Shown here in pieces: positions 1-64,000 of a stretch of DNA of 64,000 nucleotides. Position numbers and translations under genes: made by a program. This stretch comes from Gammaproteobacteria bacterium. Its GTDB lineage: Bacteria; Pseudomonadota; Gammaproteobacteria; Steroidobacterales; Woeseiaceae. The stretch spans positions 1 to 64,000 of the forward strand of contig JAOUGX010000001.1 in NCBI GenBank assembly GCA_029865385.1, written 5' to 3'. The notes under the pieces are model-generated. The model had not been told where the DNA came from. It saw nothing but the letters and a program-made list of their open reading frames with translations, and did not search any database. Numbering within the stretch: the first letter of the stretch is position 1; every line of letters begins with the position of its first letter.

Positions 1-419
1 GCAAGATGCAGGCTTCGCGCTTCGAATACGGTTTCGCTGCCGCTCCATTGGCGTTCCGGATACTCGGCCGTCAACAGCGTTGGGGCAGAAAGCGAACCGG
101 TCAGCGCGAACACGTATTCCGTGTTGGCGACGACGTCGACGTGCTGGCTGGCAATGCGTGTTGAAAGAACATCGCCGGCAAGCCGCGCTTCGAAATTGAT
201 TGTGTAGTCCAGGTCATCGATGCGTCGCGTAGCCGTGTCCTTGTAATTCATCGCGCCCTGCAATCTTTCTTCGACCAGGAATCCGATATCGGGCGACAGG
301 AGGATCGCATTGATGCCGCGCAGATTGCCCTTTCCGGTGGCCTCCGGACGGCTGGTTTCCGCACAACCGCTCACGGCGAGAACGGCTGCCGCAACGACAA
401 GGAAAGTTCTGAAATTCAT
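1..419 (-). CDS. Uncharacterised lipoprotein, partial (3' end outside window)
   Basis: The ATG at 417-419 opens a minus-strand frame that runs off the left edge, so only about 139 N-terminal residues are visible. The start is a lipoprotein signal: a hydrophobic stretch of roughly 15 residues, then a lipobox ending AVSGC at Cys19. The following segment has an acidic middle part and no motif I can assign to a family. I infer a periplasm-facing outer- or inner-membrane lipoprotein of unknown function. The Shine-Dalgarno sequence is weak, so the start rests on the quality of the signal peptide. Confidence 0.7.
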   Translation of the reverse strand, partial: MNFRTFLVVAAAVLAVSGCAETSRPEATGKGNLRGINAILLSPDIGFLVEERLQGAMNYKDTATRRIDDLDYTINFEARLAGDVLSTRIASQHVDVVANTEYVFALTGSLSAPTLLTAEYPERQWSGSETVFEARSLHL

Positions 420-570
420 TAACATGCGATTGCTCAAGTAGGTGTTCGTCGGCTGTCCGACGCTCATTCTGACAACAATTTAAACAGCGAGTTGCCTTTA
501 CAGATCGTTCATTCACATGCACATCCCGACTGCCACTCGCGGCGGCTTATCGGGATGCGCAGCGAAATGA

Positions 571-2010
571 CTAACTTGCCTTGCGGGCTTCGTATCCGTA
601 AACGGATTTGACCTCGAGGAATTCGTCGATGCCGTGTGCGCCCCATTCGCGGCCGTTGCCGGATTGCTTGTAGCCGCCAAACGGTGCCATGGAATCCAGC
701 GGTGCGCCATTGATATGCACCATGCCGGTACGCAAACGACTCGCGACCTTGCGTGCACGATCCAGGTTTCCCGAACTAACGTATCCCGACAATCCGTAGG
801 GCGTGTCATTGGCGATGCGAATGGCTTCTTCCTCGCTGTCGAACGGGATGATCGCAAGTACCGGCCCGAACACCTCTTCCCGCGCAATCGTCATCTGGTT
901 GTTGACCTCGGTGAACACGGTCGGCTTGACAAAATAACCGCGTGACAAACCCGCCGGCCGTCCGGTACCGCCGGCGACGAGCTTGGCGCCTTCGTCGATG
1001 CCTTTCTGTATCAAGGTCTGGATCTTGTTCCACTGCAATTCGGAAACAACCGGGCCCATTTCGGTTTTCTCGTCGGTTGGGTCACCGGTGACGACGCTTT
1101 CGGCCTTGCGCGCGGCAATGGCCGCGGCTTCCGCCAATCGCTTTCTTGGCACCAACATGCGCGTCGGCGCATTGCAGGACTGACCGGTATTCTCGAAACA
1201 CTCTTCGGCGCCTTTGCTGACGGCTTTTTCGAAGTTCGCATCTTCCAGGATGATGTTGGCGGATTTGCCGCCGAGTTCCTGCGCCACACGTTTGACACTA
1301 GGCGCAGCATTCTGCGCGACCGCGACGCCCGCGCGTGTCGAGCCGGTGAACGACACCATGGCGATATCGGGATGCGCGCTCAGCGCCGAACCGACGCCCG
1401 GCCCGTCGCCGTTGACCAGGTTGAACACACCGGCCGGTACGCCGGCCGCATGCAGAATTTCTGCAAATATCATGGCGTCGAACGGTGCGATCTCGCTCGG
1501 CTTCAATACCATCGTGCAAGCTGCCGCCAGCGCTGGCGCAACCTTGCAGGCGATCTGGTTGATCGGCCAGTTCCATGGCGTGATCAGCGCGCAGGGACCG
1601 ATCGGCTCCTTGACGATGAGCGTCGTGCCGTGGCGCTCCTCGAATGCATAGTTTTCGAGTGCTTTTTTGGTCGCCGCAATGTGTTGCGGACCACTTGCCG
1701 CCTGTGCGTCGCGTGCCAGCAACCAGGGCGCGCCCATTTCTTCCATGATTGCCGTGGCTATGTCGTCATGCCGCTTTGCGAATTCATCCAGGATGGCCTG
1801 CAACAGCTCAACTCGCTGCTTGCGTGTGGTCTGGCCAAAGCTGTCCTGTGCGCGGCATGCGGCTGCAACGGCCTTGTCGACATCCTTTGCCGAGCCGAGG
1901 CTGATGCGCCCGCAGACTTCCTCGGTTGCCGGATTGATGACTTCGATCGGATTGGGGACTTCCGGGTCGACCCATTGTCCGTCAATGTAGAATTGCAGCA
2001 TTTCTCGCAT
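571..2010 (-). CDS. NAD(P)-dependent aldehyde dehydrogenase
   Basis: This 479-residue protein is an aldehyde dehydrogenase superfamily member that oxidises an aldehyde to the acid in the cytoplasm. The oxyanion Asn147 (PWNWP), the nucleotide-binding FTGST motif at 221-225, the general base Glu245 in QELGGKS and the nucleophile Cys279 (GQSC) are all present, and the length is normal. AGGAGG sits about eight bases before the ATG. It is divergent from the GABA transaminase gene at 2242, so a role as semialdehyde dehydrogenase in GABA breakdown is possible. The sequence does not look specifically like GabD, so the substrate is left open. Confidence 0.93.
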   Translation of the reverse strand: MREMLQFYIDGQWVDPEVPNPIEVINPATEEVCGRISLGSAKDVDKAVAAACRAQDSFGQTTRKQRVELLQAILDEFAKRHDDIATAIMEEMGAPWLLARDAQAASGPQHIAATKKALENYAFEERHGTTLIVKEPIGPCALITPWNWPINQIACKVAPALAAACTMVLKPSEIAPFDAMIFAEILHAAGVPAGVFNLVNGDGPGVGSALSAHPDIAMVSFTGSTRAGVAVAQNAAPSVKRVAQELGGKSANIILEDANFEKAVSKGAEECFENTGQSCNAPTRMLVPRKRLAEAAAIAARKAESVVTGDPTDEKTEMGPVVSELQWNKIQTLIQKGIDEGAKLVAGGTGRPAGLSRGYFVKPTVFTEVNNQMTIAREEVFGPVLAIIPFDSEEEAIRIANDTPYGLSGYVSSGNLDRARKVASRLRTGMVHINGAPLDSMAPFGGYKQSGNGREWGAHGIDEFLEVKSVYGYEARKAS

Positions 2011-2241
2011 AGTGAGCTCCTCCTGAAGGCAGCCGCGAATAATAGCTCAATCGGTACCCACGGTCGTCACCCGCGGCTAAAAACGGGGCGATCGGCAAGC
2101 ACAGTTTCATAGCGTGAGACGCAGCGGCAATTGCGGCCGGGCCGCGGCGATACTGCGGCACAAAGATGACAATCGGCCGTCACGGCAGCTAGCATACCAG
2201 CAGGGCAATCGCTGGCCGGAATCGGTTGAGGAATGGAATTG

Positions 2242-3540
2242 ATGAGTACGAACAAGCAACTACTGGAGCGCAGGCAAGCGGCCGTTGCGCGCGGCGTCGG
2301 AACGCAACACACTGTTTTCGCTCAGAAAACCCTGGGCGCCGAGGTTTGGGACGTCGAAGGAAAACGCTACATCGACCTGGCATCCGGAATTGCTGTCAAC
2401 AATGTCGGCCACAATCACCCGAAAGTCGTGGCCGCCGTCAAAGCGCAGCTCGACAAGTTCAGCCACCCGTGCTTCCAGGTGACACCCTATGAAATCTACG
2501 TGGCGCTGGCCGAGCGGCTGAACAAACTGGCGCCCGGCAAAACACCGAAGAAGACCCTGTTCCTGACGACCGGCGCGGAAGCGGTGGAAAACGCGATCAA
2601 GATCGCGCGCTATCACACGAAACGCACCGGCGTCATCGCCTTCTCCGGCGCATTCCATGGCCGGACCATGATGGGCATGGCGTTGACCGGCAAGGTTGCG
2701 CCCTACAAGGCGGGATTCGGTCCCTTCCCGCCGGACATTTACCATATTCCGTATCCTATTGAATATCATGGAAAAACGGCCGAAGCTTCACTGCAGGCGC
2801 TGGAGGCCTTGTTCAAGTCGGATATCGAGCCGGGGCGTGTCGCGGCGATGATTATCGAGCCGGTGCAGGGCGAGGGCGGTTTCTACGCGGCACCGGCGAG
2901 CTTCCTGAAGGCGCTGCGCAGGATCTGCGACGAGCACGGCATCGTGCTGGTTGCGGACGAGATCCAAACCGGCTTCGCGAGGACCGGAAAATTCTTTGCC
3001 ATCGAACATTCAGGCATCGAACCGGACCTGATAACAGTGGCGAAGAGTCTGGGCGGCGGCATGCCGCTGTCCGGCGTAATCGGCAAGGCAGACATCATGG
3101 ATGCCCCGATGCCGGGCGGCCTGGGCGGTACCTACGGCGGCCCGCCGGTAGGTTGTGCAGCGGGGCTCGCTGTGCTCGATATCATCGAGGACGAAAAACT
3201 TTGCGAGCGCGCGCTGGCCATTGGCAAGAAAATCGCGGCGTGGGGCGCGGCGACACAGAAATCAACCGACAGCATTGGCGAAGTGCGAACCACTGGCGCA
3301 ATGTGCGCCATCGAACTCGTCAAGGGTGGCGATGCGGATCAACCGGATCCGGATCTGACCAAAGCCGTTGTCGCCGAGGCGCTGAAAAAAGGCGTCATCC
3401 TGTTGTCCTGCGGCGCGCGCGCCAACGTCATTCGCTTCCTGCCGGCGCTGGTCATCAGCGACAAACTACTGGACGAAGCACTGGCAACAGTTCGTGAAGT
3501 GCTCGTTGGGCTCAGCAACAGCCTGAAAAAAGCCAGTTAG
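2242..3540 (+). CDS. gabT: 4-aminobutyrate aminotransferase (class III, PLP)
   Basis: This 432-residue class III aminotransferase transfers the amino group of 4-aminobutyrate to 2-oxoglutarate, giving succinate semialdehyde. The PLP aspartate is Asp239 (ADEIQTG) and the Schiff-base lysine is Lys268 in VAKSLGGG, the same position as in E. coli GabT. An in-frame ATG also exists at 2233, but GAGGA directly abuts it and is well spaced for the ATG at 2242, which gives the family-typical MSTNK start. The divergent aldehyde dehydrogenase could complete the pathway. A related omega-amino acid as substrate cannot be excluded. Confidence 0.92.
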   Translation: MSTNKQLLERRQAAVARGVGTQHTVFAQKTLGAEVWDVEGKRYIDLASGIAVNNVGHNHPKVVAAVKAQLDKFSHPCFQVTPYEIYVALAERLNKLAPGKTPKKTLFLTTGAEAVENAIKIARYHTKRTGVIAFSGAFHGRTMMGMALTGKVAPYKAGFGPFPPDIYHIPYPIEYHGKTAEASLQALEALFKSDIEPGRVAAMIIEPVQGEGGFYAAPASFLKALRRICDEHGIVLVADEIQTGFARTGKFFAIEHSGIEPDLITVAKSLGGGMPLSGVIGKADIMDAPMPGGLGGTYGGPPVGCAAGLAVLDIIEDEKLCERALAIGKKIAAWGAATQKSTDSIGEVRTTGAMCAIELVKGGDADQPDPDLTKAVVAEALKKGVILLSCGARANVIRFLPALVISDKLLDEALATVREVLVGLSNSLKKAS

Positions 3541-3580
3541 GGACAACAGCGAGGGAAAACCGATTGACACAGGAATTCTT

Positions 3581-3745
3581 GTCATTGCGAGCGCAGCAAT
3601 TTCCCGTCATTGCGGGCGCAGCAATTTCCCGTCATTGCGAGCGCAGCGAAGCAATCTCTTCAATCAACGGAGTCCTTTGGCGATTGCTTCGTCACTTCGT
3701 TCCTCGCAATGACGGGTCGGGTGGAGCTTCGTTCCTCGCAATGAC
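3581..3745. repeat. Mosaic of dispersed GTCATTGCGAGCG-type palindromic repeats
   Basis: Three head-to-tail copies beginning GTCATTGCG(A/G)GCGCAGC lie at 3581, 3606 and 3631; the first two are near-identical 25-base units. Inverted right arms ending CTCGCAATGAC lie at 3681-3713 and 3726-3745. Together they form an imperfect palindrome of the kind dispersed in many proteobacterial intergenic regions. An open frame through the repeat is an artefact. A related copy sits at the start of flgH (37731-37811). The element follows gabT and could also fold as a transcript hairpin. Confidence 0.85.
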
Positions 3746-3763
3746 AGGTCCGACCGAACCTCA

Positions 3764-4417
3764 CTAGCCGCAGCTCAGGTCAAATCCGACTCTCCCGTCT
3801 GCGCGCGGTTTGGCCTGCTTGTAGAAGATCGTGCAGTCCGTGCCGTCGCCTTCAACCGGAATCGGGTCGCCGACGTATACGCGCTTACGCGTACCGTTCA
3901 GGTTGATATCGGCGAAGTTCGAGCGCGTGCCGAGCAGTCCGAATACGTTGTCACGTGAACCGACGTTGACGCTCTCGCCGCTTTTCAACCAGAGGTCTGC
4001 GCCGCCGCTGAATCCCGCGTCCGCGAGCTGCCGGTCCTTAAGTTCCGTGACCTGCTCGCCGAGATAGGCAAGTTCGGCATTCGCCTGGCGCGCCAGTTCG
4101 TCCTGACGATTCAAGAGTTTGCCGAGTTCGGTCAGTTCCGCGATAACCGCCTTGTCATTCGACATGTCTTTCAATGCATCGAGTCGAGCGTTGACGTCAG
4201 TGAAGTTCGATTGTTGTTCGGCGATCAGTGCTTCGACGGAAGGCCCTAACAGGCCGGTGCTTTCTGCCCCCATCTGCACGCCAAGGCCGACCACGGACCC
4301 GACAATCATTCCGCCGAGGGCGAGGGCGCCCGCGACCAGGCGTGGTCGGGTCAGAAACGACTTGCTTGTTTCTCGCGTTGTGTCCTGTTGCTCACTCGAA
4401 TCATTTTCTTTGCTCAT
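3764..4417 (-). CDS. Membrane-anchored coiled-coil protein of unknown function
   Basis: I do not recognise this 217-residue protein. A polar N-terminus rich in Glu, Ser and Thr (about 1-25) precedes one transmembrane helix at about 28-50. A helical, probably coiled-coil segment follows at about 60-130. The C-terminal part, about 135-217, is Gly-rich and contains a short RKRVYVGDPI strand and two Cys (one near the end). The topology suggests a single-pass protein with a periplasmic C-terminal domain. Its neighbours, repeats and a racemase gene, do not suggest a role. Confidence 0.75.
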   Translation of the reverse strand: MSKENDSSEQQDTTRETSKSFLTRPRLVAGALALGGMIVGSVVGLGVQMGAESTGLLGPSVEALIAEQQSNFTDVNARLDALKDMSNDKAVIAELTELGKLLNRQDELARQANAELAYLGEQVTELKDRQLADAGFSGGADLWLKSGESVNVGSRDNVFGLLGTRSNFADINLNGTRKRVYVGDPIPVEGDGTDCTIFYKQAKPRADGRVGFDLSCG

Positions 4418-4585
4418 TGTTATTCTCCGAGGCTGCTACGGCACAGTCGGCCGCGGTCCGATTCAAAATCCTGGCGGATATGGCATCGCGGAGCGAGCGC
4501 GCCGGAAGTGCGATTGTAGCCTGTTTGTCTGCAACCAGAGAGGTCCGCCGGACCGCTCCGCGCTTCGAAATTCGGCAGCGGTGTG

Positions 4586-5743
4586 TCAGGCGGCCGCTAC
4601 CGTGCCGCTCTCGATCAGCTCGCGGATTTCGCCGGCATCGAAACCCGCGCTTTGCAGGATTTCGACGCTGTGGGTGCCGGGCGGCACGCCGGGTCGCGGG
4701 GTTGCGGTTACGGATTCGCTGAAGCGCGGCGCCGGCGCCGCCTGCGTTTGCCCGTCGACGTCGATAAAGGCGTGCCGCGATTTGTTGTGAGGATGGGCGC
4801 GGGCTTCGTCGAGCGTCAGGACCGGTGCGAAACACACATCGCTGCCCTCCATGATGTCGCACCATTCGTCGCGCGTCCTGGTCCGTATCACTTCCGCCAG
4901 TTCTTCCTTGAGCGTTGCCCAGTTGCTGCGTACGTCATCATCGATTTTCATCCGGAATGCGTGAGCAGCAAATCGCCTGCGGTCGAGGCCTGCTTTCTCG
5001 ATCAGCAATTCGTAGAAGCGTGGTTCGATCGAGGCAATGGATATGAACTTGCCGTCACGCGTTTCGTAGGTGTCGTAGAAATGGGCTGCGCCGCCGAGGA
5101 AACTCGAACCGGTGGCATCGGAGTGCAGGCCCATCGCCTTGAATCCGTGAAACATCGCCATCAGGGTATTGGCTCCGTCGATCATCGCCGCATCGACGAT
5201 CTGGCCTTTGCCGGTCCGCTGTGCGTTGAGCAAAGCGCAGACCATGCCGAATGCGAGCAGCATACCGCCGCCGCCGAAATCGCCGACGAGATTCAGCGGC
5301 GGTACCGGTTTGTCGCCCGGCCGCCCGATCGAATGCAAGGCGCCGCTCAACGCGATGTAATTCAGGTCGTGACCGGCGGCGCGTGCCAATGGACCCTCCT
5401 GACCCCAGCCGGTCATTCTGCCGTACACGAGGCGCGGATTTTTCTTCAAACAAGTGTCGGGCCCCACACCAAGACGCTCGGCCACGCCCGGCCGGAATCC
5501 CTCGAACAGCGCATCGGCGTTTTCAATCAACCTGAGGACGACGTCGATGCCTTCTGCTCGTTGCAGGTCGCAAGCGATGGACTTGCGATTTCGCAACAGG
5601 GGATCGAGCGACCCGCCAGTAACCGATCCCGGGCGTTCGACACGGATGACTGCAGCGCCCATGTCGGCGAGCATCATGCCGCAAAACGGTCCCGGTCCTA
5701 CGCCGGCGAGTTCGATGATCTTTGTGCCTTGCAACGGTCCCAT
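4586..5743 (-). CDS. Alpha-methylacyl-CoA racemase (CaiB/BaiF CoA-transferase family)
   Basis: This 385-residue family III CoA-transferase fold protein has the racemase signature: the AGHDLNY motif with the catalytic His and the NLVGDFGGGG motif with the catalytic Asp, as in mycobacterial MCR and human AMACR. It is predicted to interconvert (R)- and (S)-2-methylacyl-CoA in branched-chain or sterol side-chain breakdown. The frame extends 49 codons upstream, but the ATG at 5741-5743 gives the family start MGPLQG and has a CAGGAGCG ribosome site. It is monocistronic here. Other CoA-transferase activity is less likely given the His/Asp pair. Confidence 0.88.
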   Translation of the reverse strand: MGPLQGTKIIELAGVGPGPFCGMMLADMGAAVIRVERPGSVTGGSLDPLLRNRKSIACDLQRAEGIDVVLRLIENADALFEGFRPGVAERLGVGPDTCLKKNPRLVYGRMTGWGQEGPLARAAGHDLNYIALSGALHSIGRPGDKPVPPLNLVGDFGGGGMLLAFGMVCALLNAQRTGKGQIVDAAMIDGANTLMAMFHGFKAMGLHSDATGSSFLGGAAHFYDTYETRDGKFISIASIEPRFYELLIEKAGLDRRRFAAHAFRMKIDDDVRSNWATLKEELAEVIRTRTRDEWCDIMEGSDVCFAPVLTLDEARAHPHNKSRHAFIDVDGQTQAAPAPRFSESVTATPRPGVPPGTHSVEILQSAGFDAGEIRELIESGTVAAA

Positions 5744-5944
5744 CACGATTTCCGCTCCTGTATATGCAGTGGCCGATACTGACGGACCGCAGGTCGAAAT
5801 CAAGGGCTTCACAGCGCGAATTCGTGCGCCGATCCGTCTCGCTGTGAACCAGCCACTTGACCGATAAGTAGTGGTCCTTATAGCCTGCAACTGCTCTTTG
5901 CGCTTACCCTGCCGGTAGTCTTCGGCGGGCGTGGAGTCAGAAAC

Positions 5945-6403
5945 TTGAACCTCCCGGAATCACGCAATCGAACATCGCGGGCCCGCTGGGCGTTGGGCCT
6001 GTTCGCCATTGTGTGGTGCAACCTTGCCTTGCAGCCCTGCGCAATGGCCTTTGGCGCCGATTCTGATGCCGATTGTACGCACTGCCCACCGTCGGAAACG
6101 CGCGGCCACAGTCAGCACGGCGAACACGCCGTTTCTCACTCCCACGACTCGTCGTCGAATGAAGCGCCATGTGACCTCGTTGCAGCAAACTGTTTCGTGG
6201 CCGACGAATTCAGCTACGAGGGTCGAATCGGAAAGGCGAATTTTAAGGATGCCATCAAGGACGCAACCGTCTTCGTCTTTGTGGATGCACACCCGGTGCA
6301 ACGACTTGCAGAAGGTGCAGATTCCGACCGGCAAGAAATCCAGTTGCCGCCACCCGGCGCGTCCCCGCCACTCAATATTCTTTACTGCGTTTATCTGATT
6401 TAG
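5945..6403 (+). CDS. Small exported His/Cys-rich protein, first gene of the metal-efflux operon
   Basis: This 152-residue protein has an N-terminal hydrophobic signal segment at about 14-36. A metal-ligand-rich stretch follows, with Cys44, His46, Cys47, His55, His58, His61, His65, His67, Cys76 and Cys83. It lies 57 bases before the cusC-like gene, so a periplasmic metal-binding or accessory role in copper/silver export is inferred from position and composition. The start is a TTG with GGAG seven bases upstream; no ATG exists before the signal. No family assignment can be made. Confidence 0.6.
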   Translation: MNLPESRNRTSRARWALGLFAIVWCNLALQPCAMAFGADSDADCTHCPPSETRGHSQHGEHAVSHSHDSSSNEAPCDLVAANCFVADEFSYEGRIGKANFKDAIKDATVFVFVDAHPVQRLAEGADSDRQEIQLPPPGASPPLNILYCVYLI

Positions 6404-6460
6404 CGACTCCTTCGCACCCGACCGTTTTTTTACCGGTAGTTGAGGAAGGAGTTTGCATAG

Positions 6461-7789
6461 ATGTTGCATATTCGTGGGCGAAAACCCGAAACAGGCCATG
6501 CCAAATTTCTTGCTGTCCTGATCCGATTCATACGGCAGCAGTGGCCGATCGCGCTGTTTGTGGCGTTCGCGACGATGGCCGCGGCGCAGGCACAACAAGC
6601 GATTCCACTGACCCTTGCCGAGGCGGAGGACCTGGCGCTTGCTGCGGAACCCGGCCAGGCTGCGCTGATAGCGAAAGCGGCGGCGCTCGGTGAGCAAGCG
6701 ATCGTGTCCGAACAATTGCCGGACCCGACGCTCCGCGCCGGCCTTGCCAATTTCCCGATTCAGTCGGGAGGCTTCACGAGCGAAGCCATGACGCAGGCGC
6801 AACTAATCGTTCGGCAGGCGTTTCCGGCGGGAAAATCACGCGACGCAAGCAGGCGGCAATTCGAATCGATGTCGCTTGAGATGACCGACGCCGCCGGCGC
6901 GCGCGGGCGGGACGTGCTGATGGCGACCCGGCGTTCCTGGCTGGAGTCGTATTACTGGCGGCGCGCTGCTGACATCGTGGCCGAATCCCGGCCATTCTTC
7001 AGCGACCTTGCGACTATCACACGCTCGCTGTATTCGGTCGGCAGCAAGACCCAGTACGACGTCCTGCGTTCGGAACTCGAACTGAGCCGGCTCGATGACC
7101 GACTGATCGACATCGAGCGGCAGCAGTCCGGCTCGCGCGCGGCGTTGTCGGAATGGATTGGCGAGGAAAGCCGCCGCCCGGTTGCGGAGAAGTTGCCGTC
7201 CTGGAACGAACTGCCGGCCCTGCATGTGCTTCACGGGAATCTGCTTGCGCACCCCGCGGTCACGGCGGCGGACGCGGGCGTTGCCGCGAGGCTCGCGGGT
7301 GTAGAGGTCGCGAAGGAAAAGTTCAAACCTGGCTGGGCCATTGATCTCGGCTACGGCTTTCGCGGCGGATATCTACCCTCCGGCGAAGCCCGTTCCGACA
7401 TGGTGAGCCTCTCGATCACGATGGATCTGCCTGTATTTCGCGGCAATCGCCAGAACCGCAGCCTGGCGGCGGCCCTGAGCGAGCGCCGGGCTGCCGAGGG
7501 AACCCGGGAGCAACTGCTGCGACGTCTGCGCAGCCAAATCGATACCGAATATGCGCGATGGCAGGACCTGTCTCGGCGACTGCAGCTATACGACGAGCGG
7601 ATCCTGGGTCAGGCAGGGGCGCAGGCGCAGGCCGCATTGCTCGCGTATCAAAGCGAAGCCGGTGATTTCGCCGACGTCATGCGTGGCTATATCGATGACC
7701 TGAACACGCGGCTCGACTACGAGCGATTGCAGGTTGAGCGTGCACAAAGCTACGCGGTGCTCGCAAACCTTGGGGGACTTTCCCGATGA
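6461..7789 (+). CDS. cusC: TolC-family outer-membrane efflux protein (CusC-like)
   Basis: This 442-residue outer-membrane factor supplies the exit duct of an RND tripartite pump. The N-terminal hydrophobic segment ends near AAAQAQQ and acts as signal peptide. Two OEP repeats with long helical stretches follow, for example the SLAAALSERRAAEG region in the second half. AGGAG precedes the ATG. The stop overlaps the start of the adaptor gene by four bases (ATGA), indicating translational coupling. The symbol is by role, since the protein is divergent from E. coli CusC. Confidence 0.87.
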   Translation: MLHIRGRKPETGHAKFLAVLIRFIRQQWPIALFVAFATMAAAQAQQAIPLTLAEAEDLALAAEPGQAALIAKAAALGEQAIVSEQLPDPTLRAGLANFPIQSGGFTSEAMTQAQLIVRQAFPAGKSRDASRRQFESMSLEMTDAAGARGRDVLMATRRSWLESYYWRRAADIVAESRPFFSDLATITRSLYSVGSKTQYDVLRSELELSRLDDRLIDIERQQSGSRAALSEWIGEESRRPVAEKLPSWNELPALHVLHGNLLAHPAVTAADAGVAARLAGVEVAKEKFKPGWAIDLGYGFRGGYLPSGEARSDMVSLSITMDLPVFRGNRQNRSLAAALSERRAAEGTREQLLRRLRSQIDTEYARWQDLSRRLQLYDERILGQAGAQAQAALLAYQSEAGDFADVMRGYIDDLNTRLDYERLQVERAQSYAVLANLGGLSR

Positions 7790-9072
7790 ACAGGAACACC
7801 GTGATTATCCTTACATCAGTCGTCGCAATGCTTATCGGCGTTGCCATAGGCAAATTCTGGGACCCGGCGGACAGCGTCGGGGGCGGAATCGGCGACAAAC
7901 AGGAGAGGCAAGTCCTGTACTGGCAGGCACCTATGGATCCTGCTTTTCGGCGGGATGAGCCGGGCAAGTCGCCCATGGGCATGGATCTCGTGCCCGTCTA
8001 TGCTGACGAGGCCGGCGCAGAAACGGGTGTCGTTCTGATCGATTCCTCCGTCGTTAGCAATCTCGGCGTGCGTTCGGCGGAAGCGGTGCAAGGCCCTCTT
8101 TCGAAAGTCATAGAAACGGTCGGCTATGTCGGCTACGACGAAGACACGCTGCATCACATTCACACTCGCGTCGACGGATGGATCGAAAAACTCAGCGTGA
8201 CGGCGACCGGCGACCCGGTCCGTAATGGCCAGACCCTGTTCGAGTTGTATTCGCCGACGCTGGTCAACGCGCAGCAGGAATACCTTTCGGCGCTGAGTCG
8301 CTCGCCTTCGCTGGTGACTGCATCGCGCGATCGCTTGCTCGCACTGGGATTCACCGAACGCGAGCTTGCCCGGCTGGATAAGGAGCGCGAGGTTCGGCAG
8401 CGTGTGCAGATTCGCGCCACGTCGCATGGCTTCGTCGCGCATCTCGGCGTGCGGGAAGGAATATTCATCACGCCCGCAACCGAGGTCATGTCGATTGCCC
8501 AACTCGATCGTGTCTGGGTCCAGGCCGAGGTATTCGAGCGCCAGTCGAACTGGGTTCGGCCCGGCCAACGCGCGGAGATCGAACTCGACTATCTACCCGG
8601 AGAGCGGTGGCAGGGCACGGTCGACTATATCTATCCCGAGCTGGACGAACGCACCCGCACATTGCGCGTACGGCTTCGCTTCGCGAACGAAGGCGAAGTG
8701 CTACGTCCCAACATGTTTGCCCGCGTAACGCTGTACGGAAATGAAACCGAACCGCTTTTGCATATCCCTCGAGCGGCATTGATCCGCGGCGGCAAGTCGG
8801 ATCGGGTCGTGCTGGCACTAGGCGACGGGCGCTTTCGCGCGCAGCCTGTTACGACGGGAATTGAATCCGGGGATCGTGTGGCGATTCTTTCGGGACTGTC
8901 GGCCGGTGATTTCGTGGTGACGTCAGGACAGTTCCTGATCGACTCGGAATCCAATATCGATTCGGCATTGCAGCGGCTGGACAGTAGCACTTCCGGCGAT
9001 GAGTCTCCTCACGACGGGACGATGCGCGACGCAATCGATCACAGTGCGCACCGGCCGGAGGACGCACAATGA
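7786..9072 (+). CDS. cusB: RND periplasmic adaptor with heavy-metal-binding domain (CusB-like)
   Basis: This 428-residue membrane fusion protein bridges the inner-membrane pump and the outer-membrane duct. An N-terminal membrane helix (about 6-24) is followed by a heavy-metal-binding domain at 45-72 (YWQAPMDP ... GKSPMGMDLVPVY), typical of CusB-type adaptors. Barrel-sandwich, helical hairpin and beta-barrel regions follow. The C-terminus carries several His and Asp residues. It overlaps the preceding and following genes by four bases each. No fused CusF domain is seen. Confidence 0.92.
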   Translation: MNRNTVIILTSVVAMLIGVAIGKFWDPADSVGGGIGDKQERQVLYWQAPMDPAFRRDEPGKSPMGMDLVPVYADEAGAETGVVLIDSSVVSNLGVRSAEAVQGPLSKVIETVGYVGYDEDTLHHIHTRVDGWIEKLSVTATGDPVRNGQTLFELYSPTLVNAQQEYLSALSRSPSLVTASRDRLLALGFTERELARLDKEREVRQRVQIRATSHGFVAHLGVREGIFITPATEVMSIAQLDRVWVQAEVFERQSNWVRPGQRAEIELDYLPGERWQGTVDYIYPELDERTRTLRVRLRFANEGEVLRPNMFARVTLYGNETEPLLHIPRAALIRGGKSDRVVLALGDGRFRAQPVTTGIESGDRVAILSGLSAGDFVVTSGQFLIDSESNIDSALQRLDSSTSGDESPHDGTMRDAIDHSAHRPEDAQ

Positions 9073-12000
9073 TCGCGGCGCTGATTCGCTGGTCGATTCG
9101 CAACCGGATTCTGGTCCTTCTCGCAACTGGATTTCTGGTGGCGTCCGGGCTCTATGCTATTCGCCAGACACCGGTCGATGCATTGCCGGATCTCTCTGAT
9201 GTCCAGGTCATCATCAAGACCTCGTTTCCGGGCCAGGCACCGCAAGTGGTGGAAGACCAGGTGACTTACCCGCTGACGACCGCGATGCTTTCGGTACCGA
9301 AAGCGGTCAACGTGCGCGGCTATTCCTTCTTCGGCGACTCGTACGTCTACATCATCTTCGAGGACGGGACGGACCTGTACTGGGCGCGCTCGCGGGTGCT
9401 GGAGTATTTGAGCCAGGTCACAGGGCAGTTGCCCGACAATGCAAAACCGGCCCTGGGTCCGGACGCGACCGGCGTTGGCTGGATTTACGAGTACGCGCTG
9501 GTCGATCGCAGTGGCCGCCACGATCTGTCGCAACTGCGCAGCATTCAGGACTGGTTCCTGAAATACGAACTGCAAACCGTGCCCGGGGTTGCCGAAGTCG
9601 CCACGATCGGCGGCATGGTCAGGCAGTACCAGGTGGTCGTCGATCCCGACAAATTAAGGGCTTTCGGCATCACGCTCGCCCGGGTTCGAATGGCGATCCA
9701 GTCCGGCAACCAGGAAGCCGGCGGCTCCGTCGTCGAAATGGGCGAGGCCGAGTACATGGTGCGGGCCACGGGTTATCTGCAGAACATCGGCGATCTTTCC
9801 GAAATACCGCTCGGTGTCGACGCCAACGGCACGCCCATCGTGCTTGCCGACATAGCGGAAATTCGCATCGGGCCGCAGATGCGCCGCGGCATTGCTGAAC
9901 TGGATGGCGAAGGAGAAGTGGTTGGTGCGGTTATCGTCCTGCGCTGGGGCGGCAACGCGTCGAAAACCATCGATACGGTCAAGGGCCGTCTCGTCGAACT
10001 GCGGAAAAGCTTGCCGGATGGCGTCGAGATCGTTACCACCTATGACCGCTCGGACCTGATCGAACGCGCCGTCGAAACGCTGAATCGCAAGCTTCTGGAA
10101 GAGTTCCTGGTCGTGGCGCTGGTCTGCGCCGTATTCCTGTTCCACTTTCGTTCTTCACTCGTAGTAATCCTGAGCCTTCCGGTCGGAATTCTGGTCGCCT
10201 TTCTTGTCATGCATTTGCAGGGTATCAACGCAAACATCATGTCGCTTGGCGGCATTGCCATCGCCATTGGTGCGATGGTCGACGCGGCAATCGTAATGAT
10301 CGAGAACGTGCACAAGCACATCGAAAAGGAACCGCTTAACGACGACAATCGCTGGCGCATTATCGGGGACTCCGCGAGCGAAGTCGGGCCGCCGCTGTTT
10401 TTTTCACTGCTGATCATTACCTTAAGTTTCCTGCCCGTGTTCACGCTGGAGGCACAGGAAGGGCGAATGTTTGCGCCGCTGGCGTATACCAAGACCTACG
10501 CGATGGCGGCAGCGGCAGGCTTGTCGGTAACGCTGGTGCCGGTACTGATGGGCTACTTCATTCGCGGCCAGGTGACCCCGGAAATTAAAAATCCGATCAA
10601 CCGGCTGCTGATCGCGACGTATCGCCCGGTCATTCATGCCGTCATTCATTCGCCCAAAACGACCTTGCTGCTGGCTGCAGTGGTTTTGCTGATCGGCATC
10701 TGGCCCGTCAGCAAACTCGGCTCGGAATTCATGCCGCCGCTGGATGAAGGTGACCTGATGTTCATGCCGACAACTTACCCCGGTATATCCGTCGACAAGG
10801 CAAGAGAAATCCTGCAGCAGACGAACCGCCTGATCCGAACGCTGCCCGAAGTAAAGAGCGTCTTCGGCAAGATCGGCAGGGCCGATACCGCGACCGATCC
10901 GGCGCCGCTGACCATGATCGAAACTGTCATTCAGTTCAAGCCACGCGAGCAGTGGCGGCCCGGTAAAACGTCGGACGATCTTCGCGCGGAATTGGATGGT
11001 CTCGTACGCTTGCCGGGACTGACCAATGCCTGGGTCATGCCGATCAAAACCCGAATTGACATGCTGGCGACCGGAATTAAGACACCGGTTGGCATCAAAG
11101 TCGCCGGCCCTGACCTTAAAGTTGTCGAGACAATCGGCAAGGAACTGGAGCGGGTACTGACCAAGGTACAGGGAACAGCCTCGGTTTATTCGGAACGCGT
11201 GGCAGGCGGTCGCTACATTACGGTGGATATCGATCGGCAACGCGCATCGCGCTTTGGGCTCAATATCAATGACGTCCAGGACATCGTGCGCACGGCGGTC
11301 GGCGGCATGAACGTGACACAAACGATCGAGGGGCTGGAACGCTATCCCGTCAATCTGCGTTATCCGCAAAGGGTCCGCGATTCCGTCGAACAGCTGAAAC
11401 TGTTGCCGATAGTTACGCCGCAGGGCGCGCGAATCGCGCTGGCCGATGTAGCCAAAGTCTATGTCGTCGACGGACCACCGATGATAAAGAGTGAAAACGC
11501 GCGACTGAATGGCTGGACGTACGTGGACATCGTCGATCGCGACCTGGGCTCTTTCGTTGCCGAAGCGCAGCGCACCGTCGCCGCGTCGCTGGAGCTGCCG
11601 GCCGGCTATTCGTTGTCGTGGTCCGGACAGTACGAGTACATGGTCAGGGCCAAGGAACGGCTGGCGCTGGTCGGTCCGGTAACGCTCGCGATCATTGTTC
11701 TGTTGCTGTATCTGAGCTTCCGCCGCTTTGCGGAAGTTGCAATCATCATGGGCACTTTGCCGATGGCGCTTATCGGCGGCATCTGGCTGCTGTACCTGCT
11801 GGAGTACGATCTGTCGGTCGCGGTTGGTGTTGGGTTCATTGCGCTCGCCGGAGTTGCGGTCGAAATCGGCGTCATCATGCTGGTGTATCTCAACCAGGCT
11901 ATCGACAGGCACATCGCTTCGTCAGATTCGGAGGGTCGAGCGCTGACAATGCGGGATGTAGAACAGGCGGTTATCGACGGGGCGGTGCTGCGCGTACGCC

Positions 12001-12194
12001 CGATCATGATGACGGTTGCGGCAATCGTCGCCGGCCTGTTACCGATCATGCTGGGTGGGGGAACCGGGTCGGAAGTAATGCGCCGAATCGCCGCGCCCAT
12101 GGTCGGTGGAATGCTGAGCGCGACTGTTCTTACGCTGGTGGTTATTCCGGCGCTGTTTCTCGTGTGGCGTGAACGCGGCCTGAGTGCGAACTAG
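9069..12194 (+). CDS. cusA: Heavy-metal RND efflux pump, CusA/CzcA family
   Basis: This 1041-residue RND transporter is the proton-driven inner-membrane pump of the operon. The TM4 signature GAMVDAAIVMIENVHKH is diagnostic of the HME-RND branch. The RIDMLATGIKTPVGIK segment matches the CusA periplasmic region carrying a copper-site methionine, which favours Cu(I)/Ag(I) over Zn/Co, although substrate is not proven. Twelve membrane helices are expected, with two large periplasmic loops. It is translationally coupled to the adaptor gene (ATGA) and ends the operon. Confidence 0.94.
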   Translation: MIAALIRWSIRNRILVLLATGFLVASGLYAIRQTPVDALPDLSDVQVIIKTSFPGQAPQVVEDQVTYPLTTAMLSVPKAVNVRGYSFFGDSYVYIIFEDGTDLYWARSRVLEYLSQVTGQLPDNAKPALGPDATGVGWIYEYALVDRSGRHDLSQLRSIQDWFLKYELQTVPGVAEVATIGGMVRQYQVVVDPDKLRAFGITLARVRMAIQSGNQEAGGSVVEMGEAEYMVRATGYLQNIGDLSEIPLGVDANGTPIVLADIAEIRIGPQMRRGIAELDGEGEVVGAVIVLRWGGNASKTIDTVKGRLVELRKSLPDGVEIVTTYDRSDLIERAVETLNRKLLEEFLVVALVCAVFLFHFRSSLVVILSLPVGILVAFLVMHLQGINANIMSLGGIAIAIGAMVDAAIVMIENVHKHIEKEPLNDDNRWRIIGDSASEVGPPLFFSLLIITLSFLPVFTLEAQEGRMFAPLAYTKTYAMAAAAGLSVTLVPVLMGYFIRGQVTPEIKNPINRLLIATYRPVIHAVIHSPKTTLLLAAVVLLIGIWPVSKLGSEFMPPLDEGDLMFMPTTYPGISVDKAREILQQTNRLIRTLPEVKSVFGKIGRADTATDPAPLTMIETVIQFKPREQWRPGKTSDDLRAELDGLVRLPGLTNAWVMPIKTRIDMLATGIKTPVGIKVAGPDLKVVETIGKELERVLTKVQGTASVYSERVAGGRYITVDIDRQRASRFGLNINDVQDIVRTAVGGMNVTQTIEGLERYPVNLRYPQRVRDSVEQLKLLPIVTPQGARIALADVAKVYVVDGPPMIKSENARLNGWTYVDIVDRDLGSFVAEAQRTVAASLELPAGYSLSWSGQYEYMVRAKERLALVGPVTLAIIVLLLYLSFRRFAEVAIIMGTLPMALIGGIWLLYLLEYDLSVAVGVGFIALAGVAVEIGVIMLVYLNQAIDRHIASSDSEGRALTMRDVEQAVIDGAVLRVRPIMMTVAAIVAGLLPIMLGGGTGSEVMRRIAAPMVGGMLSATVLTLVVIPALFLVWRERGLSAN

Positions 12195-12255
12195 CTCAGC
12201 AACGCTGCGCAACAGGGTGTTTCGCAGGGACGGGTGCCGATCATTGACGCATGGT

Positions 12256-13515
12256 TTATCGGATCTTCAGACTGGCGCTGTCCACGCGCGCACTGACCAC
12301 TCGCGATTCCGGGTCGCGCGTGTCCGTCCAGGCCAGTATGAGTCCATCGCGCTGGCGAACCATTTGCGGGAAACCGGACATGCGGTTGGCGCCGGTCGTC
12401 GCGATGATCCGCACCGGGCCCCTGTTACCGGATGCATTGACCTGCCGCAGGCAAATCTCGCCTTCATCGTTGTCGCCCATTCTCAACCAGCTCACGACCG
12501 CGACATCGTCCTCCAGCAATTCGACATCGACCCGTCCGATCGGCCGCCCGACATCGATATCGATCGGTGCACCGAATGATTCGCCGGCATCGGATGACCA
12601 CGCCATTTGTACTTGTGTGTCATCGCCCGCCGCCGTGAACCAGGCTACGGCGACGTTATTCTCGCGGGCGCTGATGGCCGGCCCGTTCACCGGGCAGGCC
12701 GCAATTTTCCAACCGTCGTCGGCAACTGCGGTGTCGATTTGCCAGGTACCGCCGCGGGCGCTGATGACATGAATGTCACGGATTTCATCGATGGTGCGGT
12801 TGCGATACACCGCCACCGGTCCGTTCGCTGCGATGGCAACATCGGTCTGGCAACAATCGCAAACTAGTTCATCGACGAGCTGAGGTTTCCGGATCGATCC
12901 GTCCGTGCCGATAATCGCAGAACGAAGAGTCATACCGCTGCCATGCGCATCGGCGCCGGCCTTGCCGTGACCTTCGTTAACATCGCTCGCGGCCATGTTT
13001 CGACCGTCCAGCCAGATCGCGCCAACGGATTCGTCCCAGGCAAACAGGGTGACGAAACCGTGTTCGGTTGCGGTGCCGTCGTCGTGCGGCGTTACGGGCT
13101 GACCCCAGCTTTGGCCTGCATCGCCGGACACGGCGATGGCGACATCATAGGAATACACGCCGCCGGGCCTCCTCGCGAGCCAGTGTGCAGCCCACAATGT
13201 GTCGCTGATCGGGACGACCGACGGGAAATCCGCCCAATTGACGAACCAGTTGTCGCCGCTTGCGACCGTCACCGGTTCCTGCCATGCGTCTTCACCGAGC
13301 GTCGAAACGCGCAGTGCCACGCCGTCGCCGTCGGGCTCGAGCCAGCTCAAAACCGCTTCGCCCCAGACGGTCAGCGAGAGATGCGGCTCCGCGCTGCCGG
13401 TCGCGGCACTGACCGGCAGGAATTCCACGGCGACTGTTTCCTGTGGCGCATCGCCACAGGCCGAGACCAGACTGGCTACGGGCAGCAGCGCGAGGCGTAA
13501 AAGGTATCGATGCAT
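12256..13515 (-). CDS. BNR/sialidase-like repeat lipoprotein
   Basis: This 419-residue protein begins with a lipoprotein signal (MHRYLLRLALLP ... SLVSAC, Cys about 20). It then has repeated beta-propeller-like segments with the S-x-D-x-G-x-x-W pattern of BNR/Asp-box proteins (SGDAGQSWG, SSDAGESFG). That suggests a secreted sialidase-like or glycan-binding propeller; no complete sialidase active site is apparent. The open frame extends far upstream over the neighbouring gene, but the lipobox fixes the start at 13515. It converges with the efflux operon. Confidence 0.78.
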   Translation of the reverse strand: MHRYLLRLALLPVASLVSACGDAPQETVAVEFLPVSAATGSAEPHLSLTVWGEAVLSWLEPDGDGVALRVSTLGEDAWQEPVTVASGDNWFVNWADFPSVVPISDTLWAAHWLARRPGGVYSYDVAIAVSGDAGQSWGQPVTPHDDGTATEHGFVTLFAWDESVGAIWLDGRNMAASDVNEGHGKAGADAHGSGMTLRSAIIGTDGSIRKPQLVDELVCDCCQTDVAIAANGPVAVYRNRTIDEIRDIHVISARGGTWQIDTAVADDGWKIAACPVNGPAISARENNVAVAWFTAAGDDTQVQMAWSSDAGESFGAPIDIDVGRPIGRVDVELLEDDVAVVSWLRMGDNDEGEICLRQVNASGNRGPVRIIATTGANRMSGFPQMVRQRDGLILAWTDTRDPESRVVSARVDSASLKIR

Positions 13516-13677
13516 GTTCGATATTTTCCCGTATCCCTGAGGTAGCGACATCGACAGTGTAAGTGATCGATTAGCGTTTTCGGCAACATTCGATGGCCGC
13601 GTATTCCTGCAATTGCACGCGGCCGACGCTAACACTCGGTACACTTCGTAAAGTATCAGGGTATCTGGAACACGTCG

Positions 13678-15654
13678 ATGCGCGGCAAGGCAACCCGGCA
13701 ATTCACCGATCTGGAAGAAACCGTCGGGCATATTCTGCAGACACTCGGTAACGATTTGGTCGTCGGGCTGCCCTTGGGAATTGGCAAGCCGAATCCGCTG
13801 GTCAACGCCTTGTACCGTCGTGCCTGCAATGATTCGTCGATCAGGCTCAAATTTTTCTCGGCATTGTCGCTGGAGATTCCGCAAGCCGCCAGCGACCTGG
13901 AAGAGCGTTTTCTTCAACCGTTCGTCAAGCGACATTTCGGTGCCGATTATCCGTCGCTGCAATACTTGGTTGACCTGCGGCAGCATCGCTTGCCGGAGAA
14001 CGTAACGGTCTCGGAATTCTACCTGCAATCCGGCGCGTGGCTGGATTCGCCCCACATGCAGCGCAATTACATCAGCAGCAACTACACGCATGTCGCGCGC
14101 GACATGATCGACATGGGAGTGAATCTGGTATTGCAGATGATCGCTGCCGAAGGAGAAGGTGACGATCGTCGATACAGCCTGTCGTCAAACCCGGACGTGA
14201 CGCTCGACCTCGTGCAGCAGCTGAAACACCTGCCACAGCATTCTTTTCTTCTCGTTGCGCAGGTGAATGAAAACCTGCCATTCATGACAGGTGACGCGGA
14301 AGTAGAACGAAACCTTTTCGATGTAATCGTTGACAACCGGGAGCACGACTTCCGCATCTTTTCCCTGCCTCGGTCCAGTGTATCCGTTACCGAATACGCC
14401 ATCGGGACGTACGCCAGTTCGCTGATCCGGGATGGCGGCACGCTGCAGCTGGGAATCGGGGCCCTCGGCGATGCGTTCGTGCGTGCTCTGCAGCTGCGCC
14501 AAAGTGACAACGCCAGTTATCGCCTGCTGCTGGACGCGCTTTGTAATTCCGCTGAAGCGAGACAGACGCTTCGACGCATCGGTGGCGACGAGATCCTGTC
14601 CGAGGGAATCTACGGTGCCAGCGAGATGTTCATGGACGGGTTCATGCACCTGTACCGCTCCGGCATCCTGAAGCGGCGCGCATATGATGATCTCGAGGTT
14701 CAGGCGGCGGCAACAGCAGGCCTGTCGCCGGCAGAGCTGCAGGCGCGCTTTCAGGATCGAGCCGTCCGTGGTGCGCTATTGCACGCTGCATTTTTTCTCG
14801 GTTCGCAGGATTTTTACGACTGGTTGCGTAAATTGACAATGGCGGAGCGAGACGACTTTCAGATGGCCTCGGTCAGCCATGTGAACCAGCTCTATGGAAA
14901 CCAGCAACAGCTCGAACAGTGTCAGCGCCGCGATTCCCGATTCGTCAATACAACGATGAAAATGACGCTGTTGGGTGCTGCCGTTTCCGATGCGCTCGAG
15001 GATCAGCGGTTGGTATCGGGTGTTGGCGGCCAATACAATTTCGTGGCGATGGCGCACGCCCTGAACGGGGGACGATCGATATTGATGCTTCGCAGTGCCC
15101 GCGAATCGAGACAGGGCCGTGAGTCAAACATCGTGTGGAGCTATGGCCACACGACGATTCCGCGCCATCTTCGGGACGTCGTCATTACCGAGTACGGGAT
15201 AGCGGATATTCGTGGCAAGTCCGATGAAGACGTCATTAAAGCGATGTTGGCGGTGGCGGATTCGCGAGATCAGGCGAAGTTGCTTGAGACCGCGAAAGCA
15301 GCGGGCAAACTGGCGACGAATTACGCTATCCCGGCATATCAGCGACGCAACACACCACAGCGGCTGCGCGAGATCTTCGAGTCGACCGCGGCTGCGGATC
15401 ATTTTGTCGGATACCCGTTTGGCTCGGATTTCACCCTGGACGAGCTGAGCGTGCTTGCTGCCCTGAATCATCTGAAAAGAGAATCGGCCAGCATCGCCGG
15501 CAAGCTCCGGATTGCGGCCGCCACAATAAGGGCCAAACCGTCACGACTGACTATTCAACCTATGTTGCGCCGAATGAACCTTGCGTCACCGTCAGGACTC
15601 CGGCAAAGGCTGCAGCGTCGCATGCTGGCTGGCGCGCTACGATCCGACAGGTAG
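13678..15654 (+). CDS. Long-form acetyl-CoA hydrolase/transferase family protein
   Basis: This 658-residue family I CoA-transferase-like protein probably transfers CoA between acetyl-CoA and another acid, or hydrolyses acyl-CoA. It has the GGTLQLGIGALGDA motif, a SEMFMDG segment holding the likely catalytic Glu316, a SGVGGQYNFV glycine-rich loop and the C-terminal TEYGIADIRGKSD signature. It is roughly 200 residues longer than the 430-residue 4-hydroxybutyrate CoA-transferases. The extra length includes an insertion between the Glu segment and the glycine loop. The adjacent V-ATPase operon starts 144 bases later and is not obviously related. Confidence 0.85.
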   Translation: MRGKATRQFTDLEETVGHILQTLGNDLVVGLPLGIGKPNPLVNALYRRACNDSSIRLKFFSALSLEIPQAASDLEERFLQPFVKRHFGADYPSLQYLVDLRQHRLPENVTVSEFYLQSGAWLDSPHMQRNYISSNYTHVARDMIDMGVNLVLQMIAAEGEGDDRRYSLSSNPDVTLDLVQQLKHLPQHSFLLVAQVNENLPFMTGDAEVERNLFDVIVDNREHDFRIFSLPRSSVSVTEYAIGTYASSLIRDGGTLQLGIGALGDAFVRALQLRQSDNASYRLLLDALCNSAEARQTLRRIGGDEILSEGIYGASEMFMDGFMHLYRSGILKRRAYDDLEVQAAATAGLSPAELQARFQDRAVRGALLHAAFFLGSQDFYDWLRKLTMAERDDFQMASVSHVNQLYGNQQQLEQCQRRDSRFVNTTMKMTLLGAAVSDALEDQRLVSGVGGQYNFVAMAHALNGGRSILMLRSARESRQGRESNIVWSYGHTTIPRHLRDVVITEYGIADIRGKSDEDVIKAMLAVADSRDQAKLLETAKAAGKLATNYAIPAYQRRNTPQRLREIFESTAAADHFVGYPFGSDFTLDELSVLAALNHLKRESASIAGKLRIAAATIRAKPSRLTIQPMLRRMNLASPSGLRQRLQRRMLAGALRSDR

Positions 15655-15798
15655 GTGGCCGGTCTGATTTTCAGCCAGTTCGAACAGGAGGCCCGAGCCG
15701 TTTTGTTGCTGCAAAACGCATCGTGGTTGATAGTGCCTGCGTCGCGGTCAGTACTAGTACGAATGTCGGCAAGGGTCCGCAACTTCCACAATTGACGG

Positions 15799-16152
15799 AT
15801 GAATACGAGGACGGATAGCCCCACTTCCGTCAAGACGGCTATATCGGAAGTTCTTGGTGCCGAGCAGGATGTGTTGGCGCAACTGGCAGCATGCGAGAGC
15901 CGGGCGGCGCAGATGCTCGGCGATGCCAGACAGGCCGTTCGGGCAATGGTGCGGCGTATACAACAACGCATCAGTCGCGTTCATGCTGGCTGCGCGGAGA
16001 AAACACGCGTGCTCATCGATCGCATGGAGCGGGACGCCGCCAGCGTCGACACCTGCGAAATTCCGGCTGATGGTGAGAGACAGATACTGCAAGACGCCGT
16101 ATGCGCCGTTGCACAGGATCTGACTACCAAGGATCGCTCCAATGGCGATTGA
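15799..16152 (+). CDS. V/A-type ATPase small coiled-coil subunit (G/H-like)
   Basis: This 117-residue, Ala/Arg-rich helical protein has a predicted coiled coil at about 20-75 and no membrane segment. It opens a nine-gene V/A-type ATPase operon, the place taken by the peripheral-stalk subunit H/G in archaeal and Thermus operons, so it is assigned by position and shape. It would pair with subunit E to form the stator stalk. The stop overlaps the start of the next gene. Sequence similarity alone is too weak to confirm the call. Confidence 0.55.
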   Translation: MNTRTDSPTSVKTAISEVLGAEQDVLAQLAACESRAAQMLGDARQAVRAMVRRIQQRISRVHAGCAEKTRVLIDRMERDAASVDTCEIPADGERQILQDAVCAVAQDLTTKDRSNGD

Positions 16153-16912
16153 ATTTGCCAATGCCCAGGCGCGCGCGCAGGCGCTTCTTGGCGACCGCCT
16201 GTTGCCTGCCGACTGGCAGTTGCTGGAGTCCAGTCGCGGTCTCGCGCAGTACCTGCACGCGGCACGCGGCACGACCCTGGCACCGTTCGTAAAAAATTTC
16301 ACAGCAACATCCACACCACATGTTATCGAGCGTTCTTTGCGCGGCGCGTGGCGGTCGCAGGTGGCGAACGCAAGCCGCTGGTCACCGCCACCGTGGCGGG
16401 CGTCAATACACTGGACGTCGTGGTTGCCGGATTTGCCCGCAATTGCGTATCTGCGAAATGGGGGCACGGTGCTCCCGTGGATGACCGAGGACTTGCAGCT
16501 TGCCGACTTAAGTTTGGCCGAGCCCGATGTACGGCGACGCAGGATAGACGATATCGGCCTCGGAGAAACGAACTCGAGTGGCGGCGTCAGCGATCCACTG
16601 CAGTTGTGGCTAGACCATTGGCAGGCGATGTGGCCCGCTGTCGCTTCAGCACGCCCCGGGCTGCAACGGCTGACTCGGATGCTGTGGACGCATCGACTGG
16701 CGTTGCAGCGGGACAACGTCAAACCAGCGGCCGCGCAAGAAAATCGCGAAAAGCTGCAACAGCGCATTGCAAGACTGATGCGCATGCAAATGCAACAGCC
16801 GCTCACCGTTTTCTGCCACCTGGCCATAACGTCGCTGGAAATGCAGCGCCTGCGCAGCGGCCTTGTCAGGCGTGCGTTTTTCAATGAAATCGATCCGGCG
16901 GGTGTGTCGTGA
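16142..16912 (+). CDS. Putative V/A-type ATPase subunit C-like protein
   Basis: This 256-residue soluble protein lies between the G/H-like gene and subunit I. By elimination it is the candidate for subunit C (AC39/d), the socket joining the central shaft to the c-ring, because no other C gene is in the operon. It is shorter than the usual 320-350 residues and Trp-rich in its first half (WSPPPW, WTSWLPDLP). The C-terminal half is helical and Met/Gln-rich. It overlaps the preceding gene by 11 bases and the following gene by 4. The family call is inference from gene order. Confidence 0.5.
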   Translation: MAIEFANAQARAQALLGDRLLPADWQLLESSRGLAQYLHAARGTTLAPFVKNFTATSTPHVIERSLRGAWRSQVANASRWSPPPWRASIHWTSWLPDLPAIAYLRNGGTVLPWMTEDLQLADLSLAEPDVRRRRIDDIGLGETNSSGGVSDPLQLWLDHWQAMWPAVASARPGLQRLTRMLWTHRLALQRDNVKPAAAQENREKLQQRIARLMRMQMQQPLTVFCHLAITSLEMQRLRSGLVRRAFFNEIDPAGVS

Positions 16913-18756
16913 GCTTGCGCCCCGTTGCTGCAAAATGGTTCGAGATGCTGGTCATGCGCGACGATCTGACGGCGGCAGTCGACGTGCTCGCGCGTTCCGC
17001 GTGCGTTGAACTGCAAAGTCATGCCGAACCGTCCGCACCTCTGCGGATGCGCGAGTGCCGGGACCTGCTCGAAGAATTCGACACGTTGCAAAGCCGCTTC
17101 GGTCATTACTGGCCAGCACGGCCGACGCATTGGCCCGATGAACGCCATGAACCATACGCGATGCTGGAACTCGCGATGAACCGTCTGCGCGCCTGGTCAG
17201 CGGAAGCGGTTGATGTCGTCGATCGAATCGAGATGTTGCGCCACGAGCGCGATGATCTGCTGCTATTGCGGGAACTGTTCGGCGATGGCGATGGATCGCT
17301 TCCCGAGCTGCAACAGTTCACGAGCGCCGGCCCGCTACTCAAGTCCTGCGTGTACGTGCTGGAATCCGATGCCTGGCCGAAAACATTGCCACATTCGGCG
17401 ATCACGCAACGCATCACTACGCCAGGGCACAATTTTCTGCTCGCCTTAGGCCTGCCCGAGGAGATCGCGGCACTGGAAGATGCGCTGAAAATGCAAAAAG
17501 CTCAGCAGATCCGCCTGCCGGACGGGTTGCCGGGAAAATCACGTGACGCGGGCGCGCTGATCAACGAACGGGTCGATGCGGCGAATGTGCAAATTGCTGA
17601 GGCACGCCGCGAATTGACAGCCCTGGATGATCGCCACGAAATCGCCTCGACGCTTGCTGTCGTCGACTTTCTGCGCTGGTACGTCGACAACGTGCCGGAT
17701 CTCGCATCGACCGAGAACTTTGCCTGGATTACCGGCTGGAGCAGCGCGCCCGACGAAGACTCGCTGGTTCGGCTACTTGCCGATGCGAATATCAAGGCGC
17801 TGCTGCGTCTTGCGGAACCGCCCGGCGGATTCGACGCGCCGTTGTTATTGCACAACCCGAAATGGATGCGGCCGTTCGAAATGTTCACGAGCATGCTTGG
17901 TGTGCCGGCTGCCGGCGAAGCGGATCCGACTCGTATCGTTGCCATCGCCAGCCCGCTCATGTTCGGCTTCATGTTCGGCGACGTCGGGCATGGTGCGGTC
18001 GTGCTGCTGGCCGGAATTTTTCTCTCGCGGCGTTTGCCGGCGCTCAGGTTGCTGATTGCCGGTGGTGTGGTGAGCATCGGGTTCGGATTCCTGTTCGGCA
18101 GTATTTTCGGTCTCGAAAATGTCATCCGGCCCTTGTGGATACATCCGATGGAGCAACCGATCCTCATGCTGCTGATCGCGCTCGCCGGTGGCGCCGTGCT
18201 GCTGCTCATCGGCCTGTGCCTCGATGCGATGCAGGCCTACTGGCAACGCAAAGGGCTGCACTGGTGGGAGACCGGCGCGGGACTGTTGCTGTGTTACCTG
18301 GCGCTGCTCGGGTCAATTCGCGAGCCGCGCCTGCTCTGGCTGGCCATATTCGGTGGTGCCTGGTTTGTTATTGGTCACGCCTTTGTTGCGTTGCCTGGCC
18401 GGCGCTTCGCGGCGTCAGGCAAGGCGGCGGCGGAATTCGTCGAGACGCTGCTGCAGTTACTCGTCAACACGATCTCTTTTGTTCGTGTCGGCGCATTCGC
18501 GCTGGCCCATGCAGGCCTGTCGCTGGCTGTTGTTGGGGTAGCCGAAGCGCCGGCGTCGCTCGCCGGCAAGATACTGATTCTGGTTATCGGCAATGCATTG
18601 ATAATCGCACTCGAAGGGCTCGTAGTCGGAATACAAACCACGCGACTCGTGTTGTTCGAGTTCTTTGTCCGTTTTCTGCGGGCCGAAGGCCGGCCTTTCC
18701 GGCCGATTCCGCTGCCCACTTCAAATTCGCCCGAACACCACAGGAGGCCATCATGA
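16909..18756 (+). CDS. atpI: V/A-type ATPase subunit I (stator membrane subunit a)
   Basis: This 615-residue subunit has a cytoplasmic helical half (about 1-330) and a membrane half (about 340-590) with seven or eight helices. The FMFGDVGHG motif at 353-361 is typical of the family. Arg526 in SFVRVGAFALAHAG corresponds to the essential stator arginine that faces the c-ring glutamate, so ion translocation should be intact. The start is GTG, overlapping the upstream stop, and the end overlaps the start of subunit K. Unrelated to the F-ATPase AtpI, despite the shared symbol. Confidence 0.9.
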   Translation: MSLRPVAAKWFEMLVMRDDLTAAVDVLARSACVELQSHAEPSAPLRMRECRDLLEEFDTLQSRFGHYWPARPTHWPDERHEPYAMLELAMNRLRAWSAEAVDVVDRIEMLRHERDDLLLLRELFGDGDGSLPELQQFTSAGPLLKSCVYVLESDAWPKTLPHSAITQRITTPGHNFLLALGLPEEIAALEDALKMQKAQQIRLPDGLPGKSRDAGALINERVDAANVQIAEARRELTALDDRHEIASTLAVVDFLRWYVDNVPDLASTENFAWITGWSSAPDEDSLVRLLADANIKALLRLAEPPGGFDAPLLLHNPKWMRPFEMFTSMLGVPAAGEADPTRIVAIASPLMFGFMFGDVGHGAVVLLAGIFLSRRLPALRLLIAGGVVSIGFGFLFGSIFGLENVIRPLWIHPMEQPILMLLIALAGGAVLLLIGLCLDAMQAYWQRKGLHWWETGAGLLLCYLALLGSIREPRLLWLAIFGGAWFVIGHAFVALPGRRFAASGKAAAEFVETLLQLLVNTISFVRVGAFALAHAGLSLAVVGVAEAPASLAGKILILVIGNALIIALEGLVVGIQTTRLVLFEFFVRFLRAEGRPFRPIPLPTSNSPEHHRRPS

Positions 18757-19100
18757 GAACAAGCAAGGGAGCGGTGCGGGCTGCCGCGTTTCTTACGGCA
18801 CTGACGGCGCTGATAGCGACCGGACTGTTGCTGGCAGCCGGCGCTGAAACTACCGCCGAATCGGCAGTCACGGTGCCGCCGGCGGTTGTGCAATGGGGCA
18901 TGATGGCGGCGGCGCTGGCGGCCGGTGCGTCCGCACTGGGCGCAGCATATGCCGTGGCGCATGTTGGTAGTGCGGCGGTCGGTGCGCTGGCCGAAAAGCC
19001 GGAGCTGCTGGGCCGTCTTCTGATCATGGTCGGTCTCGCGGAAGGTATCGCGATTTACGGCCTGATCGTGGCTATTCTTATCCTCAACCGGATCGGCTGA
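18753..19100 (+). CDS. atpK: V/A-type ATPase subunit K (c-ring proteolipid)
   Basis: This 115-residue protein has an N-terminal hydrophobic segment (about 10-30), then a two-helix hairpin (about 45-78 and 85-111). The ion-binding Glu97 lies in the second hairpin helix, in GLAEGIAIYG. The polar loop AEKPELLG is the expected contact with the shaft. A single hairpin per subunit resembles archaeal K rather than the doubled form. Residues next to Glu97 lack the Ser/Thr of well-known sodium rings, so protons are the more likely ion (inference). AGGAGG lies six bases before the ATG. Confidence 0.9.
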   Translation: MRTSKGAVRAAAFLTALTALIATGLLLAAGAETTAESAVTVPPAVVQWGMMAAALAAGASALGAAYAVAHVGSAAVGALAEKPELLGRLLIMVGLAEGIAIYGLIVAILILNRIG

Positions 19101-19101
19101 T

Positions 19102-19407
19102 ATGCCTGCTCCGGTTTTCATTGGAGACGAGGTTACTGCCGCCGGTTACCGGCTGGCGGGTGCGCGTGTTCTGGTTCCCGACAGCGGTGACGATCGAGAT
19201 GTCAGCGCAACGTTCGCCGAAGCGCTGCGGTCCGCCGACCTCGTGCTGATCAGCGCAGCTTGCGCCGGGGAACTACCGGCCGACCTGCTCGATCGGGCAG
19301 TACGCGCCGCGGATCCCCTGCTGCTGATCGTGCCGGATGCGGCAGGCCGTGTGTCCATGCCCGATGTCGCAGCGGATGTCGGTCGTGCATTGGGGATTGA
19401 GCCATGA
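19102..19407 (+). CDS. atpF: V/A-type ATPase subunit F
   Basis: This 101-residue protein matches the compact alpha/beta subunit F, a central-shaft component. It begins with the characteristic FIGDEVTAAGYRLAG segment and has a VLIS strand in the middle and an LLLIVP strand near the end. In related enzymes F binds D and modulates coupling. It lies one base after atpK, and its end overlaps atpE by four bases. Confidence 0.88.
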   Translation: MPAPVFIGDEVTAAGYRLAGARVLVPDSGDDRDVSATFAEALRSADLVLISAACAGELPADLLDRAVRAADPLLLIVPDAAGRVSMPDVAADVGRALGIEP

Positions 19408-20054
19408 ACGACTTCCACGGCATTCTTGGGCTGCAGGTAGAGACCTTGCTCGGCGCATTGCGTACGCAGCGGGAGATGCGTTGCCGGCAAATCATTCGTG
19501 AGGCGGAAAAAGAGCAAGGTGAATTGCTGCGCGGCAGCCGTCGGCAGTTGCGCGAGCGGGTGCATCAGGCCGTCGTCGAAGAACGCCGGCGTCGGGAAAT
19601 GGCATTGCTCGAAGCTCGCCACCGGATCCAGACTGCCGAACGACGCAAGAAACAGGCGCAATACAGTGAGTTGCTGCAGCGCGCATGGCCGCGACTAGTT
19701 GCGGAAATCGAGCGGCGCTGGTCGGATGCGGAAAGCCGCGCCGAATGGTGCGACATGCTGCTGGCCGAAGCGGTGCAGTCATTGCCGGCAAGCAGCTGGG
19801 AAATCGTCCACGGATCGTGCTGGACCGGCGACGACAGTGCCCGCCTGATGCACGAGATCAATGAACTCGGTCTGCCGAAACCGTCGTTGCGCGCGGATCC
19901 GGAGTTTTCAGCGGGACTCAAGATCCACTGCGACTCCGCGTGTCTCGACGGCACGCTGCAAGGATTGCTGGCACACAGCGACAACGTGCGCGCGCAACTG
20001 CTGGCAGCCTGGGAACGCGAGCTTCGCAAGGCGCCGGAGCAATCACATGACTGA
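19404..20054 (+). CDS. atpE: V/A-type ATPase subunit E (peripheral stalk)
   Basis: This 216-residue subunit has a long, highly charged N-terminal helix (about 15-100, rich in Glu, Arg and Gln) and a globular C-terminal domain (about 115-210). This is the architecture of the stator-stalk subunit E, which caps the A/B hexamer. ATGA overlaps link it to atpF upstream and to atpA downstream (8 bases). In archaeal operons E normally precedes C and F; here it follows F. Confidence 0.85.
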   Translation: MNDFHGILGLQVETLLGALRTQREMRCRQIIREAEKEQGELLRGSRRQLRERVHQAVVEERRRREMALLEARHRIQTAERRKKQAQYSELLQRAWPRLVAEIERRWSDAESRAEWCDMLLAEAVQSLPASSWEIVHGSCWTGDDSARLMHEINELGLPKPSLRADPEFSAGLKIHCDSACLDGTLQGLLAHSDNVRAQLLAAWERELRKAPEQSHD

Positions 20055-21798
20055 GGCGACCATTCGCTGGATCAGCGGTCCGGTGATGCGGGCGCGCAGC
20101 ACAGGCCGGTTTCACTTGAGCGAAGCCGTGCTTGTCGGTGAGCGCGAACTCCCGGGCGAAATTATTCGCGTGGATACAGAGGGCATCGTTGCACAGATAT
20201 ACGAAGACACGACGGGGCTCAAACCCGGCGACCGCGTGAGCGGAACCGGCCAACGTCTTTCAATCAGGCTTCGCCCCGGTTTGCTGGGAAACATATTCGA
20301 CGGCTTGCTACGGTCGTTGACCGACATGCCGGGGGACACGGTCCGGCCCGGCACGCGATCAGCGGAGGCGGCAATGCTGAAATTCCTGCCGACGCTGCGG
20401 CCGGGCGACCAGCTCGCACCTGGCATGGCATTCGGTGACTTCGACAAAGGACACATAGCGGAGAAATTCCTGCCGCCGCCGGGCATCTCGGGTACGGTCA
20501 GGTCGATCGTTGCCGCGGGCGAATATCGCGATGACGAGACACTGTGCGTGATTGAGGATGCCGATGGCGTGGAGATTCCGTTGTCGGCCGGTCATGCGTG
20601 GCCTGTGCGTGTTCCGCGACCGGTGCGTAGACGCCTGCCACCGGGTGAGCCGCTCGTCACCGGGCAACGCATTATGGACACGCTTTTTCCGCTGGCGCGC
20701 GGTGGTCGCGCCGCGTTACCGGGTGGTTTTGGCACGGGCAAGACCATACTGCAAGAAAGCCTCGCCAAGTGGTGCGATGCCGACGTGATCGTGTACGTCG
20801 GCTGCGGGGAGCGGGGCAACGAAATGGCTGAAGTGCTGAATGAATTTCCGACGCTGGAGGATCCGCGCAGCGGCCGGCCCCTGCTGGATCGCACGGTGAT
20901 CATTGCGAATACCTCGAACATGCCGGTCGCCGCACGTGAAGCGAGTATTTATACCGGTATCACGCTCGCCGAATACTTCCGCGACCAGGGTCTGCACGTT
21001 GCGCTCATGGCGGACTCGACCACGCGCTGGGCGGAGGCGTTGCGGGAAATCTCCGGGCGGCTCGGGGAGTTGCCCGGCGAGTACGGTTTTCCCGCTTACC
21101 TGAGTTCGCGTCTGGCCGAGTTCTACGAGCGCGCCGCGCACGTCGAAACGCTCGCGGGCGGGCAGGGTTCGGTAACGATCATCGGCGCCGTGAGTCCGCC
21201 GGCCGGCGATTTCTCGGAGCCGGTCACGACACAGAGCAAGCGCTATGTGCGCTGCTTCTGGGCGCTCGACCGGGATCGCGCGCAAGCACGATTTTTCCCG
21301 GCGATTCACCCGCTGACGTCGTACTCGGAAGACGTCGATGCGCTGGCGCACTGGTGGCAATCGAAAGGCAATCCGGACTGGACTTCGCATCGGCGGCAGA
21401 TCCTGACGCTGCTGGAACAACGCGCACGTCTGGAGCGCATGGCGCGCATCGTCGGAAAAGACGCATTGCCACCGAAGCAGCAACTGACCTTGTTGTGTGC
21501 CGATCTCGTTAACGAATCCCTGTTGCGTCAATCGGCTTTCTCAATCGTTGATCGATTTTGTTCGCCGGAGCGCCAGACGGCATTGCTGCGGGCCATCCTG
21601 CATTTCGTGCATCGTGCCGAGCAGTCACTGGAGGGCGGGATTGCTCTGGCGGACATTGCCGCGATGCCGGTGTTGCGCCAGTTGCAGCGTGCCAGCGAGG
21701 AGATTCCCGATGACAAGCTGGAGCGTTTCCGCATGCTCATGCGTCGTCAGGACGATGAGTTCGACCAGCTCGCACGAGGACACGCCCATGCGCGCTGA
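20047..21798 (+). CDS. atpA: V/A-type ATPase catalytic subunit A
   Basis: This 583-residue catalytic subunit hydrolyses or makes ATP at the A/B interface. Walker A is GGFGTGKT at 226-233 (Lys232), followed by the CGERGNEMAE catalytic-Glu motif and the ADSTTRWAEALRE segment typical of A subunits. The A-specific non-homologous insertion lies before the P-loop, around residues 110-190. The frame extends upstream, but the ATG at 20047 gives the family start (IRWISGPV) and overlaps the atpE stop. Confidence 0.95.
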   Translation: MTEATIRWISGPVMRARSTGRFHLSEAVLVGERELPGEIIRVDTEGIVAQIYEDTTGLKPGDRVSGTGQRLSIRLRPGLLGNIFDGLLRSLTDMPGDTVRPGTRSAEAAMLKFLPTLRPGDQLAPGMAFGDFDKGHIAEKFLPPPGISGTVRSIVAAGEYRDDETLCVIEDADGVEIPLSAGHAWPVRVPRPVRRRLPPGEPLVTGQRIMDTLFPLARGGRAALPGGFGTGKTILQESLAKWCDADVIVYVGCGERGNEMAEVLNEFPTLEDPRSGRPLLDRTVIIANTSNMPVAAREASIYTGITLAEYFRDQGLHVALMADSTTRWAEALREISGRLGELPGEYGFPAYLSSRLAEFYERAAHVETLAGGQGSVTIIGAVSPPAGDFSEPVTTQSKRYVRCFWALDRDRAQARFFPAIHPLTSYSEDVDALAHWWQSKGNPDWTSHRRQILTLLEQRARLERMARIVGKDALPPKQQLTLLCADLVNESLLRQSAFSIVDRFCSPERQTALLRAILHFVHRAEQSLEGGIALADIAAMPVLRQLQRASEEIPDDKLERFRMLMRRQDDEFDQLARGHAHAR

Positions 21799-23179
21799 GT
21801 TGACCGTTCGCAACGTTGCGCAGCGGGTCGAGGGACCGCTGCTGTTCCTAAAACGCACCGTTACGGTCGGCCTGAACGATGCCGTGCAGGTGATCGGCCA
21901 GGATGGTGTCGTCCGGCTCGGTCGTGTCGCGACGCTCGACGAGGACAGCATTATCGTCGAGGTGCTCGAGTCCACCGCCGGACTGGGCGTTCGGGATACG
22001 GTGGTATCGATGCTCGGCGAACCGGTGAGCTTCGATCTTGGACCGAATCTGCTGGGGCGCGTGTTCGACAGTGTCGGCCGGCCACTCGACGGACAGGCAC
22101 CCATTCCCGCGATGCGACGCATTCGTATCGACGGCATGACGATCAATCCGGCACGGCGGGCGCTGCCGCGCGATTTTATCGAGACCGGCATCACGGCGAT
22201 CGACCTCATGAATTGCCTCGTTCGCGGTCAGAAGTTGCCGCTGTTCTCCGGCAGCGGTCTGCCGCACGATCGCCTGGCCACGGAAATCGCGCAGCGAGCC
22301 AGGCTTCGCGACGATCCCGCCGGCGACTTCGCGGTTGTCTTCGTCGGCATCGGCATCTCGCATGACGTTGCCGAAGCCTTTCGCTCGGCAATGGAGACCA
22401 GTGGCGCGCTCGGCCACACCGTGATGTTCCTGAACCGGGCCGACGAGTCCAGCGCACAGCGTTTGCTAACGCCGCGTTATGCGCTGACCGCGGCCGAGTA
22501 CCTGGCGTTCGAGGAAGGCCGCCATGTGCTGGTCATCATGACCGACATGACCAACTATTGCGAAGCACTACGCGAAGTCTCTGCGAGCCATGGCGAAATA
22601 CCCGGCCGCAAGGGATTCCCCGGCTATATGTATTCGGATCTCGCGACCTTGTTTGAACGCGCCGGTTGCCTGCACGGAAAACCGGGCACGCTGACGCAGC
22701 TGCCGATACTGACTTTGCCCGGTGACGATATCGGCCACCCGATTCCCGACCTGACCGGCTACATTACCGAAGGACAGATCGTGCTGGATCGCGACCTCGA
22801 TCGCAGGCGCATCTATCCACCCATCAACGTGTTGCCGAGCCTGTCACGCCTGATGGCATACGGTACGGGCGAGGGATTTACGCATGCGGATCATCCGGCG
22901 CTGGCCAGTCAGTTGTTTGCCGCGTATGCCAACTCCCGGCGTGTGCGCGTGCTGGCGAGTGTCATGGGCCAGGAAGGTCTGTCGGATATTGATCGCAACT
23001 ACCTCGACTTCGGCGACCGTTTCGAGGAACAGCTGATCAGCCAGCCGGGCGCGCGTACGCTAAACGAAAGTATGGCCATCGCCTGGGAAATCCTTGCCGT
23101 TCTGCCGGATAGTGAGCTGACGCGGCTCAGTAATGAGCAGATCGAAACCTGCGTCCGCCGGAAGTCCTCGCATGCCTGA
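21788..23179 (+). CDS. atpB: V/A-type ATPase regulatory subunit B
   Basis: This 463-residue non-catalytic subunit alternates with A in the head. Instead of a Walker A it has GSGLPHDRLATEIA, the typical degenerate B-subunit loop. The TDMTNYCEALREVSA segment and a GYMYSDL motif are also present. The frame is open upstream, but the ATG at 21788 gives a normal N-terminus and overlaps the atpA stop by 11 bases. Length is normal for the family. Confidence 0.94.
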   Translation: MRAELTVRNVAQRVEGPLLFLKRTVTVGLNDAVQVIGQDGVVRLGRVATLDEDSIIVEVLESTAGLGVRDTVVSMLGEPVSFDLGPNLLGRVFDSVGRPLDGQAPIPAMRRIRIDGMTINPARRALPRDFIETGITAIDLMNCLVRGQKLPLFSGSGLPHDRLATEIAQRARLRDDPAGDFAVVFVGIGISHDVAEAFRSAMETSGALGHTVMFLNRADESSAQRLLTPRYALTAAEYLAFEEGRHVLVIMTDMTNYCEALREVSASHGEIPGRKGFPGYMYSDLATLFERAGCLHGKPGTLTQLPILTLPGDDIGHPIPDLTGYITEGQIVLDRDLDRRRIYPPINVLPSLSRLMAYGTGEGFTHADHPALASQLFAAYANSRRVRVLASVMGQEGLSDIDRNYLDFGDRFEEQLISQPGARTLNESMAIAWEILAVLPDSELTRLSNEQIETCVRRKSSHA

Positions 23180-23795
23180 GTTGTCACGCGCCCTTACTAT
23201 CTCGCGAAGTGCATTCCTCGAACTGAGAGAAGAACTGCGGCTCGTGAACGACGGATACGAGTTTCTCGATGAGAAACGCATCCTGATTGCGGCCGAGATG
23301 TTACGGCAGCGCGAAAGCTATCGCGAAGCCCATCGCCGTTTTGACAGACTTTGCAGGAAAGCGGCCGACGCATTGCGCGATGCAGCCGCCGATCAGGGAC
23401 TGGACGGATTGCAGGTGTATCCGTCGGCAGAGCTGGTCGACGCAAGACTGAAGACGGTTGCGCGGCCATACGTTGGTCAGGTCATGCTGGAAACAAAACT
23501 CGAGTTCGGCGAAGAGCGAGCAACTTATGCGGCGCCGCGGTCGACGCCCGAAGTGCGGGAGTGCCGCGAATCCTTCAGGCGGATTCTGGAAATGTCCGCA
23601 GAGATTGCCGCGCTGTCGGCCAACCTTCGGCGGCTCACTCATGAATATCGGCGTACCGAGCGACGAGTTCGTGCCCTGGAAAACGTCGTGTTACCCGAGA
23701 TTCACAGTGATCTCGCCGCCATGGAAGAGCACCTCGACCTGATCGACCAGGAAGAGGTGATTAGAGTACGAACCGTGCGCAAGCAGGCCATCTGA
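23172..23795 (+). CDS. atpD: V/A-type ATPase subunit D (central shaft)
   Basis: This 207-residue protein forms the long antiparallel coiled-coil shaft that rotates inside the A/B ring. Helical N-terminal (LLREELRLVNDGYEFLDEKR-type) and C-terminal (LRRLTHEYRRTERRVRALENVVLP) arms are conserved, the latter being the D-subunit signature. The ATG at 23172 overlaps the atpB stop by eight bases. It is the last gene of the operon; a 90-base gap without an obvious terminator follows. Confidence 0.9.
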   Translation: MPELSRALTISRSAFLELREELRLVNDGYEFLDEKRILIAAEMLRQRESYREAHRRFDRLCRKAADALRDAAADQGLDGLQVYPSAELVDARLKTVARPYVGQVMLETKLEFGEERATYAAPRSTPEVRECRESFRRILEMSAEIAALSANLRRLTHEYRRTERRVRALENVVLPEIHSDLAAMEEHLDLIDQEEVIRVRTVRKQAI

Positions 23796-23883
23796 AGCTG
23801 CCGCGCGCCCCGGTGAATAGAAAAATCTTCCCCCAGCGAGTAATCTCACGAGATTCACCGAGCGACGGGAAGAGACTGCGGGC

Positions 23884-24315
23884 ATGTTGAATTACGCAAT
23901 GAAAAGTAAGGTACTGAACGCAATTTTCGTTGTGTTCGCAGCCGCATTGCCGCCGGCAACTCTTGCGGAAATCCACAGGTGCACCGATGAATACGGCAAC
24001 GTCGCATTCCTGCAGTTGCCGTGCCCGGTCGAATCCAGGGAGGCCGTCGAGGCTAGCGATGAATCTGACAGCAATAATGACGACGAAGAGGAGGGCGACG
24101 GCAATCCGAAGGCCTGGCCCGAATCGGAAGTGCCGCCACCGCCCGTGCCATCGTCCCGTCTGACCGGCGAATTGCTGGAAGATTGCAAGAAGCGCTATCG
24201 CGACCGGATAGACGAGATTGATGCGGAAATGCGAACCGGCTTTTCACTGGAGCAGGGCGAAATGTACAAGGAGAAATTGCGGGCACTGACGCAACAGCTG
24301 CGAGCCTGCGGATGA
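23884..24315 (+). CDS. Secreted DUF4124-like protein
   Basis: This 143-residue protein has a signal peptide (about 1-28, ending ATLAE). A short domain begins IHRCTDEYGNVAFLQLPCP, which resembles the DUF4124 N-terminus, with two Cys that could form a disulphide. An acidic Asp/Glu-rich linker (about 58-80) and a helical tail with two more Cys follow. The function is unknown; it is probably periplasmic. An alternative in-frame ATG at 23899 would shorten the leader by five residues. Confidence 0.75.
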   Translation: MLNYAMKSKVLNAIFVVFAAALPPATLAEIHRCTDEYGNVAFLQLPCPVESREAVEASDESDSNNDDEEEGDGNPKAWPESEVPPPPVPSSRLTGELLEDCKKRYRDRIDEIDAEMRTGFSLEQGEMYKEKLRALTQQLRACG

Positions 24316-24332
24316 CATTCCAGCCTACCAGA

Positions 24333-24386
24333 TAGGTTGAAAGATAATATAAAATAGGTAGAATAAACCTACTTCGTAGGTAGGTT
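24333..24386 (+). promoter_or_regulatory. Putative operator/promoter of the winged-helix/NTase module
   Basis: An AT-rich stretch (TAATATAAAAT) is surrounded by four copies of the TAGGT/ACCTA core: TAGGTT at 24333, TAGGTA at 24355, AACCTAC at 24366 and TAGGTAGGTT at 24377. AACCTAC and GTAGGT form a near-perfect inverted repeat with a 3-base spacer, just upstream of the winged-helix start at 24393. This is the layout expected for autorepression. No protein-DNA evidence exists. Confidence 0.55.
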
Positions 24387-24392
24387 CTCGCG

Positions 24393-24740
24393 ATGGCAAC
24401 GCAAGCGACACTCGAAACCCTGTTTGGCGGTCAGGCGGCCGCGAAAGTATTCCTATTCATAGAGAATTACGGAGAAGGGTACGCAAGCGGTATAGCTAAA
24501 ACATTCGAGATGCCTGTCAGCGAGGTCCAGAAGCAGCTCAAGAAATTCGAAGAAGCGGGGATTCTGGTCAGCCGATCCGTAGGCACCAGTCGAATGTACA
24601 CCTGGAATCCCCGCGATCCAGCCCTCGAGGGACTACGACAGTTGCTGAAGAGCACGCTCGAGTACGGAATTCCCACTGACCGACTTGAAAAATACTTTCG
24701 GCAGCGCCGGCGACCGAGGCGCCAGGGAAAGCCACTATAG
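24393..24740 (+). CDS. Small winged-helix DNA-binding protein (candidate module regulator)
   Basis: This 115-residue protein has a winged-helix fold at about 5-75: helices AAKVFLFIENYG and ASGIAKTFEM, a recognition-helix-like VSEVQKQLKKFEEAGIL, and a wing ending RMYTWNP. The C-terminus is strongly basic (RQRRRPRRQGK), suited to DNA or RNA contact. The next gene starts directly at the following base, so the two are one transcript. I infer a repressor of its own operon or the antitoxin-like half of a two-gene module. Confidence 0.72.
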   Translation: MATQATLETLFGGQAAAKVFLFIENYGEGYASGIAKTFEMPVSEVQKQLKKFEEAGILVSRSVGTSRMYTWNPRDPALEGLRQLLKSTLEYGIPTDRLEKYFRQRRRPRRQGKPL

Positions 24741-25310
24741 ATGGCAAGCATCACACCGAAATCATCGCTTCAAGACGTTGCAGCTATTGTATCGAGCGCG
24801 CTTGAGCAAGCGGGCATCGCCGCGACATTGTCTGGTGGTGCAGCCGTGTCCATCTACACGCACAACGCCTATCAGTCGAAGGACCTTGACTTTGTCACCG
24901 CCGCGATGGTTGCCGATATTTCACCAGTGCTCACCGAACTCGGGTTCGTACATACGGGTGCGCCACGATTGTCACAATTTTCGCATCCGTTGATCGCATG
25001 GTACGTCGAGTTCCCACCAGCACCAATCGCGTTTGGTCACTTGCATGTGACTCACAATCAATGCGCTACTATTGAGTTCCCGGCCGGCAAACTACGAATC
25101 GTTACTCCGACACAGTCTGTTATGGATCGACTTGCGGCAGCGTTCGCCTGGAAGGACGCGCAGTCTCGTGAGCAGGCAATCCTGGTGGCGGTCAGTCAGG
25201 AGATTGACTGGCAGGAGCTGCGAACATGGTTTGCAAACGAAGGCGAGTCCGACAAAGAGTTTGGGAAATTTCGAGCGGCTGTCGAATTGGCACGACAACG
25301 GAAGAACTGA
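24741..25310 (+). CDS. Nucleotidyltransferase-fold protein (DUF6036-like)
   Basis: This 189-residue protein has a minimal nucleotidyltransferase core: Gly32-Gly33 in LSGGAAVSIYT and the metal-binding KDLDF with Asp48 and Asp50. The later TPTQSVMDRLAAAFAWKD segment is typical of DUF6036-type NTases that are paired with small winged-helix genes. Relatives include AbiEii/MenT-like toxins, but a toxic activity is inference only. The gene abuts the winged-helix gene and ends 20 bases before dusA. Confidence 0.7.
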   Translation: MASITPKSSLQDVAAIVSSALEQAGIAATLSGGAAVSIYTHNAYQSKDLDFVTAAMVADISPVLTELGFVHTGAPRLSQFSHPLIAWYVEFPPAPIAFGHLHVTHNQCATIEFPAGKLRIVTPTQSVMDRLAAAFAWKDAQSREQAILVAVSQEIDWQELRTWFANEGESDKEFGKFRAAVELARQRKN

Positions 25311-25330
25311 ATTCGGCAAGAAAGGTCAAC

Positions 25331-26308
25331 ATGAAGAGTTCAAAAAACAAATCACAAATTGCAGTGGCCCCGATGATGGACTGGACCGATCGGCACTGCA
25401 GGTACTTCCTGCGCTTGCTGAGTCCTCATGCCTTGCTGTACACGGAAATGGTAACCGCGGCCGCATTGCATCACGGCGATGCAGCACGACTGCTGCAGTT
25501 CAATGAGGAGGAACATCCGGTCGCTTTGCAGCTTGGCGGCAGTGATCCGCAATTGATGGCCGCGGCTGCCCGCCACGGTGAGTTGCAAGGCTACGACGAG
25601 ATCAACATCAACGTCGGTTGTCCCAGCGATCGGGTGCAAAGCGGCCAGTTCGGCGCCTGCCTGATGGCGGATCCCGGCAAGGTCGCGGCCAGTGTTTCTG
25701 CAATGCGCGCCGCGGTCCGAATCCCGGTCACCGTCAAGACGCGCATCGGCATCGACGATCGTGACAGCTACGAGTTCCTGCAGGAATTCATTGCAACCGT
25801 GGCAGCCGCAGGTTGCGGCACTTTCATCGTGCATGCGCGCAAGGCAATCCTGGCAGGACTCAGTCCGAAGGAAAATCGCAGCGTGCCGCCACTGGACTAT
25901 CCACGCGTTTATCGACTCAAGCGCGACTTTCCGCATCTCACTATCGTGCTGAATGGCGGCATTACGAAAACAGCCGAAGTGTCTGAGCACCTGCAACATG
26001 TCGATGCGGTCATGATTGGCCGGCAGGCATACCAGGACCCCTGGTTTCTGACCGAGCTGGAGCAAATGCTGTACGCGTCGGCTGTTCCTGATCGCCAGGC
26101 CGTCATCGAGGAGATGTCCGTGTACATCGAACGCGAACTCGCCAGCGGTGTTCCCTTAAAACAGATGACGCGGCATTTGCTCGGCCTTTTCAATGGCCAG
26201 CCGGGCGCGCGTGCCTGGCGGCGGCACCTGAGCGAAAATGCCCACCGCGCCGGTGCCGGCATCGATGTGCTGCGTGCAGCGCTGCAGCGCTTGCCGAAAG
26301 CCGCCTGA
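25331..26308 (+). CDS. dusA: tRNA-dihydrouridine(20/20a) synthase DusA
   Basis: This 325-residue FMN enzyme reduces uridines 20/20a in the tRNA D-loop using NADPH. The N-terminal VAPMMDWTDRHCRYF motif is DusA-specific, Cys97 in NVGCPSDRVQSG is the catalytic acid, and the barrel and helical C-terminal domain are complete. The frame is open upstream, but the ATG at 25331 follows an AAAGGT ribosome site. Length is normal. Confidence 0.95.
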   Translation: MKSSKNKSQIAVAPMMDWTDRHCRYFLRLLSPHALLYTEMVTAAALHHGDAARLLQFNEEEHPVALQLGGSDPQLMAAAARHGELQGYDEININVGCPSDRVQSGQFGACLMADPGKVAASVSAMRAAVRIPVTVKTRIGIDDRDSYEFLQEFIATVAAAGCGTFIVHARKAILAGLSPKENRSVPPLDYPRVYRLKRDFPHLTIVLNGGITKTAEVSEHLQHVDAVMIGRQAYQDPWFLTELEQMLYASAVPDRQAVIEEMSVYIERELASGVPLKQMTRHLLGLFNGQPGARAWRRHLSENAHRAGAGIDVLRAALQRLPKAA

Positions 26309-26403
26309 ATCCGCCGCAACTGCCCAATCCTGCCCAATACCCGGTACAATCGCCGTCCCGCAGCAGATGTTCAGCCATACCGCTTGAGGAGTTACCGAAC
26401 AAC

Positions 26404-27225
26404 ATGAATGCTAAGAACGCGACGGCCCGCAAACCCACGATGGCCGAGCAGGCCGATCTTCACGACTTGTACGAAAGGGCCGTGCAGAACGTCGAGCACG
26501 AAGTGGAGTTCCTGCAGGCAACATTTCAGGACATTCGCGGACGCAAGGCCTTTCGGCTGCGCGAGGACTTCTGTGGCACCGCCAGCGCATCATGCCAGTG
26601 GGTGCGGCAGGGTGAGCAATATCAGGCTATAGGTGTCGATATCGATGCCTCGGTTCTGGATTGGGGCCGCAAGAACCGGGTCGGCCGGCTGCCAGCGGCG
26701 GATCAGGCGCGCGTCCAGCTGCTCGAGTCCGACGTCATGACCGTTGAAACACCCGCGACCGATCTGTTGATAGCGTTCAATTTCAGCTATTTCATTTTCG
26801 ATACGCGCGACAAGCTGCGGGACTACTTCAAACGCGCCTACACGGCTTTGGTGGACGACGGGGTTTTTTTCATCGACCTTTTCGGCGGACCCGAAGCGCA
26901 GGAAGAAACCAAGGAGAAGACCAAGCACAAGGGCTTCACCTACATCTGGCATCAGGCGGAATTCCATCCGGTTACTAACTACATACGCTGCCACATTCAT
27001 TTCAAGTTCAAGGACGGATCAAAAATCAAGAAGGCCTTCACCTACGAATGGCGCCTTTGGTCCGCGCCGGAATTGCGGGAAGTCCTGCTCGAAGCGGGTT
27101 TTTCCAAAGCCACCGTGTACTGGGAAGGCGAGGACGAGGATGGCGAGGGCGACGGGGTCTTTACGCCGGACGAAAAGGGCGAGGCAGACCTGGCATGGAT
27201 AGCGTATATTGTTGCGGAAAAATAG
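26404..27225 (+). CDS. Class I SAM-dependent methyltransferase
   Basis: This 273-residue Rossmann-fold methyltransferase has motif I as EDFCGTASASCQW, an acidic GVDID at the end of strand 2 and a DLLIAFNFSYF strand-4 region. The substrate is unknown. The C-terminal segment is strongly acidic (EGEDEDGEGDG). It has its own 95-base upstream gap from dusA, and a GAGG about ten bases before the ATG. Confidence 0.8.
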   Translation: MNAKNATARKPTMAEQADLHDLYERAVQNVEHEVEFLQATFQDIRGRKAFRLREDFCGTASASCQWVRQGEQYQAIGVDIDASVLDWGRKNRVGRLPAADQARVQLLESDVMTVETPATDLLIAFNFSYFIFDTRDKLRDYFKRAYTALVDDGVFFIDLFGGPEAQEETKEKTKHKGFTYIWHQAEFHPVTNYIRCHIHFKFKDGSKIKKAFTYEWRLWSAPELREVLLEAGFSKATVYWEGEDEDGEGDGVFTPDEKGEADLAWIAYIVAEK

Positions 27226-27416
27226 TCGCAAATTTAATAACTTGCTGAACGAAGCGAGAATTTGGCTTAATTTAGCGATTGGACTTCAAACAAGCGCAAC
27301 GCGTCACACAGCGCTTATAATCGCGGCTCCGATGGACGCGAGAATCGCTGCGCGAGAACGGGCGTGGCGCATACAAGCAGCTGGCAAGCCGTTGCAAGAG
27401 GTTGGATAAGGCGAGA

Positions 27417-28316
27417 ATGGCAAAGGACCTGGAAGTCGCGATTCTTTTCGCCGATGTCGTCGGAAGCACCCAGCTATACGATCAGTTCGGCGACAGCAAG
27501 GCCAGCGAAACGGTCGCCCTTTGCCTTGACGTGATGAAAGATGCCACACGGCAATTCAGCGGCAAGGTCATCAAGACCATCGGCGATGAAATCATGGCCA
27601 CGTTCCCGACCGTCGACGACGCCATGGGTGCCGCGAGCCAGATGCAGGGGCGTATAAGCAGCGACGCTGAGCGTAGCGGCGCGCACATCCCGGTATCCAT
27701 CCGCATCGGCTGTCACTACGGACCGGTCGTTCAGGAGAAGAACGACATTTTCGGTGCCGCGGTCCACACCGCCAATCGCATGACCTCGCAGGCCAAGGCC
27801 CGACAGATCGTCATATCCGGATCGACAGTGGAACGCATGAGCGCCGAATGGCGGGCACAAACACGTCAGATCGATGTCGCCACGGTTCGTGGCCGCCTCG
27901 ATGAAGTCGCACTGTTCGAGCTGTTGTGGCAACCGGACGAAGCCACCAGCATGTTGCCTACCATCGAATGGGAGAACAAAACCCGTGGCGCGAAAAAGCT
28001 GACACTTACGTTTCGCGAGAAATCGGTCGTTGTGACGGATCAGAAAAAAAACGTCAATATGGGCCGCGCCGATGACAACGACCTGGTCGTCAAAGGCAAC
28101 CTGATCTCACGTATTCACGCCCGCGTCGAAAAACGCCGTGGTAAATTCATTCTCATCGACCAGAGCACCAACGGCACTTTCCTGCAAAACGTCAGGGGAG
28201 AAGAAATCTTTATCCGGCGCGACAGCACCGAGCTGGTCGGCGAGGGCATCATCGGCCTCGGCCGGGTCGCCAAGCCCGGCACGCCGCTTGCCATTCATTT
28301 CATCTGCGAAGACTAG
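27417..28316 (+). CDS. Class III nucleotidyl cyclase fused to an FHA domain
   Basis: This 299-residue cytoplasmic protein has a class III cyclase domain (about 5-170) and a C-terminal FHA phosphothreonine-binding domain (about 205-290; MGRADDNDL, ISRIHA, STNGTF). Metal aspartates Asp13 and Asp57, and the adenine-selecting Lys53/Asp110 pair, favour cAMP production. The position usually occupied by the transition-state Asn is His117, while the Arg (Arg121) is kept. The start could be a TTG at 27402; ATG 27417 is preferred. The stop shares a CTAG with pckG. Confidence 0.88.
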   Translation: MAKDLEVAILFADVVGSTQLYDQFGDSKASETVALCLDVMKDATRQFSGKVIKTIGDEIMATFPTVDDAMGAASQMQGRISSDAERSGAHIPVSIRIGCHYGPVVQEKNDIFGAAVHTANRMTSQAKARQIVISGSTVERMSAEWRAQTRQIDVATVRGRLDEVALFELLWQPDEATSMLPTIEWENKTRGAKKLTLTFREKSVVVTDQKKNVNMGRADDNDLVVKGNLISRIHARVEKRRGKFILIDQSTNGTFLQNVRGEEIFIRRDSTELVGEGIIGLGRVAKPGTPLAIHFICED

Positions 28317-30064
28317 ACTACTTTTTGCAGCGCCTCGACCACCTGTTCGTGCTCGCTGAGCAGTGCGGCCGGCAATCGATCGCCGTAACATTCCAGGTAT
28401 TGCAGGATGGACTCCATCTCCTGCTGCCATTGATCGACGTCGACTGACAGCAATGCGTCCAGGGTCTCCGGCGCGATATCGAGATCCCGGGTATCGATGT
28501 CGGAGCGTTCCGGCAGAAAACCGATCGGCGTTTCTCTCGCGGCAAGCCGGTTTTCGCAGCGATCTATGATCCAGCGCAGGACTCGCAGGTTTTCGCCGAA
28601 GCCCGGCCACAAGAACTTGCCGGACTTGTCCTGGCGGAACCAATTGACATGAAAAATTCGCGGCAACTTGTCTGATCGTTCCGCGAACGACAGCCAGTGC
28701 GCCCAGTAATCGGCGAAGTTGTAGCCACAAAAAGGCTTCATTGCCATGGGGTCGCGCCGAATCACGCCGACGGCACCGGTTGCAGCCGCCGTGGTTTCGG
28801 AAGCTACGCCGGCACCGACCAGGACACCGTGGCGCCAGTTCTTTGCTTCATAAACCAATGGTGCCAGCTCCTTGCGCCGGCCACCGAAAACGAGTGCCGA
28901 GATAGGAACGCCTTCCGGCGCTTCTGCCAATTGCGAGTAGCTCGGATTCTTCTTCGCCGATACGGTAAACCGCGAATTCGGATGAGCCGCCGGACCGTTG
29001 CCCGGTTCGTATTTGCGTCCCTGCCAGTCGATGGCAGGCGATCCGACCTTCTTGTCTTCCCACCAGGGCTGGTTGTCTTCGGTGGTTGCGACGTTGGTAA
29101 AAATCGTGTCGCTGCGAATCATGTCGAATGCGTTCTTGTTGGATTTCGCGTTGGTGCCTGGCACCACACCGAAATACCCGGCCTCCGGATTGATCGCGCG
29201 AAGCACACCCTGCTTGTCGAGGTGCAACCAGGCGATATCGTCCCCCAGGGTCCAGATTTTCCAGCCGGGCTGCGACGGCGGCGGCACCAGCATTGCAAGG
29301 TTGGTTTTGCCGCAGGCAGACGGAAATGCGCAGGCTATGTAATGGGTTTCTCCCTGCGGGCTTTCGACGCCGACGATTAACATGTGCTCAGCGAGCCAGC
29401 CTTCCTGGCGGGCTTGCCAGCTCGCGATACGCAAGGCATGGCATTTCTTGCCCAGCAGTGCGTTGCCGCCGTAACCGGAGCCGAAACTCTGAATGCTCAG
29501 TTCTTCCGGAAAATGCATGATGAAACGCCTTTCCGGGTCCAGTTCGCCGATCGAGTGCAGGCCCTTGACGAATCGGCCCTCCTGCTCGATGCGTTTCAGC
29601 GCGGCGGTGCCCATCCGCGTCATTATGCGCATGTTGGCAACGACATAAGGGCTGTCGGTAATTTCCACTCCGAGCCGCGCATACGGCGAATCGATCGGAC
29701 CCATGCAATAGGGGATCACATACATCACTCGGCCTTGCATTGCGCCCTCGAACAGCGCGTCCATTTTCGAGTGCGCTTCTTTCGGCTCCATCCACTTGTT
29801 GTTCGGGCCCGCGTCGTCCTTGTCCGGTGTGCATATAAAGGTGAGGTGTTCGACCCGGGCAACGTCGGAGGGATTGGAGCGGTGCAGGTAGCAGTGCGGG
29901 TAGTTCTGCGGGTCCAGCGGCAGCAGGTCCCCGGAGCGGGTCATCTCGTTTATCAGGCGCTTGTATTCGGCATCGCTGCCGGTACACCAGTGAATGTCTT
30001 CGGGCTGGGTCAGTTTCGCCACGGAATCGACCCACTCCTGAAGGGCTGTCAAAGATGAAGTCAT
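28313..30064 (-). CDS. pckG: Phosphoenolpyruvate carboxykinase (GTP)
   Basis: This 583-residue enzyme converts oxaloacetate and GTP to phosphoenolpyruvate, CO2 and GDP, the entry step of gluconeogenesis. The kinase P-loop ACGKT at 250-254 contains the hyperreactive Cys251 seen only in the GTP-dependent family. Substrate-site motifs (FGSGYGGNALLGKKCHALR, HPNSRFT) are present. It is slightly shorter than the 600-residue norm. It converges with the cyclase gene, and the two stop codons overlap in CTAG at 28313-28316. Confidence 0.95.
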   Translation of the reverse strand: MTSSLTALQEWVDSVAKLTQPEDIHWCTGSDAEYKRLINEMTRSGDLLPLDPQNYPHCYLHRSNPSDVARVEHLTFICTPDKDDAGPNNKWMEPKEAHSKMDALFEGAMQGRVMYVIPYCMGPIDSPYARLGVEITDSPYVVANMRIMTRMGTAALKRIEQEGRFVKGLHSIGELDPERRFIMHFPEELSIQSFGSGYGGNALLGKKCHALRIASWQARQEGWLAEHMLIVGVESPQGETHYIACAFPSACGKTNLAMLVPPPSQPGWKIWTLGDDIAWLHLDKQGVLRAINPEAGYFGVVPGTNAKSNKNAFDMIRSDTIFTNVATTEDNQPWWEDKKVGSPAIDWQGRKYEPGNGPAAHPNSRFTVSAKKNPSYSQLAEAPEGVPISALVFGGRRKELAPLVYEAKNWRHGVLVGAGVASETTAAATGAVGVIRRDPMAMKPFCGYNFADYWAHWLSFAERSDKLPRIFHVNWFRQDKSGKFLWPGFGENLRVLRWIIDRCENRLAARETPIGFLPERSDIDTRDLDIAPETLDALLSVDVDQWQQEMESILQYLECYGDRLPAALLSEHEQVVEALQKVV

Positions 30065-30218
30065 TCGGAGGTCTCTGATTCTATTAAATTTCTATTAAAT
30101 GGCAGCGTCGACCGGCGGTCCCGGGTCAGCCGCTTTTTGGGGGCGCCATTATACCCATAGGCTGCCAAACTGCACCCCGCACCGGTCCTTTTCCTGTTGC
30201 CTTGGCAGCACCCACCAC

Positions 30219-30257
30219 AAAAAAAACCGCTGGTTCCGTCTCCGAAACCAGCGGTTA
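30219..30257 (-). terminator. Rho-independent terminator of the phasin-like gene
   Basis: Read on the minus strand, a 9-base-pair stem (CCGCTGGTT paired with AACCAGCGG, loop about 10 bases) is followed by a run of T (A-run at 30220-30227 on the plus strand). It lies about 40 bases after the phasin-like stop codon. Confidence 0.88.
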
Positions 30258-30297
30258 GTCTGACCGTCCGCGCCGGGGGGGGCGGGGACAGAGTGCT

Positions 30298-30852
30298 TCA
30301 GGCTGCTGCCAGGGAATCCTTCGTCTTGGCGGCAGTCTTGGTGACTTTTTTCGCTACTTTGCGAGTCTTTTTCTTGACCGCAGTTGCTTTGCGCTTGGCC
30401 TTCTTGCGGATCACCGCAGGCTTGCCGCGCAGTTCAGCTACGGTGCCCTTCAGCACGTCGCGAACTTCGTAACCGGCGCCGGCAACGATACTCAAGGTGT
30501 CGCGCGCATCGGCTCCGAAGCGCGAGATGTTCTGCGGAATCAGGCGTATTTGCGTGCGAACCAGCTCACCCAGGTTCCGTGCATCGGCAACGGCCTTCAG
30601 GCGATTGGCAACGGCATCGATCTGGTGCTCGACCAGACGGGTCTGCTGCTTCAGAACCTGATCAGCGGTCTTGTGGGAAATAGCGGTCAGCTTGAGGCCC
30701 AGACCGGTCATCGTCTTGACGGGCTTCTTGCCCTGTACGACGCGATCGGCGGCGGATTCGGTCCGCTGGCGTGCAAGCTTGACGATCCTGGTGTATCGAC
30801 CGCGAGCTTCATCAGCGACGCGGCTCATTGTGTTTTCGACATTCGGGTTCAT
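30298..30852 (-). CDS. Phasin-family protein with Lys/Ala-rich tail
   Basis: This 184-residue helical protein has a phasin-like core (about 15-140, with long amphipathic helices and QTRLVEHQIDAVANRL). A strongly basic tail (about 145-180) of repeated Lys/Ala/Thr segments resembles histone H1 and polyhydroxyalkanoate-granule PhaF tails. It may coat carbon-storage granules and tether them to DNA; this is inference from architecture. The frame extends to 30921, but the promoter at 30893-30921 and a GGAGAG site fix the ATG at 30852. Confidence 0.78.
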   Translation of the reverse strand: MNPNVENTMSRVADEARGRYTRIVKLARQRTESAADRVVQGKKPVKTMTGLGLKLTAISHKTADQVLKQQTRLVEHQIDAVANRLKAVADARNLGELVRTQIRLIPQNISRFGADARDTLSIVAGAGYEVRDVLKGTVAELRGKPAVIRKKAKRKATAVKKKTRKVAKKVTKTAAKTKDSLAAA

Positions 30853-30892
30853 GGGGTCTCTCCGTGGTGCGGTGCAGCAATTGTTGCGGTGC

Positions 30893-30921
30893 ACAATAGA
30901 GATCGCGGGCCTGTTTGTCAA
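30893..30921 (-). promoter_or_regulatory. Sigma-70 promoter of the phasin-like gene
   Basis: On the minus strand, TTGACA (30921-30916) and TATTGT (30898-30893) are separated by exactly 17 bases, 41 bases before the ATG at 30852. The match and spacing are near ideal. Confidence 0.82.
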
Positions 30922-31071
30922 GCCCGGGCGAGAATTTTTGCAGCTGCCGGGGATGCTGGCAGCCTTTTATGGAAAAGTACTGTAAAACAGTAAGTTACTG
31001 CCAATATCTGAAAGTGGATCGCACCTGTTGGGTTCCGCCGGGGCAACCTCGAAGGCATCGGTCGGGCAGAT

Positions 31072-31278
31072 TTACGCGGCAGTGGCGGCGTTTTTGCGCC
31101 AGATCGACAGCTGTGCCGGGGCCTGTACTCCCATTTTTACGCGGTTCGTGCCGGACGAGAAAATGGTGATCTCGATGGGGCCCGACTTGAACAGATCGGC
31201 CAGGGTCATCTTGGGATCGATGTTCTCTCCTGGACGTATCAGGATGGATTCGGCGTCACGTCGGCTTACGATCAACAT
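31072..31278 (-). CDS. csrA: CsrA/RsmA-like RNA-binding regulator with an insertion
   Basis: This 68-residue protein is a divergent CsrA. It begins MLIVSRRDAE and has the VKMGVQAPAQLSIWRKN core, retaining Arg6/Arg7 and Arg61 (equivalent to Arg44 of E. coli CsrA). About 14-16 extra residues lie between the first two strands (roughly 17-33). CsrA binds GGA sites in mRNA leaders; this one lies 32 bases after flgN in the flgM-flgN transcript, so flagellar or surface-switch mRNAs are likely targets. GGAAA precedes the ATG. The symbol is used in the family sense. Confidence 0.8.
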   Translation of the reverse strand: MLIVSRRDAESILIRPGENIDPKMTLADLFKSGPIEITIFSSGTNRVKMGVQAPAQLSIWRKNAATAA

Positions 31279-31310
31279 AGCTTGGTTTCCTTGCTCTGCA
31301 TTATTTTCGA

Positions 31311-31799
31311 TCAGGCTTCCGCCAGCTCCCGACCACCGAATCCGGTCGTCTCGGAGCCCTTAATTCCATAGCTCTCAACGGGCACTTCGCCGCCCCGAAG
31401 CAGCGCCAGGCCAGCCAGAATCTGCTGGCGACGCACCCGGATAATCGCTCCGTTGGTTGAATTCAGGGCATCGCACTCGCGTGCAATCTCGGTGAACTGC
31501 GACCAGCAATTGCGAATGACGGCGTCCTTGTCGCACCACTCGGTGAGCGCGGACATGTCATCGAGGCTGGCACTGAATCCCGCATCGCGGCTGATCTCGC
31601 CTCTGGCATCTTCGAATGCCGCCAGTTTCCGTATGCAGGATTCTTTCAGATCTGCACTCTTGCCCAGCAGGGCGGTATCCCGCTGCTCCAGTGCGCCGCG
31701 TTCTTGCAGGAGAACGTCCCGCAGGTCGAGCACGCAGTGAACGCTGTCACCCAGCACTTTTTGCAGTCTTTCGCGGGCTGTACTTGCAGAAAGGCTCAT
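31311..31799 (-). CDS. flgN: Flagellar export chaperone FlgN
   Basis: This 162-residue helical protein sits directly after flgM with overlapping stop/start (TAATG), the classical flgMN arrangement. FlgN escorts hook-junction proteins FlgK and FlgL to the export gate. The sequence is diverse, as usual for this family (coiled-coil N-terminal half, RVRRQQILAGLALLRGG near the C-terminus), so context carries much of the assignment. Confidence 0.83.
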   Translation of the reverse strand: MSLSASTARERLQKVLGDSVHCVLDLRDVLLQERGALEQRDTALLGKSADLKESCIRKLAAFEDARGEISRDAGFSASLDDMSALTEWCDKDAVIRNCWSQFTEIARECDALNSTNGAIIRVRRQQILAGLALLRGGEVPVESYGIKGSETTGFGGRELAEA

Positions 31800-32128
31800 T
31801 AATCACCGAGTTCCCGGTCTGTGCGAAGCAGCGCGGCGGCGATCTTGTCGCTGTCTATGACATAGTCGCCGCGCTCGATGGCGGTGCGAACGGCATCGAC
31901 CCGGCCGCTGTTGATTTCCGGCAACCCGGCCAGCGTCTTTTCCAGGCGCTCCAGTAACTTGGCGCTGCTGGTCAGTTCGACGGTGTCACTGCCGGCTGCC
32001 TGCTTCCTGACTTCCTTGGTGGAATGGGCCGGATCGGACGACACCTTGCCGGTGCTGCCCGTATTGCCAAGCTTGTCATTGATCTTGTTCAGCATCCCGA
32101 TATCCGCCGGATTAATCCTGTTGGACAT
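31799..32128 (-). CDS. flgM: Anti-sigma-28 factor FlgM
   Basis: This 109-residue protein holds FliA inactive until the hook is finished and FlgM is exported. The N-terminus is disordered and polar; the C-terminal helices (VELTSSAKLLERLEKTLAG, INSGRVDAVRTAIERGDYVID) match the sigma-binding region. ATG 32128 has GAGGAA about eight bases upstream, while the upstream TTG at 32143 does not. A sigma-28 promoter lies at 32166-32192, giving the usual feedback loop. Confidence 0.9.
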   Translation of the reverse strand: MSNRINPADIGMLNKINDKLGNTGSTGKVSSDPAHSTKEVRKQAAGSDTVELTSSAKLLERLEKTLAGLPEINSGRVDAVRTAIERGDYVIDSDKIAAALLRTDRELGD

Positions 32129-32165
32129 AATCTGATTCCTCAACTCTCATTGTTGCTATTACCGT

Positions 32166-32192
32166 GTATCGGCCGCGCTGGCCTCAACTTTA
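32166..32192 (-). promoter_or_regulatory. Sigma-28 (FliA) promoter of flgM
   Basis: On the minus strand, TAAAGTTG (32192-32185) and GCCGATAC (32173-32166) are separated by 11 bases. This matches the FliA consensus TAAAGTTT-N11-GCCGATAA at 14 of 16 positions, 38 bases before the flgM ATG. Confidence 0.88.
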
Positions 32193-32219
32193 GGTTCGTG
32201 TCTAAAAAAAACCTCATAT

Positions 32220-33023
32220 TCAGTAAACCAGCACTTCCACGTGCTCGGGCGAGCGCACCAGTCCTTCGACGACTCGTTTGGAGGTGACGTTCTCGACCTT
32301 GATTCGCTGGTTGGCGGCGCCGTCGGTCAGCGCCTTGCCGCTCATGCGAATATTGAGTGCATCATTGCGCACCAAAATCGTGACGCTCTGGCCGCGGCGG
32401 ATCATCAGGTCCGCCTGCAGCATCGCCGGAGTGATCACGCGGCCGGCCATCAGCTGGTGCTTCAGGCGCTGGCCGACCAGCTCCTCGGCACTCGACAGGT
32501 AGCCGCCGACCATACCGGAGACGTCTCTTTCCTCGATCCGCACGTCATCGGCTCCGACCACGTGCCCGTTGGGCAAGGTGCGCGCGGCGATCAGGACCGT
32601 TTCGGTGACCATGACATCGACCGGCAGGTACATTTTCCAGGGGCTCCGGCCGTCACAACGGACCCCGACAATGGTTCGACTTGAAATCTTGCTGCCCCGG
32701 CGAAGGAAACCATTGAGGGGCTCGCTGCATCGAGGCATCTGCAATCGCGGATCCAGCCAGCCCGCCTGCAGCGCAATTCGCTTGTCGGCATGGCCCAGAC
32801 GCTGGCGCAGAAACTCCTCCGCCGTATCGGCAATTTCTTCGGTCGGATGCCAGGCTGTCGACGGATCCGCACCGCCCGCCGGCGTGACCAGCGCCATCGC
32901 CGCGAGTGTGCTCGCCAGCAACAGGCCGGGAACCCGCAGCCGCCGGACTTTGCCGTCAGTAAACTGTCGGTCGAATACCGGTCCCGTCAAAAAGCTGACG
33001 TAATTTCGTTGTGCAATGTGCAT
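32220..33023 (-). CDS. flgA: Flagellar P-ring assembly chaperone FlgA
   Basis: This 267-residue periplasmic protein assists FlgI polymerisation into the P-ring. An export signal lies at about 28-51 (LRVPGLLLASTLAAMALVTPAGG). The SAF-like and C-terminal FlgA domains follow, ending in the typical VTILVRNDALNIRMSGKALTDG...VENVTSKRVVEG pattern. It is divergent from flgB, with a sigma-54 promoter at 33137-33151. The extended N-terminus before the signal could reflect a later start. Confidence 0.9.
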   Translation of the reverse strand: MHIAQRNYVSFLTGPVFDRQFTDGKVRRLRVPGLLLASTLAAMALVTPAGGADPSTAWHPTEEIADTAEEFLRQRLGHADKRIALQAGWLDPRLQMPRCSEPLNGFLRRGSKISSRTIVGVRCDGRSPWKMYLPVDVMVTETVLIAARTLPNGHVVGADDVRIEERDVSGMVGGYLSSAEELVGQRLKHQLMAGRVITPAMLQADLMIRRGQSVTILVRNDALNIRMSGKALTDGAANQRIKVENVTSKRVVEGLVRSPEHVEVLVY

Positions 33024-33136
33024 TCGATCAAGTCCTCGAGCCTTATGTTCTGGCGCTAATCATTGTGTTGCCGCGATCAGCCGTGTGTGCCAGCGCGCGT
33101 TCTTCTGCATTCATTGATCCTTCATCCAGGGTGATT

Positions 33137-33151
33137 GCAAGAGCCATGCCA
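33137..33151 (-). promoter_or_regulatory. Sigma-54 promoter of flgA
   Basis: On the minus strand TGGCAT (33151-33146), five bases, then TTGC (33140-33137) give the invariant GG and GC with 12-base phase, about 110 bases before the flgA start. Confidence 0.82.
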
Positions 33152-33198
33152 GCTCGGCATTCGTTTATTCAGCACGGATTTTGTGTGTAGACGACAGG

Positions 33199-33226
33199 TT
33201 GCCGCCCCGCGGCAAGAAATTGCCGC
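33199..33226. promoter_or_regulatory. Triple inverted-repeat motif, candidate FleQ/FleR enhancer site
   Basis: Three alternating 7-base motifs TTGCCGC, GCGGCAA, TTGCCGC occupy 33199-33205, 33209-33215 and 33220-33226. The inner 14 bases GGCAAGAAATTGCC match the Pseudomonas FleQ box GTCAATAAATTGAC at 11 positions. It sits between the divergent flgA and flgB sigma-54 promoters, at a distance expected for an enhancer serving both. Confidence 0.55.
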
Positions 33227-33299
33227 AGGGCATCTCCATCTGTATCGGCCAAAGTCGACAAAGCTTTATTTGTGCACTTCCGATACGCGATTCTGGAGT

Positions 33300-33314
33300 T
33301 GGCACAGGCTTTGC
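33300..33314 (+). promoter_or_regulatory. Sigma-54 promoter of flgB
   Basis: TGGCAC, five bases, TTGC is a perfect core match to the -24/-12 consensus, placed 31 bases before the flgB ATG at 33346. It would drive the flgBCDEFGHIJ(KL) transcript. Confidence 0.9.
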
Positions 33315-33345
33315 ATTAAGCCAGACAGGCACAAAACCGGAATCG

Positions 33346-33741
33346 ATGACGATGGACATTCAACCTTTTGCACAGCATGAGCAGGCACTGAAATTCCGTG
33401 CGCTGCGAAACCTGGTGCTGACGTCAAACATCGCGAATGCCGACACGCCGAACTACAAAGCACAGGACATCGAGTTCAGCGACGTCCTGAACAACGCCAG
33501 GGCCGACGGCCTGTCGATGAAAAAGACCAGGGACAAGCACCTGGAGACTGTGGCGATGTCGACACTTAACCCGGCGATGAAATACCGCATTCCCACGCAG
33601 CCGACGCTGGACGGCAATACGGTTGAAACAGATGTCGAGCAGGCGGCCTTCGCGGAAAACGCGGTGCAGTACCGGGCGAGCCTCGCTTTTCTGAATGGAC
33701 AGATCCGAACTCTGCGCTACGCAATCAAGGGAGGCGACTGA
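33346..33741 (+). CDS. flgB: Flagellar proximal rod protein FlgB
   Basis: This 131-residue axial rod protein has the N-terminal rod signature LTSNIANADTPNYKAQDI and a C-terminal helix with VQYRASLAFLNGQIRTLRYAI. The frame extends upstream through the promoter, so the start is either ATG 33346 or 33352; both lie downstream of the sigma-54 site. The stop overlaps the flgC start (TGATG). Confidence 0.93.
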   Translation: MTMDIQPFAQHEQALKFRALRNLVLTSNIANADTPNYKAQDIEFSDVLNNARADGLSMKKTRDKHLETVAMSTLNPAMKYRIPTQPTLDGNTVETDVEQAAFAENAVQYRASLAFLNGQIRTLRYAIKGGD

Positions 33742-34154
33742 TGTCACTTTTTAAGGTATTCGATGTAGCCGGCTCGGCCATGAACGCACAATCGGTGCGC
33801 CTCAACGTTACGGCCAGCAATCTTGCCAACGCCGGAAGCGTCAGTGGCGATCCGGATAAAGTGTATCGGGCGAGACAGCCTGTGTTTTCGAGCTTTCGGG
33901 ACACGCTGTCTGGCGAAGCCGGCATCGGTGGCGTACGCCTCGAGAAGATCATCGAGAGCAGTGCGCCGCTGCAAATGCAATACCAGCCCGATCACCCGGA
34001 CGCAGACGAGAACGGCAACGTCTACGTGTCCAACGTCAATACGGTTGAGGAAATGGTCAACATGATGTCCGCCTCGCGCTCGTACCAGAACAACGTCGAG
34101 CTGGTAAATACCACGCGCGACATGCTTTTGCAGACCCTGTCGCTCGGCAGCTGA
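33741..34154 (+). CDS. flgC: Flagellar proximal rod protein FlgC
   Basis: This 137-residue rod protein has the N-terminal motif RLNVTASNLANAGSVSGDPDKVYRARQP and the C-terminal VNTVEEMVNMMSASRSYQNNVEL helix that packs into the axial core. It is exported through the flagellar type III gate without a cleaved signal. It directly follows flgB and precedes flgD by 31 bases. Confidence 0.95.
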   Translation: MSLFKVFDVAGSAMNAQSVRLNVTASNLANAGSVSGDPDKVYRARQPVFSSFRDTLSGEAGIGGVRLEKIIESSAPLQMQYQPDHPDADENGNVYVSNVNTVEEMVNMMSASRSYQNNVELVNTTRDMLLQTLSLGS

Positions 34155-34185
34155 TCGACGAGCCCAGACGAATTAAGGAAATACG

Positions 34186-34851
34186 ATGACGACAATATCC
34201 GGATTTGAAGATGCAGCGCTGTTCGCGCCACCGCCGCAACGCGCGTCGCGCAGCGACCTCGGCCAGGAAGACTTCCTGAAGCTGATGATCACCCAATTCA
34301 GAAACCAGGACCCGTTCGAACCGATGGATAACGGGCAGTTTCTCGGCCAGCTTGCGCAGTTCAGCACGGTCAGCGGTATCGAGTCCCTCAACGGTGCGTT
34401 CTCCGGATTATCGGCGTCGATGGCGAACGAACAGGCGCTGCAGGCGGCAAACCTGGTCGGTCACAACGTGCTGGCGCTGACTGACGTCGGTTATCTCGCC
34501 GATGGCGGATCGATAGCAGGTGGCGTGGAACTCGGCAGTGCGGCGGGCAACGTGCAAATCGACATTACCAATCGCAATGGTGAGTTGGTACAGAGACTGA
34601 ATCTTGGCGAACAACAGGCCGGACTGGTGCGATTCAACTGGGACGGGCGCGACTCCAGCGGAGAGCAGGCCGACAGTGATCACTACATGATTACGGCGCG
34701 TGTCGTTCGCGGCGCCAATACCGAGAGTCTTGCAACCCTGCTCGAATCCAGAATCGAAAGCGTAACCCTTGGCCAGTTCGGCCAGGGCATGACGCTGAAC
34801 CTGCCGGGTGGAGACACCCTGCCGCTCAGCCTTGTACGACGAATTATCTAA
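34186..34851 (+). CDS. flgD: Flagellar hook-cap protein FlgD
   Basis: This 221-residue hook-capping protein has the N-terminal segment GQEDFLKLMITQFRNQDPFEPMDNGQFLGQLAQFSTVSGI that defines the family. An Ig/Tudor-like domain (about 80-190) includes VRFNWDGRDSSGEQADSDHYMITA. It guides FlgE assembly and is then replaced by FlgK. AAGGAA lies eight bases before the ATG. Confidence 0.95.
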   Translation: MTTISGFEDAALFAPPPQRASRSDLGQEDFLKLMITQFRNQDPFEPMDNGQFLGQLAQFSTVSGIESLNGAFSGLSASMANEQALQAANLVGHNVLALTDVGYLADGGSIAGGVELGSAAGNVQIDITNRNGELVQRLNLGEQQAGLVRFNWDGRDSSGEQADSDHYMITARVVRGANTESLATLLESRIESVTLGQFGQGMTLNLPGGDTLPLSLVRRII

Positions 34852-34878
34852 ACAGAATTTTTCCAGGAGAAACTGACC

Positions 34879-36096
34879 ATGCCATTTGCCATCGCTTTAA
34901 GTGGGCTCAACGCCGCATCGGCCGATCTCGGCGTAACGGCGAACAACGTTGCCAACGTCAATACGACCGGCTTCAAGATGTCGCGCGCGCAGTTTTCCGA
35001 AGTTTTTGCCGTCGGCACCCAAAGCGTAAGTTCCAGCGCCTCGGGAAGCGGCGTGCGCCTTTCCGCAATCGCGCAGCAATTCACACAAGGCAATATCGAC
35101 TTCACCGACAACGCGCTGGACCTGGCGATTGCTGGCGAAGGCTTCTTCGTGCTGAGCGACAACGGCGCCCGCGTCTACTCGCGAGCCGGTGCATTCGGTG
35201 TCGACAACCAGGGCAATGTTGTGAACGCGCAGGGGCTGCGGTTGCAGGCCTACCCGTACGCCGGTAATGGCCTGTTCAATACGGGCACACCGACCGATCT
35301 GCAACTGACCATCGGCGCCAACCCGCCGGCCGCAACGACGAGTGCGAATCTCGGACTGAACCTGCCGGCCGATTCGCCGGTGCCGGCGAACCCGGTATTC
35401 AGCCCGTCCGATCCGTCCAGCTTCAATCACACGACATCCGTGACGATTTACGATTCGCTCGGCGCCGCGCACACGGCAACCGTTTACTTCATCAAAGACC
35501 CGGCGCCGAATACCTGGAATACTGCGGTTGAAATCGACGGCACAACGGTTGCCGGCGCGACACCGATCGTCTTCGCCAACGACGGTTCATTGCAGTCACC
35601 GCCTGGCGGACTGATGCCGCTGGCGCCGTATACGCCGACGACCGGCGCTGCCGACATCACGATGGCGTTGAATTTTGCAACCGCAACCCAGTTTGGTGAC
35701 GCGTTCGGTGTCAATTCGCTGTCCCAGGACGGGTTTACCACTGGCCGACTTACGGGCGTGAGTGTCGACGCGGAAGGTGTCGTGTTTGCACGTTTTACCA
35801 ACGGCCAATCGACTTCTCTCGGAAAACTGGCGCTGGCGAATTTCGTCAATCCGCAGGGACTGCAGCAGCTGGGTGACACAACCTGGGGCCAATCCTTCCA
35901 GTCCGGCGATGCGTTGCTCGGCGAAGCCGGAACGGCCTCGTTCGGCAACATCCAGTCCGGCGCGCTGGAAGCTTCGAATGTCGACCTCACTGCGCAACTC
36001 GTGCAGATGATCACGGCACAGCGCAACTTCCAGGCTAACGCACAGATGATTTCCACAGCCGACACCGTCACCCAGACGGTTATCAACATCCGCTAG
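34879..36096 (+). CDS. flgE: Flagellar hook protein FlgE
   Basis: This 405-residue hook subunit has the N-terminal [34 protein letters not shown] motif and a C-terminal EASNVDLTAQLVQMITAQRNFQANAQMI helix, flanking a D2/D3 region (about 140-330). The hook is the bending joint between rod and filament. It follows flgD by 27 bases with an AGGAG site. Confidence 0.96.
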   Translation: MPFAIALSGLNAASADLGVTANNVANVNTTGFKMSRAQFSEVFAVGTQSVSSSASGSGVRLSAIAQQFTQGNIDFTDNALDLAIAGEGFFVLSDNGARVYSRAGAFGVDNQGNVVNAQGLRLQAYPYAGNGLFNTGTPTDLQLTIGANPPAATTSANLGLNLPADSPVPANPVFSPSDPSSFNHTTSVTIYDSLGAAHTATVYFIKDPAPNTWNTAVEIDGTTVAGATPIVFANDGSLQSPPGGLMPLAPYTPTTGAADITMALNFATATQFGDAFGVNSLSQDGFTTGRLTGVSVDAEGVVFARFTNGQSTSLGKLALANFVNPQGLQQLGDTTWGQSFQSGDALLGEAGTASFGNIQSGALEASNVDLTAQLVQMITAQRNFQANAQMISTADTVTQTVINIR

Positions 36097-36127
36097 GTCA
36101 CGCAGCATTGAGATTTGAGGAATTGCA

Positions 36128-36868
36128 ATGGATGAAATGATTTACCTGGCGATGACCGGCGCGAAGCAGACCGAATACGCGCAGGCCATCAACAGCAACA
36201 ATCTGGCGAATATCTCGACCACGGGATTTCGTGCCGACCTGCATGCCTTCAGCTCGCTTCCGATCGAGGGTCCGGGCGTGGACTCGCGTGTCAATGCAAT
36301 CGTCGAATCCTACGGCACGGATTTTTCGCAAGCGGCGGTCGCAAACACCGGGCGCGATCTCGATATCGCAATCCAGGGTCGTGGATTCATCGCAGTCCAG
36401 GCGCCCGATGGCAGCGAAGCGTACACACGCGCCGGTGATCTGCGCATCGGCTCCGGCGGATTGCTTTCGACCGGCGCCGGGCACCTGGTCATGGGCGAGG
36501 GCGGGCCACTGGCGGTTCCGCCGCACAGCAGCCTGCTGGTTGGCGCGGATGGCACCGTATCCATACAGGCGCTCGGTCAGGGTCCGGAAACGCTGTCGAT
36601 CGTCGATCGCATCAAGCTGGTCGATCCGGATACCAGCCAGTTGAGCAAAGGTCGCGATGGTCTGCTGCGCTTGCCCGAAGGCGAAACGGCCGGCCCCAGC
36701 GCCAACGTGCGCGTAACGGCGGGTTCGCTGGAACAGAGCAATGTCAACATCGCCAGGACGCTGGTCAATATGATTGAGTTGTCCAGGCAGTATGAAATGC
36801 AGATCAACGTAATCAAGACTTCCAAGGAAGATGCAGACGCCGCCGCGCAGATGATGCGGGTCGGTTAG
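36128..36868 (+). CDS. flgF: Flagellar rod protein FlgF
   Basis: This 246-residue rod subunit has an N-terminal motif [20 protein letters not shown] and a C-terminal [38 protein letters not shown] segment. It is shorter than the hook protein, as expected, with a central LTRAGDL-type rod domain. GAGG precedes the ATG by six to nine bases. Confidence 0.94.
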
Positions 36869-36885
36869 TCGTTGAGGAGAAAGAA

Positions 36886-37671
36886 ATGAGTCAGGCATTG
36901 TGGGTGGCAAAGACCGGTCTTGATGCGCAGCAAACGCGCATGGCGGTCATTTCCAACAATCTTGCAAACGTGAACACGACCGGCTTCAAACAGGGCCGAG
37001 CCGTATTCGAGGATTTGCTCTATCAGAATGTGCGGCAGTCAGGCGGGCAGACTTCGCAGGATACCGTGTTGCCTTCCGGCATGAATCTCGGCACCGGCGT
37101 ACGCGTTGTTGCGACGGAAAAAATGTTTACACAGGGCAGCATGCTGCAGACCGAAGCGGCACTGGATGTTGCGATCAAGGGTCGCGGCTTTTTTCAGATA
37201 CTGCTCCCCGACGGCAATCTTGCCTACACGCGCGACGGAACGTTTCAACGCAATGCGCAGGGCGAGATGGTAACGGCCAGTGGCTACACGGTGCAGCCCG
37301 GCATCACGATTCCGGACGGTGCACAAAGCATCACGATCGGCACCGACGGCGTGGTTTCCGTGCAGCTCTCAGGGCAACCGGCGCCGTCGCAGGTCGGCAC
37401 GCTGGAAACCGTCGATTTCATCAATCCGGTCGGCTTGCAGCCGATCGGCGAGAACCTCTTTATTGAAACCGCATCGAGCGGCACAGCGCAGGCCGGTACG
37501 CCGGGCCTCAATGGATTCGGTTCGCTGGTGCAGGGCGCACTCGAGGGATCGAACGTCAATGTGGTTGCGGAACTCGTCAACATGATCGAGACGCAGCGCG
37601 CCTACGAAATGAATTCGAAAGCCATTTCGACCAGCGACCAGATGATGCAATACCTGAACAACAACCTTTAA
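36886..37671 (+). CDS. flgG: Flagellar distal rod protein FlgG
   Basis: This 261-residue distal rod subunit has the FlgG-specific N-terminal [39 protein letters not shown] and the C-terminal [34 protein letters not shown] helix. Residues 45-60 hold the FlgG insertion after the L-stretch that straightens the rod. It ends 12 bases before the first possible flgH start. Confidence 0.96.
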
Positions 37672-37683
37672 CGAGCGAACACG

Positions 37684-38490
37684 ATGAACAGTATGGTTGA
37701 TAAACAACGCGACGTCGGTCGAGAATTCACGTCTTTGCGAGCGAAGCGAAGCAATCCTGTTGACATTCTGTTCGCAGCATTTCTTCGTCGTCTGCGACTC
37801 TTCGCAACGACCCGTCCGCGTTCGATGCACTGCCTGCCGGTGGCTGTCATTACCCTTATGACCGGAGCCTGTGCCATTGCACCGGAACTGGACGAGCCAT
37901 ACCGTGCGCCGCCCGCCGTGCAACAGGACTACGAGCAGCCGAGCAGCGGAGCCATTTACCGCGCCGGCACCGAAGTACGTTTGTTCGAGGATCTGAAAGC
38001 GGGCCGTGTCGGAGACATTCTGACCATTCGCCTGGCTGAACGCACCGATGCAACCAAGAATTCCAGTACATCTACATCAAAAGCCACCGAAGCTGCGATT
38101 GGCAATCCGACGATTTTCGGCCGGCCGATCACTGCCGGCGGAACGCCGGTCTTCGAAGGCAGCCTGAGCGGCGACCAGTCCTTCGACGGCGCCGGCTCGA
38201 GCAGTCAGAGCAACAGCTTGGAGGGTGATATCACGGTTACCGTGATCGAACGACTGGCCAATGGAAATCTTCGCATCACCGGCGAAAAGTGGGTCACGAT
38301 CAACCAGGGCAAGGAATTCATAAGACTGTCCGGAATCATTCGTCCCTACGATATCGAACCGGACAACTCACTGCTGTCGAGCAAAATTGCCGACGCGCAG
38401 ATTACTTACAGCAGCAAGGGCGTCATGGCCGCGGCAAACCGCATGGGTCCATTCGCGCGTTTCTTCCAGTCCATATTTTACGGTTACTAA
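37684..38490 (+). CDS. flgH: Flagellar L-ring lipoprotein FlgH, with repeat-derived leader
   Basis: FlgH forms the outer-membrane L-ring. From ATG 37684 the protein is 268 residues; from ATG 37825 it is 221, the usual length, and opens with a good lipoprotein signal whose lipobox ends LMTGAC. The segment between these starts (about 37731-37811) is a dispersed GTCATTGCGAGCG-type repeat and encodes the telltale SLRAKRSNP peptide. The mature domain ([43 protein letters not shown]) is intact. The true start is probably 37825; the longer frame is given because it is fully open. Confidence 0.88.
37731..37811. repeat. Dispersed GTCATTGCGAGCG-type palindromic repeat at the 5' end of flgH
   Basis: The left arm GTCTTTGCGAGCGAAGCGA at 37731 and the right arm ending GACTCTTCGCAACGAC near 37811 are degenerate copies of the arms seen at 3631 and 3681-3713. 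The element lies in frame in the flgG-flgH junction and disturbs no rod or ring coding sequence. Confidence 0.78.
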
Positions 38491-38500
38491 GGAATTGATC

Positions 38501-39637
38501 ATGCGCGACAGCTTCGATTTCGCAATGAACACAAGACGCATACTGCTGATCGCAATGCTCTGCTTCGGCGCGGGGCAAAACGCGCTTGCCGATCGCATCA
38601 AGGATCTTGCCAACGTTGCCGGCGTACGAAACAACCAGTTGACCGGTTACGGGCTCGTCGTCGGTCTCGATGGTACCGGTGACCAGACCAGCCAGACGCC
38701 ATTCACAGTGCAAAGCGTTGTGAATATGCTGACGCAGTTCGGCATTACGATTCCACCGGGTGTCAACCTGCAATTGAAGAACGTCGCGGCGGTCTCCATA
38801 CATGCTGACCTGCCGGCATTCAGCAAGCCCGGGCAGGCGATCGACGTCACCGTGGCTTCGATCGGCAATGCGAAGAGCCTGCGCGGCGGCAGCCTGCTGA
38901 TGGCACCCTTGCGCGGCGCTGACGGCAATGTTTACGCGATTGCCCAGGGGAACCTCATCGTTGGCGGCTTCGGTGCATCCGGCAACGACGGCTCGCGGGT
39001 AACGGTCAACGTACCGAGCGCCGGCCGCATCCCGAACGGCGCGACCGTCGAAAGGACGGTTGCCAGCGATTTCCTCACGCGCGAATCGGTGGTGTTGAAT
39101 CTGCACATCCCGGATTTCACGACATCGAATCGGTTGGCGATACTGATAAACGAAACGCTCGGGCCAGGCACTGCGCAGGCGATAGATGCCGTCTCTGTCA
39201 ACATCCGGGCGCCACTCGATCCAATGCAGCGAACGTCTTTTCTTGCGCACATCGAAAATCTCGAGGTGGATCCCGGCCAGGCGGCTGCGCGAGTCATCAT
39301 CAATTCCCGGACGGGCACCGTCGTCATCGGCGCCAACGTGCGGGTTACTCCGGCAGCCGTATCGCACGGTTCGCTGGTCGTAACGATCAGTGAAAAACCT
39401 TTTGCGAGCCAGCCCATCGCACCGTTTTCCGATTCAGGCCAGACTGTCGTGCTGCCGAATTCACGGGTCGATATCGAGCAGGAAAAATCCAGCATGTTTC
39501 TATTCCAGCCCGGAACGAGCCTGGACGAGATCGTGCAGGCGGTTAATCGCGTCGGGGCGGCACCGGGTGATCTCGTTGCGATACTCGAAGCGTTGAAACA
39601 GGCAGGCGCATTGCGCGCTGAACTGGTCGTCATTTGA
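38501..39637 (+). CDS. flgI: Flagellar P-ring protein FlgI
   Basis: This 378-residue periplasmic P-ring protein has a signal peptide at about 10-29 (ending [20 protein letters not shown]). The highly conserved [34 protein letters not shown] block follows. The ring forms around the rod at the peptidoglycan. The ATG at 38501 has AAGGAA eight bases upstream, directly after flgH. Confidence 0.97.
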
Positions 39638-39649
39638 GGATCGAATGGC

Positions 39650-40576
39650 ATGACTTCGGCCGTAACGGATTTTTCGCAGTACACCGAACTTCGTTCGGGA
39701 GCGGCAAGAAATGACCCGGCCGTACTGCGCGAGGTCGCAGGGCAGTTCGAGGCGTTGTTCCTGCAGACTTTGCTGAAAAACATGCGAAACGCGGAGCTCG
39801 CCGAACCGCTGTTTGGCGAAAGCGACCAGCACGGCATGTACCAGGACATGATGGATCAGCAGCTGTCGGTGGAGATGGCGAGCGGTCGCGGAATGGGGCT
39901 TGCCGACATGCTGGTGCGACAGCTCGGTGGCACAGCGGCGGCCATTCAGCCAACAAAGGAGAGTTATTCATTGGCCACGCCGGTGCGCGCCGCCGCAAGA
40001 AAGCCTGACTGGCCCAGTCACGTGGATTTTGCGCGGGATCTCTGGCCGCACGCGAAACGGGCAGCTGGCAAATTGAATGTCGCGCCTGAAGCACTGCTTG
40101 CACAGGCAGCGCTGGAGACCGGGTGGGGTAAACACGTTATGCAGCGGGGCGACGGCGTCAGCAGCTTCAACCTTTTCGGTATAAAGGCCGGTACCGACTG
40201 GCCCGGTGGCAGCGTCAGCCGTGCAACGCTCGAATATCGCGACGGATTGCCGCAACAAGAGGTTGCAAGGTTTCGCGCTTACCCGGACATCGCGGCGACT
40301 TTCGATGACTACGCCGAATTTATCGCATCGCATCCGCGTTACGAGGCAGTTCAGGGCAAGGGCGCCGACGTCGACGGGTTTGCCAGGGCGCTGCAGGATG
40401 CAGGCTATGCAACGGATCCATCCTACGCCGAAAAGATCAATCGCGTGCTGAATAGTGAAGCTATGCAAAACGCCATGCGCGGGCTAAAGAACGATGCCGC
40501 GCGGCCGATAACTCTGGTGCGTGCACCGGTCACGGAACACCAGGTCATGGTGACGCCAGGGGATGACAGGGAATAA
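39650..40576 (+). CDS. flgJ: Flagellar rod assembly muramidase FlgJ
   Basis: This 308-residue protein has two domains. An N-terminal rod-capping domain (about 25-95, ALFLQTLLKNMRNAELAEPLFG) is joined to a C-terminal peptidoglycan hydrolase (about 140-285) with the glutamate Glu156 in LAQAALETGWGKHV. It opens the cell wall for the growing rod. The two-domain form is typical of gamma- and betaproteobacteria. It ends two bases before flgK. Confidence 0.94.
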   Translation: MTSAVTDFSQYTELRSGAARNDPAVLREVAGQFEALFLQTLLKNMRNAELAEPLFGESDQHGMYQDMMDQQLSVEMASGRGMGLADMLVRQLGGTAAAIQPTKESYSLATPVRAAARKPDWPSHVDFARDLWPHAKRAAGKLNVAPEALLAQAALETGWGKHVMQRGDGVSSFNLFGIKAGTDWPGGSVSRATLEYRDGLPQQEVARFRAYPDIAATFDDYAEFIASHPRYEAVQGKGADVDGFARALQDAGYATDPSYAEKINRVLNSEAMQNAMRGLKNDAARPITLVRAPVTEHQVMVTPGDDRE

Positions 40577-40578
40577 CA

Positions 40579-42468
40579 ATGCCTGACCTATTATCAACGA
40601 GTCTTTCGGGAATGCTCGCTTTTCAGCGGGCACTGCAGATGACCGGACACAACATCGCCAACGCCAACACGCCGGGCTACAGCCGGCAGGTTGCGGAGTT
40701 CTCGACCCGCATCGGTCAGAGTGCCGGATTCGGCTATATCGGTGGTGGCACCCAGATCACAACGATCAAGCGCATATACGATGCGATGCTTGGCGAGCAA
40801 TTGCGTACATCGACGTCGGGCCAGGCTCGATATTCAGTAATGAATACGCTGGCCAGCCGGCTGGACACGATGCTCGCCGACCCGAACACCGGCCTGAGCA
40901 CAGGCTTGCAGTCGTTCTTTGGCGCGTTGCAGGATGTAGCGAACGATCCGTCGTCGACTCCCGCACGCCAGGCGCTGCTTGCCGATGCCAACGGTGTCGC
41001 ACAGCGTTTCCACTCATTGGATCAACGCCTCGCCGAGACGGAAAAGGAAGTCAACCAGCGGATTTCACTTGCCGTTGCCGACATCAATCGACTGGCGTCA
41101 TCAATCGCCGAGGTCAACGACCAGATCGCCCGGGCCAGCGGCATCAGCGGGCAACCGGCGAATGACCTGCTGGATCGTCGCGATGTGCTGGTGCGGGACC
41201 TGGCTGCGCAGGTTTCAGTTTCGACGGCGTTGCAGGACGATGGCACGCTCAGCGTGTTCATAGGTTCCGGGCAGACGCTTGTTATAGGAACGTCTGCAAA
41301 GCAGCTGGCCGTCCGCGGCAGCGAATTCGATCCCACCCGACTCGAAGTGACCTACCAGGGCAGCTCGGGAAACATCCAGCTCGACAGCAACCTGACGGGC
41401 GGCACACTGGGAGGCCTGCTGGACTTTCGTCGCCAGATGCTCGATCCGTCGCGGCAATCGCTGGGACAAACGGCAGTTGCATTCGTACACAGTTTCAATG
41501 AGCAACATCGCTCCGGTATGGATCTGCGCGGCGCGCTCGGCGGCGACTTCTTCGGCATCGATTCTCCGGATATTCTGCATTCGGCATCAAACACCGGCAG
41601 TGGCACGGTTTCTGCAACAGTTTCGGATCTGTCGACGTTCACCGGTGAGGACTACATCCTGCAGTTCGATGGCGCGGCGTATTCGCTTACCCGTGCGTCG
41701 AACGGACAGCCCGTCGCAATGAGTGGCAGTGGAACCCTTGCCGATCCCTTTGTCGCCGGCGGAATGAGTATGACAGTCGGAGGTTCGGCGGCCGCCGGCG
41801 ATCGCATGATGATTCGCGGCGCGGTCAACGCCGCGGGATCGATCAATACACTTATCTCGGATCCGCAGGCTATCGCTATGGCGGCGCCAACGCGGACCAG
41901 CGCGTCCATCGGAAACATCGGCGACGCATCGATCAGTCCCGCGACCGTGGTCGACCGAAACGATCCGGCGTTGCTGACCAGCGCGGTGGTTCAGTTTACC
42001 GGACCCAACACCTACAGCATCAACGGCGCAGGTTCCTTTGCTTACACCGATGGTGCTCCGATTTTGATCAACGGCTCGGAGTTCACCGTCAGCGGAACCC
42101 CGCAAAGCGGCGACCAGTTCACCTTGGAACCGAACTTCGGTGCTGTCGGTGACAACAGCAACGGGCTTTTGCTGGCCGATGTGCAATCCGCAGGCCTGCT
42201 CGACGGCGGCACGGTCAGCATCAGTTCGAACTATTCGCAGCTGGTTGCCGGCGTTGGTGGAACAACCCGCCAGGTGCAGGCAAATTACGATGCACAGAAT
42301 GTCGTGCTGGCCAATGTCGAGAGTGCCCAACTGGCAAAGTCCGGTGTCAACCTCGATGAAGAAGCGGCGAACCTGATCCGTTTTCAGCAGGCTTACCAGG
42401 CGGCAGCCCAGGTAGTAAGCGTAGCCAGCACGCTGTTCGACGCCCTGTTGAACGCGACCCGCCGTTAA
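40579..42468 (+). CDS. flgK: Flagellar hook-filament junction protein FlgK
   Basis: This 629-residue junction protein (HAP1) starts LLSTSLSGMLAFQRALQMTGHNIANANTPGYSRQVAEF and ends with AKSGVNLDEEAANLIRFQQAYQAAAQVVSVASTLFDALLNATRR, both flagellar axial motifs. A long central region (about 130-560) forms the surface domains. It is larger than the 547-residue Salmonella protein, as in many polar-flagellated species. Confidence 0.95.
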   Translation: MPDLLSTSLSGMLAFQRALQMTGHNIANANTPGYSRQVAEFSTRIGQSAGFGYIGGGTQITTIKRIYDAMLGEQLRTSTSGQARYSVMNTLASRLDTMLADPNTGLSTGLQSFFGALQDVANDPSSTPARQALLADANGVAQRFHSLDQRLAETEKEVNQRISLAVADINRLASSIAEVNDQIARASGISGQPANDLLDRRDVLVRDLAAQVSVSTALQDDGTLSVFIGSGQTLVIGTSAKQLAVRGSEFDPTRLEVTYQGSSGNIQLDSNLTGGTLGGLLDFRRQMLDPSRQSLGQTAVAFVHSFNEQHRSGMDLRGALGGDFFGIDSPDILHSASNTGSGTVSATVSDLSTFTGEDYILQFDGAAYSLTRASNGQPVAMSGSGTLADPFVAGGMSMTVGGSAAAGDRMMIRGAVNAAGSINTLISDPQAIAMAAPTRTSASIGNIGDASISPATVVDRNDPALLTSAVVQFTGPNTYSINGAGSFAYTDGAPILINGSEFTVSGTPQSGDQFTLEPNFGAVGDNSNGLLLADVQSAGLLDGGTVSISSNYSQLVAGVGGTTRQVQANYDAQNVVLANVESAQLAKSGVNLDEEAANLIRFQQAYQAAAQVVSVASTLFDALLNATRR

Positions 42469-42480
42469 TCGGAGACAAGC

Positions 42481-43674
42481 ATGCGAGTTTCGACATTCGG
42501 TTCCTACCAGCAGGGCTTGAGTATGATGCAGCAGCTTCAGGCAGCCCTGGACCATACCCAGCGGCAGATCTCGACCGGCCGGCGAATCCTTGTGCCATCA
42601 GAGGATCCGATTGCCGCCTCGCGTGCGCTCGACCTGCGCGAAGCGCTGGCCCGGCTCGGACAGTTCGACCGGAACAGCAACATTGCGAGGAACCGGCTCA
42701 GCGACGAGGAAGTGGCGTTGGGCAGCGTCAATAACGTATTGCAACGCGTGCGCGAGTTGGCCCTGCAAGCGAACAATGCGACACAGAGCGATGAGACTCG
42801 CAGCCTGATAGCCATCGAAATGCGCCAGCAGCTCGACCAGCTGGTGCAGCTGGCCAACCAGCAGGACGGCAACGGCCGGTATTTGTTCTCCGGCAATCTC
42901 GATGGCACCACGCCGGTGACACGCAGCGGCCAGAATTTCATGTACAACGGGGATCAGGGCGTCCGCCTGATCGAGATCGGCGAGAACCGCCGCATTCCGG
43001 ACGGCAACTCCGGTGCCGAAGTGTTTTTCAGGATCCGCAACGGAAATGGCATCTTTTCGACCACGCCGGGACCGGTAAACAGCGGCTCTGTCGTCGCCGG
43101 GGCCGGCAGTCTGATCGATCCGACCCTGTACGACCAGGACACTTATACACTGCGCTTCATCGACCCGCAGAACTACGAAGTGCTGGACTCGTCATTGGCA
43201 GTCGTTTCAAGCGGCACTTACCAGAGCGGAAACTCGGTCGCATTTCGCGGCATCGAGTTTTCGATGAACGGGCAACCGGCCGCGGGAGACGAATTCGTGG
43301 TCGCGCCCAGCCGTTTCCAGGATGTGTTCAGCACGATTCGCCAACTGGCCGATACCGTTGATGCGCCGGTCAATGGCGATGCATCGCGTGCGGCGCTGAA
43401 CAATGGGGTCAACGGCAGCATCCTGGGTCTTGACCAGGCTTTGGGCAAGATCCTCGATGTCCGGACCCAGGTCGGATCGAGACTTTCTGCTATCGAAAGC
43501 CAGGGCGACAGCAACAGCGCGTTCGCGCTGACAGTGCAGGATACCCTTGCCCAGCTCGAGGATCTCGACTATGCGGAAGCCTTGTCCCGGCTCAGCCTGC
43601 AAATGACCACGCTGGAGGCCGCGCAGCAGTCCTTCATCCGGACGCAGCAGCTTTCCCTGTTCAACTACTTCTAG
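42481..43674 (+). CDS. flgL: Flagellar hook-filament junction protein FlgL
   Basis: This 397-residue junction protein (HAP3) resembles flagellin at both ends: MRVSTFGSYQQGLSMMQQLQ at the start and a C-terminal SLQMTTLEAAQQSFIRTQQLSLFNYF helix. A flagellin-like N-terminal region (RVRELALQANNATQSDE) is well conserved. It follows flgK by 12 bases and ends the flg operon. Confidence 0.94.
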   Translation: MRVSTFGSYQQGLSMMQQLQAALDHTQRQISTGRRILVPSEDPIAASRALDLREALARLGQFDRNSNIARNRLSDEEVALGSVNNVLQRVRELALQANNATQSDETRSLIAIEMRQQLDQLVQLANQQDGNGRYLFSGNLDGTTPVTRSGQNFMYNGDQGVRLIEIGENRRIPDGNSGAEVFFRIRNGNGIFSTTPGPVNSGSVVAGAGSLIDPTLYDQDTYTLRFIDPQNYEVLDSSLAVVSSGTYQSGNSVAFRGIEFSMNGQPAAGDEFVVAPSRFQDVFSTIRQLADTVDAPVNGDASRAALNNGVNGSILGLDQALGKILDVRTQVGSRLSAIESQGDSNSAFALTVQDTLAQLEDLDYAEALSRLSLQMTTLEAAQQSFIRTQQLSLFNYF

Positions 43675-43791
43675 TTTTTTTTCGCACGATCTTCGTGCGC
43701 CACGTCACACTTTATACAGTAACTCCTAAAGTTTGTCGTTTTCCCGCCGGGCACGGCGCGGGCTTCCGTCGATAAATTGACGGTAATTTCC

Positions 43792-43818
43792 TCAAGCTTT
43801 TCAGAACCGAACCGATAA
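43792..43818 (+). promoter_or_regulatory. Sigma-28 (FliA) promoter of fliC
   Basis: TCAAGCTT, 11 bases, ACCGATAA matches TAAAGTTT-N11-GCCGATAA at 13 of 16 positions, about 100 bases before the flagellin ATG. A second, weaker candidate (perfect TAAAGTTT at 43727, N11, GCCGGGCA) lies upstream. The remaining leader contains no gene. Confidence 0.82.
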
Positions 43819-43918
43819 CCTCACTGTACGGTGGTCTTGAATGGATATCGCGACCCCAGACAATGACTTCCGGCGGCATAAGCAGACCGGGTTATTTTTC
43901 TGACTAGGAGTTTTTGAA

Positions 43919-45061
43919 ATGGCACAGACGATTAATACCAACGTTGCTTCGCTCAATGCGCAACGTAATTTGAATCGTTCGCAAGGTTTGCTAAATCAGT
44001 CGCTTGAAAGACTGTCTACAGGCTTGCGAATCAACAGCGCCAAGGACGATGCGGCAGGTCTCGCCATCTCCGAGCGCTTCACCACGCAGATTCGTGGTCT
44101 GGACCAGGCGGTACGAAATGCCAGCGATGGCATCTCACTGTCGCAGACCGCGGAAAGCGCGCTCGGCGAGCTGACCAACAACCTGCAGCGTATTCGCGAG
44201 TTGGCTGTTCAGTCGTCCAACGCCACCAACTCGGCGTCGGATCGTGCAGCACTGAACGCCGAGGTTCTGGAGCGTATCGCCGAGGTCGATCGCATCGCGA
44301 AACAGACCAATTTCAACGGCGTCAAGGTTCTCGACGGCTCTTTCGGTACGGCGACCTTCCAGGTCGGCGCCAACGTCGGCGAGACCATCTCGGTCAGCCT
44401 GACCACGGACGTCACGGCTTCTGCCATCGGTTCGGTCATCACAGACGAAGGTTCGGGCTTCACGATGGATCCGGCCGACGCTGTTACAGAAACGGCGGTT
44501 TTGACGATTACACCAGCGGGCGGTACGGCCGTTGACGTCGACATTGCCGCAGGTTCGACTCTGCAGCAGGTGGCTGACTCCATCAATGGCGCCAACATCG
44601 GCGGCGTCAGTGCTTTCGTCAGTGGTAACGGCGAGATCCAGATCCTGTCGGATGTGGAAGGCCTGACCATAACCGAAGCGCTGGGTGGAACTGCTTCGAC
44701 CGGCCTTGGTGCAATCACCACGGCGGCTGAAGCCGTTGACGCGACCACGACACTGTCCGGCGTCGGCGTTGACACCGTGGCAAATGCGAACTTTGCAATT
44801 GCCCGGATCGACTCGGCCCTGACAGCGGTGAATGGACTGCGCGGTAACCTCGGCGCCATCCAGAACCGTTTCGAGTCGACCATCATCAACCTGCAGACTG
44901 TCGGCGAAAACCTGTCAGCGGCACGCGGCCGGATTCAGGATGCTGACTTTGCCGCAGAAACTGCAGCGCTGACGAAGGCACAAATTCTGCAACAGGCCGG
45001 TGTTTCGGTACTGGCGCAGGCAAATGCCCAGCCGCAGCTCGCTTTGAGTCTGCTGCAGTAA
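43919..45061 (+). CDS. fliC: Flagellin
   Basis: This 380-residue filament subunit has canonical ends: MAQTINTNVASLNAQRNLNRSQ with LSTGLRINSAKDDAAGLAISERF, and a C-terminal ENLSAARGRIQDADFAAETAALTKAQILQQAGVSVLAQAN. The central D2 portion (about 170-285) contains a flagellin-IN-like repeat with ADSINGANIGGVSA. It has its own sigma-28 promoter and no second flagellin copy is in the window. AGGAG precedes the ATG. Confidence 0.96.
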   Translation: MAQTINTNVASLNAQRNLNRSQGLLNQSLERLSTGLRINSAKDDAAGLAISERFTTQIRGLDQAVRNASDGISLSQTAESALGELTNNLQRIRELAVQSSNATNSASDRAALNAEVLERIAEVDRIAKQTNFNGVKVLDGSFGTATFQVGANVGETISVSLTTDVTASAIGSVITDEGSGFTMDPADAVTETAVLTITPAGGTAVDVDIAAGSTLQQVADSINGANIGGVSAFVSGNGEIQILSDVEGLTITEALGGTASTGLGAITTAAEAVDATTTLSGVGVDTVANANFAIARIDSALTAVNGLRGNLGAIQNRFESTIINLQTVGENLSAARGRIQDADFAAETAALTKAQILQQAGVSVLAQANAQPQLALSLLQ

Positions 45062-45094
45062 GCGTAGTTTGACGCAATAGCAGTAAGCACCGAA

Positions 45095-45122
45095 ACAGGG
45101 GCGGCATGGATGCGGCCCCTGT
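45095..45122 (+). terminator. Stem-loop after fliC (terminator-like, no U-tract)
   Basis: An 8-base-pair perfect stem, ACAGGGGC with GCCCCTGT, loop 12, follows the flagellin stop by 34 bases. There is no T-run after it, so it may stabilise the abundant fliC message or weaken read-through into flaG rather than terminate fully. Confidence 0.45.
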
Positions 45123-45142
45123 CGGAGCGGAGGGAAAGCGAT

Positions 45143-45511
45143 ATGTCGGAGCAAGCAGTGAAATCGATCAACTCCGGCACCGGTACTTTCGCGGTATTGA
45201 AGGACCGGGTGCACGATCTGTTGCCAAACACCGGTGGCAAGACGAGGCCTGTGCCCGGCAATGAATTGCCGGAACGGAAACCGGAACAGAAACCCAACCT
45301 CGAACTGCTGGCAAAGCAGCTCAATATGGCCAGCCGAAGTATCGGTCGCGATCTACGGTTTCAGGTTGACATGGAAAGCGGTCGTTCGGTGATCCAGGTG
45401 CTGGATCGTGAGACCGGCGAAATAATCCGGCAGATTCCTGGCGAAAAGATTGCAGCGACGATGCAGGGCGGCACCGTAACCAACGTGCGGCTCTACGACG
45501 AGCTGGTATAG
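45143..45511 (+). CDS. flaG: FlaG family flagellar protein
   Basis: This 122-residue protein has the FlaG C-terminal domain (LNMASRSIGRDLRFQVDMESGRSVIQVLDRETGEIIRQIPGEKI), which influences filament length in other polar-flagellated bacteria. The N-terminus is polar and variable. The frame opens earlier, but ATG 45143 follows GGAGGG by eight bases. Its position between fliC and fliD is standard. Confidence 0.92.
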   Translation: MSEQAVKSINSGTGTFAVLKDRVHDLLPNTGGKTRPVPGNELPERKPEQKPNLELLAKQLNMASRSIGRDLRFQVDMESGRSVIQVLDRETGEIIRQIPGEKIAATMQGGTVTNVRLYDELV

Positions 45512-45550
45512 GAAACTGGGCCTAAAAGGCAGTCGCCGTGGTGAATTACA

Positions 45551-45565
45551 TGGCACGAAACTTGT
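45551..45565 (+). promoter_or_regulatory. Probable sigma-54 promoter of fliD
   Basis: TGGCAC, five bases, TTGT has the full -24 element and the -12 TTG, but T replaces the final C. It lies 47 bases before the fliD ATG and would drive fliD-fliS-fliT. Confidence 0.6.
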
Positions 45566-45611
45566 AGCTCAGATTGACAGACATCAGCAGATGAGTAACT
45601 GAGAGACAGGA

Positions 45612-47006
45612 ATGGCCAGCATTATTTCTTCAGGTATTGGATCCGGGCTGGATATTGCCGGAATCGTGCAACAACTGGTCGCGGCGGAGGGTCAGCCAGT
45701 GCAGTTAAGGATCGGCCAGCAGGAGGCGCGCACACAGGCGAAATTGTCTGCCTTCGGCAGTCTTAAAGCCACGATGTCTGATTTTCGGGACAAGCTGGCG
45801 GTTATGAAGAACCTCAGCAGTTTTCTCGTACGCAATGCGCAATCGGGAAACGAAGACCTGTTCACGGCAACCGTGGAAGGTTCGGCGTTACCCAGCAAAT
45901 ATTCTGTAGAAGTCGTGCAGCTTGCACAGGCTCAGAAACTGACTTCCGGCGTTTTCACAGGTTCGGATGCGGTCGTCGGCACCGGTACGCTGAATATCGC
46001 CATTGGCGCGGAAAGCTTCAGCATCGAAGTGACTGACGAGAACAATACGCTCAGCGGCATACGCAACGCGATTAACGACGCCCTGGACAACAAAGGCGTA
46101 GCGGCGACGATCGTCAATGCCAGTGCCGGCAGCTACCTGATCTTGTCCGGTGAAAGCACTGGTGTTGATCAGGCGATGACCATTACTCAGAGCGGCGGAG
46201 ACGGCGGCCTGGCGGCGCTCGAATACGATCCCGGCAACGGACTCAACGCACTGACGCAGACGGTTGCCGCACAGGACGCTTTGATTCGTATCGACGGATT
46301 CGACGTGACCAGCGACAACAACGTCGTGACCGGAGCGGTCGAGGGCGTCACGATCAATCTCGAATCGGCTGCGCCAGGGCAGACGGCCGAACTACTCGTG
46401 GAGAACGACGAAGCCGCGGCGAGAAAAACCGTTCAGGATTTCGTCGAGAGCTACAACAAGTTGGTCGAGATCTTCGACAAGCTGACCAATTACGATGCCG
46501 AATCGGATCTTGCGGCACCGCTGCTTGGCGATGCGACTGTCCGGGGCATACGGGCGCGAATTCGTCGCGAGCTCAGCACGGCGGTGGTCGATATCGACGC
46601 ACCGTTCAAGATGCTCAGCGAAGTCGGTATCCAGGTACAGCTGGACGGGAAGCTGGAAATAAAAGACGACAAGCTGAGTTCCACGCTTGCCGGCGATTTT
46701 TCCAAGTTCGGCCAATTGTTTGCGAACTCGGACGGCTTCGCAGTGCGACTTTTCGACCTGGTCGACAACTACCTCGACTCGGACGGCATTATCGAAACGC
46801 GAAGCAAGGGCCTCAGCAGGGATATCGAAGGCTATAACGACCAGCGGGATACCCTGAACCAGAGACTCTCCTCACTGGAGACACGACTTCTGAGACAGTT
46901 CAACGCGCTGGACTCCTTGCTGGGACAACTTTCGTCGACCAGCAATTTCCTGGCTCAGCAACTGAACAATCTTCCGGGAATAAGCAATCCGAACAACAGG
47001 CAATGA
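45612..47006 (+). CDS. fliD: Flagellar filament cap protein FliD
   Basis: This 464-residue cap (HAP2) folds flagellin monomers at the filament tip. The N-terminal ISSGIGSGLDIAGIVQQLVAAEGQPVQLRI and C-terminal coiled coil (DQRDTLNQRLSSLETRLLRQFNALDSLLGQLSSTSNFLAQQL) are typical. One flagellin-IN motif (SGIRNAINDALDNKGVAATIVN) is present. It follows flaG by 100 bases and has its own promoter. Confidence 0.95.
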   Translation: MASIISSGIGSGLDIAGIVQQLVAAEGQPVQLRIGQQEARTQAKLSAFGSLKATMSDFRDKLAVMKNLSSFLVRNAQSGNEDLFTATVEGSALPSKYSVEVVQLAQAQKLTSGVFTGSDAVVGTGTLNIAIGAESFSIEVTDENNTLSGIRNAINDALDNKGVAATIVNASAGSYLILSGESTGVDQAMTITQSGGDGGLAALEYDPGNGLNALTQTVAAQDALIRIDGFDVTSDNNVVTGAVEGVTINLESAAPGQTAELLVENDEAAARKTVQDFVESYNKLVEIFDKLTNYDAESDLAAPLLGDATVRGIRARIRRELSTAVVDIDAPFKMLSEVGIQVQLDGKLEIKDDKLSSTLAGDFSKFGQLFANSDGFAVRLFDLVDNYLDSDGIIETRSKGLSRDIEGYNDQRDTLNQRLSSLETRLLRQFNALDSLLGQLSSTSNFLAQQLNNLPGISNPNNRQ

Positions 47007-47021
47007 TCGAAGGCGAACCGA

Positions 47022-47447
47022 ATGTATAAGTCCGGCGGGAATACCGCATCGAAGCAGTACCAGCAAATGAGTGTCCGGCACGAGGTCGAAACGGCCTCGC
47101 CGCATCGTTTGATTCAGCTGATGATGGAACGTGCCGTAACCAAGATTGGAATCGCGCGAGGCTACATGGAACGCAATGCCGTTGCGGAGAAGGGCATTCA
47201 CATCGGCGATGCGATCAGCATCATCAACGGACTTCAGGCCAGCCTGAATCACAAACCGAACTCACGCCTGTCCGGTAACTTCGACGCACTCTACGATTAC
47301 ATGGCCAGGCGTTTGCTCGAGGCCAATCTGAACAACCAGCCGGACATACTGAACGAGGTGGCCGGACTGATGCGGGAAATGAAGGAAGCATGGGATGCCA
47401 TCGGGCCGGAGGTCGCAAAGGCCGCCGCGAACGCCGCGCCCAATTGA
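47022..47447 (+). CDS. fliS: Flagellin export chaperone FliS
   Basis: This 141-residue helical chaperone binds the flagellin C-terminus before export. The KQYQQMSVRHEVETASPHRLIQLMMERAVTKI block is conserved and the size is normal. It follows fliD by 15 bases and precedes the fliT-like gene by 14 bases. Confidence 0.94.
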   Translation: MYKSGGNTASKQYQQMSVRHEVETASPHRLIQLMMERAVTKIGIARGYMERNAVAEKGIHIGDAISIINGLQASLNHKPNSRLSGNFDALYDYMARRLLEANLNNQPDILNEVAGLMREMKEAWDAIGPEVAKAAANAAPN

Positions 47448-47461
47448 ATCGGAGAAGGAAC

Positions 47462-47779
47462 ATGGTAGCAACAGCATCGGATCTTCATGAGAAGCGAAAT
47501 CCCGGCGACCAGGTCCGGGAATTGTTGACGAGCCTGCAGGAATTCGCCGAAGCGGGCGACTGGCAGCGCGTACAGGCCACGGTTGGCAAACTGCAGGGGC
47601 TGCTGGAACAATTGCCGCCTGCCGGTCGCCGCGAGCTGCTGCTTGAAGCGAATCGCAGCGTCGACAAGATTCGTCAGTCGGCAAACTATGCGCGCAACGA
47701 GATCTGCGAAAAGCTGGTATCGATTCGCCAGGGCCGCAAGGCGGCCGCGTCCTACCAGGCTGCCGGCGCAATGCGCTAG
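47462..47779 (+). CDS. fliT: FliT-like flagellar chaperone
   Basis: This 105-residue helical protein lies directly after fliS, the usual place of fliT, which chaperones the cap FliD. Similarity is weak (helices VRELLTSLQEFAEAGDW and KLQGLLEQLPPAGRRELLLEAN), so the call rests on size, helicity and context. ATG 47462 follows GGAGAAGG. The frame opens further upstream over fliS but without a ribosome site. Confidence 0.65.
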   Translation: MVATASDLHEKRNPGDQVRELLTSLQEFAEAGDWQRVQATVGKLQGLLEQLPPAGRRELLLEANRSVDKIRQSANYARNEICEKLVSIRQGRKAAASYQAAGAMR

Positions 47780-47785
47780 GGGACG

Positions 47786-47848
47786 GGGGACAGTCAAGGT
47801 ATCGGGAGATTCGTATTCTGCGAGTGCGCCGATACGACAACTGTCCCC
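47786..47848. repeat. REP-like long imperfect palindrome
   Basis: GGGGACAGT (47786) pairs with ACTGTCCCC (47840), and inside it GGTATCG (47798) pairs with CGATAC (47830), giving a long hairpin with a loop of about 25 bases. GGGGACAG...CTGTCCCC ends are typical of gammaproteobacterial REP elements. It separates the fliD transcript from fleQ and may act as an mRNA hairpin. Confidence 0.7.
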
Positions 47849-47966
47849 GAATGACCAGAAATCGCAGTTTTTACGTAAGACATTGATATTTGTGAGTCAG
47901 GTCACAATGGCGACCGGCCGCAGTCGCTAAGCTAGCTTCCATTGAGTTCGCCTTTACATAACGCCA

Positions 47967-49340
47967 ATGAAGGTCGTGAACATGGTGAAAGCAGCACAGA
48001 CGCAGGCAAAGGTACTCGTTCTGGATTCCGATCCGGGCCGAGCGGCGGCACTCTGCCATCGGCTGCGATTCCTGAACTACGACCCGGTCATGGCCGGCGA
48101 AGACGTATCGGTCGATTCGATCGCCACGCAACCCGGCATTGCCTTGATGCTGGGTGACATTTCACCCGACGACGACAGTGGGCAGTTTCTGCGCGCCATT
48201 GCGGAAATGAAACCGGACTTGCCGTTCCTGTTAACCAGCGGTGAGCTGCCCGCCGTTGACCCGAATTCCGCGCTGGGCAGCCACCCGGCGTGGAAGCTCG
48301 ACCTGCCGCTGCGAAAAACGCAGTTGCAGCAGTTATTGCGACGGGCCGAGCGCTACGAAGGCAGCGAAAGGCGGCAACGCCTTACCGGCAGCTCCCCCTC
48401 CATTCGCGAGGTTCGTGAACTGATTGAACAGGTTGCCGATTTCGATACCAATGTACTGATCACCGGCGAGTCCGGCACCGGCAAGGAACTGGTCGCCAGG
48501 ACTCTGCACGAATTGTCGGACCGCGCCGACAAACCTTTCGTGCCCATAAACTGTGGCGCTATCCCGGCCGAACTTCTCGAGAGCGAACTTTTCGGGCATG
48601 AAAAGGGCGCATTTACCGGCGCCATCGCCGCGAGAACCGGTCGATTCGAACTGGCCGAGGGCGGCACGCTTTTTCTCGACGAGATTGGCGACATGAGCCT
48701 GCCGATGCAGGTGAAACTGTTGCGCGTCCTGCAGGAGCGAGCGTTCGAGAAAGTTGGCAGCAATACAACGCAAAAATGCAATGTTCGCATCGTCGCCGCC
48801 ACGCATCGCAACCTGCCGGAAGCCGTTAAGACCGGCGAGTTTCGCGAGGACCTCTTTTATCGTCTGAATGTTTTCCCGATCGAGATGCCGCCGCTTTGCA
48901 AGCGGGCATCGGACCTGCCGCAGTTGCTGACGGAATTGCTGCAGCAGCACCAGCAGCACAGTGACGCGACCTTGCGTGTCAGCGCACAGGCATTGAACGC
49001 ACTCGCCGGTTATTCGTGGCCCGGCAATATCCGCGAGCTGTCGAACCTGGTCGAGCGGCTGGCCATCCTCAAGCCGACCGGAGTCATCGAACTCGAAGAC
49101 TTGCCGGAGAAGTATCGCGATGCGGCCAACCACGTGCCGGACACTGCCGATAGTGTCGCTGCGATCGGTGATATGGCACTGTCCAGCGTCGACCTGAAAG
49201 CACACCTGCAGGCCGTTGAGCGGGACCTGATCCGGCAGGCGATGGACGCCTCGGGCGGCGTCACGGCGAAAGCCGCAAGATTGCTGAAAATGCGGCGCAC
49301 GACGCTGGTTGAGAAACTGGCCCGCTACGAAATTCACTAG
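47967..49340 (+). CDS. fleQ: Flagellar master regulator FleQ (sigma-54 activator)
   Basis: This 457-residue bacterial enhancer-binding protein has a degenerate receiver domain (about 12-130) without an obvious phospho-acceptor Asp, as in FleQ. An AAA+ domain follows with Walker A GESGTGKE (167-174) and the sigma-54 contact loop GAFTGA (214-219). A FIS-type HTH at about 425-450 ends in KMRRTTLVEKLARY. It activates class II flagellar promoters, represses matrix genes and binds c-di-GMP in relatives. An alternative start lies at 47982. Confidence 0.93.
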   Translation: MKVVNMVKAAQTQAKVLVLDSDPGRAAALCHRLRFLNYDPVMAGEDVSVDSIATQPGIALMLGDISPDDDSGQFLRAIAEMKPDLPFLLTSGELPAVDPNSALGSHPAWKLDLPLRKTQLQQLLRRAERYEGSERRQRLTGSSPSIREVRELIEQVADFDTNVLITGESGTGKELVARTLHELSDRADKPFVPINCGAIPAELLESELFGHEKGAFTGAIAARTGRFELAEGGTLFLDEIGDMSLPMQVKLLRVLQERAFEKVGSNTTQKCNVRIVAATHRNLPEAVKTGEFREDLFYRLNVFPIEMPPLCKRASDLPQLLTELLQQHQQHSDATLRVSAQALNALAGYSWPGNIRELSNLVERLAILKPTGVIELEDLPEKYRDAANHVPDTADSVAAIGDMALSSVDLKAHLQAVERDLIRQAMDASGGVTAKAARLLKMRRTTLVEKLARYEIH

Positions 49341-49374
49341 GCGTTTTGCATCGACCTGCCGATGCGAATATCGA

Positions 49375-49898
49375 TTACTCGATTGGCAGCCATATCTCCA
49401 GCCCACCGTCTCCCGTCGCAGGATCGAATGACTCTGAGTACCGTTCAAAGAACGGCGAGTCTGCAGGCTCGTGACCGGAATTCGGAAGCCACTCACTCCA
49501 AATGGCTTTGCATGTCGCCTGAATCTCGGAGACGTGCTTGTCGTGCTGAAACACCGCATACCGTGATTCGGGCAAACGCAAGCGTGCTAACGTGGCTGGC
49601 AATCCATCGAAATTCGACACCTCAACGGCGCACAGGTACTCGAAATTATCCTCGTTGTCCAGGTTGTAAAAGAAAGTGCCAAGTCGAGAATGTCACTCTT
49701 GCCGTTTGCCAGTTCATCCGCGGCCTGAGATAACCGCCTGTCTCGGAGATAGCGAGTGATGGGCATTCCCATCGTGTAGGAGAACAGCCGGCTGAGGTGA
49801 TACCGGGAAATGCCCGCAACCTGCACCAGATCGTCGAGGGTGATCGGCTGGCAGAAATGGCTCTCGATGTACCAGATCGCTTTCTCTACAGATTTCAA
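49375..49898 (-). pseudogene. AraC/GyrI-type regulator, internally deleted and frameshifted
   Basis: The first frame (start 49898) encodes an AraC-type HTH half (KAIWYIESHFCQPITLDDLVQVAGISRYHLSRLFS) as far as DILDLALS. In another frame, the C-terminal part of a GyrI-like small-molecule domain is readable up to 49375 (YAVFQHDKHVSEIQATCKAIWSEWLP ... DGGLEIWLPIE). The second HTH half and the first part of the GyrI domain are missing, roughly 110 residues compared with Rob-type proteins. Deletion plus frameshift makes an active regulator very unlikely. Confidence 0.8.
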
Positions 49899-49929
49899 AA
49901 CGAGTCATTTATGTCAGGGTGGTGAAATC

Positions 49930-50022
49930 TTACGCGATGCCCAAGTCGATGGCTTGATAGAGTTTGCGGCGGCCATCGCGGGTCCGTTTCAGCCAGCCAT
50001 CCAGTCTCCGCTTCGAGCCGGA
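49930..50022 (-). pseudogene. Possible 3' gene remnant
   Basis: A short minus-strand frame without a start reads SGSKRRLDGWLKRTRDGRRKL-like basic, protein-like sequence, then a stop at 49930. Its 3' position next to the AraC pseudogene suggests a decayed coding fragment. I cannot assign a family, and chance is possible. Confidence 0.3.
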
Positions 50023-50068
50023 AGTTAAGATAATATTCTATTGATTTATCAGTTATTTAGGAGTAGGT

Positions 50069-50088
50069 TACTGTATAAATAACCAGCT
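50069..50088 (+). promoter_or_regulatory. Candidate LexA (SOS) box upstream of the HNH gene
   Basis: TACTGTATAAATAACCAGCT resembles the E. coli LexA consensus (CTGT-N8-ACAG core) with one core mismatch: CTGT at 50071 and CCAG at 50083, eight bases apart. It lies 22 bases before the HNH start, where it would overlap the promoter. Confidence 0.5.
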
Positions 50089-50109
50089 TCTGTTCCAGCG
50101 GAGAATGCC

Positions 50110-51516
50110 ATGTCTCAGGCTCCTTCCGGTGCCCTTGCCGCACCTCATCCGACCTACAGCGAGGGCTGCCGGCTGGGCGATGAAATCACCCATCTCTGTG
50201 CCTGCATCCACGCCGCGACCTATCGATTGCTGACCCTCATTGCCGAGTTCGACGAGAAGAATTACTGGGGCCTGCCGGGCCTGTGTTCCTGTGCCCATTG
50301 GCTGAATATGCAATGTGGCATCGGCATGAACGCGGCACGAGAGAAAGTGCGGGTAGCGACGGCGTTAAAGGACCTGCCCCTGATCAGCAAAGCCTTCAGC
50401 CGGGGTGAGCTGAGTTACTCTAAAGTTCGCGCAATGACGCGGGTGGCGGACCAGAGCAACGAAGAGTATCTGATGATGATCGCCCGGCATGGTACCGCGC
50501 ATCACGTCGAGAAGCTGGTGTCGCAATACCGTCGCTGCAAACGCCTGCAGGACACGGACAATGCCAACCGACAGCACGCCAATCGCGGCGTCCGCTGCTA
50601 TTTTGACGACGACGGATCGATGGTGATCAAGGGAAGGCTGCCGGCCGAGCAAGGCGCCCTGATCATGAAAGCCCTTGAGCTGGCGATGGAGCGGAACGGC
50701 GGTTCCCTGTCGGCCGCCCTGGAGGCCGAATCCTCAAAGGCCGACGTTACCGCGGTAACGTCCGGGCAACGCGAACCGTTTCATGCCCGGCGCGCCGATG
50801 CGCTGGCCGAGATGGCGGAGAGCTACCTGAACTCCGAGCCGGGCACCGGCTCCACTGGCGACCGTTACCAGGTGATGGTGCACGTTACCGCGGAAACATT
50901 GCAGGACGACGTTACCGCGGTAACTTCCACGGAGCTGAGTGCCGATACCTCCTATATTGAAGACGGCCCGCACCTCGCCGCCGAAACTTCCCGGCGTATC
51001 GCCTGCGACAGCTCCATATTGAAGCTCATCGAAGACAAAGAAGGTCAGCCTTTGTCCATTGGGAGAAAATCCCGGGCCATTCCGCCGGCATTGCGCCGTG
51101 CCTTGCGCGTGCGGGACGACGGTTGCCGCTTCCCGGGCTGTACCAACACCTCGTTTATCGACGGCCACCACGTCAAACACTGGGCCGATGGCGGTGAAAC
51201 CAGCCTCGACAATCTTGTGCAGCTGTGCCGACACCATCACCGGCTGATGCACGAAGGCGGATTTTCCTGTGAACGCCGCGATGACGGAGCTTTCATCTTC
51301 ACGGGGCCACAGAACCAGCGGCTGTCCTGCTCGCCCGAACTAGCCAATCACAACCCCGACATCAGTCAATGGATCGAATCGCTGCTCTACGATCCCGACA
51401 TCGACGAGCGAAGCTGCATTCCGCACTGGACCGCCGGCGATAAGATAGACTGGGACCTGGCGGTGTGGCATCTGTTCCAGCTCGAGGAGGCGGCGCGGTG
51501 CCGCTGTCAGCAATAG
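50110..51516 (+). CDS. DUF222-HNH endonuclease family protein
   Basis: This 468-residue protein has an N-terminal DUF222 (13E12-like) helical region (about 20-190) and a C-terminal HNH nuclease domain (about 330-390: GCTNTSFIDGHHVKHW ... LCRHHHRLMH). The linker holds two copies of a DVTAVTS peptide encoded over the palindrome GTTACCGCGGTAAC. Such genes are often amplified and mobile-like; a nuclease activity is inferred from the HNH residues. It sits in a small accessory island between fleQ and fleS, preceded by a LexA-like box. Confidence 0.88.
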   Translation: MSQAPSGALAAPHPTYSEGCRLGDEITHLCACIHAATYRLLTLIAEFDEKNYWGLPGLCSCAHWLNMQCGIGMNAAREKVRVATALKDLPLISKAFSRGELSYSKVRAMTRVADQSNEEYLMMIARHGTAHHVEKLVSQYRRCKRLQDTDNANRQHANRGVRCYFDDDGSMVIKGRLPAEQGALIMKALELAMERNGGSLSAALEAESSKADVTAVTSGQREPFHARRADALAEMAESYLNSEPGTGSTGDRYQVMVHVTAETLQDDVTAVTSTELSADTSYIEDGPHLAAETSRRIACDSSILKLIEDKEGQPLSIGRKSRAIPPALRRALRVRDDGCRFPGCTNTSFIDGHHVKHWADGGETSLDNLVQLCRHHHRLMHEGGFSCERRDDGAFIFTGPQNQRLSCSPELANHNPDISQWIESLLYDPDIDERSCIPHWTAGDKIDWDLAVWHLFQLEEAARCRCQQ

Positions 51517-52010
51517 CGGACGTTCGACCGGCTAATGGAAAACCGACAGAGATCAATCAAGAGCAGCCGGCGAGGATCGTCAATTCAGGTACGACATCTC
51601 GCTAACGTGAACAACGCATTCAGCTCTTGCCACGACGTAGTCACTGAAACCCTAAGAGTGGTCCCCAGACGGATCAGTTTGAAACGAAACGTCATAAATC
51701 GCGTCATTCTCGCCAATGTTGTCTCGAACAAAATCTGAGACTTGCTTGTACACAAGTTGAGTTCGCTCGGGTTCCTCAGCCGTTGTAAAGCTGTAATCGA
51801 CTCATTGTTCGTATTCATCTATTGTCAAAGGGCCGACTACCGACAGTCGGGATCGAGCATTCACGATCGTGTCGGTCTGGCAGGACAGCGTTGCCTTCGC
51901 ACCGCGCATGAAAAGGCGGTTGCCTATATAACCGTCAATGTTAGCACCCGAACGTCCGGTACCGGATCCGGCGGCAAATGATCGCCGGTCTGACGGCAAT
52001 TCGTGCCGGT
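51517..52010. other. Non-coding accessory stretch, nothing recognised
   Basis: About 490 bases between the HNH gene and the fleS regulatory region. Short open frames exist but lack ribosome sites and protein-like composition. I see no tRNA or attachment-site signature here. Confidence 0.6.
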
Positions 52011-52024
52011 GTCAGAAATTTGAC
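52011..52024 (+). promoter_or_regulatory. FleQ-box-like palindrome upstream of fleS
   Basis: GTCAGAAATTTGAC matches the Pseudomonas FleQ box GTCAATAAATTGAC at 11 of 14 positions. It lies 57 bases before the fleS -24 element, a normal enhancer distance. Confidence 0.55.
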
Positions 52025-52080
52025 GCCGATAGCCGCAAATCGATCTGATTAAGTATTTGTTTTTAAACAAAAACTTACTG

Positions 52081-52095
52081 TGGCACGACTCTTGC
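52081..52095 (+). promoter_or_regulatory. Sigma-54 promoter of fleSR
   Basis: TGGCAC, five bases, TTGC is a perfect -24/-12 core, 43 bases before the fleS TTG start. Together with the FleQ-box-like site it places fleSR under FleQ control. Confidence 0.9.
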
Positions 52096-52137
52096 TTTGA
52101 CATTGCCGTGAGCCACGAAAACTTGCGGAGATGACAC

Positions 52138-53277
52138 TTGGCGGCAACAGCCCTTAATCAGGAATCCTTGCGACAGGCGTTCGACGCTTTCAATCAGCAG
52201 TCGAGCGTGCTGGAAGCGTCTTATCGTGAGCTGCAAGGCAAAGTCGAGTATTTGACGAAGCAGCTGCGTGCGGCACACGATGCGCGGCATCGCGAGTTGC
52301 TGGAAAACGAGCGTCTCGGCAGCCGTCTTGCCAGGTTGCTGGAGGCACTGCCCGGTGCGGTCATCGTTCTCGACGGTGACGGCATCATCCAGCAAAGCAA
52401 TGGCAGGGCGACGGAACTGTTGAACCGGCCATTGCATGGCTGTCCATGGTCGGAAATCGTGCAGCGCGAGTTTCGCGGCGGAGAAAGCGCAAACGGCGAA
52501 CTGCGTCTCCGCGACGGCCGCTGGCTGAGCCTGTCGCGTAGACGGCTGGTCAGCGAGCCCGGCGAAATTCTGCTGCTTGCCGATGTCAGCGAAAGTCGCC
52601 ACATGGCGGAGTTGCTGCAAAGGCGGGAGCGCCTGTCCTGCATCGGCGAGATGACGGCCTCGCTGGCACACCAGATCCGCACGCCGCTGTCGTCGGCGAT
52701 GCTCTATGCGTCGCAAATAGCCGGTGAGTCAATGCCTCGCGACAAACTCTCCACAAAAATTACCGATAGCCTGCAGGAACTCGGCCGCATGGTTGAAGAC
52801 ATGTTGCGATTTGCCGGCGGTGCGCGACGCCTGAACGACACGATCTCCGTGTCGCAACTGTTGCAGGACGTGGTCGAGTCATTCGCGCCGCAGCAGGGCG
52901 CATCGACGCTGCATGTGCTGCAGCCTGACAGGTATCTGAATGTCGACGCGAATCGCGACGCTGTGAAGGGCGCGCTGGTCAATCTCGTCAGCAATGCACT
53001 GCAGGCTTGCGGCGATTCGCCGCGCGTCGAGCTGGGAGCCGAAAAAATCAATGGCAGGATCTGCCTGACGGTAAGCGACAACGGGCACGGCATCGCCGAT
53101 GACGTTCGACCACATCTTTTCGAAGCGTTTTACACGACCCGACCGCAAGGCACAGGCCTGGGCCTCGCCGTTGTTCGTGCTGTTGCGGAGGCACACTGCG
53201 GCGAAGTGCTGGTCGACAGCCGCGCCGGCGGCACGACTTTCGCACTTTGCCTGCCGGCCACCGGAGAAAGCACATGA
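52138..53277 (+). CDS. fleS: Flagellar sensor histidine kinase FleS
   Basis: This 379-residue soluble kinase has an N-terminal coiled coil (about 10-65), a PAS-like domain (about 65-150) with VIVLDGDGIIQQSN, a HisKA domain with His178 in SLAHQIRTPLSSAM, and a HATPase domain with the N, G1 and G2 boxes (NALQACGD, DNGHGI, GTGLGLAV). There are no membrane segments. It starts at TTG 52138 with GGAG nine bases upstream. It is cotranscribed with fleR by ATGA overlap. Confidence 0.93.
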   Translation: MAATALNQESLRQAFDAFNQQSSVLEASYRELQGKVEYLTKQLRAAHDARHRELLENERLGSRLARLLEALPGAVIVLDGDGIIQQSNGRATELLNRPLHGCPWSEIVQREFRGGESANGELRLRDGRWLSLSRRRLVSEPGEILLLADVSESRHMAELLQRRERLSCIGEMTASLAHQIRTPLSSAMLYASQIAGESMPRDKLSTKITDSLQELGRMVEDMLRFAGGARRLNDTISVSQLLQDVVESFAPQQGASTLHVLQPDRYLNVDANRDAVKGALVNLVSNALQACGDSPRVELGAEKINGRICLTVSDNGHGIADDVRPHLFEAFYTTRPQGTGLGLAVVRAVAEAHCGEVLVDSRAGGTTFALCLPATGEST

Positions 53278-54671
53278 CTTCGCCGGCAGTTCTAATCGTT
53301 GAAGACGATCCGGTGCTTCGCGAGGCACTGCTCGACACACTGCGTACCGGCGAGCATCCTGTTTTCGCGGCCGGCAGCGGCGCGGAAGCACTGGGCATCA
53401 TGAATCGTGAATCGATCGGGCTTGTCGTCAGCGACTTGCAGATGGAGCCGATGGATGGCCACGAGCTGCTCGGCCAGATTCGTAAGGATCATCCTGCCTT
53501 ACCTGCGGTACTGATGACGGCCCACGGTACGATTGAGAACGCCGTCGATTCGATGCGTAACGGCGCGTCCGATTACCTCGTCAAGCCATTCGCTGCCGAC
53601 GACCTGCAGCGTGTCGTCGACCGCTACTTGAGCGTCGTTCCGGCCAGCGGCCAACCGATCGCAGCTGACCAGAAAACGATGGAGCTGCTGCGTGTCGCCG
53701 GCCGCGTTGCAGCAACCAATGCCACGGTGACGATCACCGGTGAAAGCGGTTGCGGCAAGGAAATTTTCGCCAGGTACATTCATCGAAATTCAACGCGCAG
53801 CGCAAATCCTTTCGTCGCGATCAACTGTGCGGCGATTCCCGAGCAGATGCTCGAAGCGGTTCTGTTCGGTTACGAGAAAGGCGCATTCACCGGTGCGACC
53901 GCGGCAATGCCCGGAAAATTCGAGCAGGCGCAGGGCGGCACTCTGCTACTGGATGAAATCTCCGAAATGGACCTGGGATTGCAGGCCAAAATACTGCGCG
54001 TGATCCAGGAGAAAGAAGTCGAGAGGCTCGGCAGCAAGAACCTGATCGAGCTCGACCTGCGGATACTTGCAACCACGAACCGTGACCTGCGGCAGCATGT
54101 CGCGGACGGTTTGTTTCGCGAGGACCTGTATTACCGGCTGAACGTCTTCCCGTTGCACATTCCGCCGCTGCGACAACGTCGCGGCGACATCCTGCCGCTC
54201 GCATTGCTTGCGATTCGAAAACATGCCAGTGGCGGCCGGCCGCTGCCGGTGCTTTCGGAGTGCGTCCAACAGCGCCTGTTGCAGCATGACTGGCCGGGCA
54301 ATGTCCGAGAGCTGGAGAACGTCGTTCAACGCAGCCTGATCCTGCTGCAGGGAAACACGATAACGGCCGCAGACCTGGTTTTCGAGGATCCTGTCGGGAA
54401 CCCGCTCAAGAACCCGCTCAGTGTCGTCCAAAGCGCCGCCGGCGCATTGCAGGACGATCTCAAACAACGCGAGTGGCAGATCATTGTCGATGCGCTGCGC
54501 GAAGCCGGAGGCAATCGCGGCGACGTTTCCGAAAAGCTCGGCATCAGTCCGCGCACCTTGCGCTACAAGCTTGCCCGCATGCGCGAGGATGGTGTGGCCA
54601 TTCCGGGCGAACCCGGCGATGAAACGCGGAACACATCCAGTCAACAATCAGCACGAGGAACAGTGCGATGA
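53274..54671 (+). CDS. fleR: Flagellar response regulator FleR (sigma-54 activator)
   Basis: This 465-residue regulator has a true receiver domain with phospho-acceptor Asp54 in VVSDLQM, an AAA+ sigma-54 activation domain with GESGCGKE and the KGAFTGAT loop, and a C-terminal FIS-type HTH (RGDVSEKLGISPRTLRYKLARM). Phosphorylated FleR should activate the class III basal-body and hook promoters. The ATG overlaps the fleS stop and its own stop overlaps fliE. Confidence 0.94.
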   Translation: MTSPAVLIVEDDPVLREALLDTLRTGEHPVFAAGSGAEALGIMNRESIGLVVSDLQMEPMDGHELLGQIRKDHPALPAVLMTAHGTIENAVDSMRNGASDYLVKPFAADDLQRVVDRYLSVVPASGQPIAADQKTMELLRVAGRVAATNATVTITGESGCGKEIFARYIHRNSTRSANPFVAINCAAIPEQMLEAVLFGYEKGAFTGATAAMPGKFEQAQGGTLLLDEISEMDLGLQAKILRVIQEKEVERLGSKNLIELDLRILATTNRDLRQHVADGLFREDLYYRLNVFPLHIPPLRQRRGDILPLALLAIRKHASGGRPLPVLSECVQQRLLQHDWPGNVRELENVVQRSLILLQGNTITAADLVFEDPVGNPLKNPLSVVQSAAGALQDDLKQREWQIIVDALREAGGNRGDVSEKLGISPRTLRYKLARMREDGVAIPGEPGDETRNTSSQQSARGTVR

Positions 54672-54988
54672 ACGAAATCAACACCAGCCAATTGCTCAGC
54701 CAGATACGCACTCTCGGTGCGGGCCTGCAGGCGCAGGTTCCGACGCCGGTAGCGGACACATCGGCTTCGAGTTTCGGCAGCTTGCTGAAGAACAGCATTG
54801 CCGCGGTCAACGAAACACAGCAGGCATCCCGTGAGCTGAAAATCGCGTTCGAACATAACAGCAGCGACACGAGTCTCGCCGAAGTGATGATCGCATCGCA
54901 GAAAGCGGACCTGTCTTTTCGTGCCATGACCGAGGTGCGAAACAAACTGGTCAACGCGTACGAAGAAATCATGAACATGCCCGTTTAA
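54668..54988 (+). CDS. fliE: Flagellar MS-ring/rod adapter FliE
   Basis: This 106-residue small axial protein connects the MS-ring to the rod. The C-terminal SLAEVMIASQKADLSFRAMTEVRNKLVNAYEEIMNMPV is the FliE signature. Its ATG overlaps the fleR stop by four bases, so it is translationally coupled to the two-component regulator, and fliF follows 37 bases on. Confidence 0.95.
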   Translation: MNEINTSQLLSQIRTLGAGLQAQVPTPVADTSASSFGSLLKNSIAAVNETQQASRELKIAFEHNSSDTSLAEVMIASQKADLSFRAMTEVRNKLVNAYEEIMNMPV

Positions 54989-55025
54989 GCGGATTTAGCC
55001 AGGAACTTGAGGACTCACTCAGACC

Positions 55026-56645
55026 ATGGAAAAGAAAGCTGTTATCGAATCACACGCACTTCCAGCCAGCCAGATCAGCCTGGGAGGTGTATTGCGCATT
55101 CCCGCCGTGCACCAGGTCCTGTTGCTGGTAGGTGTGGCTGCTGCCGTCGCCGCCGGTTTCGCGGTCGTGCTGTGGTCCCAGACCCCGGCTTACACGAAGT
55201 TGTACAGCGATCTCGACAACGCCAATGCAGCGCAAGTTGCCGAATCGCTGCGCGCGGCCGGCATCGACTTCAAACTCGACACCGAATCTGGCGTTGTACT
55301 GGTAGCTGAGTCGAGATTGCACGACGCGCGGCTCGAACTCGCATCGCAGGGGCTGCCGCAGGGTTCTGCCGGAATGGATATGATCCAGGAGCAGTCGAGT
55401 TTCGGCGTTTCGCAGTTCATGGAGGGCGCGCGCTATCAGCATGCGCTCGAGGCAGAGTTGGCCCGAACGATCTCGCACCTCGGCGCAGTCAGCGACGCGC
55501 GTGTGCATCTTGCGATGCCGAAACAATCCGCTTTCATGCGCGAGCAGAAAGGGGCCAGTGCATCCGTGCTGCTGCAGTTGTACCGCGGCCGCGAGCTGGA
55601 GCCCGATCAGGCCTCGTCCATCGTGCATCTGGTAGCGTCCAGCATTCCGAATCTGACGGCGGGCAACGTGACGCTGATCGATCAGAACGGAAGACTGCTT
55701 TCCAGCGCCGGCGACCAGATGCCGGGCGCGCAGGCGTCCAACCAGTTTCGACACGCGCGGCAACTCGAGGAAACCTACAGGCGCCGCATCGAGGAACTGT
55801 TGACGCCGCTCGTGGGTCCGGGGCGGGTCCGTGCCCAGGTGGTGGCCAATCTTGACTTCACGATCACGGAAGAAACTCGCGAGTCCTTCGATCCGGCACG
55901 AACCGCGATGATCAGCGAGCAGATCAGCCAGTCGGAGAATCGCGGTGCCAGCGCGCTGAGTGGAGGGGTTCCGGGTGCGCTGAGCAATCAACCCCCCGAA
56001 GCGACCGGTGACGCGGGCGCCGATTCGACGTTGGCGACCGCGGTCGGCGAGCCGGTGAACAAGACCAGCAGCAGCATGCGCAATTTCGAGGTCGACCGTA
56101 CCGTCAGTCATGTGCGGCCGCAGCCGGGCACCATTCGCCGCCTGTCCGTTGCAGTCCTGGTCGATGATAGCCCCTCGGACGGTGCAGGAACCGAAACGCT
56201 GACAGAAAGCGATGTCGAGCGGTACACGACACTGATCAAGGAAGCCGTGGGATTCGATGCGGCGCGTGGCGATACGGTCGTCGTCATGAACGCCGCGTTT
56301 CGTGATCTGCCGGAGCCTATCGCGATGGACGAACCGAAATTCTGGGAGAAGCCGGTCCTCCGCGACACCCTGAAGCAGGTGCTCGGAGCGGTATTGGTGC
56401 TGATTCTTGCTTTCGGTCTCGTGAGGCCAATGCTGCGCAGCCTCGTTGCCGGCGGTCCGGCGCTGACGGGTGAATACATCGCAGCCGGTGGCGGCATGCT
56501 CAGTCGCGGTGCTGCGGCGGGCGGCAACCTGTCCATACCGGCGCCGAATTACGACGAAAAAGTCGCTGCGGCGAAAAACATGGCCGGTCATGACCCGGCG
56601 CGTGTCGCAGCAGTTGTGCGGAAGTGGGTGACCGTCGATGGCTGA
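55026..56645 (+). CDS. fliF: Flagellar MS-ring protein FliF
   Basis: This 539-residue inner-membrane ring protein has two membrane helices (about 30-52 and 446-468). Between them lie RBM/YscJ-like domains with SDLDNANAAQVAESLRAAGI and ASVLLQLYRGRELEPDQASSIVHLVASSIPNL. A long cytoplasmic tail interacts with FliG. The fliG start overlaps the end by 8 bases, so the two are coupled. Confidence 0.96.
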   Translation: MEKKAVIESHALPASQISLGGVLRIPAVHQVLLLVGVAAAVAAGFAVVLWSQTPAYTKLYSDLDNANAAQVAESLRAAGIDFKLDTESGVVLVAESRLHDARLELASQGLPQGSAGMDMIQEQSSFGVSQFMEGARYQHALEAELARTISHLGAVSDARVHLAMPKQSAFMREQKGASASVLLQLYRGRELEPDQASSIVHLVASSIPNLTAGNVTLIDQNGRLLSSAGDQMPGAQASNQFRHARQLEETYRRRIEELLTPLVGPGRVRAQVVANLDFTITEETRESFDPARTAMISEQISQSENRGASALSGGVPGALSNQPPEATGDAGADSTLATAVGEPVNKTSSSMRNFEVDRTVSHVRPQPGTIRRLSVAVLVDDSPSDGAGTETLTESDVERYTTLIKEAVGFDAARGDTVVVMNAAFRDLPEPIAMDEPKFWEKPVLRDTLKQVLGAVLVLILAFGLVRPMLRSLVAGGPALTGEYIAAGGGMLSRGAAAGGNLSIPAPNYDEKVAAAKNMAGHDPARVAAVVRKWVTVDG

Positions 56646-57639
56646 AGCAAATCTGTCGGGTACGCAGCGCGCCGCGCTGTTGCTGATGACGCTCGGCGAA
56701 GGCGAGGCCGCCGAAGTCCTGAAGTACATGGGCGCGAAAGACGTACAAAAGCTGGGTGCAGCGATGGCGACCCTGGCGAGTGTCACGAAAGACCAGGCCG
56801 GCCAGGTGCTCGACGTATTCATCACGGATCTGGAAGACCAGACGCCGTTCGGCATGGGCACCGAAGACTATGTGCGAAAGGTGCTGGGCAACGCTTTCGG
56901 CGCAGCAAAAGCCAATGCGTTCATCGACAGGATCATCACCGGCGACGACGCCAAGGGTCTCGATGCGCTGAAGTGGATGAGCTCGCGGGAAGTCGCCGAT
57001 ATTATCGAAGGCGAGCATCCGCAGATCGTCGCTATCATCATTGCTTATCTGGATAGCGATCAAGCCGCGCAGGTCATCGACCTCTTGCCCGAAGATCAGC
57101 GTTCCGATGTGATCATGCGGATCGCGCGACTGAGCGACGTGCAACAAAGCGCCCTCGCCGAGATCGAGAGCCTTATCGCAAACAAGTCGGCGAATACATC
57201 GCGAAGCGGAACGGAAAAAGTCGGTGGCAGCAAGGTCGCAGCTAACATCATCAACTCCCTCGAGCCGTCGAAAGGCGATGCCATACTGGAGGAAATCAAG
57301 GCGAAGAATGAGGAGTTGTCGCTAAGCATCCAGGAAATGATGTTCGTCTTCGACACTTTGCTTAAAGTCGACGACCGTGGCATACAGGCATTGCTCCGGG
57401 AAATCTCCAACGACCTGCTAGTGGTCGCGCTCAAAGGCTGCGATCCGCAGATTCGGGACAAGATATTGAATAACATGTCCAAACGCGCGGGCACATTGCT
57501 CCGCGAAGACATGGAAGCACGCGGTCCGATTCGCCTGAGCGAGGTCGAGGATTCGCAGAAACAGATCCTGGAAGTCGCACGGCGACTCGCCGATTCCGGC
57601 GACATCAACCTGGGCCAGGGCGGCGAGAAGTATGTCTGA
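56638..57639 (+). CDS. fliG: Flagellar motor switch protein FliG
   Basis: This 333-residue rotor protein carries torque-generating charged residues in its C-terminal domain (LLREDMEARGPIRLSEVEDSQKQIL) and the hinge and ARM domains with EGEHPQIVAIIIAYLD. It joins FliM and the MS-ring. The start overlaps fliF, and the end overlaps fliH by 8 bases. Confidence 0.97.
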   Translation: MAEANLSGTQRAALLLMTLGEGEAAEVLKYMGAKDVQKLGAAMATLASVTKDQAGQVLDVFITDLEDQTPFGMGTEDYVRKVLGNAFGAAKANAFIDRIITGDDAKGLDALKWMSSREVADIIEGEHPQIVAIIIAYLDSDQAAQVIDLLPEDQRSDVIMRIARLSDVQQSALAEIESLIANKSANTSRSGTEKVGGSKVAANIINSLEPSKGDAILEEIKAKNEELSLSIQEMMFVFDTLLKVDDRGIQALLREISNDLLVVALKGCDPQIRDKILNNMSKRAGTLLREDMEARGPIRLSEVEDSQKQILEVARRLADSGDINLGQGGEKYV

Positions 57640-58234
57640 CTCAAAGGCAAGCCAGGCGTCCGCGACCCGCAAGTGGGACGTACCGGCGATCGACGGTTCG
57701 TCCGGACAGGGATACCTGACCGCGAGTCGGCTCGAGGAATTGCAAAAGCAGGCCTGGGACGAAGCGTTTCAGCAGGGCCATGCCGAGGGTCTCAAGGCTG
57801 GCGAGGAGGAACTCGCACGGCGCGCCGCGCGTTACGACGAATTGCTAATGGCGCTGGCCAAACCCTTCGACCTGCTCGATGAATCGGTCGAAAAGCAGCT
57901 GGTCGAACTGTCTGTGACGATCGTCAAGCAACTGTTTCGCCGCGAAATCAAACTGGATCCGAGTCACGTGATCGGCGTGGTTCGCGAAACGATTCGACTG
58001 CTGCCGATCGCCAGTCGCAATGTCCAGGTGCGCCTGCATCCCGAGGATGCCGCACTGGTGCAACAATCGCTGTCGCCGGCCGAGGGCGAACGTGCCTGGG
58101 TCATCGTCGAGGATCCTCTGATCAGTCGCGGCGGTTGCAAGGTGACCACCGAAAATTCCCGGATCGATGCACAGACCGAAACACGGCTTAACGCCGCCAT
58201 CAACGCGATCCTGGGCGACGAGCGGCACGCATGA
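57632..58234 (+). CDS. fliH: Flagellar export regulator FliH
   Basis: This 200-residue stator-like protein binds FliI in the export apparatus. An N-terminal disordered part, a coiled-coil with [22 protein letters not shown], and a C-terminal domain with [24 protein letters not shown] are typical. It overlaps the neighbours on both sides. Confidence 0.93.
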
Positions 58235-59652
58235 CGGAAGACGCAGCAACTGCATTCGTCGGGCCCGATCCGAACCGCAATCTTGAGCGCTCGTTACGCC
58301 TTGGTGCTTATATCGATCGCGCGTACGACGATCCGCCCGTACCTGTAGTCGAAGGCATCCTGCGACGTTCCGTCGGACTCGCGATGGAAGCAGAAGGTGT
58401 TCACTCCGCTGTCGGAGGACGTTGTGACGTAATTGCCGAGGACGGGCGGCGAATCGAAACCGAAGTGGTCGGCTTTGCCGGAGAAAGACTGTACCTGATG
58501 CCTGCGGGAGATATGCGTGGCATCGTGCCGAACGCCAGAGTAATACCGGTCGCCGGCGTGCCGGACGTGCTGGTCGGCGACGATCTCCTTGGGCGAATCC
58601 TGGACGGTCGCGGCAAACCGCTCGACAAAGGCCAGGCGCTCGAAGGACGGCAACGCGTGCCGCTGTTCGGCCAGCCGATCAATCCTTTGCAGCGCCTGCC
58701 GATTCGCAAGACACTCGATGTAGGCATTCGTTCGATCAATGCCTTGCTGAGTATCGGGCGCGGGCAGCGCATGGGACTTTTCGCCGGCAGTGGTGTCGGC
58801 AAGAGCATGTTGCTCGGCATGATGACCCGCAATACGGACGCGGATGTCGTTGTCGTCGGACTGGTCGGAGAGCGTGGCCGTGAAGTCCGCGAATTCATTG
58901 AAACGTCGCTCGGCGAAGAAGGCATGAAGAAGGCTGTGGTCATAGCAACACCGGCCGACGATACGCCACTGATGCGCATGCACGGCGCCTGGCTCTCCGC
59001 TGCAATTGCCGAGTATTTTCGCGACCGTGGCATGCACGTGCTTTTGTTGATGGATTCGCTGACACGCTTTGCCCAGGCGCAGCGCGAAATTGCTCTGGCA
59101 ATCGGCGAACCGCCGGCAACCAAGGGATATCCACCGTCGGTGTTCGCCAAACTGCCGCAATTGGTGGAGCGTGCCGGTAACGGCAGCAGCGACAAAGGAT
59201 CGGTGACCGCATTCTATACAGTGCTGGCCGAGGGCGACGACCCGAACGATCCGATCGTCGATGCAGCGCGCGCAATTCTGGATGGGCACATTACGTTGTC
59301 GCGGCAGCTCGCCGATGCGGGTATCTACCCGGCTATCGATATCGAATCTTCAGTCAGTCGTGCGATGTCGCAGATTACTACCAGGGAACACCAGGAGCTC
59401 ATCTCGCGGTTTCGCCATCTGTATTCCGTTTACCAGGAGCACCGCGATCTGATTTCGGTTGGTGCTTATCGCCGCGGCTCGGACCCACGCGTTGATGACG
59501 CGATTTCTCGCTGGCCCGCTGTTCTCGAATTCCTCAGACAGCAACAGGATGAACGCGTCGACTCCGCAACCAGCCTGCAGCAGTTACGCAAGTTGTTGAA
59601 TACGTCGCTTGAAAAAACCGATGAGAAAGCCAAAGGCGAGGCGGCTTCATGA
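58231..59652 (+). CDS. fliI: Flagellar export ATPase FliI
   Basis: This 473-residue ATPase of the type III export apparatus has Walker A AGSGVGKS at 185-192, the [12 protein letters not shown] catalytic-Glu motif and [26 protein letters not shown] at the Walker B side. It resembles F1 beta in fold and delivers export substrates. ATGA overlaps couple it to fliH and fliJ. Confidence 0.96.
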
Positions 59653-60092
59653 TCAAGCGTTCCGATCGGATACAAAAGGTCGTCTCGATCGCGGACTCGG
59701 AAGAGCGTCGCGAATGCATGGAACTCGGCAAGGCGCAGCGGGCGCTGGAGGACGAAATCAGCCGACTCGAGGAGCTGAACGAATACCGGCGTGGTTACGC
59801 GGAACGAACGCTGCCGGGTGCATCGGTCAGCGCCCTGCGTTGGCAGGACTACCAGCATTTCCTCAATCGCCTGGATAACGCGGTAAATGCGCAGAAGCAA
59901 CTGATCGTCAACAGCGAGCAAAACATCGATGCGCATCGACGCCGCTGGCTGGTGAAGCGGCAGCGTCTCGATTCCCTCGAGCGCGTAATTGAACGCTATC
60001 GCAAGGCGGAAAGCGCTCATGGCGAGCGCCTTTTGCAAAAAGCGCTGGACGATCTGCCGAAAGGTGGAGCGCTGTACGACGACGAACTCTGA
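59649..60092 (+). CDS. fliJ: Flagellar export coiled-coil protein FliJ
   Basis: This 147-residue coiled-coil protein acts with FliI and FlhA in export-gate activation. It is charged and nearly all helical, with no membrane or Cys-rich parts. Its position after fliI with an ATGA overlap and its size support the call; sequence conservation is low in this family. Confidence 0.9.
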
Positions 60093-60109
60093 AAACATTA
60101 TCTGGCCGC

Positions 60110-60124
60110 TGGCATGGATCTTGC
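60110..60124 (+). promoter_or_regulatory. Sigma-54 promoter of fliK
   Basis: TGGCAT, five bases, TTGC has the GG/GC phase, 60 bases before the fliK ATG. It follows fliJ directly and lets fliK be expressed separately. Confidence 0.8.
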
Positions 60125-60183
60125 TCTTCCAGTACAGGGACTAACTCAATTTCGCGCTCACTCTATATAAGGAACAGTTCTAC

Positions 60184-61539
60184 ATGCTGCTGTCGATCAA
60201 TCTGCTAAACGCCGATCTGTCTACGTTCCACGGCGAACTCGTGTCGGCACCGGCGCTGCCGGTGGAATCCGCTCGCCCGGTCGGCGGATTCGCCGAATTA
60301 TTGGGACACAGGGTGACGTCCACAGAATTGCAGCCGTCCGGTGATTCCGGCATTTCGTTGCTCGCAACGGGCGGACAGGCATTGCCGGACGACGGCAACC
60401 ACTTGCCGCAGGCAGAGCTGCCGGAGCCGGATTGGGCATTACAGCTTTCTGTCGACAATCAGGGCGTAACGTCGCCAGCCATGTTGCCGGCATCGATAGC
60501 GCCGACGATATTGCCGGCCTCTGCTCAAGTGGCGGCCAGCGCCGAAAACGAGGCTGCCGATCCTGTACCGTTTCTGCCGGGTTCGACTGACAAAGCTCGT
60601 CAACTGCTGTTCAAGGGCTCGCTTCCGGCAGCGGTTGCCGCGACCCCTCCCGCAACCGTTACAGCCGCGCCACCGGCCAGTGATCTGATCAACCCGGTGG
60701 CGAATCGGGATCTGATCGACGCCAATCGCCAGAAACTGACGCTGTCCGGCACAACGTTTCGCGCAGTCGATATCGACAGCCAGTCGCTTGCCCCGCCGTC
60801 ACCCGATGCTGACGCCGAACTTGCTTTGTCCCGGTTGGCGGCCGGCACCGATCGCGTGCACCGCCAGTACGGAAATCGTGGTGAAGCCGTGAAAGCAGTG
60901 ATCGAGTTGCCAAGAGCCGGCCCCGGCGCGCCGGCTGACTCCGTACTGACGGCTGCAGTGTCTTCGCAGGCCGTTGAGCCGCAAGGCCGGAGATCTTCCG
61001 GACCGATTCCGGCGGCGACGCCCGGCATGGAGGCATTGGCCAATCTTCATCCGCCCAGGTCGTCGCAGCCAGCGACGGCCACATTGGCAGCGAGCTCCAG
61101 CGTACCGAGAATCGATCTCCCCGTGCAGGACCCGGCTTGGGGAGATGCACTCAATGAGCGCGTCACGATCATGGCGGGTAAGGACGTTCGCAGTGCCGAG
61201 ATCCGATTGAGTCCCGCCGAGCTTGGTCCGATTCGAATCCAGCTGACCGTCGACGAACGCGGTACCAACGTGAATTTCGCTGCCCACCATGCACTGACTC
61301 GCGAAGCAATCGAGCAGGCATTGCCGCGACTTCGCGAGCTGTTCGCCGATCAGGGACTTTCACTGGGGCAGGCCAACGTTTCGGAGCAGGGCGTAAAGCA
61401 GGGTCGCGAAGGATTCGCCGACGAAGGAAGCGGCCGGCAATCAGTCGATGCGGACGCCGTGGCGGTAGAAGCGAGTCAATCGGCAAGCCGGGAAACGAGC
61501 GCCAGGACTCCTTCCGGACTCGTCGACACCTTCGCCTGA
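60184..61539 (+). CDS. fliK: Flagellar hook-length control protein FliK
   Basis: This 451-residue ruler has a long Pro/Ala/Ser-rich N-terminal region (about 20-310) and the conserved C-terminal FliK domain (about 325-410) with RSAEIRLSPAELGPIRIQLTVDERGTNVNFAAHH. It ends hook growth by switching export specificity at FlhB. The gene has its own sigma-54 promoter. Confidence 0.93.
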   Translation: MLLSINLLNADLSTFHGELVSAPALPVESARPVGGFAELLGHRVTSTELQPSGDSGISLLATGGQALPDDGNHLPQAELPEPDWALQLSVDNQGVTSPAMLPASIAPTILPASAQVAASAENEAADPVPFLPGSTDKARQLLFKGSLPAAVAATPPATVTAAPPASDLINPVANRDLIDANRQKLTLSGTTFRAVDIDSQSLAPPSPDADAELALSRLAAGTDRVHRQYGNRGEAVKAVIELPRAGPGAPADSVLTAAVSSQAVEPQGRRSSGPIPAATPGMEALANLHPPRSSQPATATLAASSSVPRIDLPVQDPAWGDALNERVTIMAGKDVRSAEIRLSPAELGPIRIQLTVDERGTNVNFAAHHALTREAIEQALPRLRELFADQGLSLGQANVSEQGVKQGREGFADEGSGRQSVDADAVAVEASQSASRETSARTPSGLVDTFA

Positions 61540-61730
61540 AGCAAGGTACGCGCCGTACGGACGCGCCGGCCGTCCGGCCTCGAGATACGTTCTTACCCTG
61601 CCGGAAAATTGACGCCGGCTTCCGTAGCACAGGTCCGTAGCGTCCCGGCGCCGGATTTCTGACGCCGGTCGACGACGGTAATCTATCCTAACTTATTAAT
61701 AAATAAAATAAAAATGTTCTCAATAGATTG
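61540..61730. promoter_or_regulatory. fliL upstream region with FleQ-box-like site
   Basis: GC-rich, then AT-rich leader with GCCGGAAAATTGAC at 61600-61613, matching the FleQ box at 10 of 14 positions. A half-site CTGAC lies at 61660. It precedes the sigma-54 promoter by 118 bases. No gene is present here. Confidence 0.35.
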
Positions 61731-61745
61731 TGGCATGCCGATTGC
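61731..61745 (+). promoter_or_regulatory. Sigma-54 promoter of fliL
   Basis: TGGCAT, five bases, TTGC with correct GG/GC phase, 33 bases before the fliL ATG. It likely drives fliLMNO and beyond. Confidence 0.85.
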
Positions 61746-61777
61746 ATATTCAATGTCAGTACACATTGGAGCAGGTC

Positions 61778-62284
61778 ATGGCTGAAGAAGATATCGAGTC
61801 GGAAGCAGTAGTCGAGGAGGCCAAAGGCGGCCCCGGCAAGAAGCTGTTATTCGGTGGCATGGCATTGCTGTTGCTGGTCGCCGGTGGCCTGGCCTTCATG
61901 TTCCTGTCGCCTGGCGCCCCGGACGAGGCGGCGGGCGATCAGCCGCTCGCGGCAGCCAGCAAACCAGCTCTTTACACCAGTTTGCACCCGCCGTTGGTGG
62001 TCAACTTTGACGATATGAACGGTGCGACGCACTTCATGCAAATCACCATGGAAGTGATGGCACGCGACCAGAACGTCATCAATGCAGTTCGCGAGCACAC
62101 ACCGGTCATTCGCAACAACCTGATCCTGCTGTACGGCAACTCGGTTTACGAAAAAGTGACCACTCGCGCAGGGAAGGAACAGATGCTTGCCGACGGCCTT
62201 GCCGAGATTCAGAGCATCATGAAAGAGCGTATTGGCGAGAATGGCGTCGAAGCGGTCTATTTCACCAGCCTGATCATCCAGTGA
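61778..62284 (+). CDS. fliL: Flagellar basal body-associated protein FliL
   Basis: This 168-residue single-pass protein has a short acidic cytoplasmic start, one membrane helix (about 22-44) and a periplasmic domain (LHPPLVVNFDDMNGATHFMQITMEVMARDQNVINAVREHTPVIRNNLILLYG). It supports stator function. The frame opens at 61730, but ATG 61778 follows GGAG and the sigma-54 promoter. Confidence 0.94.
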   Translation: MAEEDIESEAVVEEAKGGPGKKLLFGGMALLLLVAGGLAFMFLSPGAPDEAAGDQPLAAASKPALYTSLHPPLVVNFDDMNGATHFMQITMEVMARDQNVINAVREHTPVIRNNLILLYGNSVYEKVTTRAGKEQMLADGLAEIQSIMKERIGENGVEAVYFTSLIIQ

Positions 62285-62296
62285 CGGATACCCGCC

Positions 62297-63283
62297 ATGA
62301 CTGAAAAAGTCCTAACCGACGATGAAAAGAACGCGCTTCTGCAAGGCGTGTCTTCAGGCGCGATCGAAGTGCAGTCATCCGGCGGCCCAAAGTACGCGGA
62401 TGTCAAACGGTTCGCCGTGCCGCGGCGCTCGCAACTGCGCACGAACAGTTTTCCCAGGCTGCAGACCGTGAATCAGCACCTCGCCGAGCGGCTGGCCAGA
62501 CACACCGCCGCCAATCTGCATTGTGAAGTGAAAATCACTGCGTCCGATATCGCTCTGAGACCTTTCAGCGAATGCTGTGCTGCGTCGGGCTCGCTGCCTG
62601 CTGTCACTATGTTCCGTGCCGAGCCACTCGACGGCCAGGGGCTGATCATTGCCGACATGAATTCGATCGCCCAGCTGGTGGAAGGATTTTTCGGCGGTTA
62701 TAGCAACGAACCGGCATCCAGGCCGGGCGTGTCATTAACGGCGGGCGAGCTGTCTGTTTGCCGCCTGTTCTCGAATGCGATCCTGTCCATGGTGCAGGAA
62801 GTATTCGAACCGATTATCGAACTCGCTCCCGAAGTCGTGTCACTCGAGGTCGGGATCGAACTGGTAACTGACATCGGCGAAACCGATCCGGTTATCGCAA
62901 GCAATTTCGACATCGACTTCGACGGTGGAAAAGGAAGCTTCAGCATTGTGTGGCCCGTTTCGATGGTGTCGGCACTGGTGCCGGTTTTCGACGGGCAGAA
63001 ACGCGATCGCGACGCAGCGGAAGACGCTCGCTGGAACCGCGCTATCCGATCGCGATTGCCGGAAGCGATCATCAGCCTGAGCGGCACAGTTGGGCACGCG
63101 CGCCTGCCGCTCGGCAACCTGGCCAAACTGAAGCCTGGCGATGTAATCGACATCGACAGCCCGCGTTTGGCCACTATTTATGCGAGAGATGTGGCGGTCA
63201 TGCACGGCCAGTTCGGCGTCCACGCAGGCAGAAACGCAATCGAAGCCGGCAGCTGGATCGAGGCCGGCGCGACGCACAGGTAA
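62297..63283 (+). CDS. fliM: Flagellar motor switch protein FliM
   Basis: This 328-residue C-ring protein has an N-terminal CheY-binding segment (LTDDEKNALLQGVSSG), a middle CheC-like domain and a C-terminal SPOA-like domain ending in LGNLAKLKPGDVIDIDSP. It sets rotation direction. It follows fliL by 12 bases and precedes fliN by 28 bases. Confidence 0.95.
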   Translation: MTEKVLTDDEKNALLQGVSSGAIEVQSSGGPKYADVKRFAVPRRSQLRTNSFPRLQTVNQHLAERLARHTAANLHCEVKITASDIALRPFSECCAASGSLPAVTMFRAEPLDGQGLIIADMNSIAQLVEGFFGGYSNEPASRPGVSLTAGELSVCRLFSNAILSMVQEVFEPIIELAPEVVSLEVGIELVTDIGETDPVIASNFDIDFDGGKGSFSIVWPVSMVSALVPVFDGQKRDRDAAEDARWNRAIRSRLPEAIISLSGTVGHARLPLGNLAKLKPGDVIDIDSPRLATIYARDVAVMHGQFGVHAGRNAIEAGSWIEAGATHR

Positions 63284-63311
63284 GAAATTTCTAATCAAAG
63301 GAATTCGGACA

Positions 63312-63695
63312 ATGGCAAGCGACACACCCAATACTGAAGCCGGTGCACAGAAACCGGGAGCGGCAAGAACGGCAGGAAACTATTCGCCGGACGAACTGAA
63401 AGCCGGCAAAGGCGTCGCGCCCGGAAAGAGTGCGGACGTCAACCTGGATCTGGTCCTCGAAGTGCCGGTCAATGTCAGCCTGCGCGTCGGCTCGACCGAC
63501 ATAACGATTCGCGACCTGGTGAAGCTGGTGGAAGGCTCGGTTATCGCGCTCGACCAGGATGCCGGCGAACCAATGGATGTGCTGGTCAATGGAACGCTGA
63601 TCGCCCACGGCGAGATCGTTGTGGTCGACGATAAATTCGGTGTGCGCCTCACTGACGTCGTCAGTCCGTCGGAACGAATCGAGAAAATCAACTGA
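63312..63695 (+). CDS. fliN: Flagellar motor switch protein FliN
   Basis: This 127-residue C-ring protein has a variable polar N-terminus and a SPOA domain (LDLVLEVPVNVSLRVGSTDITIRDLVKLVEGSVIALDQDAGEPMDVLVNGTLIAHGEIVVVDDKFGVRLTDV). ATG 63312 follows AAAGGAA; the frame upstream overlaps fliM. Confidence 0.97.
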   Translation: MASDTPNTEAGAQKPGAARTAGNYSPDELKAGKGVAPGKSADVNLDLVLEVPVNVSLRVGSTDITIRDLVKLVEGSVIALDQDAGEPMDVLVNGTLIAHGEIVVVDDKFGVRLTDVVSPSERIEKIN

Positions 63696-63697
63696 GT

Positions 63698-64000
63698 ATG
63701 AAAACCGGCATCGCAAAGTTCAGCTTATTCTGCAAAGCCAGTCTGGGCGGCACCTTGGCCGGATTGACGTTCCTGCCTGCGGAGCTTTTTGCAGCCGAAG
63801 AACAATCGATGTCGCTGAAACCACCTGTGGGTGCGGTGGAAATCCTGAGTCTCGGAACCAGCCTGATCCTCGTCGTCGGCGCAATCCTGCTGGTCGGGTG
63901 GCTATACGCCCGAGCCCAGGGATTCCGCGGCAGCAGCGGCAATGCGATCAGTGTCGTTGCATCGCGTTCGCTGGGTGCGAAAGAAAGAATTCTCGTGGTC
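63698..64000 (+). CDS. fliO: Flagellar export protein FliO, partial (3' end outside window)
   Basis: The ATG at 63698 lies two bases after fliN. About 101 residues are visible: a signal-like N-terminus (ending ELFAAEE), a membrane helix at about 45-67 (SLGTSLILVVGAILLVGWLYAR) and the start of the cytoplasmic FliO domain (SVVASRSLGAKERILVV). FliO assists FliP assembly in the export gate. The reading frame is open to the window edge. Confidence 0.9.
   Translation, partial: MKTGIAKFSLFCKASLGGTLAGLTFLPAELFAAEEQSMSLKPPVGAVEILSLGTSLILVVGAILLVGWLYARAQGFRGSSGNAISVVASRSLGAKERILVV

Follow-up and report, generated by a model that had tools for sequence, protein, structure and literature searches.

csrL, an RsmN-type gene of the CsrA family behind flgM and flgN in Woeseiaceae

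Our analysis indicates that a short gene at the end of a flagellar gene cluster in Woeseiaceae encodes a CsrA-family protein of the RsmN type, which is probably a translation regulator dedicated to motility. We name this gene csrL; it lies at 31072-31278 on the minus strand of the window, by which we mean the whole stretch of 64,000 nucleotides that was analysed. The gene, its family, the position of its insertion, the operon arrangement, the conservation of the promoter and the occurrence among genomes were computed. The flagellar link of csrL is stronger than a preliminary description of this DNA stated, and its fold is less novel than that description thought. We put the probability at roughly 0.7 that CsrL is a sigma-28-controlled, flagellum-dedicated translational regulator of the RsmN type that binds GGA-containing RNA, a binding deduced from its conserved residues and from precedent.

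The csrL gene and the fold of its product

A 68-codon open reading frame fills this interval, and its translation is MLIVSRRDAESILIRPGENIDPKMTLADLFKSGPIEITIFSSGTNRVKMGVQAPAQLSIWRKNAATAA. The preliminary description of a 68-residue CsrA-like protein with the ends MLIVSRR and SIWRKN and with Arg61 was borne out by the reading frame, by Pfam and by alignment, and the coding strand is the minus strand. The score against the Pfam CsrA family (PF02599) was 42.2 bits with a cut-off of 27, which places the protein in the CsrA family; two NCBIfam CsrA equivalog models gave 33.9 and 32.6 bits, and neither reached its cut-off (73 and 70.1). Arg61 aligns with the essential Arg44 of CsrA and with Arg62 of RsmN, and both Arg6 in strand 1 and Arg61 in strand 5 are invariant in 26 aligned rows and in 30 diverse RsmN-type rows. 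When genome contigs were scanned, 27 relatives with 72-88% identity turned up, all from Woeseiaceae or from unnamed gammaproteobacterial or proteobacterial MAGs. Mismatch between the window and 20 relatives was 0.13, 0.11 and 0.52 at codon positions 1, 2 and 3. Because positions 1 and 2 are kept and position 3 is free, the protein is under selection. The conservation of csrL is far beyond chance; within its loci, the gene is better kept than flgM, flgN and flgA, and its conservation is similar to that of flgC, a gene for a rod protein. Two Woeseiaceae (G483 and G432) have divergent csrL genes (L122 and L123) in the same operon position, in which the tryptophan of IWR is missing (VVR and VQR).

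An insertion in CsrL had been placed between strands 1 and 2, which would have made its topology different from that of RsmN. The alignments speak against both points. Aligning the family profile with the canonical CsrA of the same genome (hhalign) gave one 17-residue gap, located between strand 2 (ESILI) and strand 3 (IEITIF). In a phmmer search of the PDB with CsrL, the top matches were RsmF and RsmN of Pseudomonas aeruginosa, aligned over residues 2-67 with one single-residue gap, at E values for the single sequence of only 0.11-0.14; the family profile matched RsmN with a probability of 96 across 62 columns. In the crystal structure of RsmN, a helical insert of 16 residues separates strands 2 and 3, and a C-terminal helix is missing (PMC3791407). 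Since the insertion of CsrL is found at the position of the RsmN/RsmF helix, its topology is most likely that of RsmN, b1-b2-a-b3-b4-b5, and not a new one.

Structure prediction, which had been suggested as a check, supports this assignment in part. The AlphaFold2 model of the single chain, of moderate confidence (mean pLDDT 68.9, pTM 0.44), has the predicted elements E2-5, E11-16, H26-29, E36-42, E46-52 and E57-62. It is closest to RsmN and RsmF: the best four Foldseek matches were four RsmN/RsmF chains (probability 0.98-1.00), nothing credible was found below these, and VIA-align gave Z scores of 4.9-5.2 with RsmN chains. The model ends in strand E57-62 without a C-terminal helix, and the aligned flgN-linked and relocated CsrL proteins extend 5-11 residues beyond the strand-5 arginine. 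A second model was worse (pLDDT 63.8, strands 2 and 5 gone), and the deeper, more diverse alignment from which it was made was rejected as a route to a better model. Such behaviour may be that of a single chain of a dimer.

CsrL shares with RsmN/RsmF of Pseudomonas aeruginosa (PDB 4kji, 4krw, 4k59) the CsrA family, the helix insert between strands 2 and 3, the absence of a C-terminal helix and the equivalent of Arg62; the proteins align end to end with 27% identity, and RsmN/RsmF is the best structural match. They differ in the helix, which is T-L-A-D-L-F in CsrL and E-E-L-I-R-Q-L in RsmN, and in strand 5, which reads IWR and IVR, respectively. The genes also differ in their setting, because csrL is in a flagellar operon under apparent sigma-28 control, whereas rsmN is between PA5183 and PA5184 (PMC3791407). 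The source genome has one canonical CsrA, encoded separately on another contig (G000:C8:2019-2174). This protein and CsrL have in common the RNA-site residues of strands 1 and 5 and the Pfam CsrA domain, but CsrL is longer by 17 residues between strands 2 and 3 and lacks the C-terminal helix segment.

The flgA-flgM-flgN-csrL locus and sigma-28

Pfam confirms flgA, flgM and flgN upstream of csrL (Table 1), in agreement with the position first described. The stop codon of flgM overlaps the start of flgN, and 32 nt separate flgN from csrL. Simple scans of the gap between flgN and csrL found neither an additional promoter nor a terminator, and no Rfam family scored above threshold in window positions 28000-46000. 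flgA is on the same strand as the other three genes. Because it lies upstream of the sigma-28 promoter, it does not necessarily share a transcript with flgM. The order flgA-flgM-flgN-csrL is kept in relatives where the neighbourhood is present, except at L042, and flgB-flgC, where present, is divergent from it. The gene after csrL (30298-30852, minus strand) was detected behind csrL in some relatives only; its product is Phasin-like (Pfam Phasin_2, 33 bits) and has a tail rich in Lys and Ala. Elsewhere in the window (27402-28316, plus strand), an adenylate/guanylate cyclase catalytic domain is fused to an FHA domain.

Table 1. Features of the csrL locus and of the flagellin leader in the window
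Feature	Position	Strand	Basis
csrL, RsmN-type CsrA-family protein, 68 aa	31072..31278	-	Pfam CsrA, 27 relatives, codon-position pattern
csrL Arg61 codon (= CsrA Arg44 / RsmN Arg62)	31096..31098	-	invariant in alignments
Inserted segment, codons 17-33, predicted short helix, between strands 2 and 3	31180..31230	-	alignments, AF2 elements
csrL Shine-Dalgarno AAGGA, itself containing GGA	31288..31292	-	sequence
flgN	31311..31799	-	Pfam FlgN 75.8 bits
flgM, ATG at 32128	31799..32128	-	Pfam FlgM 53.7 bits, TIGR03824 66 bits, sequence
Sigma-28-type promoter TAAAGTTG-N11-GCCGATAC before flgM	32166..32192	-	14/16 consensus positions
flgA	32220..33023	-	Pfam ChapFlgA 115.8 bits
Flagellin sigma-28 box and leader, weak candidate target	43792..43918	+	sequence, relatives' alignment
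GGA in candidate hairpin loop of flagellin leader	43843-43845	+	
GGA in flagellin Shine-Dalgarno	43907-43909	+	

Promoters were scored against the sigma-28 consensus TAAAGTTT-N11-GCCGATAA over 16 positions. A box precedes flgM in 27/27 csrL-linked operons checked, the window and L013 included, with 13-15 of 16 positions matched and a spacing of 11 nt. Three copies of csrL are found outside the operon, L042 (G464), L113 (G466) and L114 (a second copy in G447), and the copy in G464 is behind type IV pilin-like genes. Sigma-28-like boxes are present at all three, no more than about 165 nt ahead of the start codon, and match 13, 14 and 13 of 16 positions, respectively; the background rate of boxes with at least 13/16 in other DNA was 10 in 311,818 positions. 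The boxes at these three copies are the strongest sign that csrL itself, beyond its neighbours, belongs to the sigma-28 regulon. At about 72 kb, the same contig carries a FliA-like gene after an FlhG-like gene. The region that separates flgA from the divergent flgB contains a second sigma-28-type box (14/16; 33242-33268, minus strand), which is about 220 nt upstream of flgA.

From this arrangement, csrL appears to be switched on together with late flagellar genes. csrL would be the final gene of a flgM-flgN-csrL unit that is driven by sigma-28 (FliA) and that we infer to be co-transcribed, and would thus be made with the late flagellar genes: export of FlgM would free sigma-28, and CsrL would then be produced alongside their products.

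Occurrence of csrL and other RsmN-type genes

Among 107 Woeseiaceae genomes, csrL was found as a full-length or near full-length match in 33 and FlgM in 38. All 33 csrL genomes are among the 38 with FlgM, and none of the 69 FlgM-negative genomes has csrL (Fisher p 1e-22, with kinship ignored and many of the genomes being incomplete MAGs). csrL is directly behind flgN in 31/33 of its genomes, on one contig and 517-609 nt from the FlgM match. The link to motility that the preliminary description suggested is supported by the synteny with flgA, flgM and flgN, the sigma-28 promoter, the restriction to FlgM-positive genomes and the boxes at the copies outside the operon. Two genomes that are 98-99% complete (G032 and G467) have flgA-flgM-flgN and flagellin but no csrL, and therefore csrL is dispensable for flagella. 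FliW was found in 0/107 Woeseiaceae genomes, with positive controls.

Sampling 370 genomes across the class showed full-length RsmN-type proteins in scattered families, so Pseudomonas is not their sole home. Profiles trained on Woeseiaceae detected no FlgM, FlgN or FlgA near the RsmN-type loci outside Woeseiaceae, and the neighbours of these genes, read by eye, are not flagellar. These loci rule out a universal linkage of RsmN-type proteins to flgMN. Within the genomes sampled, only Woeseiaceae seem to have the flagellar linkage. In a tree of 72 columns, csrL and canonical csrA form separate groups, and the Pseudomonas type is on its own starred branch, not adjacent to csrL; the tree is compatible with more than one order of these groups relative to RsmN, and with either a single origin or separate origins of the csrL-type and Pseudomonas-type insertions. 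Some Woeseiaceae (G016, G007 and G464) have a second RsmN-type paralogue (L015, L016 and L076), about 37-40% identical to csrL where measured, and the paralogue of L016 and L076 adjoins a gene for a LysR-type regulator. In another family of the order, an RsmN-type gene (L014:705-1707) is directly behind genes for a sensor kinase and a NarL/LuxR-type response regulator. One gammaproteobacterial genome (G398) gave eight matches to the RsmN-type profile in the class-wide search, an apparent expansion.

Possible function and targets of CsrL

We infer that CsrL acts as a homodimer on GGA-containing RNA targets, for the binding of which the strand-1 arginine and Arg61 of strand 5 would have been retained. 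CsrL probably tunes the translation of late flagellar or lifestyle-switch mRNAs. It is possible, at somewhat lower odds than even, that CsrL is instead a second CsrA with a general role and a broad regulon, and is flagellar only in the timing of its expression. RsmN of P. aeruginosa binds hundreds of transcripts, of which 503 were mapped (PMC6061880), and can partly replace RsmA (PMC3791407); the genome of csrL has one canonical CsrA. However, the occurrence in FlgM-positive genomes only and the retained sigma-28 boxes point to a flagellar role, with which a wide set of targets is still compatible.

The best guess for a target is flagellin mRNA, as a weakly supported candidate. The fliC leader is about 95 nt long behind a sigma-28 box. 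AUGGA is present in the loop of a candidate hairpin in most csrL genomes and in neither of the csrL-less genomes in the alignment. In hairpins drawn by hand, 91% of cells were paired compared with 20-49% when the partners were slid, and only two cells were compensatory. RNAalifold did not recover the hairpin in the leader and preferred another structure with an energy near zero. The loop GGA is lost in several csrL genomes, for example G029, G459, G479 and G482. Genomes with AUGGA and genomes with csrL do not coincide cleanly, and the hairpin was set aside as proof of a target because it is too weak. Direct repression of fliC translation by CsrL, through the GGA of the loop and that of the Shine-Dalgarno sequence, would be a FliW-free counterpart of the control of flagellin by CsrA in Bacillus and Campylobacter. 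The leader, its pairing, the absence of FliW and the precedent of the flaA leader of C. jejuni (PMC4894983) speak for such repression. We nevertheless regard it as unlikely, given the failure of RNAalifold, the few compensatory changes and the csrL genomes without the loop GGA; moreover, a GGA in the Shine-Dalgarno sequence is expected anyway, and the binder could be the canonical CsrA. It is similarly doubtful that a flagellum-dedicated RsmN-type regulator, produced under sigma-28 along with FlgM and FlgN, sets flagellin translation in gammaproteobacteria lacking FliW, as a separately evolved CsrA-family checkpoint on flagellar assembly. Action by protein contact in place of RNA binding, with CsrL for example as an antagonist of canonical CsrA or serving FlgM or FlgN, would fit the linkage to flgMN and the lack of FliW, the known protein antagonist of CsrA, but is highly improbable, because the RNA-site residues Arg6 and Arg61 are invariant and RsmN-type chains are docked monomers whose strands are not swapped (PMC3791407), so that CsrL would be less likely to pair with CsrA in mixed dimers.

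A dedicated flagellar regulator of the RsmN type, which we prefer for CsrL, can be compared with the csrA-fliW control of Bacillus subtilis and Campylobacter jejuni, in which a CsrA-family protein is also tied to flagella. In Bacillus, csrA belongs to a flgM-flgN-flgK-flgL-yviE-fliW-csrA neighbourhood. The Woeseiaceae protein differs in being of the RsmN type; neither flgK/flgL nor fliW intervenes in its operon, and the whole family lacks FliW. The adjacency of flgM, flgN, flgK and flgL in Bacillus has been described (PMC4054197), and in Bacillus and Campylobacter, CsrA is antagonized by the protein FliW (PMC4894983). Searches of the literature for CsrA with RsmN and flgM, or for Woeseiaceae with CsrA, found no earlier description of csrL, most subscription journals being outside their coverage.

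RsmN has so far been treated as a peculiarity of Pseudomonas. RsmN-type proteins are scattered across Gammaproteobacteria, and one subfamily is wired into a sigma-28 flagellar operon. The csrL gene of Woeseiaceae, a family of marine gammaproteobacteria, offers a clear setting for asking what the rearranged CsrA fold does, and it bears on whether gammaproteobacteria that lack FliW control the translation of late flagellar genes in a way of their own.
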